A stretch of 64,000 nucleotides of DNA from Clytia hemisphaerica (Eukaryota > Cnidaria > Hydrozoa > Leptothecata > Clytiidae). Under the pieces are notes generated by a model. The model was not told the DNA's origin. It was given only the letters and a program-made list of their open reading frames with translations, and made no database searches. A program made the translations under genes and the position numbers. Of the stretch, positions 1-64,000 are shown one piece after another (within the stretch, counting starts at the first letter, position 1; every line of letters starts with the position of its first letter). The stretch spans positions 336,822 to 400,821 of the forward strand of contig CACVBU010000262.1 of NCBI GenBank assembly GCA_902728285.1. The letters are read 5' to 3'.

Positions 1-2527
1 CATAGCAATCAACTAACTGACCAATCAAAGCAGCAAAATTTCAAAACAAAATAATCACGCAGCTCTGTTTGCAGCTCTACTCTACCATTTTTGTTTTGAT
101 TTAACTTTGTATTTTAATGACCACCCCAGGTCATTCATTTGAGGGCTATGCATGTTAGCCTCCACTGATGCAAGTTCCCGATCTCACGGTACATTATGTT
201 TTTAAAGACGGGCCTTGCCTGGCTAAGAAGCAACTAATAATCGTGTTTTTGGAACTTTTTTGACAAGAATTAATTTTGGTAAATATTTGTTACACGTTTT
301 TTTTTTTATAAGGAACACGTTTAAGGAACTCGAGGCTGAAAATGGTTCAAAAAATAAGGAATTGTTAAGGAACTGCTCAAGCTGAGAATAAGTGGATTTT
401 GAAAATAATGTACCTTATTGGGACTAATTTGACCAAATTTTGATCTTTCAAGGGGCAAAAAGTTCAAAATTTCCTATGTAGTAAGGAACTCGATAAGGAA
501 CTTTGAGACTGAAATTCTCTGTAAAAATAAGGAACTCCAGGCTCAGAGCAAAGTTAAGGTTCCTTATAAAAAAAAAAACGTGTATATAATTTAACTAATT
601 TTCGCAACTGCTGCCCACTAAAATTAACTTATTTGTATTGTATTACTTGAAATTAACCCCTTATTTTTTGCCAGAACACTAGCTAATTTTGAAGCAAAAA
701 TGAACTGTCAAAATTAGATGGGAATGATAGAAAGGTTGGAATCTCAGGGTGTCAAAAATAATAGAAAGGTTAGAACCGCTGATTGCTACATAAACAGTCA
801 GAGAGGATAAACATCTTTTTTTAATCTCTAAGAGGGGTGTCAGAACTACATGAGGGATGTCGACATTAGACCAAATTTGATATTTTCAAATATATTTTAC
901 TGTTTGTCAAAATAGTTCTTGTCAAAATTAATTGTCAAAAAAGTTCTTGTCAAAATTTATTGCCTTTGTATTGTCAAATTTTTGAGAAATTGAGAAATTT
1001 TTACCTAAACAATTAAAATTTCTCAACGATTTTGGCTACCTTTCAAAGCAGGTTTTTGCTGCATCCTTTCAATGAAAATGATATCTTTTGAGTATTTCTG
1101 ACAAAGAGTAAATAATTATTAATTACTAAAAGGAATTAAAACAGAGGTGGCAACTCACATGCATTTAGCGTGAAATTATGTATTTCCACGCTGTCACACA
1201 CAATTTTTGAACCATTTGATTTCTCATGCACTTTGATTTTGAGAAAAGTTTCCCTGATTTTCTGTTTATTGCCAGAATATTTCCCTGATTTTCCAATTTC
1301 CGGAAGAACGTTTCTCCGATTTGGGTTTTTCCTAAAACAGAAAATAAATTAAAATCAAGATTTTGGTTTTCACTTCAAATTTTTTATCTCATACAAAGAA
1401 GTTGACATTCTGATTAAAATAGAGCTTTTTCTGTACAGAAGTATATATACATTCTAGATAGATTTATCATCCCAGAAATATATTTTTAACATGAAATGAA
1501 TGCATTTCAAGAATTTTTACACATTTTTAAGAACTACTTTATTTGCTTTTTACTAAAATTATTTTTCAAGGTAGTTTTAGAAGAAACCTGTTTTCCTTTA
1601 TTTGACTATAGTAAAGAAAAGATATTTTCAAAATTTTTGGAGATTCAATTTTCCCTAACCAATGAGGATAATTTTACACTGAGTAAAATAATTCTGTTGT
1701 ATCTTAAAATTTATCCTTTTTGAAATTTTAAGTCAAAACTAAGGTATATGCAAATTCAAGCTCAATAAGAGCATTTTCAATTCAAGCTGAGACAAAAAGA
1801 TTATCATCATTTACTTAAAATTTAGTTTTTAAAAATTTCGTAAGAAAAAGTATGTGAACTCAATTTTAATATCAATATAAATGTTTGAGATGTCAAGAGA
1901 ATTGAGTCCATTTGCAAATAATTATGATATTGCTTTAAGATCATTTCAATTACCCTTGCAGTATAATGATTTGTTTGAAAAATATTGCACAGGGCATAAT
2001 ATGCAGTTGAATTTTGTAATTTTGTCTAAAGAGTTATATTTGACTTGTTAATATTAACATGAAACTGACCCTAGGATGAATTTTCCTTTATTGGAAGGTG
2101 TTCTTTAAGGTCTCCACAAGTTCAATAAGCTTTAGTGAAAAAGTAGAATGAAAACATGAATATTCAGTCAACCGAAATTTCTTTTGAACTGAACTACTCA
2201 CAAACTTTCATTATAATGAAAAAGCTTTATTTGAAAATTTATTTTCAATCACTTTGCTTTGAGCTTGAATTAATATTGTTGTAAAACATATAGGGCCATT
2301 CTACTTCTCTTTACATTATATAGTTTTCAGAGAAAAAACTTTCCTTTATTTCTTATATTCCTTCTGACAGACCATCATTCATGAAAGAAAATTTGTTAAA
2401 AAAATATTTTTCAGGGAGCTTTATCCATGAAAGAATCTTCATTTTTCCTCAACAGTAGAAGAAAAACTCAGAGGAAAGAAAATCTATATTAGTGTCTCTC
2501 ATTGTTCTTTTTTGATGTTCTTTATAG
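1..2527. other. Region upstream of first recognised FBXO11-like exon
   Basis: AT-rich DNA with no convincing coding region; the short open frames here are low-complexity. It contains one inverted-repeat element at 291-584. The 5' end of the FBXO11-like gene (promoter, 5' UTR and any earlier exon) probably lies here or left of the window, but I cannot place it. Confidence 0.5.
291..584. mobile_element. MITE-like inverted-repeat element, TACACG-poly(T) end family
   Basis: The left end reads TACACG, a run of T, then ATAAGGAAC; the right end is its reverse complement (GTTCCTTAT, a run of A, CGTGTA). The interior repeats phrases such as AAGGAACTC and AGGCTGAAA. There is no coding capacity. The ends resemble those of the elements at 34422, 37234-37489 and 61436-61650, though this copy has ATAAGGAAC where they have ATAAGAAC, so it is a related subfamily. 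Confidence 0.75.
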
Positions 2528-2556
2528 AAAATCTTATGGTGAATTATATATCTGTC

Positions 2557-5500
2557 ATGCCACCTTCAAAGAGACAATCAGAAATACAACAACCTGCAAG
2601 GAAAAGTTTTTCTTTTGGAACAACAATATCAGAGGTAAGTGCAAGACCAGCAGAAAATAAATAGGCTTTGTTTTTTCAACTGGATTTAAACTTTTAACTT
2701 CAGATGAAAGTTAAAGATGGATGGGATTTTAAAAGTCTCAAAGTGAATTTTTCCACGAGTTTCAAACTCAATAAAATCAAAAGAAGTTATTTTGGGATTT
2801 CCATCCTGTAAAGATATAGTTTTATTTTATATGTATTTTCTGTACAGGAAGATGATAGAAAATTGTCTAGTCGAATACAGAAAAGCATATACTTATTGGC
2901 TTCTTATTTATTTCCTCTAGAAAACGCTTTTCAAAAGGCAACGTGTGGAACGCCATTATTCGCTGTCCAATCTCACAGGTAACCTATTCTTATATCTATT
3001 AAAAATGTTTTCTAAATTTACTGATCAGTTGAGTAGATTTTCCCACAATTGTTCGTTTCTCTTCTTTACTTTGAGCCCTGTATAGAATGATTGTGATAAA
3101 GAGAGACAGTGCACAATGAATTTGTGGTGGGAAATGAGCAAAGATCAAAGCTTTTGAATAATGAAACACTTTTGATGTATAAAGGTGGTAGATAGTTCTT
3201 TTTGTTTTTGACCACCACTCTACAGTTTATTTACAACTTCTTAAATAAAACAAACTTCTCTTCTCTTTTATAAAGTATCTCCTAAAATAAGATTACTGCC
3301 TAGAAAAGAAAAATATCTTTTATTTGAAAAAAAAATCAAAAATGATCAAAACGTTTGAAACAGACAAAAGAATCATGTTTTTGGAGGAACACCTATTTTG
3401 AAAGTTCATTGAATCTGTGCTTTTCAATTTCTTTTGTTTCCCTTTGTAACATGCTGAAAGTGAGTTGAGAAATATAATGCAGCATGTATTTCATAGTGAA
3501 CAAAAAGTGTTTGGTTGACCATAAACACTGCTTTCAGTTCGTTCCCTCTTGTTTAGGGTGGCTTCTATAAAATTTGTTATTTTTTCTTCCTTTCTCTTTG
3601 GGTTAGGAGAAGAAAAATCTCTCCTGGGACATTATTTGATGAATTTGAAATAGTTATATTGAAAGGTGATCGATTTTTTTGTTGTGTGTCTTCATTGGGG
3701 CTGAGTGTGTGGATTAATGAAAATAGGAACTCAAATAAATTTGGGATAATTTCTACAGCAGCATGAGACTAAACAAAACCGTTTCAACCAGTAAGTTTTT
3801 TTCTTCCTTCTTTCCATCATTTCTATACAAACCATTTCAAAAAAGTTCTTCCTTCATCCCAAATATATATACTATAACTTTTTTTCTAACACTATCTAAA
3901 GGTCTGCTAGGTAGATGGAGGTGGGTTCCAATTTGGTTCACATAAATTGATCTATTTTACACTTTGCATAATGGAAACAGTAAACAATTGGCCTTCTACT
4001 ACCTCAATACTTCCTTATTTAATGCACAGTCAATCTTTTAAAAAGGCAACAGTTTTATTTATCAAAAGAGGAGGGGAAAATGTCTTTATAGACTTTCTTC
4101 TTCAGCTCACACATGCATAGATAGGATTCTGAACATTTTTCCTATATCATTTCATTTTCGCTTGCTTTTAGATCTTCATAATGAAAGAAAATTTTACTTC
4201 TTCTATTTTACATTCCTTCCAAACTTAATATTTGTATTTTGTTGACCCCTTTAAAAAGTCTTCTTTTCTTTTTCTCTTGACCAAAGGCTGAAAAAGGGCC
4301 CTTCTTATCTCTCTAATTAAAGAGAACCTAAATTTTTCTTTGTTATGATGTTTCAACATGTTATAGACATTATGGTTTGTTTTTGAAAGATAGAAATATA
4401 CTTCTTCTACGTGCTGGACGAATAGAGGCATATAGTTAAGAGAGGGGAGAAAACTGACACTTTTCCTTGTTGCATATTTTGTTTTGCATGTATACTCTTT
4501 CCATTCTCATATTGATTGGAAAGTGTAGGAAAAGAAATAAGATCAGTTCTCTTTTACTTGGACCATCAATAACCAATATTTGGGGACCTGTATAAATGGT
4601 TTTACTCAAAAGAAAAATAAAGAGAATGACGTTTAAAAATTTTTCTAACTGATAAATTTTTTCCTTTTTTTTTCAAAAGAATTCCAAATTGATACATAGA
4701 GATCTCTTTCATTTGAACTTCACGTTATACCCCATGCACATTCAAGTGTAGATTTTTCTGGTTGTTTTTCCTCTTCTCTTATTGTTAAAAGAGTGTTTTT
4801 ATATGGAAAAAATAGGCCTAGCTCGGTAGTTTTTGGTTTCATCTCCTTATGCTGTGTTTCCTTATTGTTCTTCATAATTTTTCAACATTTTTCATTTTTT
4901 CTTCTTTTTGCAGACATAGTTCTTTCGGTAGATTCTCTCCCACATAATGTCATCAACACTCCAATCGCTACAGCCACTGAAATCTCCATGAATTACCTAC
5001 AAAAGTTGATCCCTGATGAGGTATTACTGAAGATCTGTCATTATGTGCGCCCTAAAGATCTGTGTCGCCTTGCATGCACCTGTAAGAGGATTTATGAGAT
5101 TTGCGAAGACAATAAATTATGGTAAGTTGAAATCTTGTTGTACAATGTTGTGTAAAACATTTTTTCGTTGATCTGTTTGCACATGAACGAGCCAATGTTG
5201 ATTATCAACAGTCAGTATTTTTTCTTTTTTTCGACATGCATTTAATTTTCTTACAAGTTGAAATATTAAATTATATTATGTTGTAATGATCTGTTTGTTA
5301 CTTTTTAGGGAAAGGCTTCATCGTCAAATATACACATTAGATTATCCATTACAAAAGACGAAGAATAATCTTTATGAGGTTGTGTCACTTATCAGCGGTC
5401 CTGGAAGGCCGGAAACCTACTGGAAGAAGTTCTTTCCTCTTTTGTATGGAGCCCACCATGTCTCTAAAGATCAACAGCTATCAAGACAATTGCAACATCT

Positions 5501-8500
5501 AGGAAGAAAGGTATGTACGTTTGACGTTTTCGTCTTATTAAAATTAAGGTTTTTAGAAGAAAATTGCTATTTGAAAGACTTTAGCTGGAAAACTGTTTGT
5601 CCTATATTTAACCTTTTTGTTTATGGAGTCTTTTGTTTCTGAAGAGGCAACGTGTAAAGATATGGAGGTTTGAAGTCAAAAGATAAGAAATAGGGCCATG
5701 CCCTTTGGACCAAAACAATGGATACTATTTAGGGGAGAATAGAATGAAAAAGAAATTTGCCATAGACCAGTGGCATATGGTTGACAGAATATATTTTTGT
5801 TATTTCATAACATTGATACAATAAAAGGCCAATCCTACGTGGATAAAACCTTGTAAATCCGTCTCCTGCAGTTTACAAAGGTTTCATGAATCCTTATTTC
5901 CTTTTTCTTTTTTGTTCACACAGTGCTATGGTTCCATAGAAGAAGCCTTGAACAACAAAGCTCCCATAATCCTTGTCCATTCTGGTACTTATGAAGAAAG
6001 TGTGGAAGTTAACCACCAAGTCACGATCATCGGAACTGGTAAAGAAGAAAACACCACCATTTATTATTCATTGTGTTATTTTGAAGTACCGAACCCCCTT
6101 TTGTTTTCATTTTCAATCTTTTTTCAGTGGTTTTAACTGTATCAGACTACAGTTGTTCCAGACCTATTAAACTTTTATCAGCCTAATCTACGTAAGCCTT
6201 TTTCAATAGATATGGTTGCCAATTTGAATTCCCTTTATGCTTTCTAGTCCAATTTTAGTTTGACCTAGGACCCCCTCTAAAACGTGTCTTTTTCTCTTAA
6301 TCTAATCAGATTGAACTTTTGTTCATTATTAACTCCATGCCTTAAATCTTCTCGTTTAAAGGTATCCCTGGAACTCCCTCCGAAACATGCATCACAAATA
6401 CATCCAAAACGATTTTCCGTTTCGGACCTCAAGCTGCAAAAAGCATCATAGCTTTCCTCTCCATTTCAATTCTCCGCGATGAAGCGAGTTCTTCTGTTGG
6501 GTATTGTCTTGATGTTGGACAGGACAGTTCACCTATCATTCAGAATTGTCACATTACATCCAAAAGCACTTGTAAGTTCTTTTAATAGGGAAATCTGTAA
6601 TTATGATTAAGTACAGAGATTTACTTTCATCAGTTTCTTAAATTTAAGGAAAAACTCGGAATCTTTTGGGTAAAATGAATGAGGAAGACTTCTTTGAAAA
6701 ACAAAGTACTTTAATCAGTAAAATTCCCAATAGATTTTTCTTTTGAACAATTGATTAGGAATCTCGTCTTTTGTCAACAGGTAATTCTTTTTTAGACTTA
6801 GCACTTTCCTTATCTTCCACAAGAAAGCGCTTTTCATTTTTCTGGTTTGAACTTTCCATCAAAATAAGTCATAAATATTTGCTTTATGCTAATGAAAGGT
6901 CTACAAAAAGTCCTTTTGCAAACTGGTTCGTAGATTAGTTCTAGATTATTTTCCCATTGAGCTTTATTCAACAGAAACCTCACTTTTTCCTCTCATGAAA
7001 AAAGTTTATAGATCAAAGTCTGATTGGAACCCTATTCTTCTTTTCAAACCCCTTTTTTCGTATTTGCCCTTTGAAGTGGGCCAGGGTTAAAATAAGTTAA
7101 GTAAGATGGCTCGTTTGTTTAACCAATCATGAATTTATCATAAGACCATGTCTATACATTTTATTATATAGTATAAAAACACTTACAGAATAACTTTTAT
7201 TGTTAAACGAGTACTGAAGGTAAAGAGGCACCAAGAAATATTTGACCCAATGAAAATGTCAAGATGTCAAGATAATCAGATTAACGTCTTTAGATTTTTG
7301 CCAAAAAAAAAATTTTTAACTTGATTTTTCTTGGAGACAGGCTTTTATTAAATAACTGACTTCTTTTCGTTTAACTCTAGGCGTAGCAGCTGTTCATGTG
7401 CATGGTCCTGGAAGTTCACCCAAAGTTGTCCGTTGTAAAATCTCTGAATGCAACAATGTTGGTCTTTATATTCATGATGGAGCACAAGGTGTCTTCGAAG
7501 ACAATGAGATTTCGTCCAATCGCTTGGCAGGTGTTTGGGTAAAGACACAAGCCAACCCTATTATGAAACGTAATGAAATTTGCCATGGCAAAGATGCTGG
7601 TTTCTTCATCTTTGACGGGGGAATGGTAAGTGATATTTATTATAATTTTTCTAAATCAATGGATGATAGATTATCCCTCGACAATCATTTTATACCCTGT
7701 TTTGATATTTTTTTTGCTGCAATGCTTTATTCCTTTTACTTTGAGGCTTTTTAAAAATCGAAATCCTTAACCAGGAGGCGACACACAACCCATAATCCTT
7801 TTAACCTCTCATAACTTGAGTCTAAAGATTTAACAAAATTCTATTAATCTTGATGTCAGACCGCAGTAAAAAAAGTGCCTCAGAAAGATTGTCTGGAAAC
7901 ATAATCCTTGAACGACCGGCTCCCCTCACTCCTACGAGCGAGAGATTTTTTTTTTTACTCCAATCCCTGGTAATGTGATTCTTGTGTAATGTTCAAAATA
8001 AGTCGTTTCCCTATGAAAGGAAGTGTCTGATGTTAATTATATCAAAGCAGAGAACCAGGTCCATCAAGTCTGATTGTTTTTCATTCCAATTTTTCCCATC
8101 AGGGATACTACGAAGAAAACAATGTCCACAGTAATCGCATCGCTGGAATCGAGGTCCGGTCTGAAGCCAACCCGACCGTAGTTCGGTGCCATATTCATCA
8201 CGGGTTTACCGGTGGTATTTATGTACACGACAGCGGGCGTGGTGAATTTCTTTGCAATCAAATTCATTCTAACACTTTCGCTGGTGTATGGGTGACGTCT
8301 GGTAGTAACCCAACTATCAAGTAAGTTTTCCACAGATTATCTTCCTTTCTGTACCAAAGAAACTTATTTATTTTATTTGTGTATGTGTTTTTTGTTTCTG
8401 ATTAATATCTTGATTTCTGAATCAAAACCTTTTCGTTCAAATTTATGCCAAGAGCCTCAACTATATTCAGTTTTAAATCTACGTAACTCTTCATCTTGTT

Positions 8501-10986
8501 TTTCTTTCTTTCCATAGAGACAACAATATTTACCATGGTGAACAAGGCGGTATTTACGTTTTCGGAGAAGGTCGAGGTCTCATTGAGAACAACGATATCT
8601 ATGGTAATGCATTAGCCGGGATACAAATCCGATCCAATAGTAACCCGATCGTACGCAAAAATCGGATTCACCACGGTAAACATGGCGGTATATACATCCA
8701 CGAATGCGGAATGGGCCTGATTGAGGATAATGAGATCTACGGAAACACTCTTGCTGGTATCTGGATTACAACCGGAAGTGCACCCATATTGAGATTGAAT
8801 CGTATCCATAGCGGTAAACAAGTTGGCGTGTATTTCTACGACAAAGGATGCGGAACATTAGAGAATAACGAAATTTACAATCACAAATACTCTGGCATCC
8901 AAATTAGGTAAGATAATGTCTTGTTTTAAAGCATTTTTTTCTTTCAGCTTGGAATATTTGTTTTGTAGCTTTGCACTGAGGTGATTGAAATAAGCCAAAG
9001 CTTACTCTGTCAACACAAATGTGGTAAGATATAACTAAACCAAAATAAAAATTAATCATAACCAATTATGCATTTCGTTTCTCATTCTAGGAGTGGCAGC
9101 AGCCCTGTGATTCGTAAAAACAAGATCTGGGGCGGTAAAAATGGTGGCGTTTTAATCTACAATGGCGGTCTCGGTATCTTAGAAGATAACGAAATTTTCG
9201 ATAACGCGATGGCAGGAGTTTGGATTAAAACAGAGTCCAACCCAATCCTTCGTAGAAACAAAATCCACGACGGTCACGAGGGAGGTATTTGTATATTCAA
9301 CAACGGGAAAGGATTATTAGAGGACAATGATATTTTCCGTAATGCTCTCACTGGTGTTTTGATCAGCTCACAAAGTTTTCCCGTGTTGAGACGGAATCGT
9401 ATCTTCCAAGGAGGAGCGGCTGGTATTGAGATCACCAACGGAGCTGGAGGTGTTTTGGAAAGGAACGAAATCTTCAACAATAAATTTGATGGGATTTGTT
9501 TAGCTACTGGTGTTGAACCAAAATTAATAGGTGAGCAGGAGTTTTTTTTCTTCATTTCCATATATTAAACTAATGAAAGTTTTAGCCATACCATATTTAT
9601 TTGTGAGGGATGATCAATCTAATGATTTATTTTAGCAAATCGTTCGCTCGGCAGGCATTAAAACTGATCAAAAAACTTGATTTGTCCTTTTACATGTTAC
9701 CTTACTAAATCTACAAAGATGAAGCAAGATTTGCGTATTGTTTACTTTCCTTCTGTTTATGTTTATATCTACCGTTTTTGTTTCTTTGTTTAGATAACAA
9801 TTGCCATGACAACAAAGAAGAACTTTCAGAAGCGATCGAAGAAGGAAAATGCCTGTATCAAGTTTCTGGGAATGCTTGTTACCCCATGCATGATTTCTAT
9901 AAGTAAGGCCTTTGAGTGTTCTCCAGCTCTTTAACTTAAGGGAACATATTTTGACAAATTAGCTCTCGTCAAACTTAAATGATTGTTGCCTCGCAGAATT
10001 TTTTTTCTTGCGTTTTTCCCCCTTCGAAAAGTTAGTTCCCTTAAGGTAATTTTAAATCCGAAACACGCAGAAGTATCCCGAACACCAATTACAATATCTA
10101 AATGACTTAAATTTTAATGTCGATTCCATTTCTTTTCCAGATGTGTGACTTGCTCATCGACTGAAAATTTGGCAATTTGTGTGAATTGTATCAAGAAATG
10201 TCATCAAGGCCACGAAGTGCAGTTCGTGAGACACGATAGGTGAGTAGACAAAGCACTCCATGACAGTCCCCCCCCCCGCATCCATTATCATCTGATCAAC
10301 TTACGTTACTCTCTGGAGTGGCGCGTTCCTCTACATTTATTTGACTAGATAGCTAATGAAAAGGCAGCCTTCGGATCGCCGTCGACTGCGGTCGCAAACT
10401 TACTTACGTTATTAACGATTTGAGCATCAATTGGCCTTTTTTGAAGACATTTAATTTGAAATTGGACGACGTTATTACTACAAACTAAACCTTCCAAATT
10501 AGTTCGGGGGAAATCTTTCGACCACTCAGACATACCCCACCTGAAAGTTCTATTGTGAAGTTCCCTGAGTTTAAGCCCCCCAAAAATAACACTCTCCTTT
10601 GTTCTTTTAGATTCTTTTGTGATTGTGGTGCAGGTACAACTCCCAATTGTTGTCAACTCGTCCCCTCGTCCCAATCCCCTACCCGTGACGTCACTAACAA
10701 CAACAACACCCAACAACATCAAAACAAAAACAACAATAATACAACGAACAATTCGAATAGAAAACGAAAATCGGCAACTTCGAGTCGAACTCGAACTACA
10801 CGCACACTTAAACGCAATAAAGTCGCTTCTACGACAACTTCCAATACATCCACGAACAGTGCTTCAGCGTCAAACAATTCGAGTACGTCAACTCGCTCTA
10901 AAACACGCAATCAACGTCGTAACGCGTCACAACTCGACAATGAGAATCAACAACTCGAACAATCTCTTTCAGTAGAAGGAAATTAA
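2557..10986 (+). CDS. FBXO11: FBXO11-like F-box / beta-helix / UBR zinc-finger protein (13 exons)
   Basis: Coding exons: 2557-2634, 2921-2978, 4914-5121, 5309-5510, 5924-6038, 6362-6571, 7381-7625, 8103-8320, 8518-8907, 9091-9530, 9794-9902, 10141-10239, 10611-10986. All junctions are GT-AG and all phases close (2,748 nt, 915 residues; human FBXO11 is of similar length). An F-box lies at about residues 73-115 ([10 protein letters not shown], then LACTCKR). A long run of right-handed beta-helix repeats follows (about 160-740; recurring G-x-L-E-D-N-E-I-x-x-N phrases, [20 protein letters not shown]). A UBR-type Cys/His cluster covers about 752-800 ([26 protein letters not shown]). The tail is Asn/Thr/Ser-rich with basic patches and is probably disordered. 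Family role: substrate receptor of SCF (CUL1) ubiquitin ligases. The start is uncertain: ATG 2536 is in frame seven codons upstream, after a possible acceptor at 2527. The SCF role is from the family; the domains are seen. Confidence 0.93.
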
Positions 10987-13320
10987 TAACACTCTATATC
11001 ATCCCATTCAAACACATTCTTAGATTGATATATGTAAATTACCCTGCCTTGGCTTTCTTTGGTTCGTTCTAAGTTTTTTTATCATCCTCCACCTATATGC
11101 TTCATTTTGTGGGTTCTTTCCTGATCTGCAAAATTTTTTAAAAGGAAATTTATGAAAGTATTATTTATTTGACAGATTATTATCATATTAAGTTTTTACT
11201 GTACATACATTTAGTATTTTAAGCAATCTTATTTTTTGCTCATTTTTCCTTGGTTTCTAAAAATGACCAAGAAATTTTTTAAAAAATCGAAAAAGAATTT
11301 AGTTGAGAGTAGATCTATTTATCATAACTTTTTACTTTTTTTGTTTTAGGCATTTTACTGATAAATAACGGATTCTTAGCTAGGTAGTTAGTTATCTTGA
11401 GTTTTGATTTAATTTCTGAAAATCTTATCATGGTGATGTATTGCTTCTTTCCAAAGCATCGTTTTTAACAAAGTACCATTTCTCGTCGATAGAATTTTTA
11501 CAAGCTAACTTCACACTGTGTTTGGGAAAACTTCGAATTAATGTATTTGTCATGATGAAACTCCAGTTTCGGAGCATTCCTGCTTTATAAGATTCGTCTC
11601 GTTTAACTACAGCCAGTCATCGTCAAATATATGACTCATTTTGATTTGTAATATACTGTAATATAATGGTCTTATTATTTATATATAGAAGTTTGATAAG
11701 GTGTGTAGATGTAAGGGTGTTTTGAGGAAAGTACCACTCGCCACGACAATGAGTCATTACGTCTGCAGAGATCTTGTTATTTTAATATAATCTGGACGAA
11801 CGTTTGATCGTGGCTAGTTGTACTTTTTTCTCTAAATACTGTAGAAAAATTTATATAAAAATATTATCATCATTTATTTTCACTTTTGTTTGAAAGAAAT
11901 TTTTCATCCCTAGAAATTGAATTGTTCTCATTTAGCCAGGGGGTCGGTACTAAAATCTCTGACATCATGATGTTAAGTGACGAAGTGGTATACTCAAAAA
12001 ACTTTAAAATCCTTTTAGTACCACGGGGTACTAAAATACAAAAAAGTTGGTATCCAGACTCAAATTTGAGAAATATTTTAGTACTTTGGTGCCAAAATTA
12101 GTGAACTTTCATCATTTTTTTGAACTTTTTTGCAGAATTTTTCAAAAGAAATTTGAAATTTATTTTAAGAAAATTTCCCGAGTTCAATTTTTTTTTTTTT
12201 TTTTAATAAAAGTAGAATTTCACCTATAAAATATCCTGAAATAACGAAAAAAGGTCGAATTCATGGATAAAATGAAAAATTCTCAATACCTTGGAAAAAC
12301 TACCAAAATTTTGAAAATAAAATGTACTACCAAAATCAATTTTATTTTTATTTCGATTTTTGGAATTTCAGGGTCGGTCGGGCCCGTAAAACAATTAATC
12401 AAATTGGTCTCGCCTTAGTCAAATGTATTTAATGTTTTCTCGATTCATAAGCAGCATTCTGTAGAGGTACCACAATCAGCACTTTTGAGAAAATGATCCC
12501 GAGAAGATAAAATTAGGTGGTCTCTGTGTCTCTATCCTCAAAAATTTTTGTATATGGATACTAAAATACCACTTCTCTAAAATAGGGTGGTGATATGCAA
12601 AAGAACCTCATATATGTCTGAAATTTTATACCGCCTCCTCCCTGAATCAGCAATAATTGTTGGATAGAAGTCTCAAGGATACCAAAGTTTATCATGTTTA
12701 TCATTCAGTTAATTTTTTTCCAAAATTTCAGCTTTCAGCTAATTTTCATAAACTGGGTTCTAATAAAAGTAATTGTGTAGAGTCTGTAGAGAGTGGTCTG
12801 CTAAATCCGATAGTTTCGGAACAGGGAAGAAATGAAATATAAGGCGGGTACAATGCTTTCAATTAATTGGGGGCTTTACCATGATCGGTCCACTACTTTG
12901 AGCCACTTTTTTGTCTCATATTAGTTATCATCTAATGTCTCTCTTGCCGAACAAGGATCTCAGACTCGTTTACAACTTTACACCCCTTCTCATAGACCCG
13001 GTGGGATTTTTCAAGCCAATGGGGGTAAAAATCATGGACTGAAACACGATGTTGAACACTGAAACATATGTTTTTTTATGGCTGGGGAGTTTTAATTCTA
13101 TTGTTTTCAAACCAGAAAATCCGATGGGGATGGAAAAATAGCACAATCTTTTTGCAGTGAGAATTTGTTTACTTGATTTTATTCAGCGGGGACAAAAATT
13201 CAGTTAAATTTTCCACTGGGACAATATTTTTGATTAGATTTTAAGGTTTTCATCTGGCTAAATCAAAGTAGAGCTTCTAAATAGTAGGAAGGAATTTGTA
13301 AAATCGCTCGATTTTTTAAG

Positions 13321-13535
13321 GCTTGGGGACACGAGAAGTGCTCTATCCCACCAACACAAGAAAAAAGTGTGTCCCATGGGACATTTTTTGGTTTTGTCCC
13401 TGGGACAAAAGTGAGATTTCACTTTTATTGGTAGAAAGAAAAATGGGGTGGAGACACAAGAAAGCGTTTCAGGTTGGTAGGATGAAGCATGTTGCGTTGC
13501 ACGAACACGAAAAAAAACTTCTCGTGTCCCCAAGC
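13321..13535. mobile_element. 215-bp MITE-like element with GCTTGGGGACACGAGAAG ends
   Basis: An 18-bp perfect terminal inverted repeat (13321-13338 and 13518-13535) encloses a GC-richer interior with nested palindromes GTCCCATGGGAC and GTCCCTGGGAC. A related but truncated copy lies at 34713-34876; it shares the right end, the phrase CATGTTGC.TTGCAC and the GGGACAAAA and CATGGGACAC segments. No clear target duplication was found. Confidence 0.75.
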
Positions 13536-13968
13536 ACTTATTATACATTTTTTGAAAGCTAAGGGGTAGGGGAATCAAAATAACTTGGGTTGCCAATTTT
13601 TTTTCGGACACTTTAGTGTGATTTTCGGACAAATATGACAGTCTCAAGCAAAAATCATAGGGTCAAAAATTAATGAAGATTTTAGCGTAAGAAAACGGAG
13701 ACCTGTTGTATATTTTTGGAAAGCTCTCAAAAAATTGAGATTAGACTAGAGATATGTATTGTGAGATTCAAAGCGCGAAAACTGGAAAAACAGCTGTTTT
13801 TGGCTGAAAAACACTATTTTTAAAGAGTTTATGTATGAACAAGTCTGACTTTGACTAAAAAAATCGAGCGACCTCAAAAAAAACATTTGAATCACAAAAA
13901 GATTTCATTCTTTTCATATACTTTTCTCATGAGAATACTTAGATTTAACTGGGTAATTACTGGACGTT

Positions 13969-14500
13969 TCAAAATTACAAGGCGACTTCAAAAACATGTT
14001 TCGAAGGCGGTAATAAAAGAGTACAATAATAATTAATCATTTAAATCACTCGGGAGATAAAAGATTATTTTTCACCAAAGTTTGCTTTTGTTAAAGTCCA
14101 TTCACGTGCTATTAAACCATAGTAAAATCGAATAAAATTTACCATTAGATTTTAATATTTTCTCCACGTACTCCCTCAAGTCGCCGTCCTAGTTGCTTAA
14201 GGTCCCTATTGAATGAGGACGGCGTCACAGCTTGTCAAAATTACAAGGCGACTTCAAAAACATGTTTCGAAGGCGGTAATAAAAGAGTACAATAATAATT
14301 AATCATTTAAATCACTCGGGAGATAAAAGATTATTTTTCACCAAAGTTTGCTTTTGTTAAAGTCCATTCACGTGCTATTAAACCATAGTAAAATCGAATA
14401 AAATTTACCATTAGATTTTAATATTTTCTCCACGTACTCCCTCAAGTCGCCGTCCTAGTTGCTTAAGGTCCCTATTGAATGAGGACGGCGTCACAGCTTG
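13969..14500. repeat. Perfect 266-bp tandem duplication
   Basis: The segment beginning TCAAAATTACAAGGCGACTT at 13969 recurs from 14235, and both copies end GTCACAGCTTG. I found no difference between them by eye. Each unit contains a small hairpin, CGCCGTCCT pairing with AGGACGGCG. The identity suggests a very recent duplication or an assembly artefact. Confidence 0.9.
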
Positions 14501-14882
14501 TTAATTTCTCAATCTGAAATACTAACTGCCGACTCCTGGACGGACCCGATCAGGATCAGGATCAGCATCTCTAGAAAAAATATCATTAAAGACTTCCGAT
14601 CCAATTGATATTTAGCCCTTTGCTGTATACCATTCTTAATGGCAATGACGAATGAGACAGGGGTATGGTATATCTTTCAAACAAACTTAGATATCGATCT
14701 GCTCATAGTTAAAAGGCGGTCCTTACCTTAATTTCACCATTACAAAAAAGCTAGTAACAGTCATACACGGTGTTTAAAAGAGCCCGATAAATAATACAAA
14801 TTCTCCCAATCGTCTGGCTGCCTGTGGTTAATCAGTATTGTAAAAGATAATCAGCGATAAAAACGAAATTGGACGGAATATA

Positions 14883-15404
14883 GGCTGCGTTTAGACCAAC
14901 TGGCATTTGTAATTTGGCATTTGCTCGTGAGGGATTCGATTTTAATAGCTTTTCCATTGTATTTTCTGCCATGGCATTTAAGGAATCGTCTTTTTAGAGT
15001 CATTACTGAAAAGGTGATTCCCTCAAGTTCAACTTTGACAGATCAAACAATGAAAAGCATGGAATTTCTCAAAAACTGCACTCATTAAGACTGAAACTTT
15101 TTGCCGTAGGGCTAGGCTATGGCAAATCTTGCAAATGTTACAATCTATAGAAAGAACTGAATAAAAAACGTCAAATACTTTAAAAATCAAAAATATCACT
15201 TTTTCTCTCTGTTTTGGTTCCTTTGTTTGATTCGAAATGCCAGAAAAGGGGATTCCTTTGCTCAAAATGGCATTTCAAATGCCAACGAAATGCCAACACG
15301 CTGGCATCATTAGGCATTTGACAAACCGAACAATTGCGCGGAACAATAGAATTCAAAAGAATACTGCAAGCAATTACAAATGCCAGGCTGGTCTAAACGC
15401 AGCC
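14883..15404. mobile_element. 522-bp inverted-repeat element, GGCTGCGTTTAGACC ends
   Basis: The left end GGCTGCGTTTAGACCAACTG and the right end (reverse complement GGCTGCGTTTAGACCAGCCT) match closely over about 30 bp, continuing with GGCATTTGTAAT. A possible 3-bp target duplication, ATA, flanks it (14880-14882 and 15405-15407). The word GGCATTT or its complement recurs in both subterminal regions. No transposase is encoded. A 3-bp duplication would fit PIF/Harbinger-type elements, but the superfamily is not settled. Confidence 0.75.
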
Positions 15405-16026
15405 ATAGTCTTGTTAAATTTTCAAAACGCTGCTTTTCTTAAAACGACCTCGTTAGCTGGGGATGAGTTGGAGTCTTTGTAAGTTACTTCACTAAATTGG
15501 TAATTTGATATACATAATAGAAATTACGCGTTCTTTAGAAAAAGTAACAAAATTGTTTTGTTACAGGTTAACGACCAACCAAATCAAGAAAGTGCTTGTA
15601 AAAAAAAGCGCTGGAGAGGTTATCCATAAAAAAATAAGATTATGCAGGGACTTCATTTTTCAGGGACACCTAAATGCGAATTTGAATTCGATTGGTTGAG
15701 CCTTTAAATAATTTGTTCCCACCAAATGTTCGAAATCTAGAAAGCAGTCTCTGAACGCGTCAATAGTGAAGTGAATACAAGTAATGTCAGAGGGAGCTAA
15801 ATCATATTAAATAACTATGTAATAAGTGCCGTTAAAATATCCTAATAAATACTTTGTTTCCTATCCAGGTATATGATGCTAACAAAAACAAAAATTCTAT
15901 TTTTTTTTTCTACAAAACTATTGACAAGAAGGAGTGGAAATCGTTTTCGATGTAATCTCGTCTCATAACCAGTCTTTTAAACATCCATGAAAATGTCAAA
16001 CCCCATGTTTGTCCCTTATTTTCACC

Positions 16027-16488
16027 TTAACCATTCATCACTTGATCAACGAATTGCTCAATATTAATCATTCCATTTTTATCTTCCAATCCTTGACATA
16101 ATAAGTCCATTTGAGCAGGCGTCATGGCTTCACCCAATGACGTCATAACATGATGTAATTCACCAGCCGAAATGGTACCATTTTGTTCGCGATCGAACAC
16201 ACGAAAACATTCCAAAAAGTCTGTTTTATTTTTCTTGTTTCGATCGTTTCCGCCGCGCGATGCAAGTGATTGATATATCGGTAAAAATTCTTCGAAGCTG
16301 ATTCTTCTGGAGCCTGCAGAATCTAACTCTTTGACGATTTTTTGGACATCACTTTCTGTTGGGTTTAAACCAAGACCACGAAGAGCTTCTCCCAAAAGAC
16401 TGATTTCAATTTTGGCGTCGCCACAAGTATCGTAAAGGCCAAATGATTCTTCCAAGATGTCTCGTTCTCTTTGTGTCATGGAATCCAT
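16027..16488 (-). CDS. Myosin essential light chain-like EF-hand protein
   Basis: A single coding exon of 153 residues, the usual size of non-muscle/smooth essential light chains (MYL6 type). The chosen start gives [20 protein letters not shown]; the open frame extends upstream, but a plausible acceptor (minus-strand AAAATAG, exon from 16520) marks that part as intron and 5' UTR. Four EF-hand-like helix-loop-helix units are degenerate for calcium binding, as is usual in this family. Diagnostic stretches are [12 protein letters not shown] (hand 1), [12 protein letters not shown] (hand 2), [20 protein letters not shown] (hand 3) and a final hand with [19 protein letters not shown]. By family, it wraps the first IQ motif of a myosin heavy chain neck. 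Calmodulin is excluded by the degenerate loops and overall match. Confidence 0.85.
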
Positions 16489-17530
16489 CTTGTTCAATTT
16501 TATAATTTGAAAACTTTCGCCTATTTTAAAATAAAAAGCGAGAAAAGTTATCAAATCTTCTCCTGCAATCAAAACATATCAAAACAGAAAGTAAAATGTA
16601 AAATCATCAAATATAAAACGAATTTTATAACAGAAGAGAAAAGCATACATAAATCTCTATGATGATATTTTCTTCAAATATAAGAACTGTTCACATTTAA
16701 CCTTCAAAACACAGAACACAGGCAGATGTTTTGTAAAGTTATTACGTTTCTCTATACCTGTGTCGATTCAGTGTTGAAAAATACTTCATTGAATAATAAA
16801 TGGCTTTACATACAACTCTCAAAACGTTAAAAGGTCTCTCGCGAGAATTCAATATAAAAAAAATCAATAGAACATTCAACAGCTTCAAAAGATTATACAT
16901 CGGATCAGGAGGAAATCTTTGATTAAAACTACCCCTTTTGAAAAAGCTTGTATTGTCTATCGTTATTATAAGATGATTTGAAGGTACATCATCAACTTTT
17001 GATTTTAAAAGAATTTCTTATATGACGAAAAAAATGTTAATTAAAATGTAGAAATTAAAGCTATGAGAGAAATAGAAAAGCAATTCCAATTTATAATGCA
17101 ATATAATTATTCCCAATTATTGCTTATTATAAACTTTGATCATTTTACTCTCTACTACATTGTCAATCAAGATGTCTTGATTGGCCTTTTGTTACACACA
17201 AGAATGTTGAACAGTTAAAAACTATATAGCGAAAAACGTGAAAAATCCAAGTTTCAATCACATTTCAATCAAAACGCCCTTTCGTCGTTCACCATTTTGA
17301 AATTTTCATTTTCATTTTTTCTTCTTCATTTAAATCAAGGCATTTAACAGTGGTAGTTCTATAGAAGAGGAAAGATCTCGGATGGTATAAACGGAACATT
17401 TTTCGTAAATAAATAAAAAAGTATATCCCTAAGATTCTAAGCAAAGAAATCAATACAAAACTACTTACCCTCTCTTCTCTGAATTTTCTTTCAAAACTTC
17501 TTCACTTTGGTGGAGAATTTATGAAAACAA
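16489..17530 (-). promoter_or_regulatory. Candidate 5' UTR intron and leader exon of the light-chain gene
   Basis: Reading the minus strand, a strong donor (AGAGAGG followed by GTAAGTAG) ends a possible leader exon at 17469, and the acceptor TTTTAAAATAG precedes 16520. This would join a non-coding exon (about 17530-17469) to the coding exon. No promoter element was identified with confidence. This is inference from splice-site sequences only. Confidence 0.3.
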
Positions 17531-17778
17531 ACGCTCGGCGCCGTAAAATTATTCACGATCGAATGCAAAATGGTAGACAAAGGAGCGCAGATTATTTTTG
17601 ATGTTGTTGAGTTTTTTCTTTTTTTACTGCAGAGGGCTGTTTAACTCCAACTTTTCAGGTAAATTGACAGGTATAGTTTATTATCTTATCTCTACTTGTC
17701 TACTGTAGCTTCCTGTAATGTTGATATACCTTGTTTAATTCCGTCACAGCAACAACTATCTGGTCTGCAAAGTAGTGA

Positions 17779-18321
17779 CCAGACGGTGTGTCAATCGAAC
17801 AACTTTGAACAAAAATCGCAATCGAACCAATCGAACGTAATCGAACGTGATCGAATAATTGCGAGTAAGGTTAGATTGGTTCGATTGATAGTTGACTATG
17901 TTCGATTGGTTTGATTGATTGTCAATTACATTGGATGGAATAATCTTCGATTTCATTCGATTACGATTATGTTCGATGAGTTTGATTGCGATTAAATTAA
18001 ATTGGATCACTCTGTTAGAGTAGAGCTCTTTAGTGTGGGCGGCCGAGTGCTTGAAGTTGAAGTACCATACCAAAGCGAATAAAATCTAATACAATTGAAT
18101 CAATCAAACGTAAATGGAATACAATCGAACGTAATCGAATACAATCGAACGTAATTGAATACAATCGAACGTAATCGAAGCAATCGAACAGCAAATCCTG
18201 GGTAATATTCGATTGCGATTCAATTGCGTTCGACAATCGAATTGCAATTATTCGATTGCGTTCAAATTGATTCGGCATTTGATTCGTTCGATTGTCGATT
18301 CGTTCGATTGACACCGTCTGG
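17779..18321. mobile_element. 543-bp foldback element packed with AATCGAAC / GTTCGATT
   Basis: The ends are CCAGACGGTGT(GT)CAATCGAAC at the left and its reverse complement at the right, differing by a 2-nt insertion. The interior alternates blocks of AATCGAACGT-type repeats with blocks of TTCGATT in the opposite orientation, so the whole element can fold into nested hairpins. No coding capacity. No clear target duplication was seen. Confidence 0.7.
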
Positions 18322-18382
18322 ATATGAGTTAGTGCGGTGCGTGAATTTTTTAAATAGCTAATATTCACAAGGTTTTATCTAC

Positions 18383-18505
18383 TAGCCGTAATGTATAAGG
18401 GTTGCAAAGCAATCCAGACTCCACCTCAATTCGCAAGTTGCTAGCAAAACTAGCCGTAGTGTATAAGGGTTGCGAAGCAATCGAGACTCTCCACCACCTC
18501 AATTC
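18383..18505. repeat. Two diverged direct repeats (CTAGCCGTA.TGTATAAGGG)
   Basis: Two adjacent copies of about 65 bp share the order CTAGCCGTA.TGTATAAGGG, TTGC.AAGCAATC.AGACT and CACCTCAATTC. They are diverged and carry no coding information. Confidence 0.6.
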
Positions 18506-18868
18506 TAGCAACTCGAGAAGATTTTTCAAATTTTGATTTTTTTTTCAAAACCTATCCTATCTTGTAGAGCTTTGCAAAAGAAAGAAAACTGAGGGGTCAT
18601 AGGCCTCCAGAAGATAAGTGGTTGTAAAGATATTCAAATTTTAGTGCCGAAAATTTGACTAAAAACAGTTAGGGAAACCATCCATCAGGATCCTGCCATT
18701 CTATAAGCCAGCAAAAACTAAATGACACTTGTAAACTTAAGTTTCTTATCATTTTCCACCAAAAACAACCAAAAACATTGCTACTTCCCAAAGCCGGAGA
18801 CCAAAACAAATTAAAATCTTCCAAGATTATGGCACCTTTTTGGATCTATTGTTAAGGCCATCTAAAAG

Positions 18869-19377
18869 GTTGGCAGACGATATCATCCACCAGGATGCAA
18901 GTGAAATTTTTCAATCTGCGGACCTAGACGGGGGTTCGGTTATTATCAGTTAGGGTTAGGGTTGGAGCTCGAGAGTCACAATATAAGGCCGAAGGCCTTC
19001 TTAGGGGCATCCGTACCCTGTGACCTAACTTAGGATCCCGTAGGGATCCTTGTAGGGGCACTGGTAGGGTTGGGAGCTTTCTTAATAAAGGTCTGTAAAT
19101 TACACGCTATAAGTATTTGTGAGTGACAACTTTCTGCCGTGTCTCGTTGACGCAAGCGGTTAAGCATTGGGTTTGTAAACCAAGGTTGCTTGCATTTGGT
19201 GGTTCGAGCCGGGGTCGGAGACCAATATCACCGGTACGGTCAAATTTCAGAAAAATACTTAGAAAACAGTTAGAAACACTAGAGAAAGTCAGAAAATCAG
19301 GATAAAAGATAGGAAAGTAGAAAATAGGGGGAAAATAAGAGAGGATGCATCCTGGTGGATGGTATCGTTTGCCAACC
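18869..19377. mobile_element. Inverted-repeat element enclosing a tRNA-like SINE block
   Basis: The left arm 18869-18900 (GTTGGCAGACGATATCATCC then ACCAGGATGCA) is matched by its near reverse complement at 19346-19377. Between the arms lie GC-richer DNA with small palindromes (GGCCGAAGGCC, GGATCCCGTAGGGATCC) and the tRNA-like block at 19141-19222. CCATCTAAAA phrases just outside the arms may extend the repeat. Confidence 0.6.
19141..19222 (+). repeat. tRNA-derived (SINE-like) block
   Basis: It has an internal pol III promoter layout: an A-box-like GACGCAAGCGGTTAAGCA and a B-box GGTTCGAGCC. The ends GTCTC and GAGAC can pair as an acceptor stem. A central TTGGGTTTGTAAACCAA resembles an anticodon arm with loop TTTGTAA. 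The T-stem pairing is poor and the variable arm is long, so this is tRNA-derived rather than a working tRNA gene. Confidence 0.5.
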
Positions 19378-20513
19378 CATCTAAAATGGTGGAAAGAGTG
19401 TGGTAACGCTAAAACGCCCAATATGCCAACTGCCAACAGAAAGCGAGCTAGTTCCCGCGCGAGTTACGTTGTGCACTCCATCGCAGCACTCAACGAAGTG
19501 TGTTTGAATGAATATCATTAATAGACCTTTTCGCCTTTCCATCCGCCATATTGAATTGTATGCAAAAATTATGGTGGCCGAATTGCCATGGTGAAATTCC
19601 CTTAGAAAGTATGCAAAACATATGCAAAAAGAAAGTATTAATATAAAACTTACATGCATAATTAGCATTATATTAAAGTGTAATCTTGTAGAAGAAAGAT
19701 TAAATTTGCTTCTTTTGAAAACTAGAAATAATCAAATTCGCCCACTTCTTAGAACAAGCACTTCAAAAAACCATAACATTAGACATGAACTCAAGCTGAA
19801 AAATCACCCACAAAGGTACAAAAATAATCCTTATTCGGCTGACAGTAAATTATTCTCCTGGGAATAGAACCGCCAAACGATCAAATCAAAACATCAATCT
19901 GAAGTTTAGTTACACTTATAAAAGAGCACTCCTCCTGCACGCGCGACTTGCAAGAAACTTCTCATTTATTTATTGACCTTATTTGATACTTGATAATTAC
20001 TTTTAAAAGTCAAGGAATGATGAAGATCCTTTCTGTCACCTTTCAAACTATTTTTTTCCATTCAACAGCAAAATAAACATTTAAAACTGAAGAACCACTG
20101 TTTAGATGCGTGCCCGCGCGGCAATTTGATCAACTTCAGATTCTAAGTTCGTTTTTCGGCTTCCGGTAATTTTTTGCTCTTCACTGCTAGGGTTCACCAT
20201 TTTAAAATGGCATTTTTCGCAGTCCTAGCTACCAAACCGAGAAAGTTTTTGTGGCCTAAGCCAAACCCTTCAAGGTCATTTTGACAAAATCATCGGTTTC
20301 AAGACGTGATTTATGTAGTAAATTTTTGCTTGGGATAGAAGTTAAAGGTACGTGCACACAATGTAGCAAAACTGCTTTGCTCATGAATTCACTCAGATTC
20401 ACTTCGCAATAAGAGACACTCTGAAAACCCCAAAAGAGACAGAGGGTCGTACCACCGTAAAGTTGGTCTAATATAATGTCCAACATCCGTCTTCTAATTT
20501 GGACACCCTTTTT

Positions 20514-20543
20514 AAATATTTCCTATCTATATAGGAAATATTT
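20514..20543. repeat. Perfect palindrome, 13-bp arms
   Basis: AAATATTTCCTAT, a 4-nt loop CTAT, then ATAGGAAATATTT. It is AT-rich with no gene adjacent. Function unknown. Confidence 0.7.
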
Positions 20544-22278
20544 GTTAAAACGGTAATTTTTCTTCTCCTTCTTCTCCTTCTCCAAGTCTAACGCTCGGTT
20601 TTGGTCAATTTCGTGAGTTTGTACATGAGTCTCTTTTTAAATCAAGCTCCGGCGATAAAAACAGTAGGATGTTCTTTTTTCGAGGCGGAAGACGTCATTT
20701 CTCCGAGAAACGTCTGTGGTAAATACCCGTACAGCGCTCTATTCTCCTTGTCGATCGGGCAACGTCGGCCGTTTCAGAAGCGTATTCTTGATTGGACCAT
20801 ACTGCTTTGTTTCTAACTGTCAAAACAAAGATGGCAGAAAATAGACATTTCGCTACTTTTCTTCAATTCTTTGCTTTGGTTTATATGCTTTGATGAGTTG
20901 AATTGGATCATGATTTTTGTACGATTGTCACAAGGAATGGTCGATAGTGAAATTTTCTTAATATTCCTTTCTGGATTTGATGTTTCGTTTACATTCTGTT
21001 GGAATGAGCTGGAATGAGAGATGATACATGCAACAATCTATTGGTCTTGGAAAAACAGGACATTTTATCAACTTTCACAGCAAACTAACTTCAATTTTGT
21101 TTGTATATTTACATAAATCGTACGAAGGCAAGTGACTGTGGATAAATCTGACCATGGTGTACCTGAAAAATTACATACTTGCAATATGAAAAAAGTTTGC
21201 ACCCAACGAATGCAATGCAACAATGGGAATGGTTGATGAACTGATTTTAGCTAAAAATTTAAACATGGAGCAAAATTGACTGGTTAATGATTGAATTTCC
21301 CTTGGTTTTTTTATATCTACAACAATGAATTAACTGCTGGGGTTAGTGACAGTTAGTGAAAACTCGTTGCGGTTATAAATTTCAAATTTTAAAGCTGATA
21401 ACCGGATCCGGAACACCGGAGATTTTCTTACCGTCAACTGCTCCAACTTGGCCACCATTTCACCGAACCTCCAAAGTCATTAGATTAGAGTTAATGAACG
21501 GCGTATTAAAAAATGGCAAAACGATGGAGCGTTTGATGTTACTCGCGCGGCAAGTTATACACGCGTTATTTGTTAATCCCATCGGGCGATAGGCGGATAG
21601 GCAGCGGGCGTTCTCTAATTCTCCAATCGGTGCTATCAGTGAAAGTTATCGTGACATGTTATGAAAGGAAACTTTTGTGAAAAATTTGGAGATTTTCTTA
21701 CACGTTCATTCAAAACGTGGAAAACTTTTGTCGTGAACTTGACATTTTCTTCCACATGCATTTAAAAAATGAAGAAAACTCAAGTGATTTCCTGGCATGA
21801 CAATTTATTTTATTTTCTGACATTTTTTTGGAAATTTCGATTGTTTCCAAGTAAATGTTTTTTCTTTTATAAGCATAACGTTTATAAGCATATGCAGGCT
21901 CAGTTTTTGGTACCCAAACAATGGCTCTATTGTTTGAGAACAATAGAATGCTAAGCATAATGCGAGCCTGATGTAGGGGCAGACACTTGCTTATAAAAAA
22001 AAAAACATGTATGTGACATTTTTTGCTCTTGCAGCATGCTTTTGGAAATCATAAAATGGCTTCTGTTAGGGGATAATTTTTTCCTATCGACATTCTTTCA
22101 GATTATGAAATGTTTCCAAGTATATAAAAATGAGATTTTTTTTTTTTTGGCATTCTGTCGGAAAATATGAAATTGTTTCCCTGTTTTGAAAGATTTTTAC
22201 TTTTTAGCACGTACATTATTTCAAAAGTTACTTTAAATTTTTACATTTTTTACAATATTTTATATATGAAAGTATAAT

Positions 22279-25214
22279 GGTCGGTTTGCGTAAAAGTGGA
22301 CATGAAAAAGGGTCAAAAAATTTTTTTTCTGTTGTTTGAATTTTTCATTGTAATGACGTTTTTTCTTTACCTTATGGATTTAAGTTTCATATTCCGAAGC
22401 AGTCCTACGTGATTCTGATCTGAAAGAAAATGGCGGCTACTTCAATGTTGAAGGCACCCAAAAAATTGTCCCGTACGTAACAATCATTAAAATTTACTAT
22501 AATTTTTTTCTAAAAAGCCTGGAATACCCTTTATTGATATTTTCCACTCCTACTACATGGTTGCCATCAATTTTCAATAAAATGTAACACATAGAAAGAA
22601 TTATAAGAAAAAAATTGTCAACATATTATGAATTTTTTAACGGAAAATCTTATTCTACCCCATATTAACTATGATAAACTCTAAAATAGAAGTACATGGA
22701 ACACCTAAACTGATTAAATTATAGTTTCAGCTATATATGAGGAGAAAAAAACAATAAAACACTGTAAGGTCAAGTAATCCTCAGTATAAAACAGCATCTT
22801 TAAAGCCACTGGGGGTGACAAAAAATGTCCCGTACGTAACAAAATTTTTAAAAATTGCTTGGAAGTCTGAAACTTTTCCAAGAAAACAAGGGGTTTCATA
22901 GAACAAGAATTTTTGTTGGTGTGGTAAAGCTTTGTCCCAGATGTTTTTTTCTTTTGCCCACTCCAACTACTTAAACTCTTTTTTACATGCTTTAATTTTG
23001 GCGTGCAATTCTTCCAATTTGTTTTGACTATCTGGACTGTCACCTCTGAAAGATCTTCGATTGTTAAATTAATATTGGGTAAAGTTTTTTTTATACATGA
23101 TAGTTTAAACTCAGGGTTCATGCAGGTCATGCAATAAGCATGCACCCCAGTCCTCTGGCTTCGACTTAATAATATTTTCTGGAACATAGCGCCAGAATTG
23201 AGCATATGAAATTTCCTTGTCATAATTTTCCGCTTCAAACTTATGCGATAGAGTTTTTATTGATGACAATCTGTATTGCTGATTTTTATGAATTTTCTTT
23301 TCATCGGGAACAACAACAGAGTTAATGTCCTGAGTCATGAAATTTATGACCTTCTTGTGAAGAAAGGATCGGGTGTCTTCTTTGGCTTTGAGACTACTTT
23401 CCACCTTATCGAGACGTAAAGTGGACTGACTTCTAATGGAGGATTGCTTAAGGCTAATCTTTGTAGGGCGCGTCTTTTTCCATGAGGTGATACACTGTTC
23501 ATGACTAATTTATCAAGGTTTACAGATTCTGGGGTTGCAGACTGACTGGTTTCATTCTCATTGAATGCCTACTGTCTTTTAAGCCTTCCGTTCTCGTTGT
23601 ATGTAAGCTTAACTTTAATTTTTAAAGTGTTCCCTTCTTTTCTCATGTTTTCAGAATTTCGCTTTCTCTTTTTCTTGCCAATCAGTTTATTTTTTTGTAA
23701 AATTGATAACTCAGATGCTTGTCCCTCACTTTCTCTTTTTCTGTCCTGTTGTAATCTCTTCCTTGCTCTTTCCTTCTTGCAATACTCCTCTTTTGCCTCA
23801 TCATTTTTAAGTCGTTATCTTTTCTGCTTTTCCCTGATCTTCTCTATCCTTCCTCTTTTCATCTCTTTAAATACTTCACCTCCCAATGAATCTTTCATAC
23901 GCTGTCAATGCTCTCTTACTCATTGATTGACTGGGTTCATTATTATCTTGTTTTATTCTACTTTAAAAAACAAACATAAGATTTATCATAATTTGTTTAT
24001 GTTAGCAATCTAGCCTCAAATGAATATGTTACTATTGCTGATAATCATAAGTTCTTTGTTGTTACGTACGGGACAAACTTTCAAAATACTACATACACTC
24101 CTTCGCATCTCTAGGCTCTATATATCATGAAAAACAGTCAGCTAAAATTTCAAACCAATAACTTAAGAAGTCAGAGAAACAGCTAGAGAAAAAACTAAAA
24201 GGGTTTCAGTGAAATCTCAGATTACGTTTAGCGAGTCACACTATAGATATAGATTGGACTCTGTATTACAACCTTTTGAATTGTATTACTCCCTCACAGC
24301 TATCAATGACCCTCTCAATCACTCAACTGACTGAAAAAAGTTGTCTTGAAGGTAGGTGGTTGATAACAGCCATCATATGTTCAATAAAATTGGAAGTAAA
24401 CACTAAAATATAGTTTAGAAACAGCTGGGTATTTAATAGAAATCTGTTGTTACGTACAGGACAAAGTTACGTACGGGACAAATTTTATTTCTAAGCAGTT
24501 TTTTGGAAAAACGATGTAGACCCAGAGAATTTAGCAATAATTTTTAGAGAGGCATCTGGAAAACTTACAAAAAACTGAAAAAAAACTAATTTGAAACCAA
24601 ACTTTCAGCGAGATATGCCCAATTCTATAGGTGTTACGTACGGGACATTCACGTAGAACCATCTCCAATTAGGCTCAAATCAGTTAAAATATCTTTTATT
24701 CTATGGTTTTTACAGCAAATTTTAAATTTTAATTATGATCCACAGATATCAATTAAGAAATCTGTATGTAAATTTTTTGTCATAATGGTTTCACAAAAGA
24801 TTATACCAGTTCATTCAACTAAACTGTTACGTACGGGACATAAAAGCTTGACCGTGAAGTAAAATCTCTGCCCATTTCTCCCACTAGCACTTATAAATAA
24901 AAACAAGGCAAAACATTTTACTTCAACCTATCCTTCATTGGATGATCCAACAAAAGATGCCACACAACTCAAGGATTATGTTACAAATAAAGCTTTAAAA
25001 TTAGAATTTTTTCAAAACCGTCCCGTACGTAACGCAAAATGTCCCGTACGTAACGCAATATTTCCAGATTGGTACAAATTCTGGTGAAAAATTTTTACAG
25101 TGAGATTTTGTATATTAACAGCAACCTATAAAAACAAAAAACCAACAAATTGAAGCACTCTTATAATCCCTGTGGGTCAAACCGTCTCCATGTCCACTTT
25201 TACGCAAACCGACC
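22279..25214. mobile_element. 2.9-kb decayed DNA transposon with nine copies of a 15-bp motif
   Basis: Perfect 26-bp terminal inverted repeats, beginning GGTCGGTTTGCGTAAAAGTG, lie at 22279-22304 and 25189-25214. They are flanked by a possible 4-bp duplication TAAT (22275-22278, 25215-25218). Inside is a broken minus-strand gene (22714-23940). The motif GTTACGTACGGGACA or its complement occurs at 22467, 22826, 24061, 24449 (one mismatch), 24466, 24633, 24826, 25019 (one mismatch) and 25040. The first two and last two copies have one orientation and the middle five the other. The superfamily is not identified. Confidence 0.85.
22714..23940 (-). pseudogene. Broken transposase-like gene inside the 2.9-kb element
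   Basis: Fragments in changing minus-strand frames line up as one decayed gene. From about 23930 to 23600 there is a basic, Lys/Arg/Glu-rich N-terminus (KEMKRGRIEKIREKQKR, KKERARKRLQQDRKRESEG). At 23404-23111 there is a core containing EISYAQFWRYVPENI and KPEDWGACL. After a frameshift near 23130 it continues CMTCMNPEFKL, and after another near 22966 EWAKEKNIWDKAL. The layout of a basic N-terminus, an 'ISY..F..l.P' motif and a paired-Cys motif matches, from memory, uncharacterised transposon proteins common in cnidarian and fish genomes; I cannot name the superfamily. In-frame stops and frameshifts make it non-functional. Confidence 0.6.
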
Positions 25215-28200
25215 TAATGCAAAATATTTCATCTCATTTTAAAAATATATAAAATTTTCTTTGGTTTTCTTACTGTGAAGTATTCTCCTTTTTGTCATTC
25301 TTTCATTTTAAATATTTGCCCTTTTTGGCTATATAATATTTCTGGAAATCAGCCCTTAAAATAATAATTATATAATCAGGTCTTTTGATGTGTTCAACAA
25401 CACTCTACTTGGCGGTGCGACGCCGGGTGACCGCTAGTATAATACTAAAATCAATTTAAAGTCCACCTAACGAAAATTAAAGTTCCAGCCAATTTGATTA
25501 CTGAATTGTTGTTCTCAGTCGGGTTCAGCTTGGATATATTCCGTGATCCGTAGCTTTGAACCTACAGTCATCTTATGAATAATCCTGTAAATACTGGCAA
25601 TAACATAAATGGAATTTTGAAATTCTTAGGGACTTGTGTTGCTTGATGTTATCTGAGATTTAAAGCACTTTGAAATCTTTTGAGGACATCAATATTATTT
25701 TAACATTTGTAAAGGAAATATTTATCCGCATCTTTGGGGCTCTTGTTTATAGATAAGATGATAGATTTAGTTTCAATCAGCGATTCCGACCTTCCTCAGT
25801 CCTAATTGTTCCTATCTCTAACAGCCAGGGCCTCCGCCTTGGTCTTTTATAAAATTAGTTTGGATAGAATAAAAACATAACTGATCAACACAACCAAACC
25901 TTTTGTCTTGCGTTTACTCTTTCCTTCCCAACAACTTTTGTTTTTGGTTATGCAGGTTTTAAAATCCACAAGAAATGAACCTCTAATAGCTTTATCTGAA
26001 TAAATCTGGTTGAAAACCTTTTGTCAGGTTTTATCCACGTGGTGAACAGGTTTCCCTGATTTCCCAATAATTAAAAATTGGAACTGTCCTGTGGGCGCGG
26101 GTGGGCGTACCGCCATCGCAAAATATTTTTCGTGAACATTTACCGTATTCTAACGCTAATATAATCTAGATAGGAAACAAATATTAAATGTGAATTATCA
26201 TATTATTTGAATTATATTAAATTAAGTTTTTCGAGAGCTTTCAGATTCTATAATTGGTTTTGGCCAAAAATGAGTTTGAAATTTCCATAAAAATTGGATT
26301 GGGCCCTTGGGCTCTAGCCTAGGTTTTCAATAAATGGGTCCAAAAATAAGGGCAATCCTTAAATTTTTTCTGGGCCGCCCTTCTAATATCAATCCATAGG
26401 GTATTAGGCATGTCTGGTCCAAATTTGGCGCTTTGTTCCAATTTTGCACATTTTTTGATGTTTTTTGTTATGAACCGGGCCTACTTTAAATGCCCCATAT
26501 GACTTAGCCTGGGTATCCAGACTCAAAATTTCAGAAAAAAAGTCTTACCTCAACATACAAAGTTTATAAAATATTAGAGTCTGTGTAACTAAAAAAGTCT
26601 GATACAGTTTGTTTGATATTGTATGTGAGTGAACCCTTGTTGACAGAATCTAAAAACTTTGGAAACCCAGGCAGACACACATAATTACTTACCATAAAAT
26701 CTCTTTTTATACAAACTCAAAAGCCTTTCAAAACTACTTTAAACTACATCCAAACGTCAGCCACATAAAGGCTCCTTTCCATCAGCAATTTTGTTTAGAA
26801 ATGAACCTGTGTTTTCATTTTATATTTGTTTATCTTTTTTTGTAATGTCAGCTTTTTTCATAAATTATGCACGCGCATCGTAAAATATCGAAAACACCGC
26901 AAAAAATTCTGCTCAGTGACTGGGCGCGTACTGAATAATTAGATACACTCGCATATGCAGGGGCAGATATCCCTGCAGAGGAGTTAGTTGGACCAGACCG
27001 TAAACCAGAAACATGATCTTAAAAAAACTAGACAATGAAATAGTTTACGGTCTGGATAGGGCATATGATTATATGTATGCAAGCAGATAGAAGTTTACAC
27101 AAATATTATAAAACCAACTAAGTATTTTAAGAAGAAATATAAAAACAATAAAAGATCAAACTTCATAATGCAAAAAGAAATACTTACAAAACATTAGAAA
27201 TCTGTTCTTAAAGATCATTTTCTACTGCTTTCTGTTTCAACACCATTAAAAAATTCAACAAAGACAGAGTAAACGCACCAAATTTTAAAAGCACACAAAT
27301 TGAAAGTAGTATTTATGACCTCGTACTTTCTTTCCATTGCAAGAAAATATCAAAAAACCTGTTTTGATCTACGAGTTCCAGCACAACATTAAAAGCAAGT
27401 ATTTTCCTACTATATAAATCAGAGGTTTCAGATCATTGTTTGGATTTGAAATATGACGTCATCTATTCCCAAGGGAATAATTTACCATCAGCCAAATAAG
27501 GATTATTATTTTTTTGTACCTTCACTGCTGATTTTTCAGCTTGAGTTTATGTCTCATATTATGATTCAATGAAGGGCTGGTTCTAAAGAGATAAAAGAAT
27601 ATGATTATCTTTGGTTTTCAAGAGAATTTTTCTCTAAATCCCAAATCAAGGTAAATGTGCACTAAAACTAAGCTACTTAGAATCAGGGGTATGTAATAGC
27701 GGAGCTGGATAATGCACATTTGAAAAAGCCTTGACATCAAGAGGGTCTGTAAAACAAATCGGCGAATGACAATTCAAAAAAATTAAAAACATTGTTTTCA
27801 TTAGTAAAATTATAAGAAATTTTGTCTATTAGATTATAAATAGCAATTTTTCATCTGAAATACCGCGCTACACCTCTGCCTCACTTTCTAACTGATATTT
27901 TCAGAAAGTGAGTCGGTATGTCTGGTTATGGAAAAAAATTCAAGTCAATTGAAACAGTATTTGTCAAAATATTTCCATCCAAAATTTTTAAAGAGGAATT
28001 ATGAAAGCTTCATTCATAACACACGCTGAAAAGATTAGATTTCATTCGCAAGGAAGTTTTTGGGGTATCTTCTGCAAATATTATTTCGATGAAAAGTGGG
28101 AACATCATAGCAAAATATGTGAAGACGTACTGCATGACTACTTTGTCTTCTTCATTTTTCTTATAAAAGCAGAACACTCAAGGGGACAGAGATGGATTTC

Positions 28201-28472
28201 TATTATGAACAGTTTACAATAGAAAAGACAAAGAAGCAATCCGCTAAGGAATTCTCATCCAGCGCCGCTATTACATATCCCTGTTAGAATTATATAAATG
28301 AGACTCTTTTTTTGACAGCTGAAAATATTATTTAAAAATTAAATAAACATGGGGGTCCTAACAAGGTCTGAAAAAGTTAACAAGCAGGTTGTCTGTCAAG
28401 AGTAGTTTGAATGAAATAGCTGGTCTGTTTTCAATAATAGAGACAAATCCCAAAGCTATTGAAAATTGAAGG
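25215..28472. other. Gene-free region before the BLES03-like gene
   Basis: AT-rich sequence. No coding region recognised. The only structure noted is a short inverted pair CCAGACCGTAAAC / GTTTACGGTCTGG at 26993-27055. Confidence 0.45.
26993..27055. repeat. 63-bp inverted repeat
   Basis: CCAGACCGTAAAC at 26993-27005 is repeated as its exact reverse complement at 27043-27055, enclosing 37 bp. It may be a minimal foldback element or the remains of one. Confidence 0.6.
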
Positions 28473-29471
28473 ATGGCTTCTGGTGAAAGTGTAAATACTT
28501 CTGAATTTTATGCGCAACAAGCAAAGACTACTGATGATGCTGCTTCAATAGCATTTGTTGTTGGAAAGAATAAATATCCCTTAGATGAATGGTTGAAAAG
28601 GAACAAGCCTTCAAATGTCCGTAGGTAAGGTTGGCCTTCAAAATTTATCATGGCCTGTTCACTTACAATATGCAAACAGAAAAATGTTGAAAACAATCTT
28701 ACTAATCAAGTCAAGTACTTCTTAAGATGAAAATTAGATACATAATATAAAGGATGTATAAATAATGTTTTTCAACTGACTAACCATGGCCTGAACCTAG
28801 TGCAAGATGACAGAAAACCAATATTTTAAGACATGTTTTTCTTACTTGTCCGACTTATGATTCAGTCTTATCTATCAGTTCAAATATCTTCAAATTTATC
28901 AAGCAATCCTTATTTTTATAGTTTGCATTTTTTTAGGGATCAAGGATTTGGCTGGATCTGGGTGTTACGTCCAGAAGATGACAATAATGACAATAATGAA
29001 GATTTTGACCCAGATAAAATGATGGATGAATGGCAGAAAGTAAATGCTTCTGAAAGCATTAACATCACTAAAGAATATGTTTTTGAACTAGCACGCAAAC
29101 ATAAATGTACATCAGGAAAATGGTTAGTAACAACCAGACCTGGTATAGAAACTGACCGACTGTGGGCTATCATTGCAAAAGGAATTGTTAATGGGGAAAC
29201 ATTGGCTAGGCATGCTAAAGTGAGTGCACATGAGGGACCAGATATTAGACATGTTTTCTGTATTTATAATGATAACTTTTTAGATAAAGATCAAGTTATG
29301 GAGAATGAAAGAACAATTAGGGAATTAGGAATCAAACGTGCTTTGACATACAAACCAGATGTTTACACATATTTAGGTATTTATCGAAAGAATCGCTGGA
29401 AGATTCGACCAACCATTTATACAAGCAATTGGGACATTTTGAAGAAAGGAACAATTATCAAAGAGACATAA
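28473..29471 (+). CDS. BLES03 / C11orf68 (UPF0696) family protein, two exons
   Basis: Exons 28473-28624 and 28937-29471 join in phase (AG|G, Arg) to give 228 residues. The start ATG (MASGESVNTSEFYAQQ) has an in-frame TGA six bases upstream. Exon 1 supplies YPLDEWLKRNKPSNVR; exon 2 opens DQGFGWIWVLRPE. The central block CTSGKWLVTTRP, TDRLWAIIAKGIVNGETLA and AKVSAHEG is the signature of the Bles03/DUF1917 family, whose fold resembles the cap-binding protein eIF4E. Cellular function is not established. An acidic Asp/Asn run (residues about 61-72) interrupts the N-terminal half. A polyadenylation-like AATAAA lies at 29483-29488. The family is inferred from these motifs. Confidence 0.82.
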
Positions 29472-29620
29472 TTTTCATATCAAATAAATCATATTATTTA
29501 ATATAAACCAGGGGGTTTTGATTTAGGTCGGCCACTGTATTTCTACAACATTTAGTTTCTGACAGGTGTCATATTTTTATGTATAACTACATAGATATTA
29601 TTAACTACATAGAGTTTACC

Positions 29621-29656
29621 CCCACCCCCCCCCTCAACTGTAGTTGGGGGGGGGTT
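29621..29656. repeat. Poly(C)/poly(G) hairpin
   Basis: ACCCCCACCCCCCCCCTCAAC is followed after TGTA by GTTGGGGGGGGGGTTT, giving a strong GC hairpin. The G run could also form alternative structures. It may be a MITE remnant. Confidence 0.6.
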
Positions 29657-29869
29657 TGCTGATTTGCACTTCCGAAGTTTAGGTGGGACTTTTGGGTGAT
29701 ATCTTCCATGTGCTTGATTAATTGTCTAGCTTTTATAAGTCAAATTATCAAACTTTTTTTGTGTTTTACTGAAACATTTCTATGTAACTTACTTTTTAGT
29801 AGAACTTTTAAATTTTGTTAACTATTTTAAAGATAATAACATATTATCTAGTATACTATGCTAATCATA

Positions 29870-30144
29870 TACTCTCGGGTACCTAATAGCCGTCCCCCCC
29901 GCTAATTAATTTTTCGAAAATTTTCCACCCAGGACATTCTTATTCCAACCCCCCCGCTTATTAATTTTTGGGAAAATGTTTTTGAAAGTTCCCTCTTTTG
30001 TCCTAATTCTGCTGAATTAGCCTACTTTTCAAAAATTTTCCAACCAGGACATTTTTATTCCAACCCCCCCGCTTATTAAGTTTTGAGATTTTTTCCAATC
30101 CCCCGCTTATTCCAAACCCCCCGGCTATTAGGTACCCGAGAGTA
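29870..30144. mobile_element. 275-bp MITE-like element with internal C-rich repeats
   Basis: A 23-bp perfect terminal inverted repeat (29870-29892 and 30122-30144) begins TACTCTCGGGTACCTAATAG. The interior repeats CCCCCCCGCTTATTAA four times at irregular spacing, with TTTTCCAACCAGGACATT phrases. Not coding. Confidence 0.75.
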
Positions 30145-30604
30145 CTTCGTTGAAAAAACAAGCTATTTTGTGTTACCTTAATTCTTTTTTAGATTTTGTT
30201 TTGAATTTTTCTACCTAAAGTGCTGTGACTTAGGGTCATTGGCTTTATGTGGAAGTTTTAAGTAGTGGTGGGATCTCATTTTTTTGGTGGGACCTGGAAT
30301 CCCCTTCTACACTATGAACGTTGAGCTAGATTGTGCTCTTGTTGAAAAGTTAGATTTTATGGTTATTTTATAAATTATTTCTTCATGTTATAGAAATTAA
30401 AAAAAAAAACAGATCTGTAATTTGTTATGAAAACATATTGAAACTAATGTAGCGATGTTTATTCGGGTCGGCTCTCCTCAGGCTTGTGTAATCAGTAATA
30501 TAAAATCGGAACTTTTTAAGTTCCTTAGAGTTTCTGACATGCAATAAATAAAACTCTTTTCCTTTTTAAGAAAAGAATAATACAAAAAATACTAAAGTAA
30601 AATA

Positions 30605-31015
30605 ATGTCTGGTATTGCAAATTGGATACGTCACCAGCAATATGTTTTAAAGCATGTTGGTGGCTACCAGAATGCATTTCGAAGATTGTTACGCGAAGGC
30701 AATGTCAGGACAGGAGAATTGATCGGTGAAGATAAATATGGTAATAAATATTTTGAAAACAAAACCTATTTCATGGGTAGAAGTCGATATGTGGAATTTC
30801 CTTATGAAGGGAGACTGGAATTTGATGGATCTCAGGTTCCACCTGAGTGGCACCGATGGATGCATAACATGACAGATGAACCACCAAGTACCCATCCACC
30901 AACACCCAGAAAATTTATTATTGATCATAAAAAGAACATGTCAGGTACCAAAGATGAATATGTACCATATTCTACTACTCGACCAAAAGTTGAATTCTGG
31001 AAACCTGCCAATTAA
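30605..31015 (+). CDS. NDUFA12: NDUFA12, accessory subunit of mitochondrial complex I
   Basis: A single-exon gene of 136 residues, close to the usual 140-145. The family core is clear: LIGEDKYGNKYFENKTYF (about 40-57), GRSRYVEFPYE, VPPEWHRWMHNMTDEPPS (about 79-96) and the C-terminal EYVPYSTTRPKVEFW. By family, it is a matrix-side supernumerary subunit of NADH:ubiquinone oxidoreductase, on the peripheral arm near the N module. The start is the first Met (MSGIANWIRHQQYVLKH) after an A-rich leader with stops. The lack of introns is notable beside intron-rich neighbours, but the frame is intact. A candidate AATAAA is at 31548-31553. Confidence 0.95.
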   Translation: MSGIANWIRHQQYVLKHVGGYQNAFRRLLREGNVRTGELIGEDKYGNKYFENKTYFMGRSRYVEFPYEGRLEFDGSQVPPEWHRWMHNMTDEPPSTHPPTPRKFIIDHKKNMSGTKDEYVPYSTTRPKVEFWKPAN

Positions 31016-34000
31016 TTTCTTGTCCTAACTTTTTAAGTTTTTTTGTCAATTATTTTAAAAATTATGTTTTCCAATACATGGATGGAATGAGTATGTATAT
31101 TGGTATTGTTATTATTTTGTGCAAAATTTTGATGAAAGCTATTTACCATTGATGTAGAATTTTCTTCCAGCGTTTAAACCTCATTTTTAAATGGTCATTA
31201 TTCAAAAGCTCTTATAAATCGGTGAAAAGGGCTTGGTAAGGTTTCAACTTTTCGACTTTTTGACCTGTGTTATTTTAAAAGTCCTTTTCACTTTTGATAG
31301 AGTTTGTTTTAGAATGTGATTTTTGTGCTCGTTGAAAAGATAATCATGAGTGAGGTATTATCGTACAAATTTGAAAATGAGGATGAAAAATTAAGAAGAA
31401 CGAATCAACTTGTTAAATTCTTCAATTCGTTTGTTTAAAAGCAATTTATATAACCAAATTCGCTCGAAATTTAATATTTCTATAGCTCACTACGTACGTT
31501 TGCTTGTTTTTGGGTTTGTGTGAATCAATTCTTTATTTTCAGTATAAAATAAAAATATTTGTTGGAATATAACAGTGATAGAGTTATGGAGAAGAACTGG
31601 CTGACCTTCCTTACAAAACCATGGTTTATACAACTCATTTTGTGAAGAAGGTATACTTTTTTAAATTATCTCTTTCAGTCTGTTTCAGATAATATCTCTA
31701 AATGGGGATAGGGAATGGAAAAAGACGAGCATTAATTCTTAGATTGTTCTTAACACAAAGGAAAATCTTGGAGGCATTCTTTATCGCTACTAAAGGACCT
31801 AGTTTGAATAACCAAATAGACACTCGTAGCCTTATGCTTTTGTCAGAAATGGAGTCACGTGAGACTTAATGATATTTATAGCTTTTAATAATTCCCTATA
31901 CTGTAATATATTTTATTGCCACTTAAAATTTTTATTGCTTTTAATTACTCACATTTTTTCCAATTTTTTCAATAAATTTGTTACTTTCTTTTTACTTGTA
32001 TGATAACTGATGATGGCGTAAGCCGAAAAGCTTTTTATCCAATTTTCAAATATATTTTATACTTCATACAAGCAAGATCGACCCTATGGCTTTTACATAT
32101 CCTTTCATTTGCAACATTGACCTTGAATTCTGTCACACCATCATCGATTACATTTGAATTCTGTTTGAAAAACAATAGTCATTAAAAATAGACATTGTCC
32201 TGAATAAAATCCTTTTCATCAATTTCAATCCATTCATAATATTGGCTTGTTTGTATGGATTTTTTTATAAATTAAGGATCAGACACATTCCATTTTTAGT
32301 AATAGTTAGTATTTAGTTCTTTTCCCTCTTTTTATTCAATCATTCATCGTGTTTATTTCGTTGGGTTGGACAACATCATGGAATACTTATTTGGTATACG
32401 ACTTAAAAGTCTAGACTATGAGTTTTGCAGGTGGAAGGAATTTTTAAAAAAATGAAGACTTTTTTTATCGAAAAAAATCTACATTGTTTTTTTTCTGAAG
32501 AAAGTGAAGATTGAAGTGTCAAGTTGTCTAAAATCTGCCTCATCAACTCCTTCTTAAACTTTGGAAATCAATATTTTTCTCACACTCAAAAAATATTCTC
32601 GTCTGAAGTTTTCTTCTACTTTGTGTGAAGAAATTTCATTTATATTATGGAATTTTGGATTTCTTTTCACGAAGGTTATCGATCACAGCATGTTTCTCCT
32701 CTAAATGAACGATCAGGAAGAAATCTTAACGAAACTGAACTCCATTTTTTTTCTTCCAAAAAGTAGTGAATTTTCTTCACTATTTCTCCTCAGAAGAAAA
32801 ATGTCGAGATCTGTAAGGGTTTAACTTTTGTGTTTTCTCGTGTGAATGGAATTCTCAAAAGGGATAAATAGTTCGGTGTTATAATAAGTTGCGAAGAAAA
32901 TTTTGGAGTTTTTGTATCTAGTTTATTTAGTACTCGGTTTCAAGCCTGAATCAAAAATACATGTAGGTTAAAAGGTATCACCATCATATCACACTGGGAT
33001 TAGGATGGGTCAATCTTTTTAATGAACCAATTTTATTAAGTTTACAAATCACTTACGTCCAATTAAACACCGTAGGATCAAACATAACCCTCAGCGAGAA
33101 AAAACCTCAGGACCTTTTTTTAAAACTAAAAATGAGAATTCTTTTTCATAAAATTTTTCTAAATCAAAATGATCGTACTGTTTTTGTCCCCTTTTGCTTT
33201 TCTCTCAGTGTTACACTAATATATTTTACAGAGAATTTCATGTCTATTATTCACGCTTGTGAAAGATCTCTTTCATCTCAGAAGGTCTTTGAATATCAGT
33301 TTCTTCTTTCTAGCTGGTTTCTAGTGTTTTCATTTGGCATGGTTTTCTTATATTTTGTTACATTCCCTCATAATGAAATAAAGGACAATATCTTTTCTAT
33401 AACCTGTTTTGATCTGAGGGTTTGCGCTTTCCAAGTACCCATAATCCCTTTTCAAAATATTTTCCTTCTTCAATTTCAATCAGTTATGTTTTCGTGGTTA
33501 TTATTTTATTCGACGGGTTTTGATGAGATCAAAATAATGGAAACATCGATACAATATATGAGCACTTAAAATTTTGCTGAAACACTTATTTAGGACTGAC
33601 TGATCGAGAATTGTTACACCTCTGTGTCTCTGAGACCCTACGAGTATAAAATCAAGGAGTAGCAACCTCGTCCCCGACGTTGGGAGCTTGGTCTCAATGA
33701 AAATGAAAAGTTTCTTTTTTATATGGGATGTTATTTCAAATTCTATGGCTGATAGGTTTAGAATTCGATCGTTATTTTCGATTTAGCCAGTTGGGGGAGG
33801 GGGGTTATGTGAACTGTGTAATGTGAGGTCATTTGGTATTTATTACATCTACTCCATGACTTTAGATAGTATTTGTTCAGAAATGAAAGTAATGGTTTAT
33901 GTTAAGTTTTACGATATTCTTTGAATGTATATTTATTTGGAGTGTATTGTCGCTGTTTTCCGTGTGAGCAGTCTGCGAATGAGCATAAGAGTTCTTCGGG

Positions 34001-34421
34001 ATTCAGCTTTACTCAATGAACAATATGGAGATCCGGGGGTTACCCAGGCGAGTCTAGGGTTTGGATGTCTGCCACTTATAGTTTGGGTGTTTTTTCTTTT
34101 GAATGTTATCGGAGTTGTTAAAATCAAGAGTCAAATCTCAGTTCAGTTCAGCTGCTCTTTTGGCTGTAATAATTTTTTATTATAATAAGTATACGGGTCC
34201 TGGAAGAGAGTTTTCCGTTATTTTTCTTTATTTCTGACCCTCAAGGCTACCAGAAGTCAGGTGTCTCGGGAAAAATAGTGGAAATCTTTGGGAGAAGTCA
34301 ATGGAAACGACGGTCGGGTGGCACAAACTTATTACCCTGCATAGTTAGAACTCTTACCCAGGGCAGAGATGAGGTTGAGAATTTAAACAAGAAGCCGAAG
34401 TGGTATGAAGGCCCAGCGGTA

Positions 34422-34530
34422 TACACGTTTTTTTATAAGAACATCCAAAATTTTTAAGCCTTCGGATATTCTTAATTTTTTAAGTTTTAAGCCTAAAAAT
34501 GTTCTTAAAACTGTTCTTATTTTTGTCTAA
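34422..34530. mobile_element. Partial TACACG-poly(T) MITE
   Basis: The left terminus TACACG, a run of T, ATAAGAACATCC is followed by AAGCCTTCGGAT and repeated TGTTCTTA phrases as in the complete copy at 37234-37489. The matching right terminus is missing. Confidence 0.65.
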
Positions 34531-34712
34531 CTTCTGTTAGAGCAAAAGAATCAAGATTTTCGGGCAAAAAATTGCAATTTTTCCTAGATTTGCTGAATAT
34601 TCCACCTATTTATCGAAAGTCCATCCTTTCAGTGCATTTCTGCTATTTTGAAAGACATACCCCTAACCGCCCGTCGGTCAATTTACCTGACCTGAATAAA
34701 TTTTGCTCCATT

Positions 34713-34876
34713 GTGCCAGGGACAAAATCAGTTTAGCGTATTGGGTATTTCTCTCACTTTTTGTCCCATAAAACAAAAAAAAGAAACCATGGGACACGCA
34801 CTTCTTTTTCTTGTGTTGGTGGGAGAGAGCATGTTGCATTGCACCAACGCGAAAAAAACTTCTCGTGTCCCCAAGC
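34713..34876. mobile_element. Truncated copy of the 13321-13535 element
   Basis: It shares GGGACAAAA, CATGGGACAC, CTTGTGTTGGTGGGA, GCATGTTGC and the right end CTTCTCGTGTCCCCAAGC with the element at 13321-13535. The left terminal repeat is absent. Confidence 0.65.
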
Positions 34877-37233
34877 CTTTACGGACAGTTACATGCTAAT
34901 GAAAGGCCCAAATGTTAGATCAAATAATGCACTGGCGCGTGTAAAAAAAGCAACGTAATGGCTTTTTCAATTATATCTGATTATATGCACACTTTCGCTT
35001 TTTGTATTCGAAATAGCGCTTCCTCGTTAACCGCAATTAAACTGACTTTTAATTTGAATTATCCCTTATAAAAAGGTTGTTATGTTTTTTATAAGCACAA
35101 ACTTTTCATCTTCAGGGCTACAGATTATCGAAAAAATATAGATGTAATCTCAATTTAAAATCCTTAGACTCTTTATCTGTAGCCTGTTAAATGACTTAAA
35201 GGTGTTTAAGGTATTTTTGAAACAAGAAGTTTACAGGGGCTTATCTTAATGGTTTTTCAATTGATTTGTGCTTATAATAAACTGTCCATGTCGACATGGT
35301 AATAAAAAGTGAATTGTTTAAATTCTGGTTTGTTATGATTGAACTCTGATGGTGTTTCCTTACAGAACGATACTATGATGTGATGTCTTGTGATGAGAAG
35401 TTTGTTGTTGTTTTATGTACTTACTTATCAGTAGCTGGCTGGCTGTGATTTGTTGATACTTGTACATTTTATGGTGGTGCCTGTAGATTTTAGGCTAGTT
35501 TCTGCTCCGCATTTAACCTCATAATTATCGTGAATCTAGAAGTTTTTGAATATTTCCAACGGAAAAGGGTTTCATTCAGCCTTGGGCCATGTCCTTTTGT
35601 TCGTAGACTTATCCTTGTATGTCCGCATCATTTAATCATCAATGTATGGGTATGTGGTCTAGAAACTATCTGTGTTAATGGGCCATAGCCTAGAAGCTTG
35701 TAATTCTAAACTCACTTTGCTTAGTTAAATAGCTCATTACCGAGTAGGCTTTTGCTCATCCTCTAGCGGAAAAAGTTTCTCAAAGTTTCTTATCTATAGA
35801 GACTAATTATCCAGTCAACTTTCTACCGGAGCATGAATTGAGTCTGTTCGGATTGTGTTGTAGCTATGAAAATTCTAACTACAGCTGCCTCTATTTAATT
35901 CTATTATTCAAGGGACCTAAGATTATCTTCGAATTATGGGAAGATTCGAATTACAGAGAGTATTATTACCACTTTCCTCCCCCACCTGAACGTACTTATA
36001 TTTTAGATCGAATTACAGAAGGATTCGAATAATGTAAGTTTGAATTAGAGAGAGTTGATTGTATGCGTGTTTGCCGCAAACTCGAGAGTAGCCTGGAGAT
36101 CCATGCTATGATTTCTTATTCTATAAACTGATGGCGAAATATATAGCATGGTATGGGCTGACAGTTTGAATTTCCCATATCCCAATGACGGTTGAAAACA
36201 CAGCCAATCAAATCCTGTTATTGTTTCACTGGTCACACTTTCTTAAAGAAAGCGCAAGCTCCGAAATTTGGTTTTTATTTTAGTAAGTGAGGACAGCGCT
36301 AAATTCGATTTTCCCGCTGTAATTTTTTTGAGTCCAAAATCGGACTCACAGCTCTGACCCGTCAAGTATTCATCAGATTTAAAAAAAATACGCAGACGGG
36401 TTCCTGTCTAACTCGAGAGTTGACTGATCTAGTTCTCATATGGATGGTCCCAACGGTTAGTAGAAGTTAGCACACGTTGACTTTGTACGAACTACAAATA
36501 TATATAAGTAGATAAAATAGTTCGAATCGTAAACACGCAGAATGTCAACAAAATAAATTCATTTCTTATTTTATGCACCATTTTATATCGTACGATAATA
36601 GATGTCTAGTGTAACCCGGGTGATGGAAATAACTATCGATGCTTTTAGGAGAGGCATGTTATATGAGCTATTATGTGCCAATATTTTTGCATGTTTAAGC
36701 TGATTAGAATTTTAAAGAGGTTTTTAAAGTAACTCTAGGGAGTTAACCTGGCATTTTTAAAGTGGTACTCAGCAGCTTACGGGAAGTAATTGTATTTTCT
36801 TATAACAAGTACAAAGTACAAAGTATGTAACACCAATATCAATGTATAACACAGTAACATATAATTGGGTTAACGTTACAGCGTTTTCTCTCTTCTTATG
36901 ACTGTGATTTGTTTTCATATTTTTCATTATCATCTTTTCAAGCCAACAGTATGCTACAGAGCTAATCACGCAAGGTCTTTCTTCTCGATAACTGTCGTAA
37001 CGTTTAATAAAGTACGGGAGACTTTGCACGTCGTTCCCTCTAAAATCGAAAAACGGCTAAAATTGTATTAGGTACTCCCCCGATCTAATTACCCAGCATG
37101 CCTAGTACTTGGTAAGCTTAAACCAAGGGCCCGGTTTAAAATTTCATGTCACCTTTTTTATCGCAGAAAATTTAAACTGGGGTTAAAGTGCTTGGGTGAA
37201 GGCAAAAATTCGTAGAACAGTTTTAAAAGCCTC

Positions 37234-37489
37234 TACACGTTTTTTTTTATAAGAACGTCAAAAATTTTCGAAGCCTTCGGATGTTCTTAGTTTTTTGGAT
37301 TTGAAGCCTAAAAATGTTCTTAAAATGTTCTTATTTTCAGCATTTTTTGAGCATTTTGATGTAATTTCTTAAGAAAATGCATGTTTTTAAGTCTCCAAAG
37401 CCTTAGAATGTTCTTAGAATGTTCTTAAATTTTTGGGCCTTGAAGCCTTATGTTCTTATATAGTTTGCTCTTATAAAAAAAAACGTGTA
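37234..37489. mobile_element. 256-bp MITE, TACACG-poly(T)-ATAAGAAC ends
   Basis: Complete copy. The left end is TACACG, T9, ATAAGAACG; the right end is TCTTATA, a run of A, CGTGTA. The interior carries AAGCCTTCGGATGTTCTTAG and several TGTTCTTA repeats. The copy at 61436-61650 has the same parts in reverse orientation. Confidence 0.85.
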
Positions 37490-39228
37490 TGAAAATTTAA
37501 AGACAAAATTTAATACTTGATACAGCCTGTGCATAAGGTGTGGTTGTAGAATTGAGGTGTTCCTTATGGCTTACCAGTTATGAAAGCGAGCCTCACACAT
37601 TTAATGTTCGCGAGATAAAAAGAAGCTTTTTATATAATTTTGGCTTAGTTTTTACAGATATCCATCTTATCGCAAATCGAAAGAATAAAGAAGAAAACGT
37701 CTAGTTACAGTAACTTTTGAGAGATCATAATCTCGCCATTTTTCATTTGTATGAATCTCACTTTCGTATTTTGTCCTGTTTTTTTTAGTGTGTGATGTAG
37801 AAGATATTCGATCTGTTTTCAACACGCACTGTCGAGGATTTACTGGTATTTAAACGATTTCTTCTCTACACGATGTACGATGTATAAAGTGTTGAAATTC
37901 TCAGGTTAACATCTTTCGTCAAATTTGGCGAGTAACTCACAGCGTCTTATATCGGGCCATTGCTATATGTTTTGTTTTTTCCAGAATACATTATCAGGAG
38001 AGCAGGGATTACTTGGTTCAAAAAATGGTTTAAATTTTCTCTATATTCTTGGCTCAATTTCGTTCTGCAGCCCTTAGGGTTCAGCTTTTAAAATATTTTT
38101 TGGCCAGTGCACGATGTTTGAATTTCAGGTGTATAGAACTTAGGTAATCCAGTAAAATTAGATCGTTGATTCAATTCTCGTCCATCGATGCCCGGCAAAT
38201 ATTTTTAGCTTACTTAGAGAAAAGCTTAGTGCGTTCTAGCTGAGTTGCAAAAGTTAAATATTTTCTTCCTTAAGTAAAAGGTTGCGAAATTGTCTACCTA
38301 TCATCTTATTTTAATTAACTATCAAAATGCTGACAAGATAATGAGCCAAATCGTTCATACTGCTAAGCTCGGTCATTTTAATCAAACTTTTAAAAGTTCG
38401 TTGCGAAATTGAGACAAACAAAGTCAAAGCTAACTGTGCGATAGATATGATTGAAAGTCGTGTGGTGATAAACTCTCATTGGCTTGAAAAAAACCATGTT
38501 GCAATCTTTTATTCGAATGTTTTTACGATAACATATAAATTCAAGACCAATATATTTTTGATTGTAACTTTGCTATTTGAAAAAAATTGGATTTTGAATC
38601 AAACCATTTCTGAGATCATGAATGGCTTGACGTGATTGTGTGAAGTTTCGCCGAATTCGTGTTTATTTGAAATGTTTTATTATAGCGATGAAAGTCTCTG
38701 ATTTGTTACAAGAAATTTCATTATATATTCGTTGTAAAAGCAAAGATGACCAAATATATTGAAGACTTTTTTTAGAAGTTTTTACGTGTTCAATTTCAGA
38801 GTTGGGTATATTGTCTTACTTGGTATATTGTTACCCTTTTCAGGAATTCATAAAAGTTTCATTCAAAATGCAAGAGTGTCAAAGGTTGTTGTTAATTAAG
38901 CTTTTTTCGATAATCTTTATATACTGTAACTGTGAATTTTCTATGAAAGGATTTTCCCCAGATTAACCTTTTATCAGTATATTGGGTTCCGAACTTTCGA
39001 TGGACAAAAACAGAATAAATTGGTCAGTGTTTTAACGAAATTGGCATCGCAGAGATACCATTGAAATTTAGTAGAGCGTCTTTTCGATTTTTTGTGAAGA
39101 TAGGATTATATATATTTTAAGAAATCCTTATTTATAGGTTATTTGTCCTTGCAAATTTGAAAGATGGAGTCTTCATATTTTCTCTTTGTATAAGTTCTCA
39201 GAAGCTGTGTATTATCAACCTTACCATC

Positions 39229-39252
39229 AAGCTCCATTGTCCAATGGAGCTT
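39229..39252. repeat. Short perfect hairpin, 11-bp arms
   Basis: AAGCTCCATTG, loop TC, then CAATGGAGCTT. It lies about 1.2 kb upstream of the start codon of the extended-synaptotagmin-like gene. Function unknown. Confidence 0.6.
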
Positions 39253-40439
39253 CAAGAAGTTATTTTGAGATATCAAGTTTGTACACATAGATCCGGGTGA
39301 TTATATGTCTTCTCATTTGATGACGTCATCACCTAGGAGACGAGTGTTTGTTTTTGTCAAGAAGGGAGAGTTGACATCGATGGTTTTAGAATAACTTTAT
39401 CTTCGTTGATGATAAACTTTGAGTTGAATGTCAAGCTTTTTTATGTCATGTGTTCTGTTAGGTCAACTTCAACGCTGAATATATTTGTTTGAAGTCAAAA
39501 GCGTATACTATTAGACAAAGAAAGAAGTTAAAATTATTACGTATTATTGATACATTGGTTATTTGAGTTTGGAAGCACTTCGGCTTAATCTTTGTAAGAA
39601 TAACTTGTGAATTTATAAAGTCATTTAATCATCTGGTTGGTCCATATACAGTCTGTCTCACAGGAGGTCCTATTTTTCAGATTCTGTAGAGCTGTTTGAA
39701 TTTTTGGACCTACCTGAAGGTCTTATAAATTATCCTGTGTTCGTCCGTTCGTCGGTCTGTTCGTTCGTCTGTTACCAACTTTTCTTAGGATTGAATCATA
39801 GGAATCTTTTGATTTTTGGTACAAAGGTGCAGAATGGTGGTTGGCCAAAAAGTGACGGAGCCTGATTTTCGAAAAACAAAATTTTTTGGGCAAACTTCAG
39901 CCAAAAAAACGGCTAAAAAAAGGGTTTTAAAGACTTGAATCTTTAATTATTTTTTTTTTTGCATGAAAGGGTACCATCATTGGTAAAAATAATTTACGGC
40001 TCAAAAACGCATCTTTATCCATAAGAATCACTATTTGTAAGCATACATCAATGTTTATAGCCAAATTACTCAATTTGTTGATGAGATATACATACGTGTC
40101 TGAATGATTGTTTTAACGGTCATGCTCCCGTAGATATCAATTATATATGTGTTAAATGCATAAGCAGCTAGGTCCATAGAAGTATTTTCTGTAACTTTAA
40201 ACCAGACATCGTGTTATTACGTGTATAACTATCGACACGTTTGTTCTTTCTTGATTAAAATGACTCAATGTTTCTTTCCTAGAGAGATCAAAACATCAAT
40301 AGCGCAACAAAATTCTGCGCAGACAATGTGACCTCCAATGATGTCTACGCCATGACAAGAAATGTATGAAGCAAGAACTTTGATATGATATTGAGAGTTT
40401 AGGATTGATAAATCGGTTTGAAGAACACCATCCGCCATT

Positions 40440-43400
40440 ATGGATGACTCAGAGGAGAAGGAGAAAAGTGATGATGTCAGCGATAATATAGTGAAAGATT
40501 TGGCGCACCATCAAACACATCGGCTCTCCATCACAATGTGTATTTTGGTTGTTTTCTCTTACGTCATTGGTTATCTCCAAATGACCTTTCTTATCCCCAT
40601 CATATTGTGTTTGTATGCTGTGTGGATATGGAAGCTGAAAACTACGGAGATAAACGATTGGTTTTATAATGAACATGAGATGCGGGAACACCGGAGGAGA
40701 GCTTTGGAGCATGCTGAAACGGTGGAGTGGCTCAACTTCTTATTGAATCGATGGTAAGATAATGCAGGGGCCGCGGCAGCGGGGGGGGCACCCGGGCCTT
40801 GGCCCGACCACATTTTTTCAAAGCAAAAAGAAAATTTACTGATTCAGCTAAATTCTGCGTAAAAACCTTGAAAAAGACCTGTTTTAGGCAGTCTAGAAGG
40901 GCTAATTTTCAAAAAATTCTCCCCCGTCGGCCCCAACCATGGTGGCACCTCCTTAGACTCTAAACCATGGCCTCTGTCTGTGCACTACATTGGCTTTGTA
41001 TCGCAATCGCTGCTCTCGACCTAAGATCTAAATCTACTTTCATCTCGCCAATCTCTTTATTCAAAAACAGGTGTTTTTGGGGGCAAACAAAGAAATCGAC
41101 AGGAATATCGCTTAACGGTCTATGTTCAGTGTTTCATATCGTATTTCTTGTTTCTCGAACAGGTGGTTTTTCAGTGATCGGACAATTCACGATGTTTTGA
41201 AGAAATCCATTGATCCTATTCTTGAATCTTGTAAGCCGAAAATGATTGGTAAGTATTTTGCAGTGCTTCCTCTTCGGGTCTGTGCGAACCTTTTTTTATC
41301 ACTTGGAAAGAACCGCGAATTGTATTTCAAATATTTCTTTTCAAAATTTAGAAAGTATCGAACTGGAGAAATTCACCCTTGGCAACCGGACACCTTACCT
41401 CAAATATTTCCGGGTGTATGATTTAACGGAAGACCAGCGCAAAATGATGGCAACTGAGGTCATTTACCGCAACCCTCCCGTTGATTTACCTATCCGGCCG
41501 AAATACCAGATAGCAATCGATGCGGATTTTGGGTTGGATTCTCCAGAAGCTCAATTGATTATTCGGATGAAAATGTCCTCAAAATTGTAAGGAGTTTTTA
41601 GAAGTCTTTTCTTATACGTGTTATCACAATAAAAATTGAGCATTCCAAGAAGGCCCAGGAACCTGAAACTGAAACTGAGGATTAAGAATTGCTCAGAACC
41701 ATTCATATATAGATAGAATTTTACGGTCATTTTCTTGGTTTGGACGTAGGATTGGTTTCAAGTTATCTAAACAACAACTACCTAGTAAACTCAAAGTAAA
41801 TATTCTCCAGCCTGTAATTAAATCAGTTTTAGCTAAACCAAATTTCCTACCACGTGCTTCCACTCACTTTTATTCATTTTTCTTTCAGGGGTTTTTCAGA
41901 CGTGGTCGTGGATAAATTCAAGATACGTGGACGAATTCAACTGATCTTGCATTTCAACCAAAACATTCCTTTTCCTCATCTTGCTGCTTTCTCATTCTGC
42001 TTCCTGCAAGAGTAAGATATGAATTTGATTGGTCTGTTGTCTATAGAGTATATTTCAAGTCTGAAAGCGTACCTTATCGGCCAAAGTTTAGTCGGCCTTA
42101 ATTTTAGTCGGCCTTAATTATTAGTCGGCCCTAATTATCAGTCGGTCCTAATTTTGGTCACCTCGTCAAATTTAGTCACTAAAGGCCGACTAATAATTAA
42201 GACTGACTAAAAATTTGGGCCATTTCTAAATTTACAAGCACATGTAAAATAGACACTTTTTAATGATAATTCACAGATTTTTAATACTTATTATGGATAT
42301 ACTTCAAAAACAAGTATTTAATCAATAATTACGAACAGGTCATTTTTTGGTGGAAGTATAAACCATGAAATTATTAAAACCTTTATAAACTTAATTCGAA
42401 AATTCTTTGTTAAAGTAATACCGATATGAAAGTGGGTTATAGAAAGTTTATATTATAAACTTTTAATTTGGCCCAAATTTTTAGTCGGCCCAAATTTTAG
42501 TCGGCCCTAATTTTAGTCACCAAGCCAAAATTTAGTCACTTAGGGCCGACTAAATTTTGGCCAATAAGGTACTTGAAAAAAGAAAGACTTTCACCGGACA
42601 ATAAATTGTGTCAAGAAAATTGAAACTTAACTCTGAACGTTGTAATTTTCATAAAGGAGAGGAATTCGGGACTAGTGTTTCTTTTGTTAAGTAATTTTTT
42701 TCGATAGATTCGAACGCTCCTTTTCATTGATGGAGCTTCAAAATTCATCTTTGTTTGAACAGTATGATCTAGTTGTCCGACTTAACGTTATTTTCGTTTT
42801 TCGTTTTAGACCAAAAGTGAATTTTGACATCCGCTTGTTGAAGAAGATTCAGTTAATGGAATTCCCGTTCATCAGAAACTGGATTTCGGAACTTGTCAAC
42901 GACTCTTTGAAAGTTTGTAAGATGATAGGCTGTTTTTCTCTTTCTCGAAATAGATCATAGTTTAAGAGATGACATTCTAACGTTTGTCTATATATTTGAA
43001 TTAGCTAAAATCATATCGGTTGGGTATGGTCGAATCAGATAGCTTTTCGAGAAAGGGTGGTACTGATTTTCGTCTCGAAAACCAGAATAGTAAATCACTC
43101 CTAAGTGGCCTTCGAATAAATTGAATTTCCCCTTCTTTATGCTTCAGCCATGGTTGATCCTGGCCACATCACGATTCCATTGTGCAACGATCCCGAACTT
43201 ATTGGACGTCAAACGGGCTATTGTAAGTACAGTTGACTAATTCGATCTTCAAGGGTTAAAAGTAGTTTCTTCAAATATGAAAAGGTTCGAATTAGAGAAG
43301 TTCGAATTAGAGAGAGAGTTGACTGTAATTCTCTCTGTTTGGATTCTCCTTTCGAACGGAAGATCCAAACGAACAAGACCCAAACGAAATGCGTTGCAGC

Positions 43401-46400
43401 TTTGGAGCCTCGATTGTTTCATAATGAATTCACTAAAATCTCGAAAGCCAATCGTGTGAAAATATTTCGCCGGTAGCTTTCCGAGGCAGGGACAAACTTA
43501 ATCTTTAGACGTGTTATTATTGTTTGGACCAGAGCATCTGTTAATGTTATTGTATGAATACTAACATGATGTGATTACGGATCGCAAACGCGATAACTGA
43601 CTGGTCCACCATTGCCATTCATCTCTTCTTTCTTTTTCGTACAGGTGAAGGTGTATTAACTGTTACCATCAAAGGTGGAGCCAAAGGAAAAGCCACTTGT
43701 GAGTAACCTTTTTGGACATCTTTGTTTGATTTTTGGATACTTTTTCCGAATTCAATCACATTGGATGTGAAGCAAGATTGGTCAGAAGGAGGAAAAGAAA
43801 AACATTTTTGCTTATATCAGCATAATATAACAATAGCAAGACACTGTCCTGGTATGAAATGGGAACACTTATGTAAAAATAAAACCTTTAACCAACTCAA
43901 TGAATGATTTTCTCATTATAGCTGACGAACAGTGGTGTTCGGTGACTTTGGACATAGTCATAATAAAGAGTTAGTCTGGAAGGACGGCCCGTATCGGGCC
44001 GTATTCTATTGTTTTCACGATAGAAACTCGATCCGCGTTTGTTTATCGTTCCCAGGCCATTTTTGAGTGCATCAGCCACTTTCGATTTCAAAAAAATAAA
44101 ATGTGGTGAGCAGTGTTGAGAGGTTGTAACCTTTTCAAAATGAAGAGAAAATATTATGCCTGGTGCAAATTGTTCCATATATGAATGCTCTACTAACAGA
44201 AATCATAAAGAACTTTCAAACTTTCGTGTTCCTACTGGAGATGATGAATTCTCTACAAAATGGAGAGACAAAATTGTGAACATTATTACTAAAGACAGAG
44301 TCATTGATGAAAAGCTTGGAAAGCAAATTAAGAATCGAACACTTCATACTTTTGAACTTCATTACAGAGAAGAAGACCTATTGAGGCATGAAACAAAAAC
44401 AACAAGGAAACCTGGTGCATTGCCAACTCTACGTTTACCATCCAAGTCACATCCAAAAGTTGAAGTGTCCCCAAGAAGTTCAAGTAGCATATCTAAACGA
44501 GAACTTGCAACAGCATCAGCCCCAACTGCACCACCCAATGCAAACCTTGACTGCTATACATCTTATGAAAACTTCACAACCCGTATTGAGAAATTAAAGT
44601 TGCCTGATTGGACAATCAAGAATAATGAGGCAGCTAGTGAAACGTCAATCTTGTTGCACGATTCCATACATTCAGTTCCAAAATTTGAGATCAGAGTGAA
44701 AGAAAATCTTGACTTTTTCATACTTGTTTTTAATTGGCTTGTGCCACAATCAAACACTGATATTGGCTATAGTTCTATGAAATCTACATATCTGAGCCCT
44801 CTGACACGCTCAATAGAACATTTGTTTGTTTGTCGTGGCGTCTCCTACTCTTCTGATGCTATTTTACGACACCCTGTGCCCAAGAAACTTTATGATGTAA
44901 ATGCTGGTCCCTTCCAGATGACAGAGTTTCTACGACCAAAAGACTGTCAAATTCTGAGTCAAAGTGACATTTGCAAAACCTGTTTATTGAAAACTAAGCA
45001 ACATGAAAGTTATGAGGAGAGGAAGAAAGCAAAATCACTGGAGCCGTTAAAACGAAATGCTCCCTTATCTTCAGCATCATCTTCTAGGTTAAAGGTTACA
45101 GTGCAAGGACTACGTATTGAAAATAAGGAATTAAAAACTGAAATTGAAAAGCTTCAAAAGGAACTAGCCAAAAAAATAGTCTCCCAGTAGATGATACTCT
45201 TGATAACGATTTAAAGTCAATTATGTCTCGTACAGATTCTCAGGAGATTTCACCTTTCATGAAATTTTTCTGGGAACAACAACAACAGTATATCAAGTGT
45301 TCACCATCAGGAGTCCGTTACCACCCTTCTATCATCAAATACTGTCTCAGTCTACATGCAAAGTCAGCATCTGCTTACAAAGACTTACGACATGACCCCA
45401 AAACAGGAACAGGTATCCTCGTCCTTCCAAGTGAACGTAGACTTCGCCATTATAAGAACTATATTCGACCACAACGTGGATTTAATAGTGTGAGATTATT
45501 GATGAGTTAAAAGGAAAGATTGCTAATTTTACTGATGATGAGAAATATATTTGCATTTTACTTGACGAGATGAAAATTCAAGAAAACCTTGTGTTTGACA
45601 AGCACTCTGGAGAGTTGATTGGTTATGTGGATTTGGGAGATATTGTATTGAATAGTGCATCTTTTGAGAACATAGAAACTATTGCTACTCACATCCTTGT
45701 TGTTATGGTGAGAGGAATAATCAACCCTATCAAATTTAGTTTTGCTACATTCGGCACAGATGGAGCAAATTCGAGTCAACTTTTTGCAATTTTCTGGAAA
45801 GCCACTGGCATCCTTGAGTTGAGTTGTAAATTGAAAGTCCTTGCTGTCACCTGTGATGGTGCGTCTTCTAACAGAAAGTTTTTCAGGATGCATGCCAAAC
45901 TTGAAGGATCGGAGGATAAGGATGTTACATATAAAACTAAAAACCGATTTAGTACTGACAACAGGTACAGGTACATCCATTTTATTTCAGATCCACCCCA
46001 CTTAATGAAAACTGCACGAAATTGTCTATCTAACTCAGGTGCAGGGAGAAATAGTAGATACATGTGGAATAATGGTAATATTCTTTGGTCTCATATTAGT
46101 GATGCTTTTTACAACGATCAGGAAAGTGGATTACACTATCTACCAAAGCTTACCACTGAGCATATCAAATTAACACCGTATTCTGTCATGAATGTAAAAC
46201 TCGCAACTCAAGTTCTGAGTCAAACTGTTGGTAATCATTTGAAAGAATATGTTCCTGAGGCAAAATCCACATCTGATTTTTGTTTGATGATGGATACATT
46301 TTTTGATATCATGAACATTAGAAACCCTGAAGAGGCCAAGAAAAAATTGAAGGAAAACAATAAGCCTATTTACAAATCAAACGATGGTCGTATTAAATGG

Positions 46401-49400
46401 TTGAAGGATCATTTTCTTGGTTATTTCAAAAAATGGCTTGAGTCTATTAATAATCGTGAAGGCAAGTTTGACAAAACTGCCAAAGCTAAAATGTTTATTT
46501 CTTGGCAAACCTACGAGGGACTGCAAATCACTGTGAAATCAGTTATTGATTGTGTTGAATATCTTTTGGATACTGTTAAGTGTAAATTTGTTCTTACTGA
46601 GCATTTTAACCAAGACCCACTTGAAAATTATTTTGGGAGGCAACGATCATTAGGCTCACGAAAGGAGAATCCATCTTTGTTTGATGCTGGTTATAATGAT
46701 AACAGTATAAGAAATCAGAATGTTTGTCGATCAATTGAAGGAGGAAATAGTGGTGGTGTTGATCATTCTTTTGTAGACATGTCTAATGAGCCCATGTTTA
46801 AGAAACAAAGGGTCACTGAGTAATATTACCTTTTTACTGTTTATGAATATCGTTGCATTGATATAGTATTTTTGTTATGATAATAACTTTAAATTATCCA
46901 AGTTTTTAGTTTTGTTTTGATTTGTGCGCCTATTTTTGTTTTTAAAAAAAGAATAGGCCTTGATAATCGCTTGAGCTCAGAAAATAAGAGGTAATATAAA
47001 AGCCGCTTAAATTATCTTCATTTGAAATAATTAAAGGTTATCTCCCTAGTTTGATGCGCAGTATAATATTGTCTGAAATGTCGTCTGGAGAAAATGAAAG
47101 TGTTTTGATTAAAGAGTTCTTTGAAAGGTTGTTATTCAAATCAGCTCAAAATAATTTAAATTTTTCAATTACATTAGAAACCGAAACACAAAACACCTTT
47201 TATTGAAACGAATTACTTTTTTATAAAGGAGCATTTCAAGTTAGCATTTTTTTATGCACCTTATTTCATTTAGGCTCAAACTCTCAAAACTCTGCGAATA
47301 TTATCTTGAAGTAAAGTCTTCAAAACACTTAGGGAAAAAAGAAAGTGACTGAGTAGTTTTCTGAGAGAACTTTTGAAGAAATAGTATTTTCTTACTTTTT
47401 AAGGAATTCAAACAATACCTTAATAAAAAAAAATAACAAAAGATAAGCAGTATATATGTACATTTAGAAAATAACACTTCTTTGATAATAAGCTAGATAA
47501 ATTATTCTATTTTTATATCACTCTATGAAATTCTTATTTATAAACGAAAAAGGAAATCAAAGTTAAGACAAACAGTTTATTTTTCTTGTTATTTATTGTT
47601 GAAATTTCTATATTTTTAGGTGTATACTTGTAAATTTTTGTTTTTTTTTAAATGTATAGTTGGATTTTGTTTGGTAATAAACAGTAGCACTAATATAATT
47701 TTGCTTCATACAAACTAATTTTTGGGCTTTGTACAGAAAACAGAATCTTTGAATAGTAAGGATTTTTTGTTCAAAGTCTGGGTATACAGTATTTTCAAGG
47801 TATGATAGGTTTCGCAAAGTTTTTGATTTTGTACTTTATTAAAAAAATTTTGGTGAGTGAGTAAAGTATTTAGTTTTGACGATAACTGGAAGTAAGAACT
47901 ATATTAGAGCTTATATTTTCCTAGTTTTTAATGAAAACCACCAAATTGTTCTCGTTCTCAATGCTATTTAATAGTGTTGTAGAGCTTGAAGTTTGGTGAC
48001 AGTGTCATTAAATTCGATAGGATTTTTTACAATATATAATGAGGTTGTGCGTCAAAGAGCAACTGTCATGGCCAGGGGTCGAACCTGGATCCTCTTATTA
48101 TTAAAATTTTGGACTAGAACATTAATCTACCATGACAAAGATAATCGATTGAAGTGTCATTAAATTCGATAGGATTTTTACATATATAATGAGGTTGTGC
48201 GTCAAAGAGCAACTGTCATGGCCAGGGGTCGAACCTGGATCCTCTTATTATTAAAATTTTGGACTAGAACATTAATCTACCATGACAAAGATAATCGATT
48301 GAAGTGTCATTAAATTCGATAGGATTTTTACAATATATAATGAGGTTGTGCGTCAAAGAGCAACTGTCATGGCCAGGGGTCGAACCTGGATCCTCTTATT
48401 ATTAAAATTTTGGACTAGAACATTAATCTACCATGACAAAGATAATCGATTGAAGTCTTGTAAATTTTTGGTTTTTAAATGTGTGATTTTGATGCATTCA
48501 AAATAAAATTTCAGACTGAAAAAAACAATTTGTATAAGCATTTTGAGAAAATCCGAAATTGTTTCCAATCGTGAACCATTAAAATTTAGTCTCTTACAGT
48601 TTTCATAAATAAACCAGTTATCTCGTTATACCTTAACTGTAAGCTGGGTATAGTATATAAAAAAACTTGACAAAGTTGGTTGTAAATTTTCTATGTTTGA
48701 CCTTCTTACACAGCTCGCTAATTTTAGTTAAACACATGTTTAACTTGTGCAGAAACAGACTGTTTTATATCAAAAGTGACCATAAAACCCCTCTTATCGC
48801 GATGAAAGTATGATGTTAATTTCAAATGCAAAAAAAGTTTCAAATGCATCACAACAAAAAAGACATAAGTGTAGAAAAAAATAGGTCTGCTGTGTTAGAA
48901 ATCAGGCTACAGGTGAAAAAATAACAAAACATTAGTGTCCATTATCCAAAGAAGAAGATTTTCTTTTGATTTCCCCTCTCAACGATTTTGATTTTGTCAC
49001 ATTTTTTGCCATTTTGTGAGACTGGACTTTGTCTTTTGCAAATGAATGTGATCTAATTCGTACGTAAAGTGTCAAAAGATCATCCAATAAGTTCATTGCA
49101 ATCTCCTTTTTTCACGGGAGTTTCAGCTTTATGCCGGATTGAATTAAAATTGGCAAGGAGGAAAGGGTTTGCCATTAACGACGATACAATATATTCAACA
49201 TTGATTCTTGTAACTTTCCGATCAGTTGTTGCAGACACAAAATATGATTCTGCAAGCATGAACACGTTGAAGATTGACCTGTTAACTTTCCACAAACCAC
49301 CTCTATTGTTAAGGTTAACAAGGCGATGATGATGTGATACATCGGTTTCTTGACCTTCTTGATATTTACAAGCTTTCAAAAATGCCAAATATTGTTCATC

Positions 49401-52400
49401 ATAGCGTCCTTTGATTCGTGGACGTTTGGAATAACATACTTTTCGGAAAACATTTCCAACTACAACGCCACTAAGGTTGAAAATAATTTCTCTGTCCTTT
49501 TGATCGAAATTTATCTTTTTATCTTCAAAAGTTATGTCGTCATCCACAATTTCTGAGTTGGCAAGGTACGACAAAACACCATTTGCCAACTCAAACATAA
49601 GTAGAGTGTTACCTGTGTCGTCCAGAAAGTCATAAATGACACAGGTTTCAAAATGTTCTATAAAGTTTGGGTAAAATTTTTCTGTATCTCCTTTGAACTT
49701 TTTAACAACATTGTTTAGGACATTATCATATAGTGATCTCGTGGATATGTATGTTATTTTATCATACTGAGTCTCAAATTGTTTTCGTGTTGTTTCTGGA
49801 TAGCATTTATCTATAGCCAGTCTTCGGAATATACCCCTGACGATCTTTATGAAAGAAGTGTCAGGTAGTAATTCACTTGGTGCAGAAAGTTGTTGAGCTG
49901 GTGGTTTCTGTTGCTTTTGTTTTGATGATGATGGTTTTGTTGATGCTGCTGGTTCAGTAGTCTGAGACGTCTCAGAATGCTGGTTCGTCATGTGCCTCTT
50001 CAAGCCACGTTGAGAGACACAAACCTTGCCACAGTGAAGACATTTTACTTTGTTGGTCTCAGGTGGTGTTTCTGGTACCTCAAAGTTAAGGAGAATAGCA
50101 TTCATTTCTTCATCGTCGAAGAAATTGTAGTCATCAGTGGCATCAGTACCTATGTCAGCACCTTCACTTTCCGCCATTTTGAAAATTCTATGCACCCTCT
50201 GTACGGCCGTCTATTTTGATAGAGTTAAAAACATACGGGCCGTCCTTCCAGACTAACTCTTTATTATGACTATGCTTTGGATAAACAGAAATTACGAACG
50301 AAAGAAATTTCCGCAGATGTGTTATGGCAAGAACAATTATCAATGATGGTCTACAGTGTACAGTATGATAAGGTTAGACAAATATTCTATCATTTCGTAG
50401 TGAATATAATGTAACAGGGTTCAAAGTCGGTGAAAGGAATCCTCGTTGCTCTATAACTGCTGTCTAACCGGTTCGTTCATCATCGGCGGGTTCATCCTCT
50501 TACTTCATTTTAATTGGGACTATACAATAAGAGCAAAGAACACTTTTGAGTTTGTTGGAATAAATTGTTGTGAAAATTTGAAGGGCTAAGCGGAATTTAA
50601 ACAATTATTAGAATGGACTTCAAAAACTTTTCTCACTTTTTTTCTTTATAGCTTCGTATCAAGATCAAAGGCAAGCGTCGTTTTGGCCCCAACTACACTG
50701 TGGTAGAATATATTTTACCCTTGATCAGGCTCAATCTCGAACAAGACAATGAACAGTAAGCAAAACAACAAACATTCTTCTTTTGGATCACAGTTTTGAG
50801 TATTTCAGTGTTAGGTTTGATTTTTAATGCGAGAGTTGACCTCCTGCTTATGGGATGGAGTGCCCTAACCTGCATTTGTCTGACCAGGAAAACATCGTAA
50901 TAATAGCCCTCCGCCACTTATCGGAATAATTCGGGAGACGTTGCCCCCAGAAGACGTACACCGTCCACTGCTCATAACATATCGAACGTAGCGTGATCGG
51001 AATTAAACTTCCAAGTTTTCCAGGCAGGACGGATAAGATAATACAAGCAGCCTTAACTGATATCTGCAGAAATTTCAAACTAAATACTTTACTACTACGA
51101 TTACCTTTACCAGCAGGGAAGCGACCTAACAGCTACGTCGGATTTATGTCGCAAATAAGTCGGTCGGCGACCAACATTCAGATCATATTCAGACATTACG
51201 ATTCCGTTTCACTCAGAAACGAAATGAAGTCATTCTATTGGTTAAGTTTTACGTCACTTCTAACCAATAAAATGGCTTATATTTCCGTTTCAGAGCAAAA
51301 CGGGACCGTCAAGTGTGAACATGGTCTCAAACAACGTGAATTCAACAAAAATACAACGTTTTACGACCGTGATATAAACATAAACCTGGAAGTTAATGAA
51401 TGAAATGTTGTTCATCTCAAGCAGATCTAGATGAACTTTAGATTTTCAAAAAATTACTTTCTCGACCCATTCACAATTTGTTTGTTTTTCTTTATTTCAG
51501 AATTAAGAAACGCCACTTTAAAGTATTGTAAGTTCTATTAAACTTAAATTCAACTTTAAATTAAAACATCACATTTAACCACTTAAACTGCACAGTACGG
51601 TAAAGTTAAACGGTAATAATTAATTATTAAACCACATAAACCAAACGAGCCTAAAATAATACGATTTTAAATGTTACAATAAACTTGTTAGGTAAAATGA
51701 TATCAGAAGAAATTAGATTTTTGGTAGATTGGAGTTTTTATTTATCGTACAGGGCTTGAAATAATGGTCCGACTCAAATTACTTCTTATCCGGCCCAAAA
51801 ATCATAATATCATAAGAAAGATCGGATATTTTGTCCGACCCTCTTGAATCGCTATTTAATTTAAGCCATGGTTGTACGTACAATTCATCATGTATTTCTT
51901 CATCCTTTTCCAGGCAAATGGAACTACAAGATGACAATATCGAGGGGTCATTACTTCAAGTGCAATTAAACTACAGTTCGTTACCCGTCATTGATGCATC
52001 CAGTGAACACGACCAAGAAGCTTTCCAAACAAACTTCGTTGATAAATATTACGATGAACCACCCACCGATGGTAAAGAAATCTTTTCCAGATAATACTCG
52101 GTTCTACTACTGTTTTCCAGACTCTCCCTACACTAATCCTAATCGATATCCAATCGATTGATTGGAGTCAACCGATGGATAACCGGTCAATCGATAGCCA
52201 GTAGAATTTCCCTTTAAATCCTGATTATCGATTTTCTATCGATTATCGGAATCAATCGATATATAATCCCTCAGTTGGTTATCGATTGGTTATCGATTGA
52301 AAAAAGTCATCGATTGCATGGAGTGGGAGAGTCTGGTGTTGCGTTTTTACTACCCGAAGAATCAAGTTTGACTGATACTGAACGTTTCATAAGTTTCACT

Positions 52401-55400
52401 TTCTTCACTTCAAGGTTTTACCGTCACACTGATACAGGAGTGTTATAAAGTCTTTTACCCTGTAAAGCTAAGGCTAAGCTATTTTTTTCCAGGTGGCATT
52501 ACAGGCGCATAAAATTGTTGCAGTCTCCCCCCCCCCAGTGAAAAAAAATGAGAAATGAAAGGAACATTTGAATGTCCAACGATAGTTGATTGCATCGTAG
52601 CCGTCTGGAAGAAACATCAGTGAAGCCATAGTTATAAGATGTATATAGTGAAAGAAACGCCAACTTTTCTGTCTTCATTTCAGTGACTGGTGTATTGTTC
52701 GTGTGTATCCACAACGGAACGAATTTGATTCCAATGGACAGCAGTGGAACATCTGACCCTTATGTCATGATATTCGCTAATAAAGAATTGGTAGGTTTGA
52801 CTGGTTGAAATAGCTAGGAATTGTTAAAAATTCTGATCATTTGAAATAACATTTTTTTGAAGACCTGGTAGTATCACTCGGTGCTTGTCATCAGAAATTT
52901 CTGTAAGATATACTTACCATTTATTGTTTTTGTTAGGCATGGGATAGCTCCATATATTTTTCACCAACTTTTCATTTTCATTTTCAGGTACAAATGGGTC
53001 ACGTAGTCGAGGAAACATTAAACCCACAGTGGGATACAAAAGTGGAATTTTTCACCATGGATTATACACAGGTATGTTTCCTCCATTTTCTTGTTACTTA
53101 TTGGTTCTTTATTTTTTTTAATTTCGCTTAGCGAAAGTATTACGATAGCCTTTCTGCGGCGGCGGGGGAGAATTTTTTTGGGGCGAAGATTATGGCGTTG
53201 GCGTTTGACCCGGGCGTTCTCTGGTTAGTTGGTTCGGTATACTATGGAGATAATCATAAGTCGCGTTTTTTTTGCTCGAATATTAATTCCACAAATTTAA
53301 GCATATAACTGTTTGTTTTTTTATTTATTTTCTTATAAGCATATACTTTATAAGAATCAAATCAATAACTCTTGATAGAAGGTGATATACCTTTCGGTAA
53401 TTAGTCCTTACTAAGTTAACAAAGGATGGCGAACAATATGAGCATATTTATTTTTCTTATAAACATATACTTTATAAGAATCAACTCAATAACTCTTGAT
53501 AGACGGTGATATACCTTTCGGTAATTAGTTCTTACAAAGTAAACAAGGAACAGCAAACAATATGAGCATATTTATTTTTCTTATAAGCATATACTTTATA
53601 AGAATCAACTCAATAACTCATGATAGACGGTGATATATCTTTCGGTAATTACTTATTACAAAGTAAACAAAGGATGGCGAACAATATGAGCATATTTATT
53701 TTTCTTATAAGCATATACTTTATAAGAATCAACTCAATAACTCATGATAGACGGTGATATATCTTTCGGTAATTACTTATTACAAAGTAAACAAAGGATG
53801 GCGAACAATATGAGCATATTTATTTTTCTTATAAGCATATACTTTATAAGAATCAACTCAATAACTCTTGATAGACGGTGATATACCTTTCGGTAATTAG
53901 TTCTTACAAAGTAAACAAGGGATGTCGAAAAATATGAGCATATTTATTTTTCTTATAAGCATATACTTTATAAGAATCAACTCAATAACTCTTGATAGAC
54001 GGTGATATACCTTTCGGTAATTAGTTCTTACAAAGTAAACAAGGGATGGCGAAAAATATGAGCATATTTATTTTTCTTATAAGCATATACTTTATAAGAA
54101 TCAACTCAATAACTCATGATAGACGGTGATATATCTTTCGGTAATTACTTATTACAAAGTAAACAAAGGATGGCGAACAATATGAGCATATTTATTTTTC
54201 TTATAAGCATATACTTTATAAGAATCAACTCAATAACTCTTGATAGACGGTGATGATATACCTTTCGGTAATTAGTTCTTACAAGTAAAAACAGGGACAG
54301 CAAACAATATGAGCATATTTATTTTTCTTATAAGCATATACTTTATAAGAATCAACTCAATAACTCATGATAGACGGTGATATATCTTTCGGTAATTAGT
54401 TCTTACAAAGTAAACAAGGGATGGCGAACAATATGAGCATATTTATTTTTCTTATAAGCATATACTTTATAAGAATCAACTCAATAACTCATGATAGACG
54501 GTGATATATCTTTCGGTAATTAGTTCTTACAAAGTAAACAAGGGATGGCGAACAATATGAGCATATTTATTTTCTTATAGCATATACTTTATAAGAATCA
54601 ACTCAATAACTCATGATAACGGGTGATATCTTTCGGTAATTAGTTCTTACAAAGTAAACAAGGGATGGCGAACAATATGAGCATATTTATTTTTCTTATA
54701 AGCATATACTTTATAGAATGAACTCAATAACTCTTGATTGACGGTGACATACCTTTCGGTAATTAGTTTTTACTAAGTAAACAAGGGACGGCGCACAATG
54801 TGAGCATATTTATTTTTTATAAGCATATACTTTGTAAGAGTTCTTAAAAATTAAACAGCAATTGTTCTTAAATTGGTCTTATTTTTTTAGTGATTTTAAG
54901 TCTCCTTGTTCTTGTAAAATTGTTTCATCAAGGCTCGATGTAAAGTAGATTTCAGATTAGTTTTAATCTCTACTTCTTCTTTTTCCCATGCAGTTTAAAT
55001 TCTAGGCGAAATTTTCGACTTCAAGTCGTCTTGTTAATATTTTTATCATATTTTTCATTAATTGAATCTACTTATTCTTGTTTGTGAGAGGCCTGAATTG
55101 AAGACGTTAGGATTGTTTGTGAGAGGCCTGAATTGAAGACGTTAGGATTGTGATACTAAATAAACCTAAACCTTTAAACCTGCAAAATTGAACAATTTTT
55201 CCCCCTACTTTTAGACGACACTCTCGTTCGTGGTGATGGATAGAAATCCGATGGTTTTACCGAACGTTCTCCTGGCCGATGACAATGACGATTTCATGGG
55301 ATCTTGTAACATGAAACTTACAAAGGTATCTGATCACTGACCTTCTTGCTTGTGTATAGCTCTCTATTCTTGCTCTGAAACTGATCCTTTTGTAAAACCA

Positions 55401-58400
55401 CTCCACTCATGATACAATGCTTCTTTTGTTTTGTCTCCAACTGAAATCCACTCCTCGTAGAAACATTCGCCGAATCCTTCATTGAAAAATTTCTCATCTT
55501 AAGTTAATGAAGCTCAACCTTGAATTTGGCGAAAATATGTTTTTCTCTTTACAGGACGATTACTGTGTGTTCAAGAAAGAGACAGAATTAATGTTGAAAT
55601 TCTCTGGTGATCCGAAGAGACGCACACAGGACACGGTCAAGAAAGTCGGAAAATTGTCTGTCTCTGTCATTTTCAGACCGGTCTCTTTCATTAAAAACTC
55701 AAGTATGTTGCTACAATACGATTTTGGTCATGGTTTTTTTAGGGTTTTTTTTATATTTTGATGCCTTGTCAATTTCTTAAAAATTTCAAATGAAAGTTGT
55801 AATTCTTTTTCAACATATTGTCGTATAGATAGTCAGTCCATTAGATGATTTTTTGAAACAATCAGTGTAGTTTGGGATGTTATCAACAAAAGTTCTTACC
55901 TGTTTGTATGTCTGCTCTCTTTCAGTTAAAGCGACAGTGAACGAAGGCTTACCAGAAGGAGAACCTCTACACCAGGTAATGTCATAAAAAAGAGACTGGA
56001 ACTTTTTATTGTTAAAAAATTGTTATGTTATGGTATGATTATCTGATGAGCCTGTAAAGTGGGCAAAACGGGTGAAAAGGGAACATTAATTTGTTTTCAA
56101 CTTTTTTATTTATCACCATAGAGACGTACTAAAGTTGATGCTGTAACTATGGAAGCCATTTTGTGTCAAGGTGAGTCCAAAGTCTGTTGAAAGTTTCAAT
56201 GCATTTGAATTAAAAAGACCCAGTCTTTCCACTCAATTTCTAATAAAAGACCTATTGTTTCTGGTAGCTTCACTGTAACACTGTCTTTTCGTGACATTCT
56301 GTTTTGACCTGGACTTTTGATTTGAAATCCAAATATTTCTTTCCATCTTATAGAAAGAGGAGGGCTAACGGTTTCAATATTGCGAGCAAGAAATTTGATG
56401 GCATTGGATTTGAATGGTAAAATTGCTCTACGTCTCTCTTGAATATCGCCAATATATTTTTCAGGCATCTGTAATAATAAAAGAATTTGGCGTCTAATCT
56501 ACTAATGTTTAATTTCCTAAAGAATTCTGGGAGAAATCTTTCGTGTTGGCTACGTCATATCTTCCTTTGTTTCAAGCATTAAACCCCTTCTCTTCAGGAT
56601 AAGTCCGAAAAGCCTGGCTGCCTGTCTATTATGTAGACTAAGTTTAGCAACATTTTCCGAACCATCAAAAATCAGTACTTATACTTTTTCACACTTTCAG
56701 GGAGAAGCGATCCGTTTGTTATCGTTCGTGTTGGAACAAGCAAACAAGAGAAATACAAAACAAAAGTCGTCTACCGTACGCTTAACCCTGTATGGAATGA
56801 ACAGGTTACTCTGGCCATGCCTCAAAAACATGAGCGTGTTTCTATTGAGGTAAAGTGTAACATTCTATAGACATTCTATTTTACCATTTCTCGGAAAATA
56901 GTGTGCTTAGGTAAAAAGAAAAGAGTTACAAGAAATCCTTACGTATACAATTGACTCGGTTGGTTCGAATGTCTACTTCTTTCGTCCGTTTTCGGAAGGT
57001 GTGCCAGAAGTTGTAGACGTGAAGTAACTACAGGTTAAAGTTATGTAAATTGGGAAGTTTTTACTGTCAAAGTTTAAGCATCATAGCCAATAACTTTATC
57101 TTATTTTCCATCGTTTTGAAGGTTTGGGATAAGGACCCATTTACACAGGAGAGATTAGGAAGTGTTCACTTCAACCATGATGATTTGCTTCACCTTGGTT
57201 CCAACGAGAACGAAAAACATTGGTTCGATTTGGACAAAGCTAAATCAGGAGAAATTCAACTGCAATTCGGTGTCACTATGCCTGAGGTGAGTTTGTGTTC
57301 TTTTTCCTTTCGTTTTTGATTGAATTTTCCCAACGGTGATTAGGTAGACTCTTTAGGTAGAGTCGTCCTCCGGTGAGGACGCAAAAGTTTGAAAAAATCA
57401 ATGCTGTGTAAGTCTGATGTTATACCGCATTTACCACAATAAAATAGTGTAGGATAGATTGAATTGGCAATATTGATATTTTTTTTTGTAATTTTGTCCA
57501 ATATAAGTTAGTCTCTCAAATTAACACTTTCGCGGATTTTCAGATTTGCCATGGATGTGTCGTTTATCACAAAACTCTAAACTACTCAATCATTACTTTT
57601 CAGAAGGACAAACTGGATGGAATCTCAGAGGAGAATGAAAACATTCAATCTTATTCTTATGGCAGTGATAATAGTGAAGAAGGTATGTGTTGTTTCGAAA
57701 TTATTTCTCATCCTCTTGCTTTCAAAGGTCTAACCATTAAACTATTTCAATAGAAATTATGACATTTAATCACGGGTGGTGTGGACATTAAAACATTGAA
57801 TTCAGCGAAGATTTAACCGAAGCTCTTCTTTCGTTTCCAGACTTCTTGATACTTGAGCAGAAAAACAAAGCTCCCAAAGAAGGGAAAGAAAACGAAGTGA
57901 ACGGCGACACGTTGCGACGACAATCAACCGACCACAACAAGTCAAAAGATCGGCATACTAGCTCTAGTTCTGATGGAAAAGATTCGAAGAAAGAAATTTC
58001 TTTCACCAAATCACTAGAGATGTCGACAGAGTCGAGTAATGGAAATGGACATATTGATCCTGGTGAGTTGGCCCGATACCATTATCAACATTTTTCATTA
58101 GAGCTTCAAAGATACGGAAATGATACAAATAAACACATTTTAGATTCTATCTGTATGTAAACCAATAGCTTTAAAAATCTCATTGTTTGGCTCTGGGGTC
58201 AAAGTCCAAATTACCTCCTTCGCCAATCAAACTGTTCTATTTTTATGATTGTGATATTTTGTTTTCTTTTTTATTTAAATTCCTTGTTTCTACAAATCGT
58301 GATTTTCTTTTCATTCTTTAGAAAACGGTTTCATCGATTTTTCGGGAGAACCTTCAAAATATTACGGACTTCACGGAACCATCCTTGAACTGATCAGTCT

Positions 58401-60824
58401 TAATGTTACTGGTAAGACTAAACTTTTAGGCTTTAAACAGTTTTTCCAGCCCTAAATTAAGTTCTTGTTTGCTAGGATTCTCACTGGGAGTCAACTTTAT
58501 TCTCAACCTCTTCAAAAAGTTTAGCTTATACCATATACTCTATATAATTTTCTTTTTTTAAAGTATTCCTCTTTTACTTTGTTGTTTAGATATTGACGAA
58601 GTTTATATCAAGATCAAACTAGACAGGTATGTCATTTCATAAACTTCAAAAAAATTACTCTGCTATCTTGACGGGAAAAAAACCTTACTCTTTTCTCTCT
58701 GATGATGAGTATAATTGTAGTATTCGACCTATTTCCAGGTTTCTGGGCCTCTCGAGGAACCGTAGTTTCAGCATCAAAACCTATCTAAATCTTAACTTGA
58801 ACCTTTCCAGCATCGCAAAATTCTCGAAACCAACACGACGGACGTTATTACCAAAATCAGAACGTGTTCTTTGTAGAACGTCGTACTATCGAGTTCAAGA
58901 ACGTATGGATATCAATGAAGATTTTCAGGTAAGCTATTTTTTAGTTCAGATTAAAGGGTAAAACACAAAAGACAAAAGCATTTTTAAAGTTAATATGAAA
59001 AAAAGAATAACGAAAGATGATTTCAAGCCAAAATTCAGATCAGAAATTGTAGATTGTAGAAACCAACAAATTAACTTTAAATTACATCATTTCAGATCGT
59101 TTTTATGCTCCAATTCTTGATACGCATAAATCAAGATGACGTCATATTTTTTAACGGAAACACTCGAAAAAGCCGGATTTTGACCTCCGTGTTTCTAGTT
59201 TTAGTAACAGAGAGGGGTCAAATCCCGGATTTTTTTCGGGTGTTTCCGCTAGAAAAATAACTTCCGCATAACAAGAATTAGACAATTTTGAAATTGCTTT
59301 CCTTTGAGATCATTCTGATAGATTCATGAAGAGATGTCTGTGATTTTGAAGAGAATTTAGTAAACAAAGGTTGATTATATTCTTCAGGGTAAGACAGATG
59401 GAGTATCTCCTTGTATGTATTTGATCATCGAAGTGAAATCGGAGAAGAAAGGCAAAGATATCATCGATTCTCATTCTATGCTACTCAGAAATTTCTTCAA
59501 AGGTAAGAGAGCGAATATATCTTCGCAATGATTCATTGAGTATAAAGACTTGACTTTTCAAATACCTTTTTTTAATTTAACCTTTGACTTAAGTTTCCCA
59601 ATTTTTTTTTTACAAGAGTGTGCAAAAAACGCCGAAAAGGGTAGTTGTAAAAAGGTCTCCGTATTTTTTTCCTTAAGAGAAGTCTTTCCTTTGGAAATAC
59701 AGAAACACATGTGGGATAAAAGAAGTTTCAAGGACAGGAGCATCATGAAATTCTGTATCGTATTTTTCAGCTTCAGTGTAAAATGATAATCCAACATCAA
59801 ATTTTAAAGTTTACAAATATGAAAGTCTGGGTTATCTTCCCATATGAAGATGCTTTGGCGTTCAGGTAAATGAATGCGTGGATCATGCAAGAAGCCTATA
59901 AAAATTTCTTCATTCTATATTTCAGGTGAAACGACAGCAATACGGACTATAGAACTTGACAACGGTGAGTTTCAATGTCGATATTATATACAACGTGCAA
60001 CGAGTGCGCGCAAATAACCGCATCTTATTGGTTCGAGCGATTCTATTCATGCACGAATAACCCGGGGGGGGCAGCTGGGCAAAAGGACCGACGGGTATGT
60101 GCGGGTCCTAAGGGTACCGTTTCCAATATGTTTAAAATGCACTGTAAGGGTCGGAAAAACTAGAGATGCACTGTAAGGGTAGAAATTTCAGAAAATTCTT
60201 GAAAAATCTAGATTTTTTGACCAAAAATGCTAGAATTTTGACCATTTTTTGCACGAAAGGGATCGAAAATTTGGGGGAAAATACACTCTAAGGGTATGAT
60301 TTTCACTGATTTTTGCTGCACTGTAAGGGTGCAATTTTAAAAGCCAATTTTTGGCCCGCACATACCGTCAGTCCGCAAACCCAGTGCCCCCCCCCCCCCC
60401 GGGACGAATAATCATGAAGTCGATACTGAGTGCTCCTGCAGTCTGAAAATTTGTTCATCTATTGATTATGTTTCTGTGATTTTCTTAAGTCTCATACTCG
60501 ATGATCCTCGAATCAGGTATCCAATTTGATTATACATTTTCATGGTGATTCTTGTAGGATTTAATTTATACAATACAAGCAATATTTCTGCAGATCTTCA
60601 TCATGTCTGAACATACAAATAACACTTAAGAATATCACAGAAATGTATATTGAAGTTTCTATGATTTGTCATTAAACCTTCTTTCTGAAACTTTCTTTTT
60701 CCACACAGGAGGCAAAATGAAATTGAAACTTGGTCACTTGCAACCAACGGGAAGTTCGTCCACCGGTTTACGAAGAAAATATTCTTTCAAGAGAGCAACA
60801 AAGTTTCGTACCACTATCGGATGA
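40440..60824 (+). CDS. Extended-synaptotagmin-like SMP/C2 protein, 27 exons, exon 8 split by a transposon
   Basis: Exons: 40440-40753, 41163-41248, 41352-41586, 41889-42011, 42810-42916, 43148-43222, 43645-43698, [43922-43952 + 50282-50372], 50652-50755, 51501-51527, 51914-52071, 52684-52790, 52988-53071, 55215-55325, 55555-55702, 55926-55975, 56122-56170, 56701-56849, 57122-57286, 57604-57682, 57841-58062, 58322-58411, 58590-58626, 58739-58928, 59388-59502, 59926-59964, 60709-60824. All are GT-AG and all phases close (3,156 nt, 1,051 residues) if the insertion is ignored. Domains: hydrophobic hairpin 29-66 (ER anchor), SMP lipid-transfer domain about 90-290, C2 at about 314-395, second C2 about 469-570 (SSGTSDPYVMIF), third about 640-755 (GRSDPFVIVRVG, LNPVWNEQVTL, WDKDPF), charged linker, and a degenerate C-terminal C2-like segment about 870-1035. 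By family, it would tether ER to plasma membrane and transfer lipid. As assembled, translation stops seven codons into the insertion. Confidence 0.88.
40765..40979. repeat. GC-rich imperfect inverted repeat in intron 1
   Basis: CAGGGGCCGCGG at the left and CCATGGCCTCTG at the right, with inner GGGCCTTGGCCCGAC facing GTCGGCCCCAACC, form a weak inverted repeat. It looks like an old hAT-type MITE, but no 8-bp target duplication is visible. Confidence 0.35.
42073..42568. mobile_element. 496-bp MITE of TTTAGTCGGCC repeats in intron 4
   Basis: Terminal inverted repeat CTTAT(C/T)GGCCAAA, then TTTAGTCGGCC, flanked by GTAC on both sides (42069-42072 and 42569-42572), a possible 4-bp target duplication that is itself palindromic. 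Both subterminal regions hold several tandem TTTAGTCGGCCC(T/A)AA units and TTAGTCAC variants. Not coding. Confidence 0.8.
43230..43325. mobile_element. 96-bp pogo/Tigger-like MITE at the donor of intron 6
   Basis: The ends CAGTTGACTAATTCGA and (reverse complement) CAGTCAACTCTCTCTCTAATT are flanked by TA on both sides (43228-43229, 43326-43327), as in Tc1/mariner-pogo insertions. The left TA lies within the donor context TATT|GTAAGTA, so the element begins seven bases into the intron. Related fragments lie near 36040 and 61281. Confidence 0.75.
43946..43952. repeat. Target-site duplication, left copy
   Basis: CTTTGGA directly left of the transposon; the same heptamer follows its right end. 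It belongs to coding exon 8 of the interrupted gene. P elements normally make 8-bp duplications; the next outer base differs between sides (A on the left, element end G on the right), so only 7 bp match. Confidence 0.9.
43953..43994. repeat. Left terminal inverted repeat of the P-like transposon
   Basis: 42 bp identical to the reverse complement of 50233-50274. The ends diverge beyond that point (CGGGCC inside the left end, GTTTTT inside the right). Confidence 0.93.
44156..46823 (+). pseudogene. P-element/THAP9-type transposase, interrupted by two frameshifts
   Basis: Three consecutive frames (44156-45190, about 45170-45510, about 45490-46823) read as one protein of about 880 residues. The N-terminus is a THAP-like DNA-binding domain: C6-x4-C11, W36, H69 and ALPTLRLPSKSHP after it. 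In this copy the third zinc ligand expected at residue 66 is Phe (TTT), giving FELHY. A coiled-coil-like Leu/Glu/Lys segment (LRIENKELKTEIEKLQKEL) follows, as in P transposases. The RNase H-like catalytic part includes LLDEMKIQENLVF, LIGYVDLGD, the DPPHLMKTARN motif and, near the C-terminus, HFNQDPLENYFGRQR. The first shift is in an A7 run near 45168-45174 and the second is one base near 45490-45500. They could be real decay or consensus errors. It would cut and paste the element; as read it is inactive. Confidence 0.85.
48002..48456. repeat. Three tandem ~150-bp units, each with a tRNA-like fold
   Basis: Units start at 48002, 48153 and 48303 (AGTGTCATTAAATTCGATAG) and are nearly identical, differing by small indels in ATTTTTTACAATATATAAT. 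Each contains a minus-strand 72-nt tRNA-like segment (48065-48136, 48215-48286, 48366-48437). The third unit ends at GATAATCGATTGAAGT. Confidence 0.92.
48065..48136 (-). ncRNA. tRNA-like sequence, first of three copies
   Basis: Minus strand: acceptor GTCATGG pairs perfectly with CCATGAC (7 bp). The T arm CCAGG-TTCGACC-CCTGG is perfect and contains a consensus B box GGTTCGACCCC. An A-box-like TAGATTAATGTTCTAG sits at the usual place. The anticodon region AAAAT-TTTAATA-ATAAG forms few pairs (loop would read TAA), so decoding is doubtful. Identical copies lie at 48215-48286 and 48366-48437. Length 72 nt as in a true tRNA. It could be a captured, decayed tRNA or a tRNA-like signal of the transposon. 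Confidence 0.55.
49080..50195 (-). CDS. C2H2 zinc-finger protein carried by the P-like transposon
   Basis: An intact 371-residue frame running inward from the right terminal repeat. Two possible starts exist (M1 and M7; MAESEGADIG is the more usual-looking). After an acidic N-terminus, one C2H2 finger lies at 52-73 (C52-x2-C55-x12-H68-x4-H73: CLHCGKVCVSQRGLKRH), then a Ser/Pro/Gln-rich linker. From about 110 onward a helical domain follows with LSGVVVGNVFRKVCY, RGGLWKVNRSIFNVFMLAES and SLMANPFLLANF. The GGL...E pattern resembles the C-terminal helical part of P/THAP9 transposases, which the + strand frame lacks after HFNQDPLENYFG. It may be a separated accessory subunit or a regulator; this is inference. 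Base composition matches the element, not the host exons. Confidence 0.8.
   Translation of the reverse strand: MHRIFKMAESEGADIGTDATDDYNFFDDEEMNAILLNFEVPETPPETNKVKCLHCGKVCVSQRGLKRHMTNQHSETSQTTEPAASTKPSSSKQKQQKPPAQQLSAPSELLPDTSFIKIVRGIFRRLAIDKCYPETTRKQFETQYDKITYISTRSLYDNVLNNVVKKFKGDTEKFYPNFIEHFETCVIYDFLDDTGNTLLMFELANGVLSYLANSEIVDDDITFEDKKINFDQKDREIIFNLSGVVVGNVFRKVCYSKRPRIKGRYDEQYLAFLKACKYQEGQETDVSHHHRLVNLNNRGGLWKVNRSIFNVFMLAESYFVSATTDRKVTRINVEYIVSSLMANPFLLANFNSIRHKAETPVKKGDCNELIG
50233..50274. repeat. Right terminal inverted repeat of the P-like transposon
   Basis: Exact reverse complement of 43953-43994. Confidence 0.93.
50275..50281. repeat. Target-site duplication, right copy
   Basis: CTTTGGA. 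The coding exon resumes after it at 50282 (TAAACAGAAATTACGAACG), completing the Asp codon GA|T split by the insertion. Confidence 0.9.
52117..52336. mobile_element. 220-bp ATCGAT-rich foldback element in intron 11
   Basis: The ends CCAGACTCTCCC and GGGAGAGTCTGG are perfect inverted repeats of 12 bp. The interior is dense in ATCGAT and its extensions (TTATCGATT, AATCGATA). The CCAGAC start and TCGAT-rich interior resemble the element at 17779-18321. Confidence 0.7.
53321..54840. repeat. Minisatellite: about 12 copies of a 124-bp unit in intron 13
   Basis: The unit is recognised by GAGCATATTTATTTTTCTTA, then TAAGCATATACTTTATAAGA, ACTCAATAACTC, TGATAGACGGTGATATA and CTTTCGGTAATTAGTTCTTA. Successive copies start at 53440, 53564, 53688 and 53812, an exact 124-bp period, with small indels later. 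Copies vary at a few sites (GATATACCTTTC or GATATATCTTTC; AAAGGATGGC or AAGGGATGGC) in block patterns that suggest unequal exchange. Each unit holds a short hairpin CTTATAA...TTATAAG. Confidence 0.93.
59147..59258. repeat. 112-bp hairpin element in intron 24
   Basis: The left arm TTTTTTAACGGAAACACTCG then AAAAAGCCGGATTTTGACCTC pairs with the right arm GAGGGGTCAAATCCCGGATT then TTTTTCGGGTGTTTCCGCTAG, with mismatches. Probably a small MITE. Confidence 0.65.
60061..60403. mobile_element. 343-bp GC-ended MITE with 8-bp target duplication in intron 26
   Basis: The left end CCCGGGGGGGGCAGCTGGGC and the right end (reverse complement CCCGG, a G run, CACTGGG) are imperfect inverted repeats continuing to GACGG.TATGTGCGGG. 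It is flanked by ACGAATAA on both sides (60053-60060, 60404-60411). Five copies of CTGTAAGGGT or CTAAGGGT lie inside. The 8-bp duplication fits hAT (or P) superfamilies. Not coding. Confidence 0.85.
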
Positions 60825-61435
60825 GAACTAATACAATAGATGAGGATTGTTTGAGCTTCGTATCTTCTATTGGATTGGATCCATCCGACAGTTGTTTTAT
60901 CGATTAGGATGATATTTCTACACGGTCATATTGTAGTTCACTGTGGATTTGTGCTACTGTAACGTGACAAGACGTGACCAGGCTCCGCGTTACCATGACG
61001 ACTTGACAAAAGAAGCATGACAAAAATGTGAACAATATATCGATCGGTATCATTGTATCCTGTTCTTTATGAATATTCTTTTTTCAGAAAGGTGAAATTT
61101 TTGCAAAATGTTTCAATCGTTGAAATCTAGATTTGTTTTTTATTATATAGTTTTTTATTCGATAATTTATTTCATCATATTCATTATTCTTTTGTCGTTC
61201 TTAATCAATCAATTAGCGAAAATATTCCCCCCCCCCCCGTTAAATTAAGCTGAAACAAAAAGAGAAACCGAAAAACTGTACAGTTGACGCTCTCTAATTC
61301 GAAGTTGTACTATTCGGAACGCTCCATTATTCGATAATATTGAAAGTCACCGTCATCAAGGAACTTGTGAACGATGCTCTGCCACTCGATACGCTCCCTT
61401 ATTTGATGAAAATTCAACCCCCTTTAAAATCAAAT

Positions 61436-61650
61436 TACACGTTTTTTTTATAAGAACAAACTATATAAGGACATAAGGCTTCGAGGCCCAAAAATTTAAG
61501 AACATTCTAAGAACATTCTAAGGCTTTGGAGACTTAAAAATGCTGAAAATAAGAACATTTTAAGAACATTTTTAGGCTTCAAATCCAAAAAACTAAGAAC
61601 ATCCGAAGGCTTCGAAAATTTTTGACGTTCTTATAAAAAAAAAACGTGTA
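61436..61650. mobile_element. 215-bp MITE, TACACG-poly(T) family, reverse orientation
   Basis: Ends TACACG, T8, ATAAGAAC at the left and GTTCTTAT, a run of A, CGTGTA at the right. The interior has TAAGAACATT repeats and ATCCGAAGGCTTCGAAAATT, the complement of the phrase in the 37234-37489 copy. Confidence 0.85.
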
Positions 61651-62694
61651 GAGCCCTTCAACTGTATTTTGCAATCTTTAGTATTTTTGTCCCGTTTTTT
61701 ATCAAAAAAAGGTTTTGGAGTTTAAAATCCTTTTGATCCACAAACCTAGTAACCGAAAGCAAAAGCCTGGGGGCAAAAGGAGGGTACGGGTTATTTGCTG
61801 TGCCGCCGCACTTAAGAGGGCCATTTTTCAATCTCCGAAATCAAAGCAAAAAAAATTGGGCCGCTTACGGAAAAAATTTTGCCTCCCCGGGAGCATAAGC
61901 CCTGACTTGAAAAGTTACTTTTTTTGTAAATTAAAATTTTCATACATAATCATATTATATATCAGTTTTTCCAGGGTACCAAAACAATTATTTGGGATTT
62001 TTTTCATAATTTGTAAATATTAAATTAAACTGAAAGAGAGAAATATTGGTAGGAGAAAGCTTGAAACCCCATTTATGTATATTTCAAAGTTATAACTTTA
62101 TGAGCTAATACTAAAAAAATTTTGAACGTTTTTTATTTACCAACTTTTTCTGGCCTATTCTGGCCTTTTGGCGTAGTTAATAGCTGCTAAAATAAAAATA
62201 TTTAGGCTTCGAAATCTTCCCTAAGTTATTTATATAGCTTCAAAACTAATAAAAGTAGACATTGAGGGTTTTATATCCTGATTTGAGAAAACTTTTCTAA
62301 GATTTCAAAAGGAAAATTTTTCTTGTATTTCCCGAGGAAAATTACTCTTTCCATTTCCAAAGGGAAATTATTTTCTTGCACTTTGCAAGGAAAACTTTTT
62401 TTGTCTTTTCGAAGGAAAATTATTAAAGTAAAATATTCTTACATTTTCCAAGAAAAATGATCCTTTGTAATTTACACCGATTACTTTTGAAAGAAAAATT
62501 TCCGTGTAAAAATGTTCTTGTATCTTTAAGAGGAAAATGTTAATAGGTATTTTTACAGACCAGACAGAATAAAGGTAATTTACAGACAAAAAAGACTAAA
62601 TCTTTCACAAGGATCCGTGAATGTGTTTTTTTAGGAATCTTTCCACCTTGGCACCACTAAGTGACATGTCTTCATATCTTTTAATGACGTCGAG

Positions 62695-62699
62695 AAAAA
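62695..62699 (-). terminator. Pol III terminator of tRNA-Asn
   Basis: A run of five T on the transcribed-sense minus strand, one base after the discriminator. Confidence 0.75.
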
Positions 62700-62703
62700 C
62701 GCT

Positions 62704-62756
<53 letters not shown>

Positions 62757-62773
62757 AATTGCGCCACGGAAGC
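62700..62773 (-). tRNA. tRNA-Asn (anticodon GTT)
   Basis: 74 nt on the minus strand. Acceptor GCTTCCG pairs with CGGGAGC (one G-T pair), discriminator G. The D arm has GGCGCAATTGGTTAGCGC (A box). The anticodon arm TTCGG-CTGTTAA-CCGAA gives anticodon GTT. The T arm contains GGTTCAAGCCC (B box). It closely follows the animal tRNA-Asn consensus. A T5 pol III terminator lies directly downstream (A5 at 62695-62699 on +). No intron and no encoded CCA. Confidence 0.95.
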
Positions 62774-62869
62774 GATGACAATAATGGACTCTACGTATGA
62801 AAATATCCTAAATGTATCAACAAATTATTCTTATTATTATCAGATTCACGTATAACATTTCCCCTCTTA

Positions 62870-63207
62870 GTCGCGCGGCTGAGGTCGAAAAACGTTTCAT
62901 TTCGTGATACATCTTTTAGATTCCAAAAAAAACAACGGAAACTCGCGAATTAGTACATGTAGATTACAAACTTAAAAGATTAATTTGAAGACCCCCCAAA
63001 AATCATGAATTTTCAGGCCTTGCAATTTTGCCTGGAAACGCAAAAAATCGCCATTTACTCGTTACTTGCACGATAATATCGTGGAAACTTTTTGATTTTG
63101 GAATCTACATATACTAATTCGAGAGTTTCCATCGAAAAAAGTGGAATCTAAGAGGTGTATCACGAAAATCATTTTCTAGCCACTTTTTTCGACCTCAGCC
63201 GCGCGAC
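62870..63207. mobile_element. 338-bp TA-flanked MITE with long imperfect inverted repeats
   Basis: The ends GTCGCGCGGCTGAGGTCGAA and its reverse complement are flanked by TA (62868-62869, 63208-63209). Inner matches extend the inverted repeat to about 100 bp: CGTGATACA.CTTTTAGATTCCA facing GGAATCTAAGAGGTGTATCACG, and GGAAACTC facing GAGTTTCC. This fits a Tc1/mariner-type MITE. Confidence 0.85.
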
Positions 63208-63644
63208 TATCTTTTTCTGTTTATAAATAATCAAAATCTTTCCTTCGTTTTTGTCTCACAAGTACTCTTCCTAAACTGTATAAATTATGTGGTCAATCCC
63301 GTGAGAGCTTAGTCTGAATCGCAGACCTCTACAAAACCACAGGTAGTATAGGTCTGCTTAATGATCTACCAACCGCTTTCCGGTTCGCAAAGGAAATCTT
63401 GGCGAGTAATTTGATTGACATTGATGTGCGCGCAAAAACGATCGTTTCGAACGTTTTCAATGGAATGTTTTCATTTGAAATTCGAATCCCAGACCAGAAA
63501 AACAAAACAGAAAAAAGATAAAAAACAATCTGATGCGCGCATTATGTACAGTCTGTAGATTTATTTTTGACTTTTGCTTTTATAAGATATCTGGTCTGTA
63601 AATTTATCAAAACTTTTCCATGAGCTCTTCGGTCGGCTAGTTCG

Positions 63645-63724
63645 AAACACGGGTCACGGGTCACGGGTCCGGGTCACGGGGCACGGGTTACGGGGCACGG
63701 GTCACGGGTCACGGGGTGACGGGG
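63645..63724. repeat. CACGGGT/CACGGGG minisatellite
   Basis: About eleven tandem 6-8-bp units of the type CACGGGT with variants CACGGGG, TACGGGG and TGACGGGG. No gene adjacent. Confidence 0.85.
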
Positions 63725-64000
63725 CAGCTCAGATCAAAGTAATTCAAACAGAAAAAATGTTTTAAAAACACTAAAAATTATCGAAAAAATCAATTTTAAG
63801 GTATTTTATCCACGTATGACTATTTAAAACGCTAAAACCTAACCACGTGCTTTCCACGTGCTTTCGAAGTTTGCGTCGTGTATAATGCAGACCAGAAAAC
63901 ACCGCAACATATTACATACATATAATAAGCTTATATTATCAACTAGTCATAGCTTTCACTAAATGCCCCCACAGAAAGGTCATGTCATGCAGTTATAAAG

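Follow-up and report, generated by a model that had tools for sequence, protein, structure and literature searches.

An apparent P-superfamily transposon insertion in exon 8 of a putative SMP-C2 membrane-tether gene of Clytia hemisphaerica

The window, i.e., the whole 64-kb stretch of DNA that was analysed, contains a forward-strand host gene encoding an SMP domain followed by C2 domains. The eighth exon of this gene is split by an element with perfect terminal inverted repeats (TIRs), a target-site duplication (TSD), a transposase region, a second gene on the opposite strand and a tandem array of tRNA-like units. The features of the locus are as follows.

40440-60824, forward strand: host SMP-C2 gene, a 27-exon model of 1,063 codons with the insertion flanks joined
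43922-43952, forward strand: left part of host exon 8, 31 nt
43946-43952, no strand: left copy of the TSD, CTTTGGA
43953-50274, forward strand: whole P-superfamily element, 6,322 bp
43953-43994, forward strand: left TIR, 42 bp, 100% complementary to the right arm
44144-45190, forward strand: transposase open stretch 1, assigned to the transposase from 44156 on, with a THAP-like domain and a coiled coil, ending in a stop
45148-45510, forward strand: transposase open stretch 2, in another frame, with an HTH domain
45489-46823, forward strand: transposase open stretch 3, in the third frame, with an RNase H domain and its GTP-binding insertion
48001-48456, reverse strand: tandem array of three units, 152, 150 and 154 nt long, with no substitutions among them
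48064-48136, reverse strand: tRNA-like sequence 1 (Rfam tRNA)
48214-48286, reverse strand: tRNA-like sequence 2 (Rfam tRNA)
48365-48437, reverse strand: tRNA-like sequence 3 (Rfam tRNA)
49080-50177, reverse strand: second gene, a C2H2/BED zinc finger followed by a helical region without a known family; a further open frame to about 48950 may hold its true end
50233-50274, reverse strand: right TIR, 42 bp
50275-50281, no strand: right copy of the TSD, CTTTGGA
50282-50372, forward strand: right part of host exon 8, 91 nt

The two TIR arms are complementary at 42 of 42 positions, and the two TSD copies are identical at 7 of 7. The left flank ends in ...GTGACTTTGGA and the right flank begins with CTTTGGATAAACAG; because of these flank letters, the TSD is 7 bp in full and a duplication of 8 bp is impossible. 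Among the other inverted pairs of the region, the next longest (best 25 of 40 pairs) spanned 15-28 nt and had a complementarity of 71-93%. Chance does not explain an inverted repeat that is perfect over 42 bp and bordered exactly by a 7-bp direct repeat within one exon. A preliminary description of this DNA had already given the element length, the perfect inverted repeats and the CTTTGGA duplication, and its coordinates proved correct to the base. Within the 64-kb window, the search for further copies of the element returned a single 38-bp match (84%) at 10698-10735.

When the flanks were joined at one CTTTGGA copy, exon 8 came to 31 + 91 = 122 nt with AG/GT borders, an open stretch whose phase fits those of exons 7 and 9, as previously described. 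The joined host frame runs through 1,063 codons in 27 exons with no stop and with GT-AG at each model junction, in a model that is biased towards an intact gene by the choice of GT-AG splice sites that keep the frame open. As assembled, the frame runs into the element, reads ...VTLDIVIIKS and then stops, giving a product of 348 residues, about one third of the protein. This end of the frame, DIVIIKS and a stop after 348 residues, had been read correctly before, whereas the full length then given, 1,051 residues, is replaced by 1,063 residues in the present model. The earlier wording of the exon, GATGAACAGTGG, was in error, and the actual exon reads GACGAACAGTGG.

A Pfam search using the host protein revealed an SMP domain (residues 93-298) followed by three C2 stretches. 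The SMP domain passed the cut-off of the MUG190-like model PF25669 (38.0 bits, cut-off 35) and stayed under that of the SMP_LBD model PF17047 of the extended-synaptotagmin (E-Syt) type (20.7 bits, cut-off 27), and a PDB search revealed a weak match of the host protein with the E-Syt2 structure 4p42 (E 5e-4). The gene had been called extended-synaptotagmin-like; its reading as an SMP-C2 tether held up, but the E-Syt identity is less well backed. Like the extended synaptotagmins and the MUG190-like proteins, both of them SMP-C2 tethers, the host has an SMP domain and then three C2 matches; its SMP domain, however, exceeds the cut-off of the MUG190-like model alone, so that the original label appears right only in the broad sense. 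The joined exons 7-9 gave a Pfam C2 score of 22.5 bits (cut-off 22); with the halves of exon 8 taken apart, the part before the insertion had no C2 match and the part after it reached 17.3 bits. The score exceeds the cut-off only with the whole exon, in agreement with the earlier placement of exon 8 within a C2 domain, to which these values lend modest support. The predicted 348-residue product would retain the SMP domain and, as read from the sequence, an N-terminal hydrophobic segment, but none of the C2 domains. Elsewhere in the host gene, a satellite of 12.3 copies of a 124-bp unit occupies 53322-54839 within the intron that separates exons 12 and 13, and short GC-rich tandem repeats of the TTAGTCGGCCC type lie in an intron at 42088-42153 and 42470-42518.

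In the transposase region of the element, the RNase H_N domain (PF21787) scored 92 bits (cut-off 24.6, E 5.2e-26) and the GTP-binding domain (PF21788) 66 bits (cut-off 24.8, E 5.2e-18). Three of the five Pfam domains stayed below their curated cut-offs, namely THAP (PF05485, 20.4 bits, cut-off 23.9, E 0.00091), the Tnp_P_element HTH (16.7 bits, cut-off 23, E 0.0097) and RNase H_C (PF21789, 14 bits, cut-off 24, E 0.05). Stretch 3 matched the Drosophila P transposase structure 6p5a in a phmmer search (E 4e-12), and the catalytic D, D, D(2)H and E motifs follow in it in the expected order as LLDEM, TCDGAS, SDPPH and DPLENYFG. The alignment with 6p5a covers the D(2)H and E regions, while the first D is found only in a sub-threshold piece and the second D lies outside. 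The third zinc ligand of the THAP-like domain is apparently a Phe (LHTFELHY, a motif read by eye), and phmmer with this region revealed no THAP chain up to E 1. According to PMC7776569, P transposases have the domain order THAP, coiled coil, HTH and RNase H with a GTP-binding insertion, and THAP domains are restricted to animals; the domain order of the present element is the one expected from that account. Target duplications of 7-8 bp are given for the P superfamily in PMC10983969, PMC4168063 and PMC7776569. Judged from its sequence, the element is a member of the P superfamily, with the RNase H fold and its GTP-binding insertion, the catalytic motifs, the TIRs and a 7-bp TSD all present. 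The proposal of a P-like transposon is well upheld by the two domains far above cut-off and the 6p5a match.

An autonomous copy would have a single uninterrupted transposase frame, and we found three stretches in three frames. With two changes of frame, this copy can apparently not provide a transposase of its own, unless the changes reflect introns or assembly errors. Drosophila P elements carry 11-bp internal inverted repeats; here one 11-mer is shared in inverted orientation within the subterminal 300 bp, and 44 of 2000 Markov controls did equally well. The element contains five occurrences of ACGGCC/GGCCGT, none of them farther than about 75 bp from an end.

The element is 6.3 kb long and carries a second gene on the opposite strand, in which it departs from the Drosophila P element; the latter is not known to have such a gene. 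The two are alike in transposase homology (6p5a, E 4e-12) and in domain order (PMC7776569). The same source gives a 31-bp TIR and an 8-bp TSD for the Drosophila P element, unlike the 42 and 7 bp found here, so the present element is not a Drosophila P element in the narrow sense. Galileo, a P-superfamily element of Drosophila, usually makes 7-bp target duplications like the one found here (PMC4168063), but its TIRs are long and internally repetitive (PMC3573991), unlike the 42-bp arms described above. Zebrafish Pdre2, which is THAP9-related, resembles the present element in that the ends of both elements start with CATA (CATACCTGTCAAC in Pdre2, CATAGTCATAAT here), and differs from it in its 13-bp TIR and 8-bp TSD as against 42 and 7 bp (PMC10983969).

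The second gene lies on the minus strand, and its start is some 100 bp inward of the element's right end. Its finger matched zf-BED with 21.2 bits (cut-off 20.6). A PDB search with the zinc-finger protein returned only weak zinc-finger matches (best E 0.088), and its predicted fold had a mean pLDDT of 32.1, with 365 of 365 residues below 50. Past the stop of this gene, the open frame reads LYVRIRSHSFAKDK. Similar motifs presumably occur in proteins predicted for cnidarians and for further invertebrates. We therefore suspect a third frame change near 49107, where the zinc-finger gene, close to its end, probably shifts to another frame.

Both transposase frame changes go one way and the suspected zinc-finger change goes the opposite way; at two of these three sites (45170 and 49107), a run of at least six identical bases is present or adjacent. 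From a reading of the sequence, programmed -1 frameshifting was considered as an explanation and rejected because of the opposed directions and the homopolymer runs at two of the three sites; decay or assembly error is the simpler account. Runs of at least six identical bases number four in the transposase region, two in the zinc-finger region and zero in host exons 1-25 (3,037 nt). The clean host frame is therefore no fair control for homopolymer errors, since its first 25 exons hold no such run.

The three units of about 150 bp differ by single-base length changes only, with zero substitutions in all three pairwise comparisons. Each contains on the minus strand an identical 73-nt sequence that matched the Rfam tRNA model with 32.1 bits (gathering threshold 29; E 0.0085 for the window), and the three copies, being one amplified unit, were counted as one match. 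Folding of two of the three identical copies yielded a four-armed junction with a perfect acceptor stem and T arm (z -2.52; 1 of 200 shuffles did equally well). The anticodon arm is poor, with no proper anticodon stem, and there is an internal TTTT, which is expected to stop Pol III. ARAGORN, run on the window, made no call at these units and called only a tRNA-Asn elsewhere. Given the missing ARAGORN call, the lack of a proper anticodon stem and the internal TTTT, a functional tRNA gene was rejected, and we take the units as a tRNA-derived or tRNA-mimicking repeat.

The earlier account of the element was right about the insertion and missed the frame breaks in the genes of the element, the zinc-finger gene on its opposite strand and the array of tRNA-like units. 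One speculative reading, which we hold only tentatively and consider rather unlikely, is a two-gene lineage of the P superfamily in which the transposase and a conserved zinc-finger partner (a regulator or co-factor of transposition) are transcribed convergently from the two identical ends and the amplified tRNA-like units between the genes separate the transcripts as a Pol III promoter, boundary or terminator. Among the titles returned by our literature searches, none describes a P element that carries tRNA-like units or an additional gene on the opposite strand, a weak absence. We also searched collections that hold few or no animal genomes: transposase stretch 3 gave no pattern match in IMG/VR and 14 pattern matches with none confirmed in GTDB genomes, and the transposase stretch had no match in plasmids; the zinc-finger gene gave two pattern matches in IMG/VR, none confirmed, and no match in phages.

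The insertion had been called very young, and so probably heterozygous or strain-specific, on the ground that its ends are identical. This is a weak argument, since identity over the 49 sites of the TIR and TSD allows up to about 6% divergence (95%). Such identity is by itself compatible with the view that the insertion is old and fixed, or that the host gene had become a pseudogene before it; yet the 1,063 codons are open across 27 exons with GT-AG at each model junction and the insertion is the sole lesion, which makes this view improbable. Over 3,189 coding nt, the host gene has no stop, frameshift or lost splice site, which bounds the divergence since its loss of function at about 0.39-0.76% under a neutral model, with indel-to-substitution ratios of 0.2 to 0.05, no selection and the modelled splice sites taken as given. 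The lesion-free host frame bounds the age better than the identical ends, although the bound would be weaker, because of recombination, if the allele has been kept beside intact ones. A recent, segregating insertion seems the likeliest reading.

It could also be supposed that the element is spliced out like an intron and that the gene still works. In a scan of donors at 43922-44199 and acceptors at 49900-50379, at least ten cryptic donor/acceptor pairs near the element ends would keep the frame open; the best of them, however, scored only 3.0 (donor) and 1.5 (acceptor), against at least 5.1 for 24 modelled donors and at least 6.8 for 24 modelled acceptors, values flattered by matrices trained on those same sites. 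A donor of 7.7 at 44105 sits past the in-frame stop. Skipping of exon 8 would drop 122 nt and shift the frame, and joining exon 7 to the acceptors at 50005 or 50122 would keep the phase by length with scores of only 2.6 and 2.0. Splicing-out of the element is unlikely from the predicted site scores, and we give a still-working gene very little weight. That a transposon read was misjoined into the exon during assembly is hardly credible. Single-base length differences among otherwise identical units and frame changes at or beside homopolymers suggest that the repeat was imperfectly polished, but a misjoin would not yield an exact 7-bp target duplication at two perfect ends.

We are thus highly confident that a P-superfamily cut-and-paste transposon inserted in exon 8 of a gene for an SMP-C2 membrane tether and thereby created the 7-bp target duplication. 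In the proposed course, the element would have been pasted into exon 8, probably recently, by a transposase supplied in trans, as the two frame changes here suggest, unless these breaks are assembly errors. Transcripts of the allele would then be destroyed as premature-stop messages or would yield the 348-residue protein, which would keep its N-terminal membrane segment and SMP domain, lose the C2 domains and so could not tether membranes; the disrupted allele probably coexists with an intact one.

The kind of event is ordinary, and the example is clear and recent-looking: a base-perfect record of an exon disruption by a P-superfamily element, in which the empty site can be read by eye. If intact copies exist elsewhere in the genome, elements of this family could still be moving, and the truncated tether would represent a loss-of-function allele of natural origin. 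How P-type elements outside flies are built is a testable question raised by the zinc-finger gene and the tRNA-like array, and these two features deserve to be followed further.

Several other features were observed in the window. The stretch 4700-9568 encodes an F-box domain followed by right-handed beta-helix stretches (Pfam), which we take to be a protein of the FBXO10/FBXO11 type. An EF-hand protein (Pfam), without introns in the stretch and centrin-like by eye, lies on the minus strand at 16027-16578. Matches to Bles03 and NDUFA12 were found in the open stretches 28830-29471 and 30596-31015, respectively. Together with the THAP-bearing transposon, neighbours such as these two and the F-box/beta-helix protein speak for an animal as the likely host. 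A tRNA-Asn (GTT) at 62700-62773 on the minus strand was called by both ARAGORN and Rfam, and a perfect 266-bp tandem duplication, with two copies 100% identical, occupies 13969-14501.
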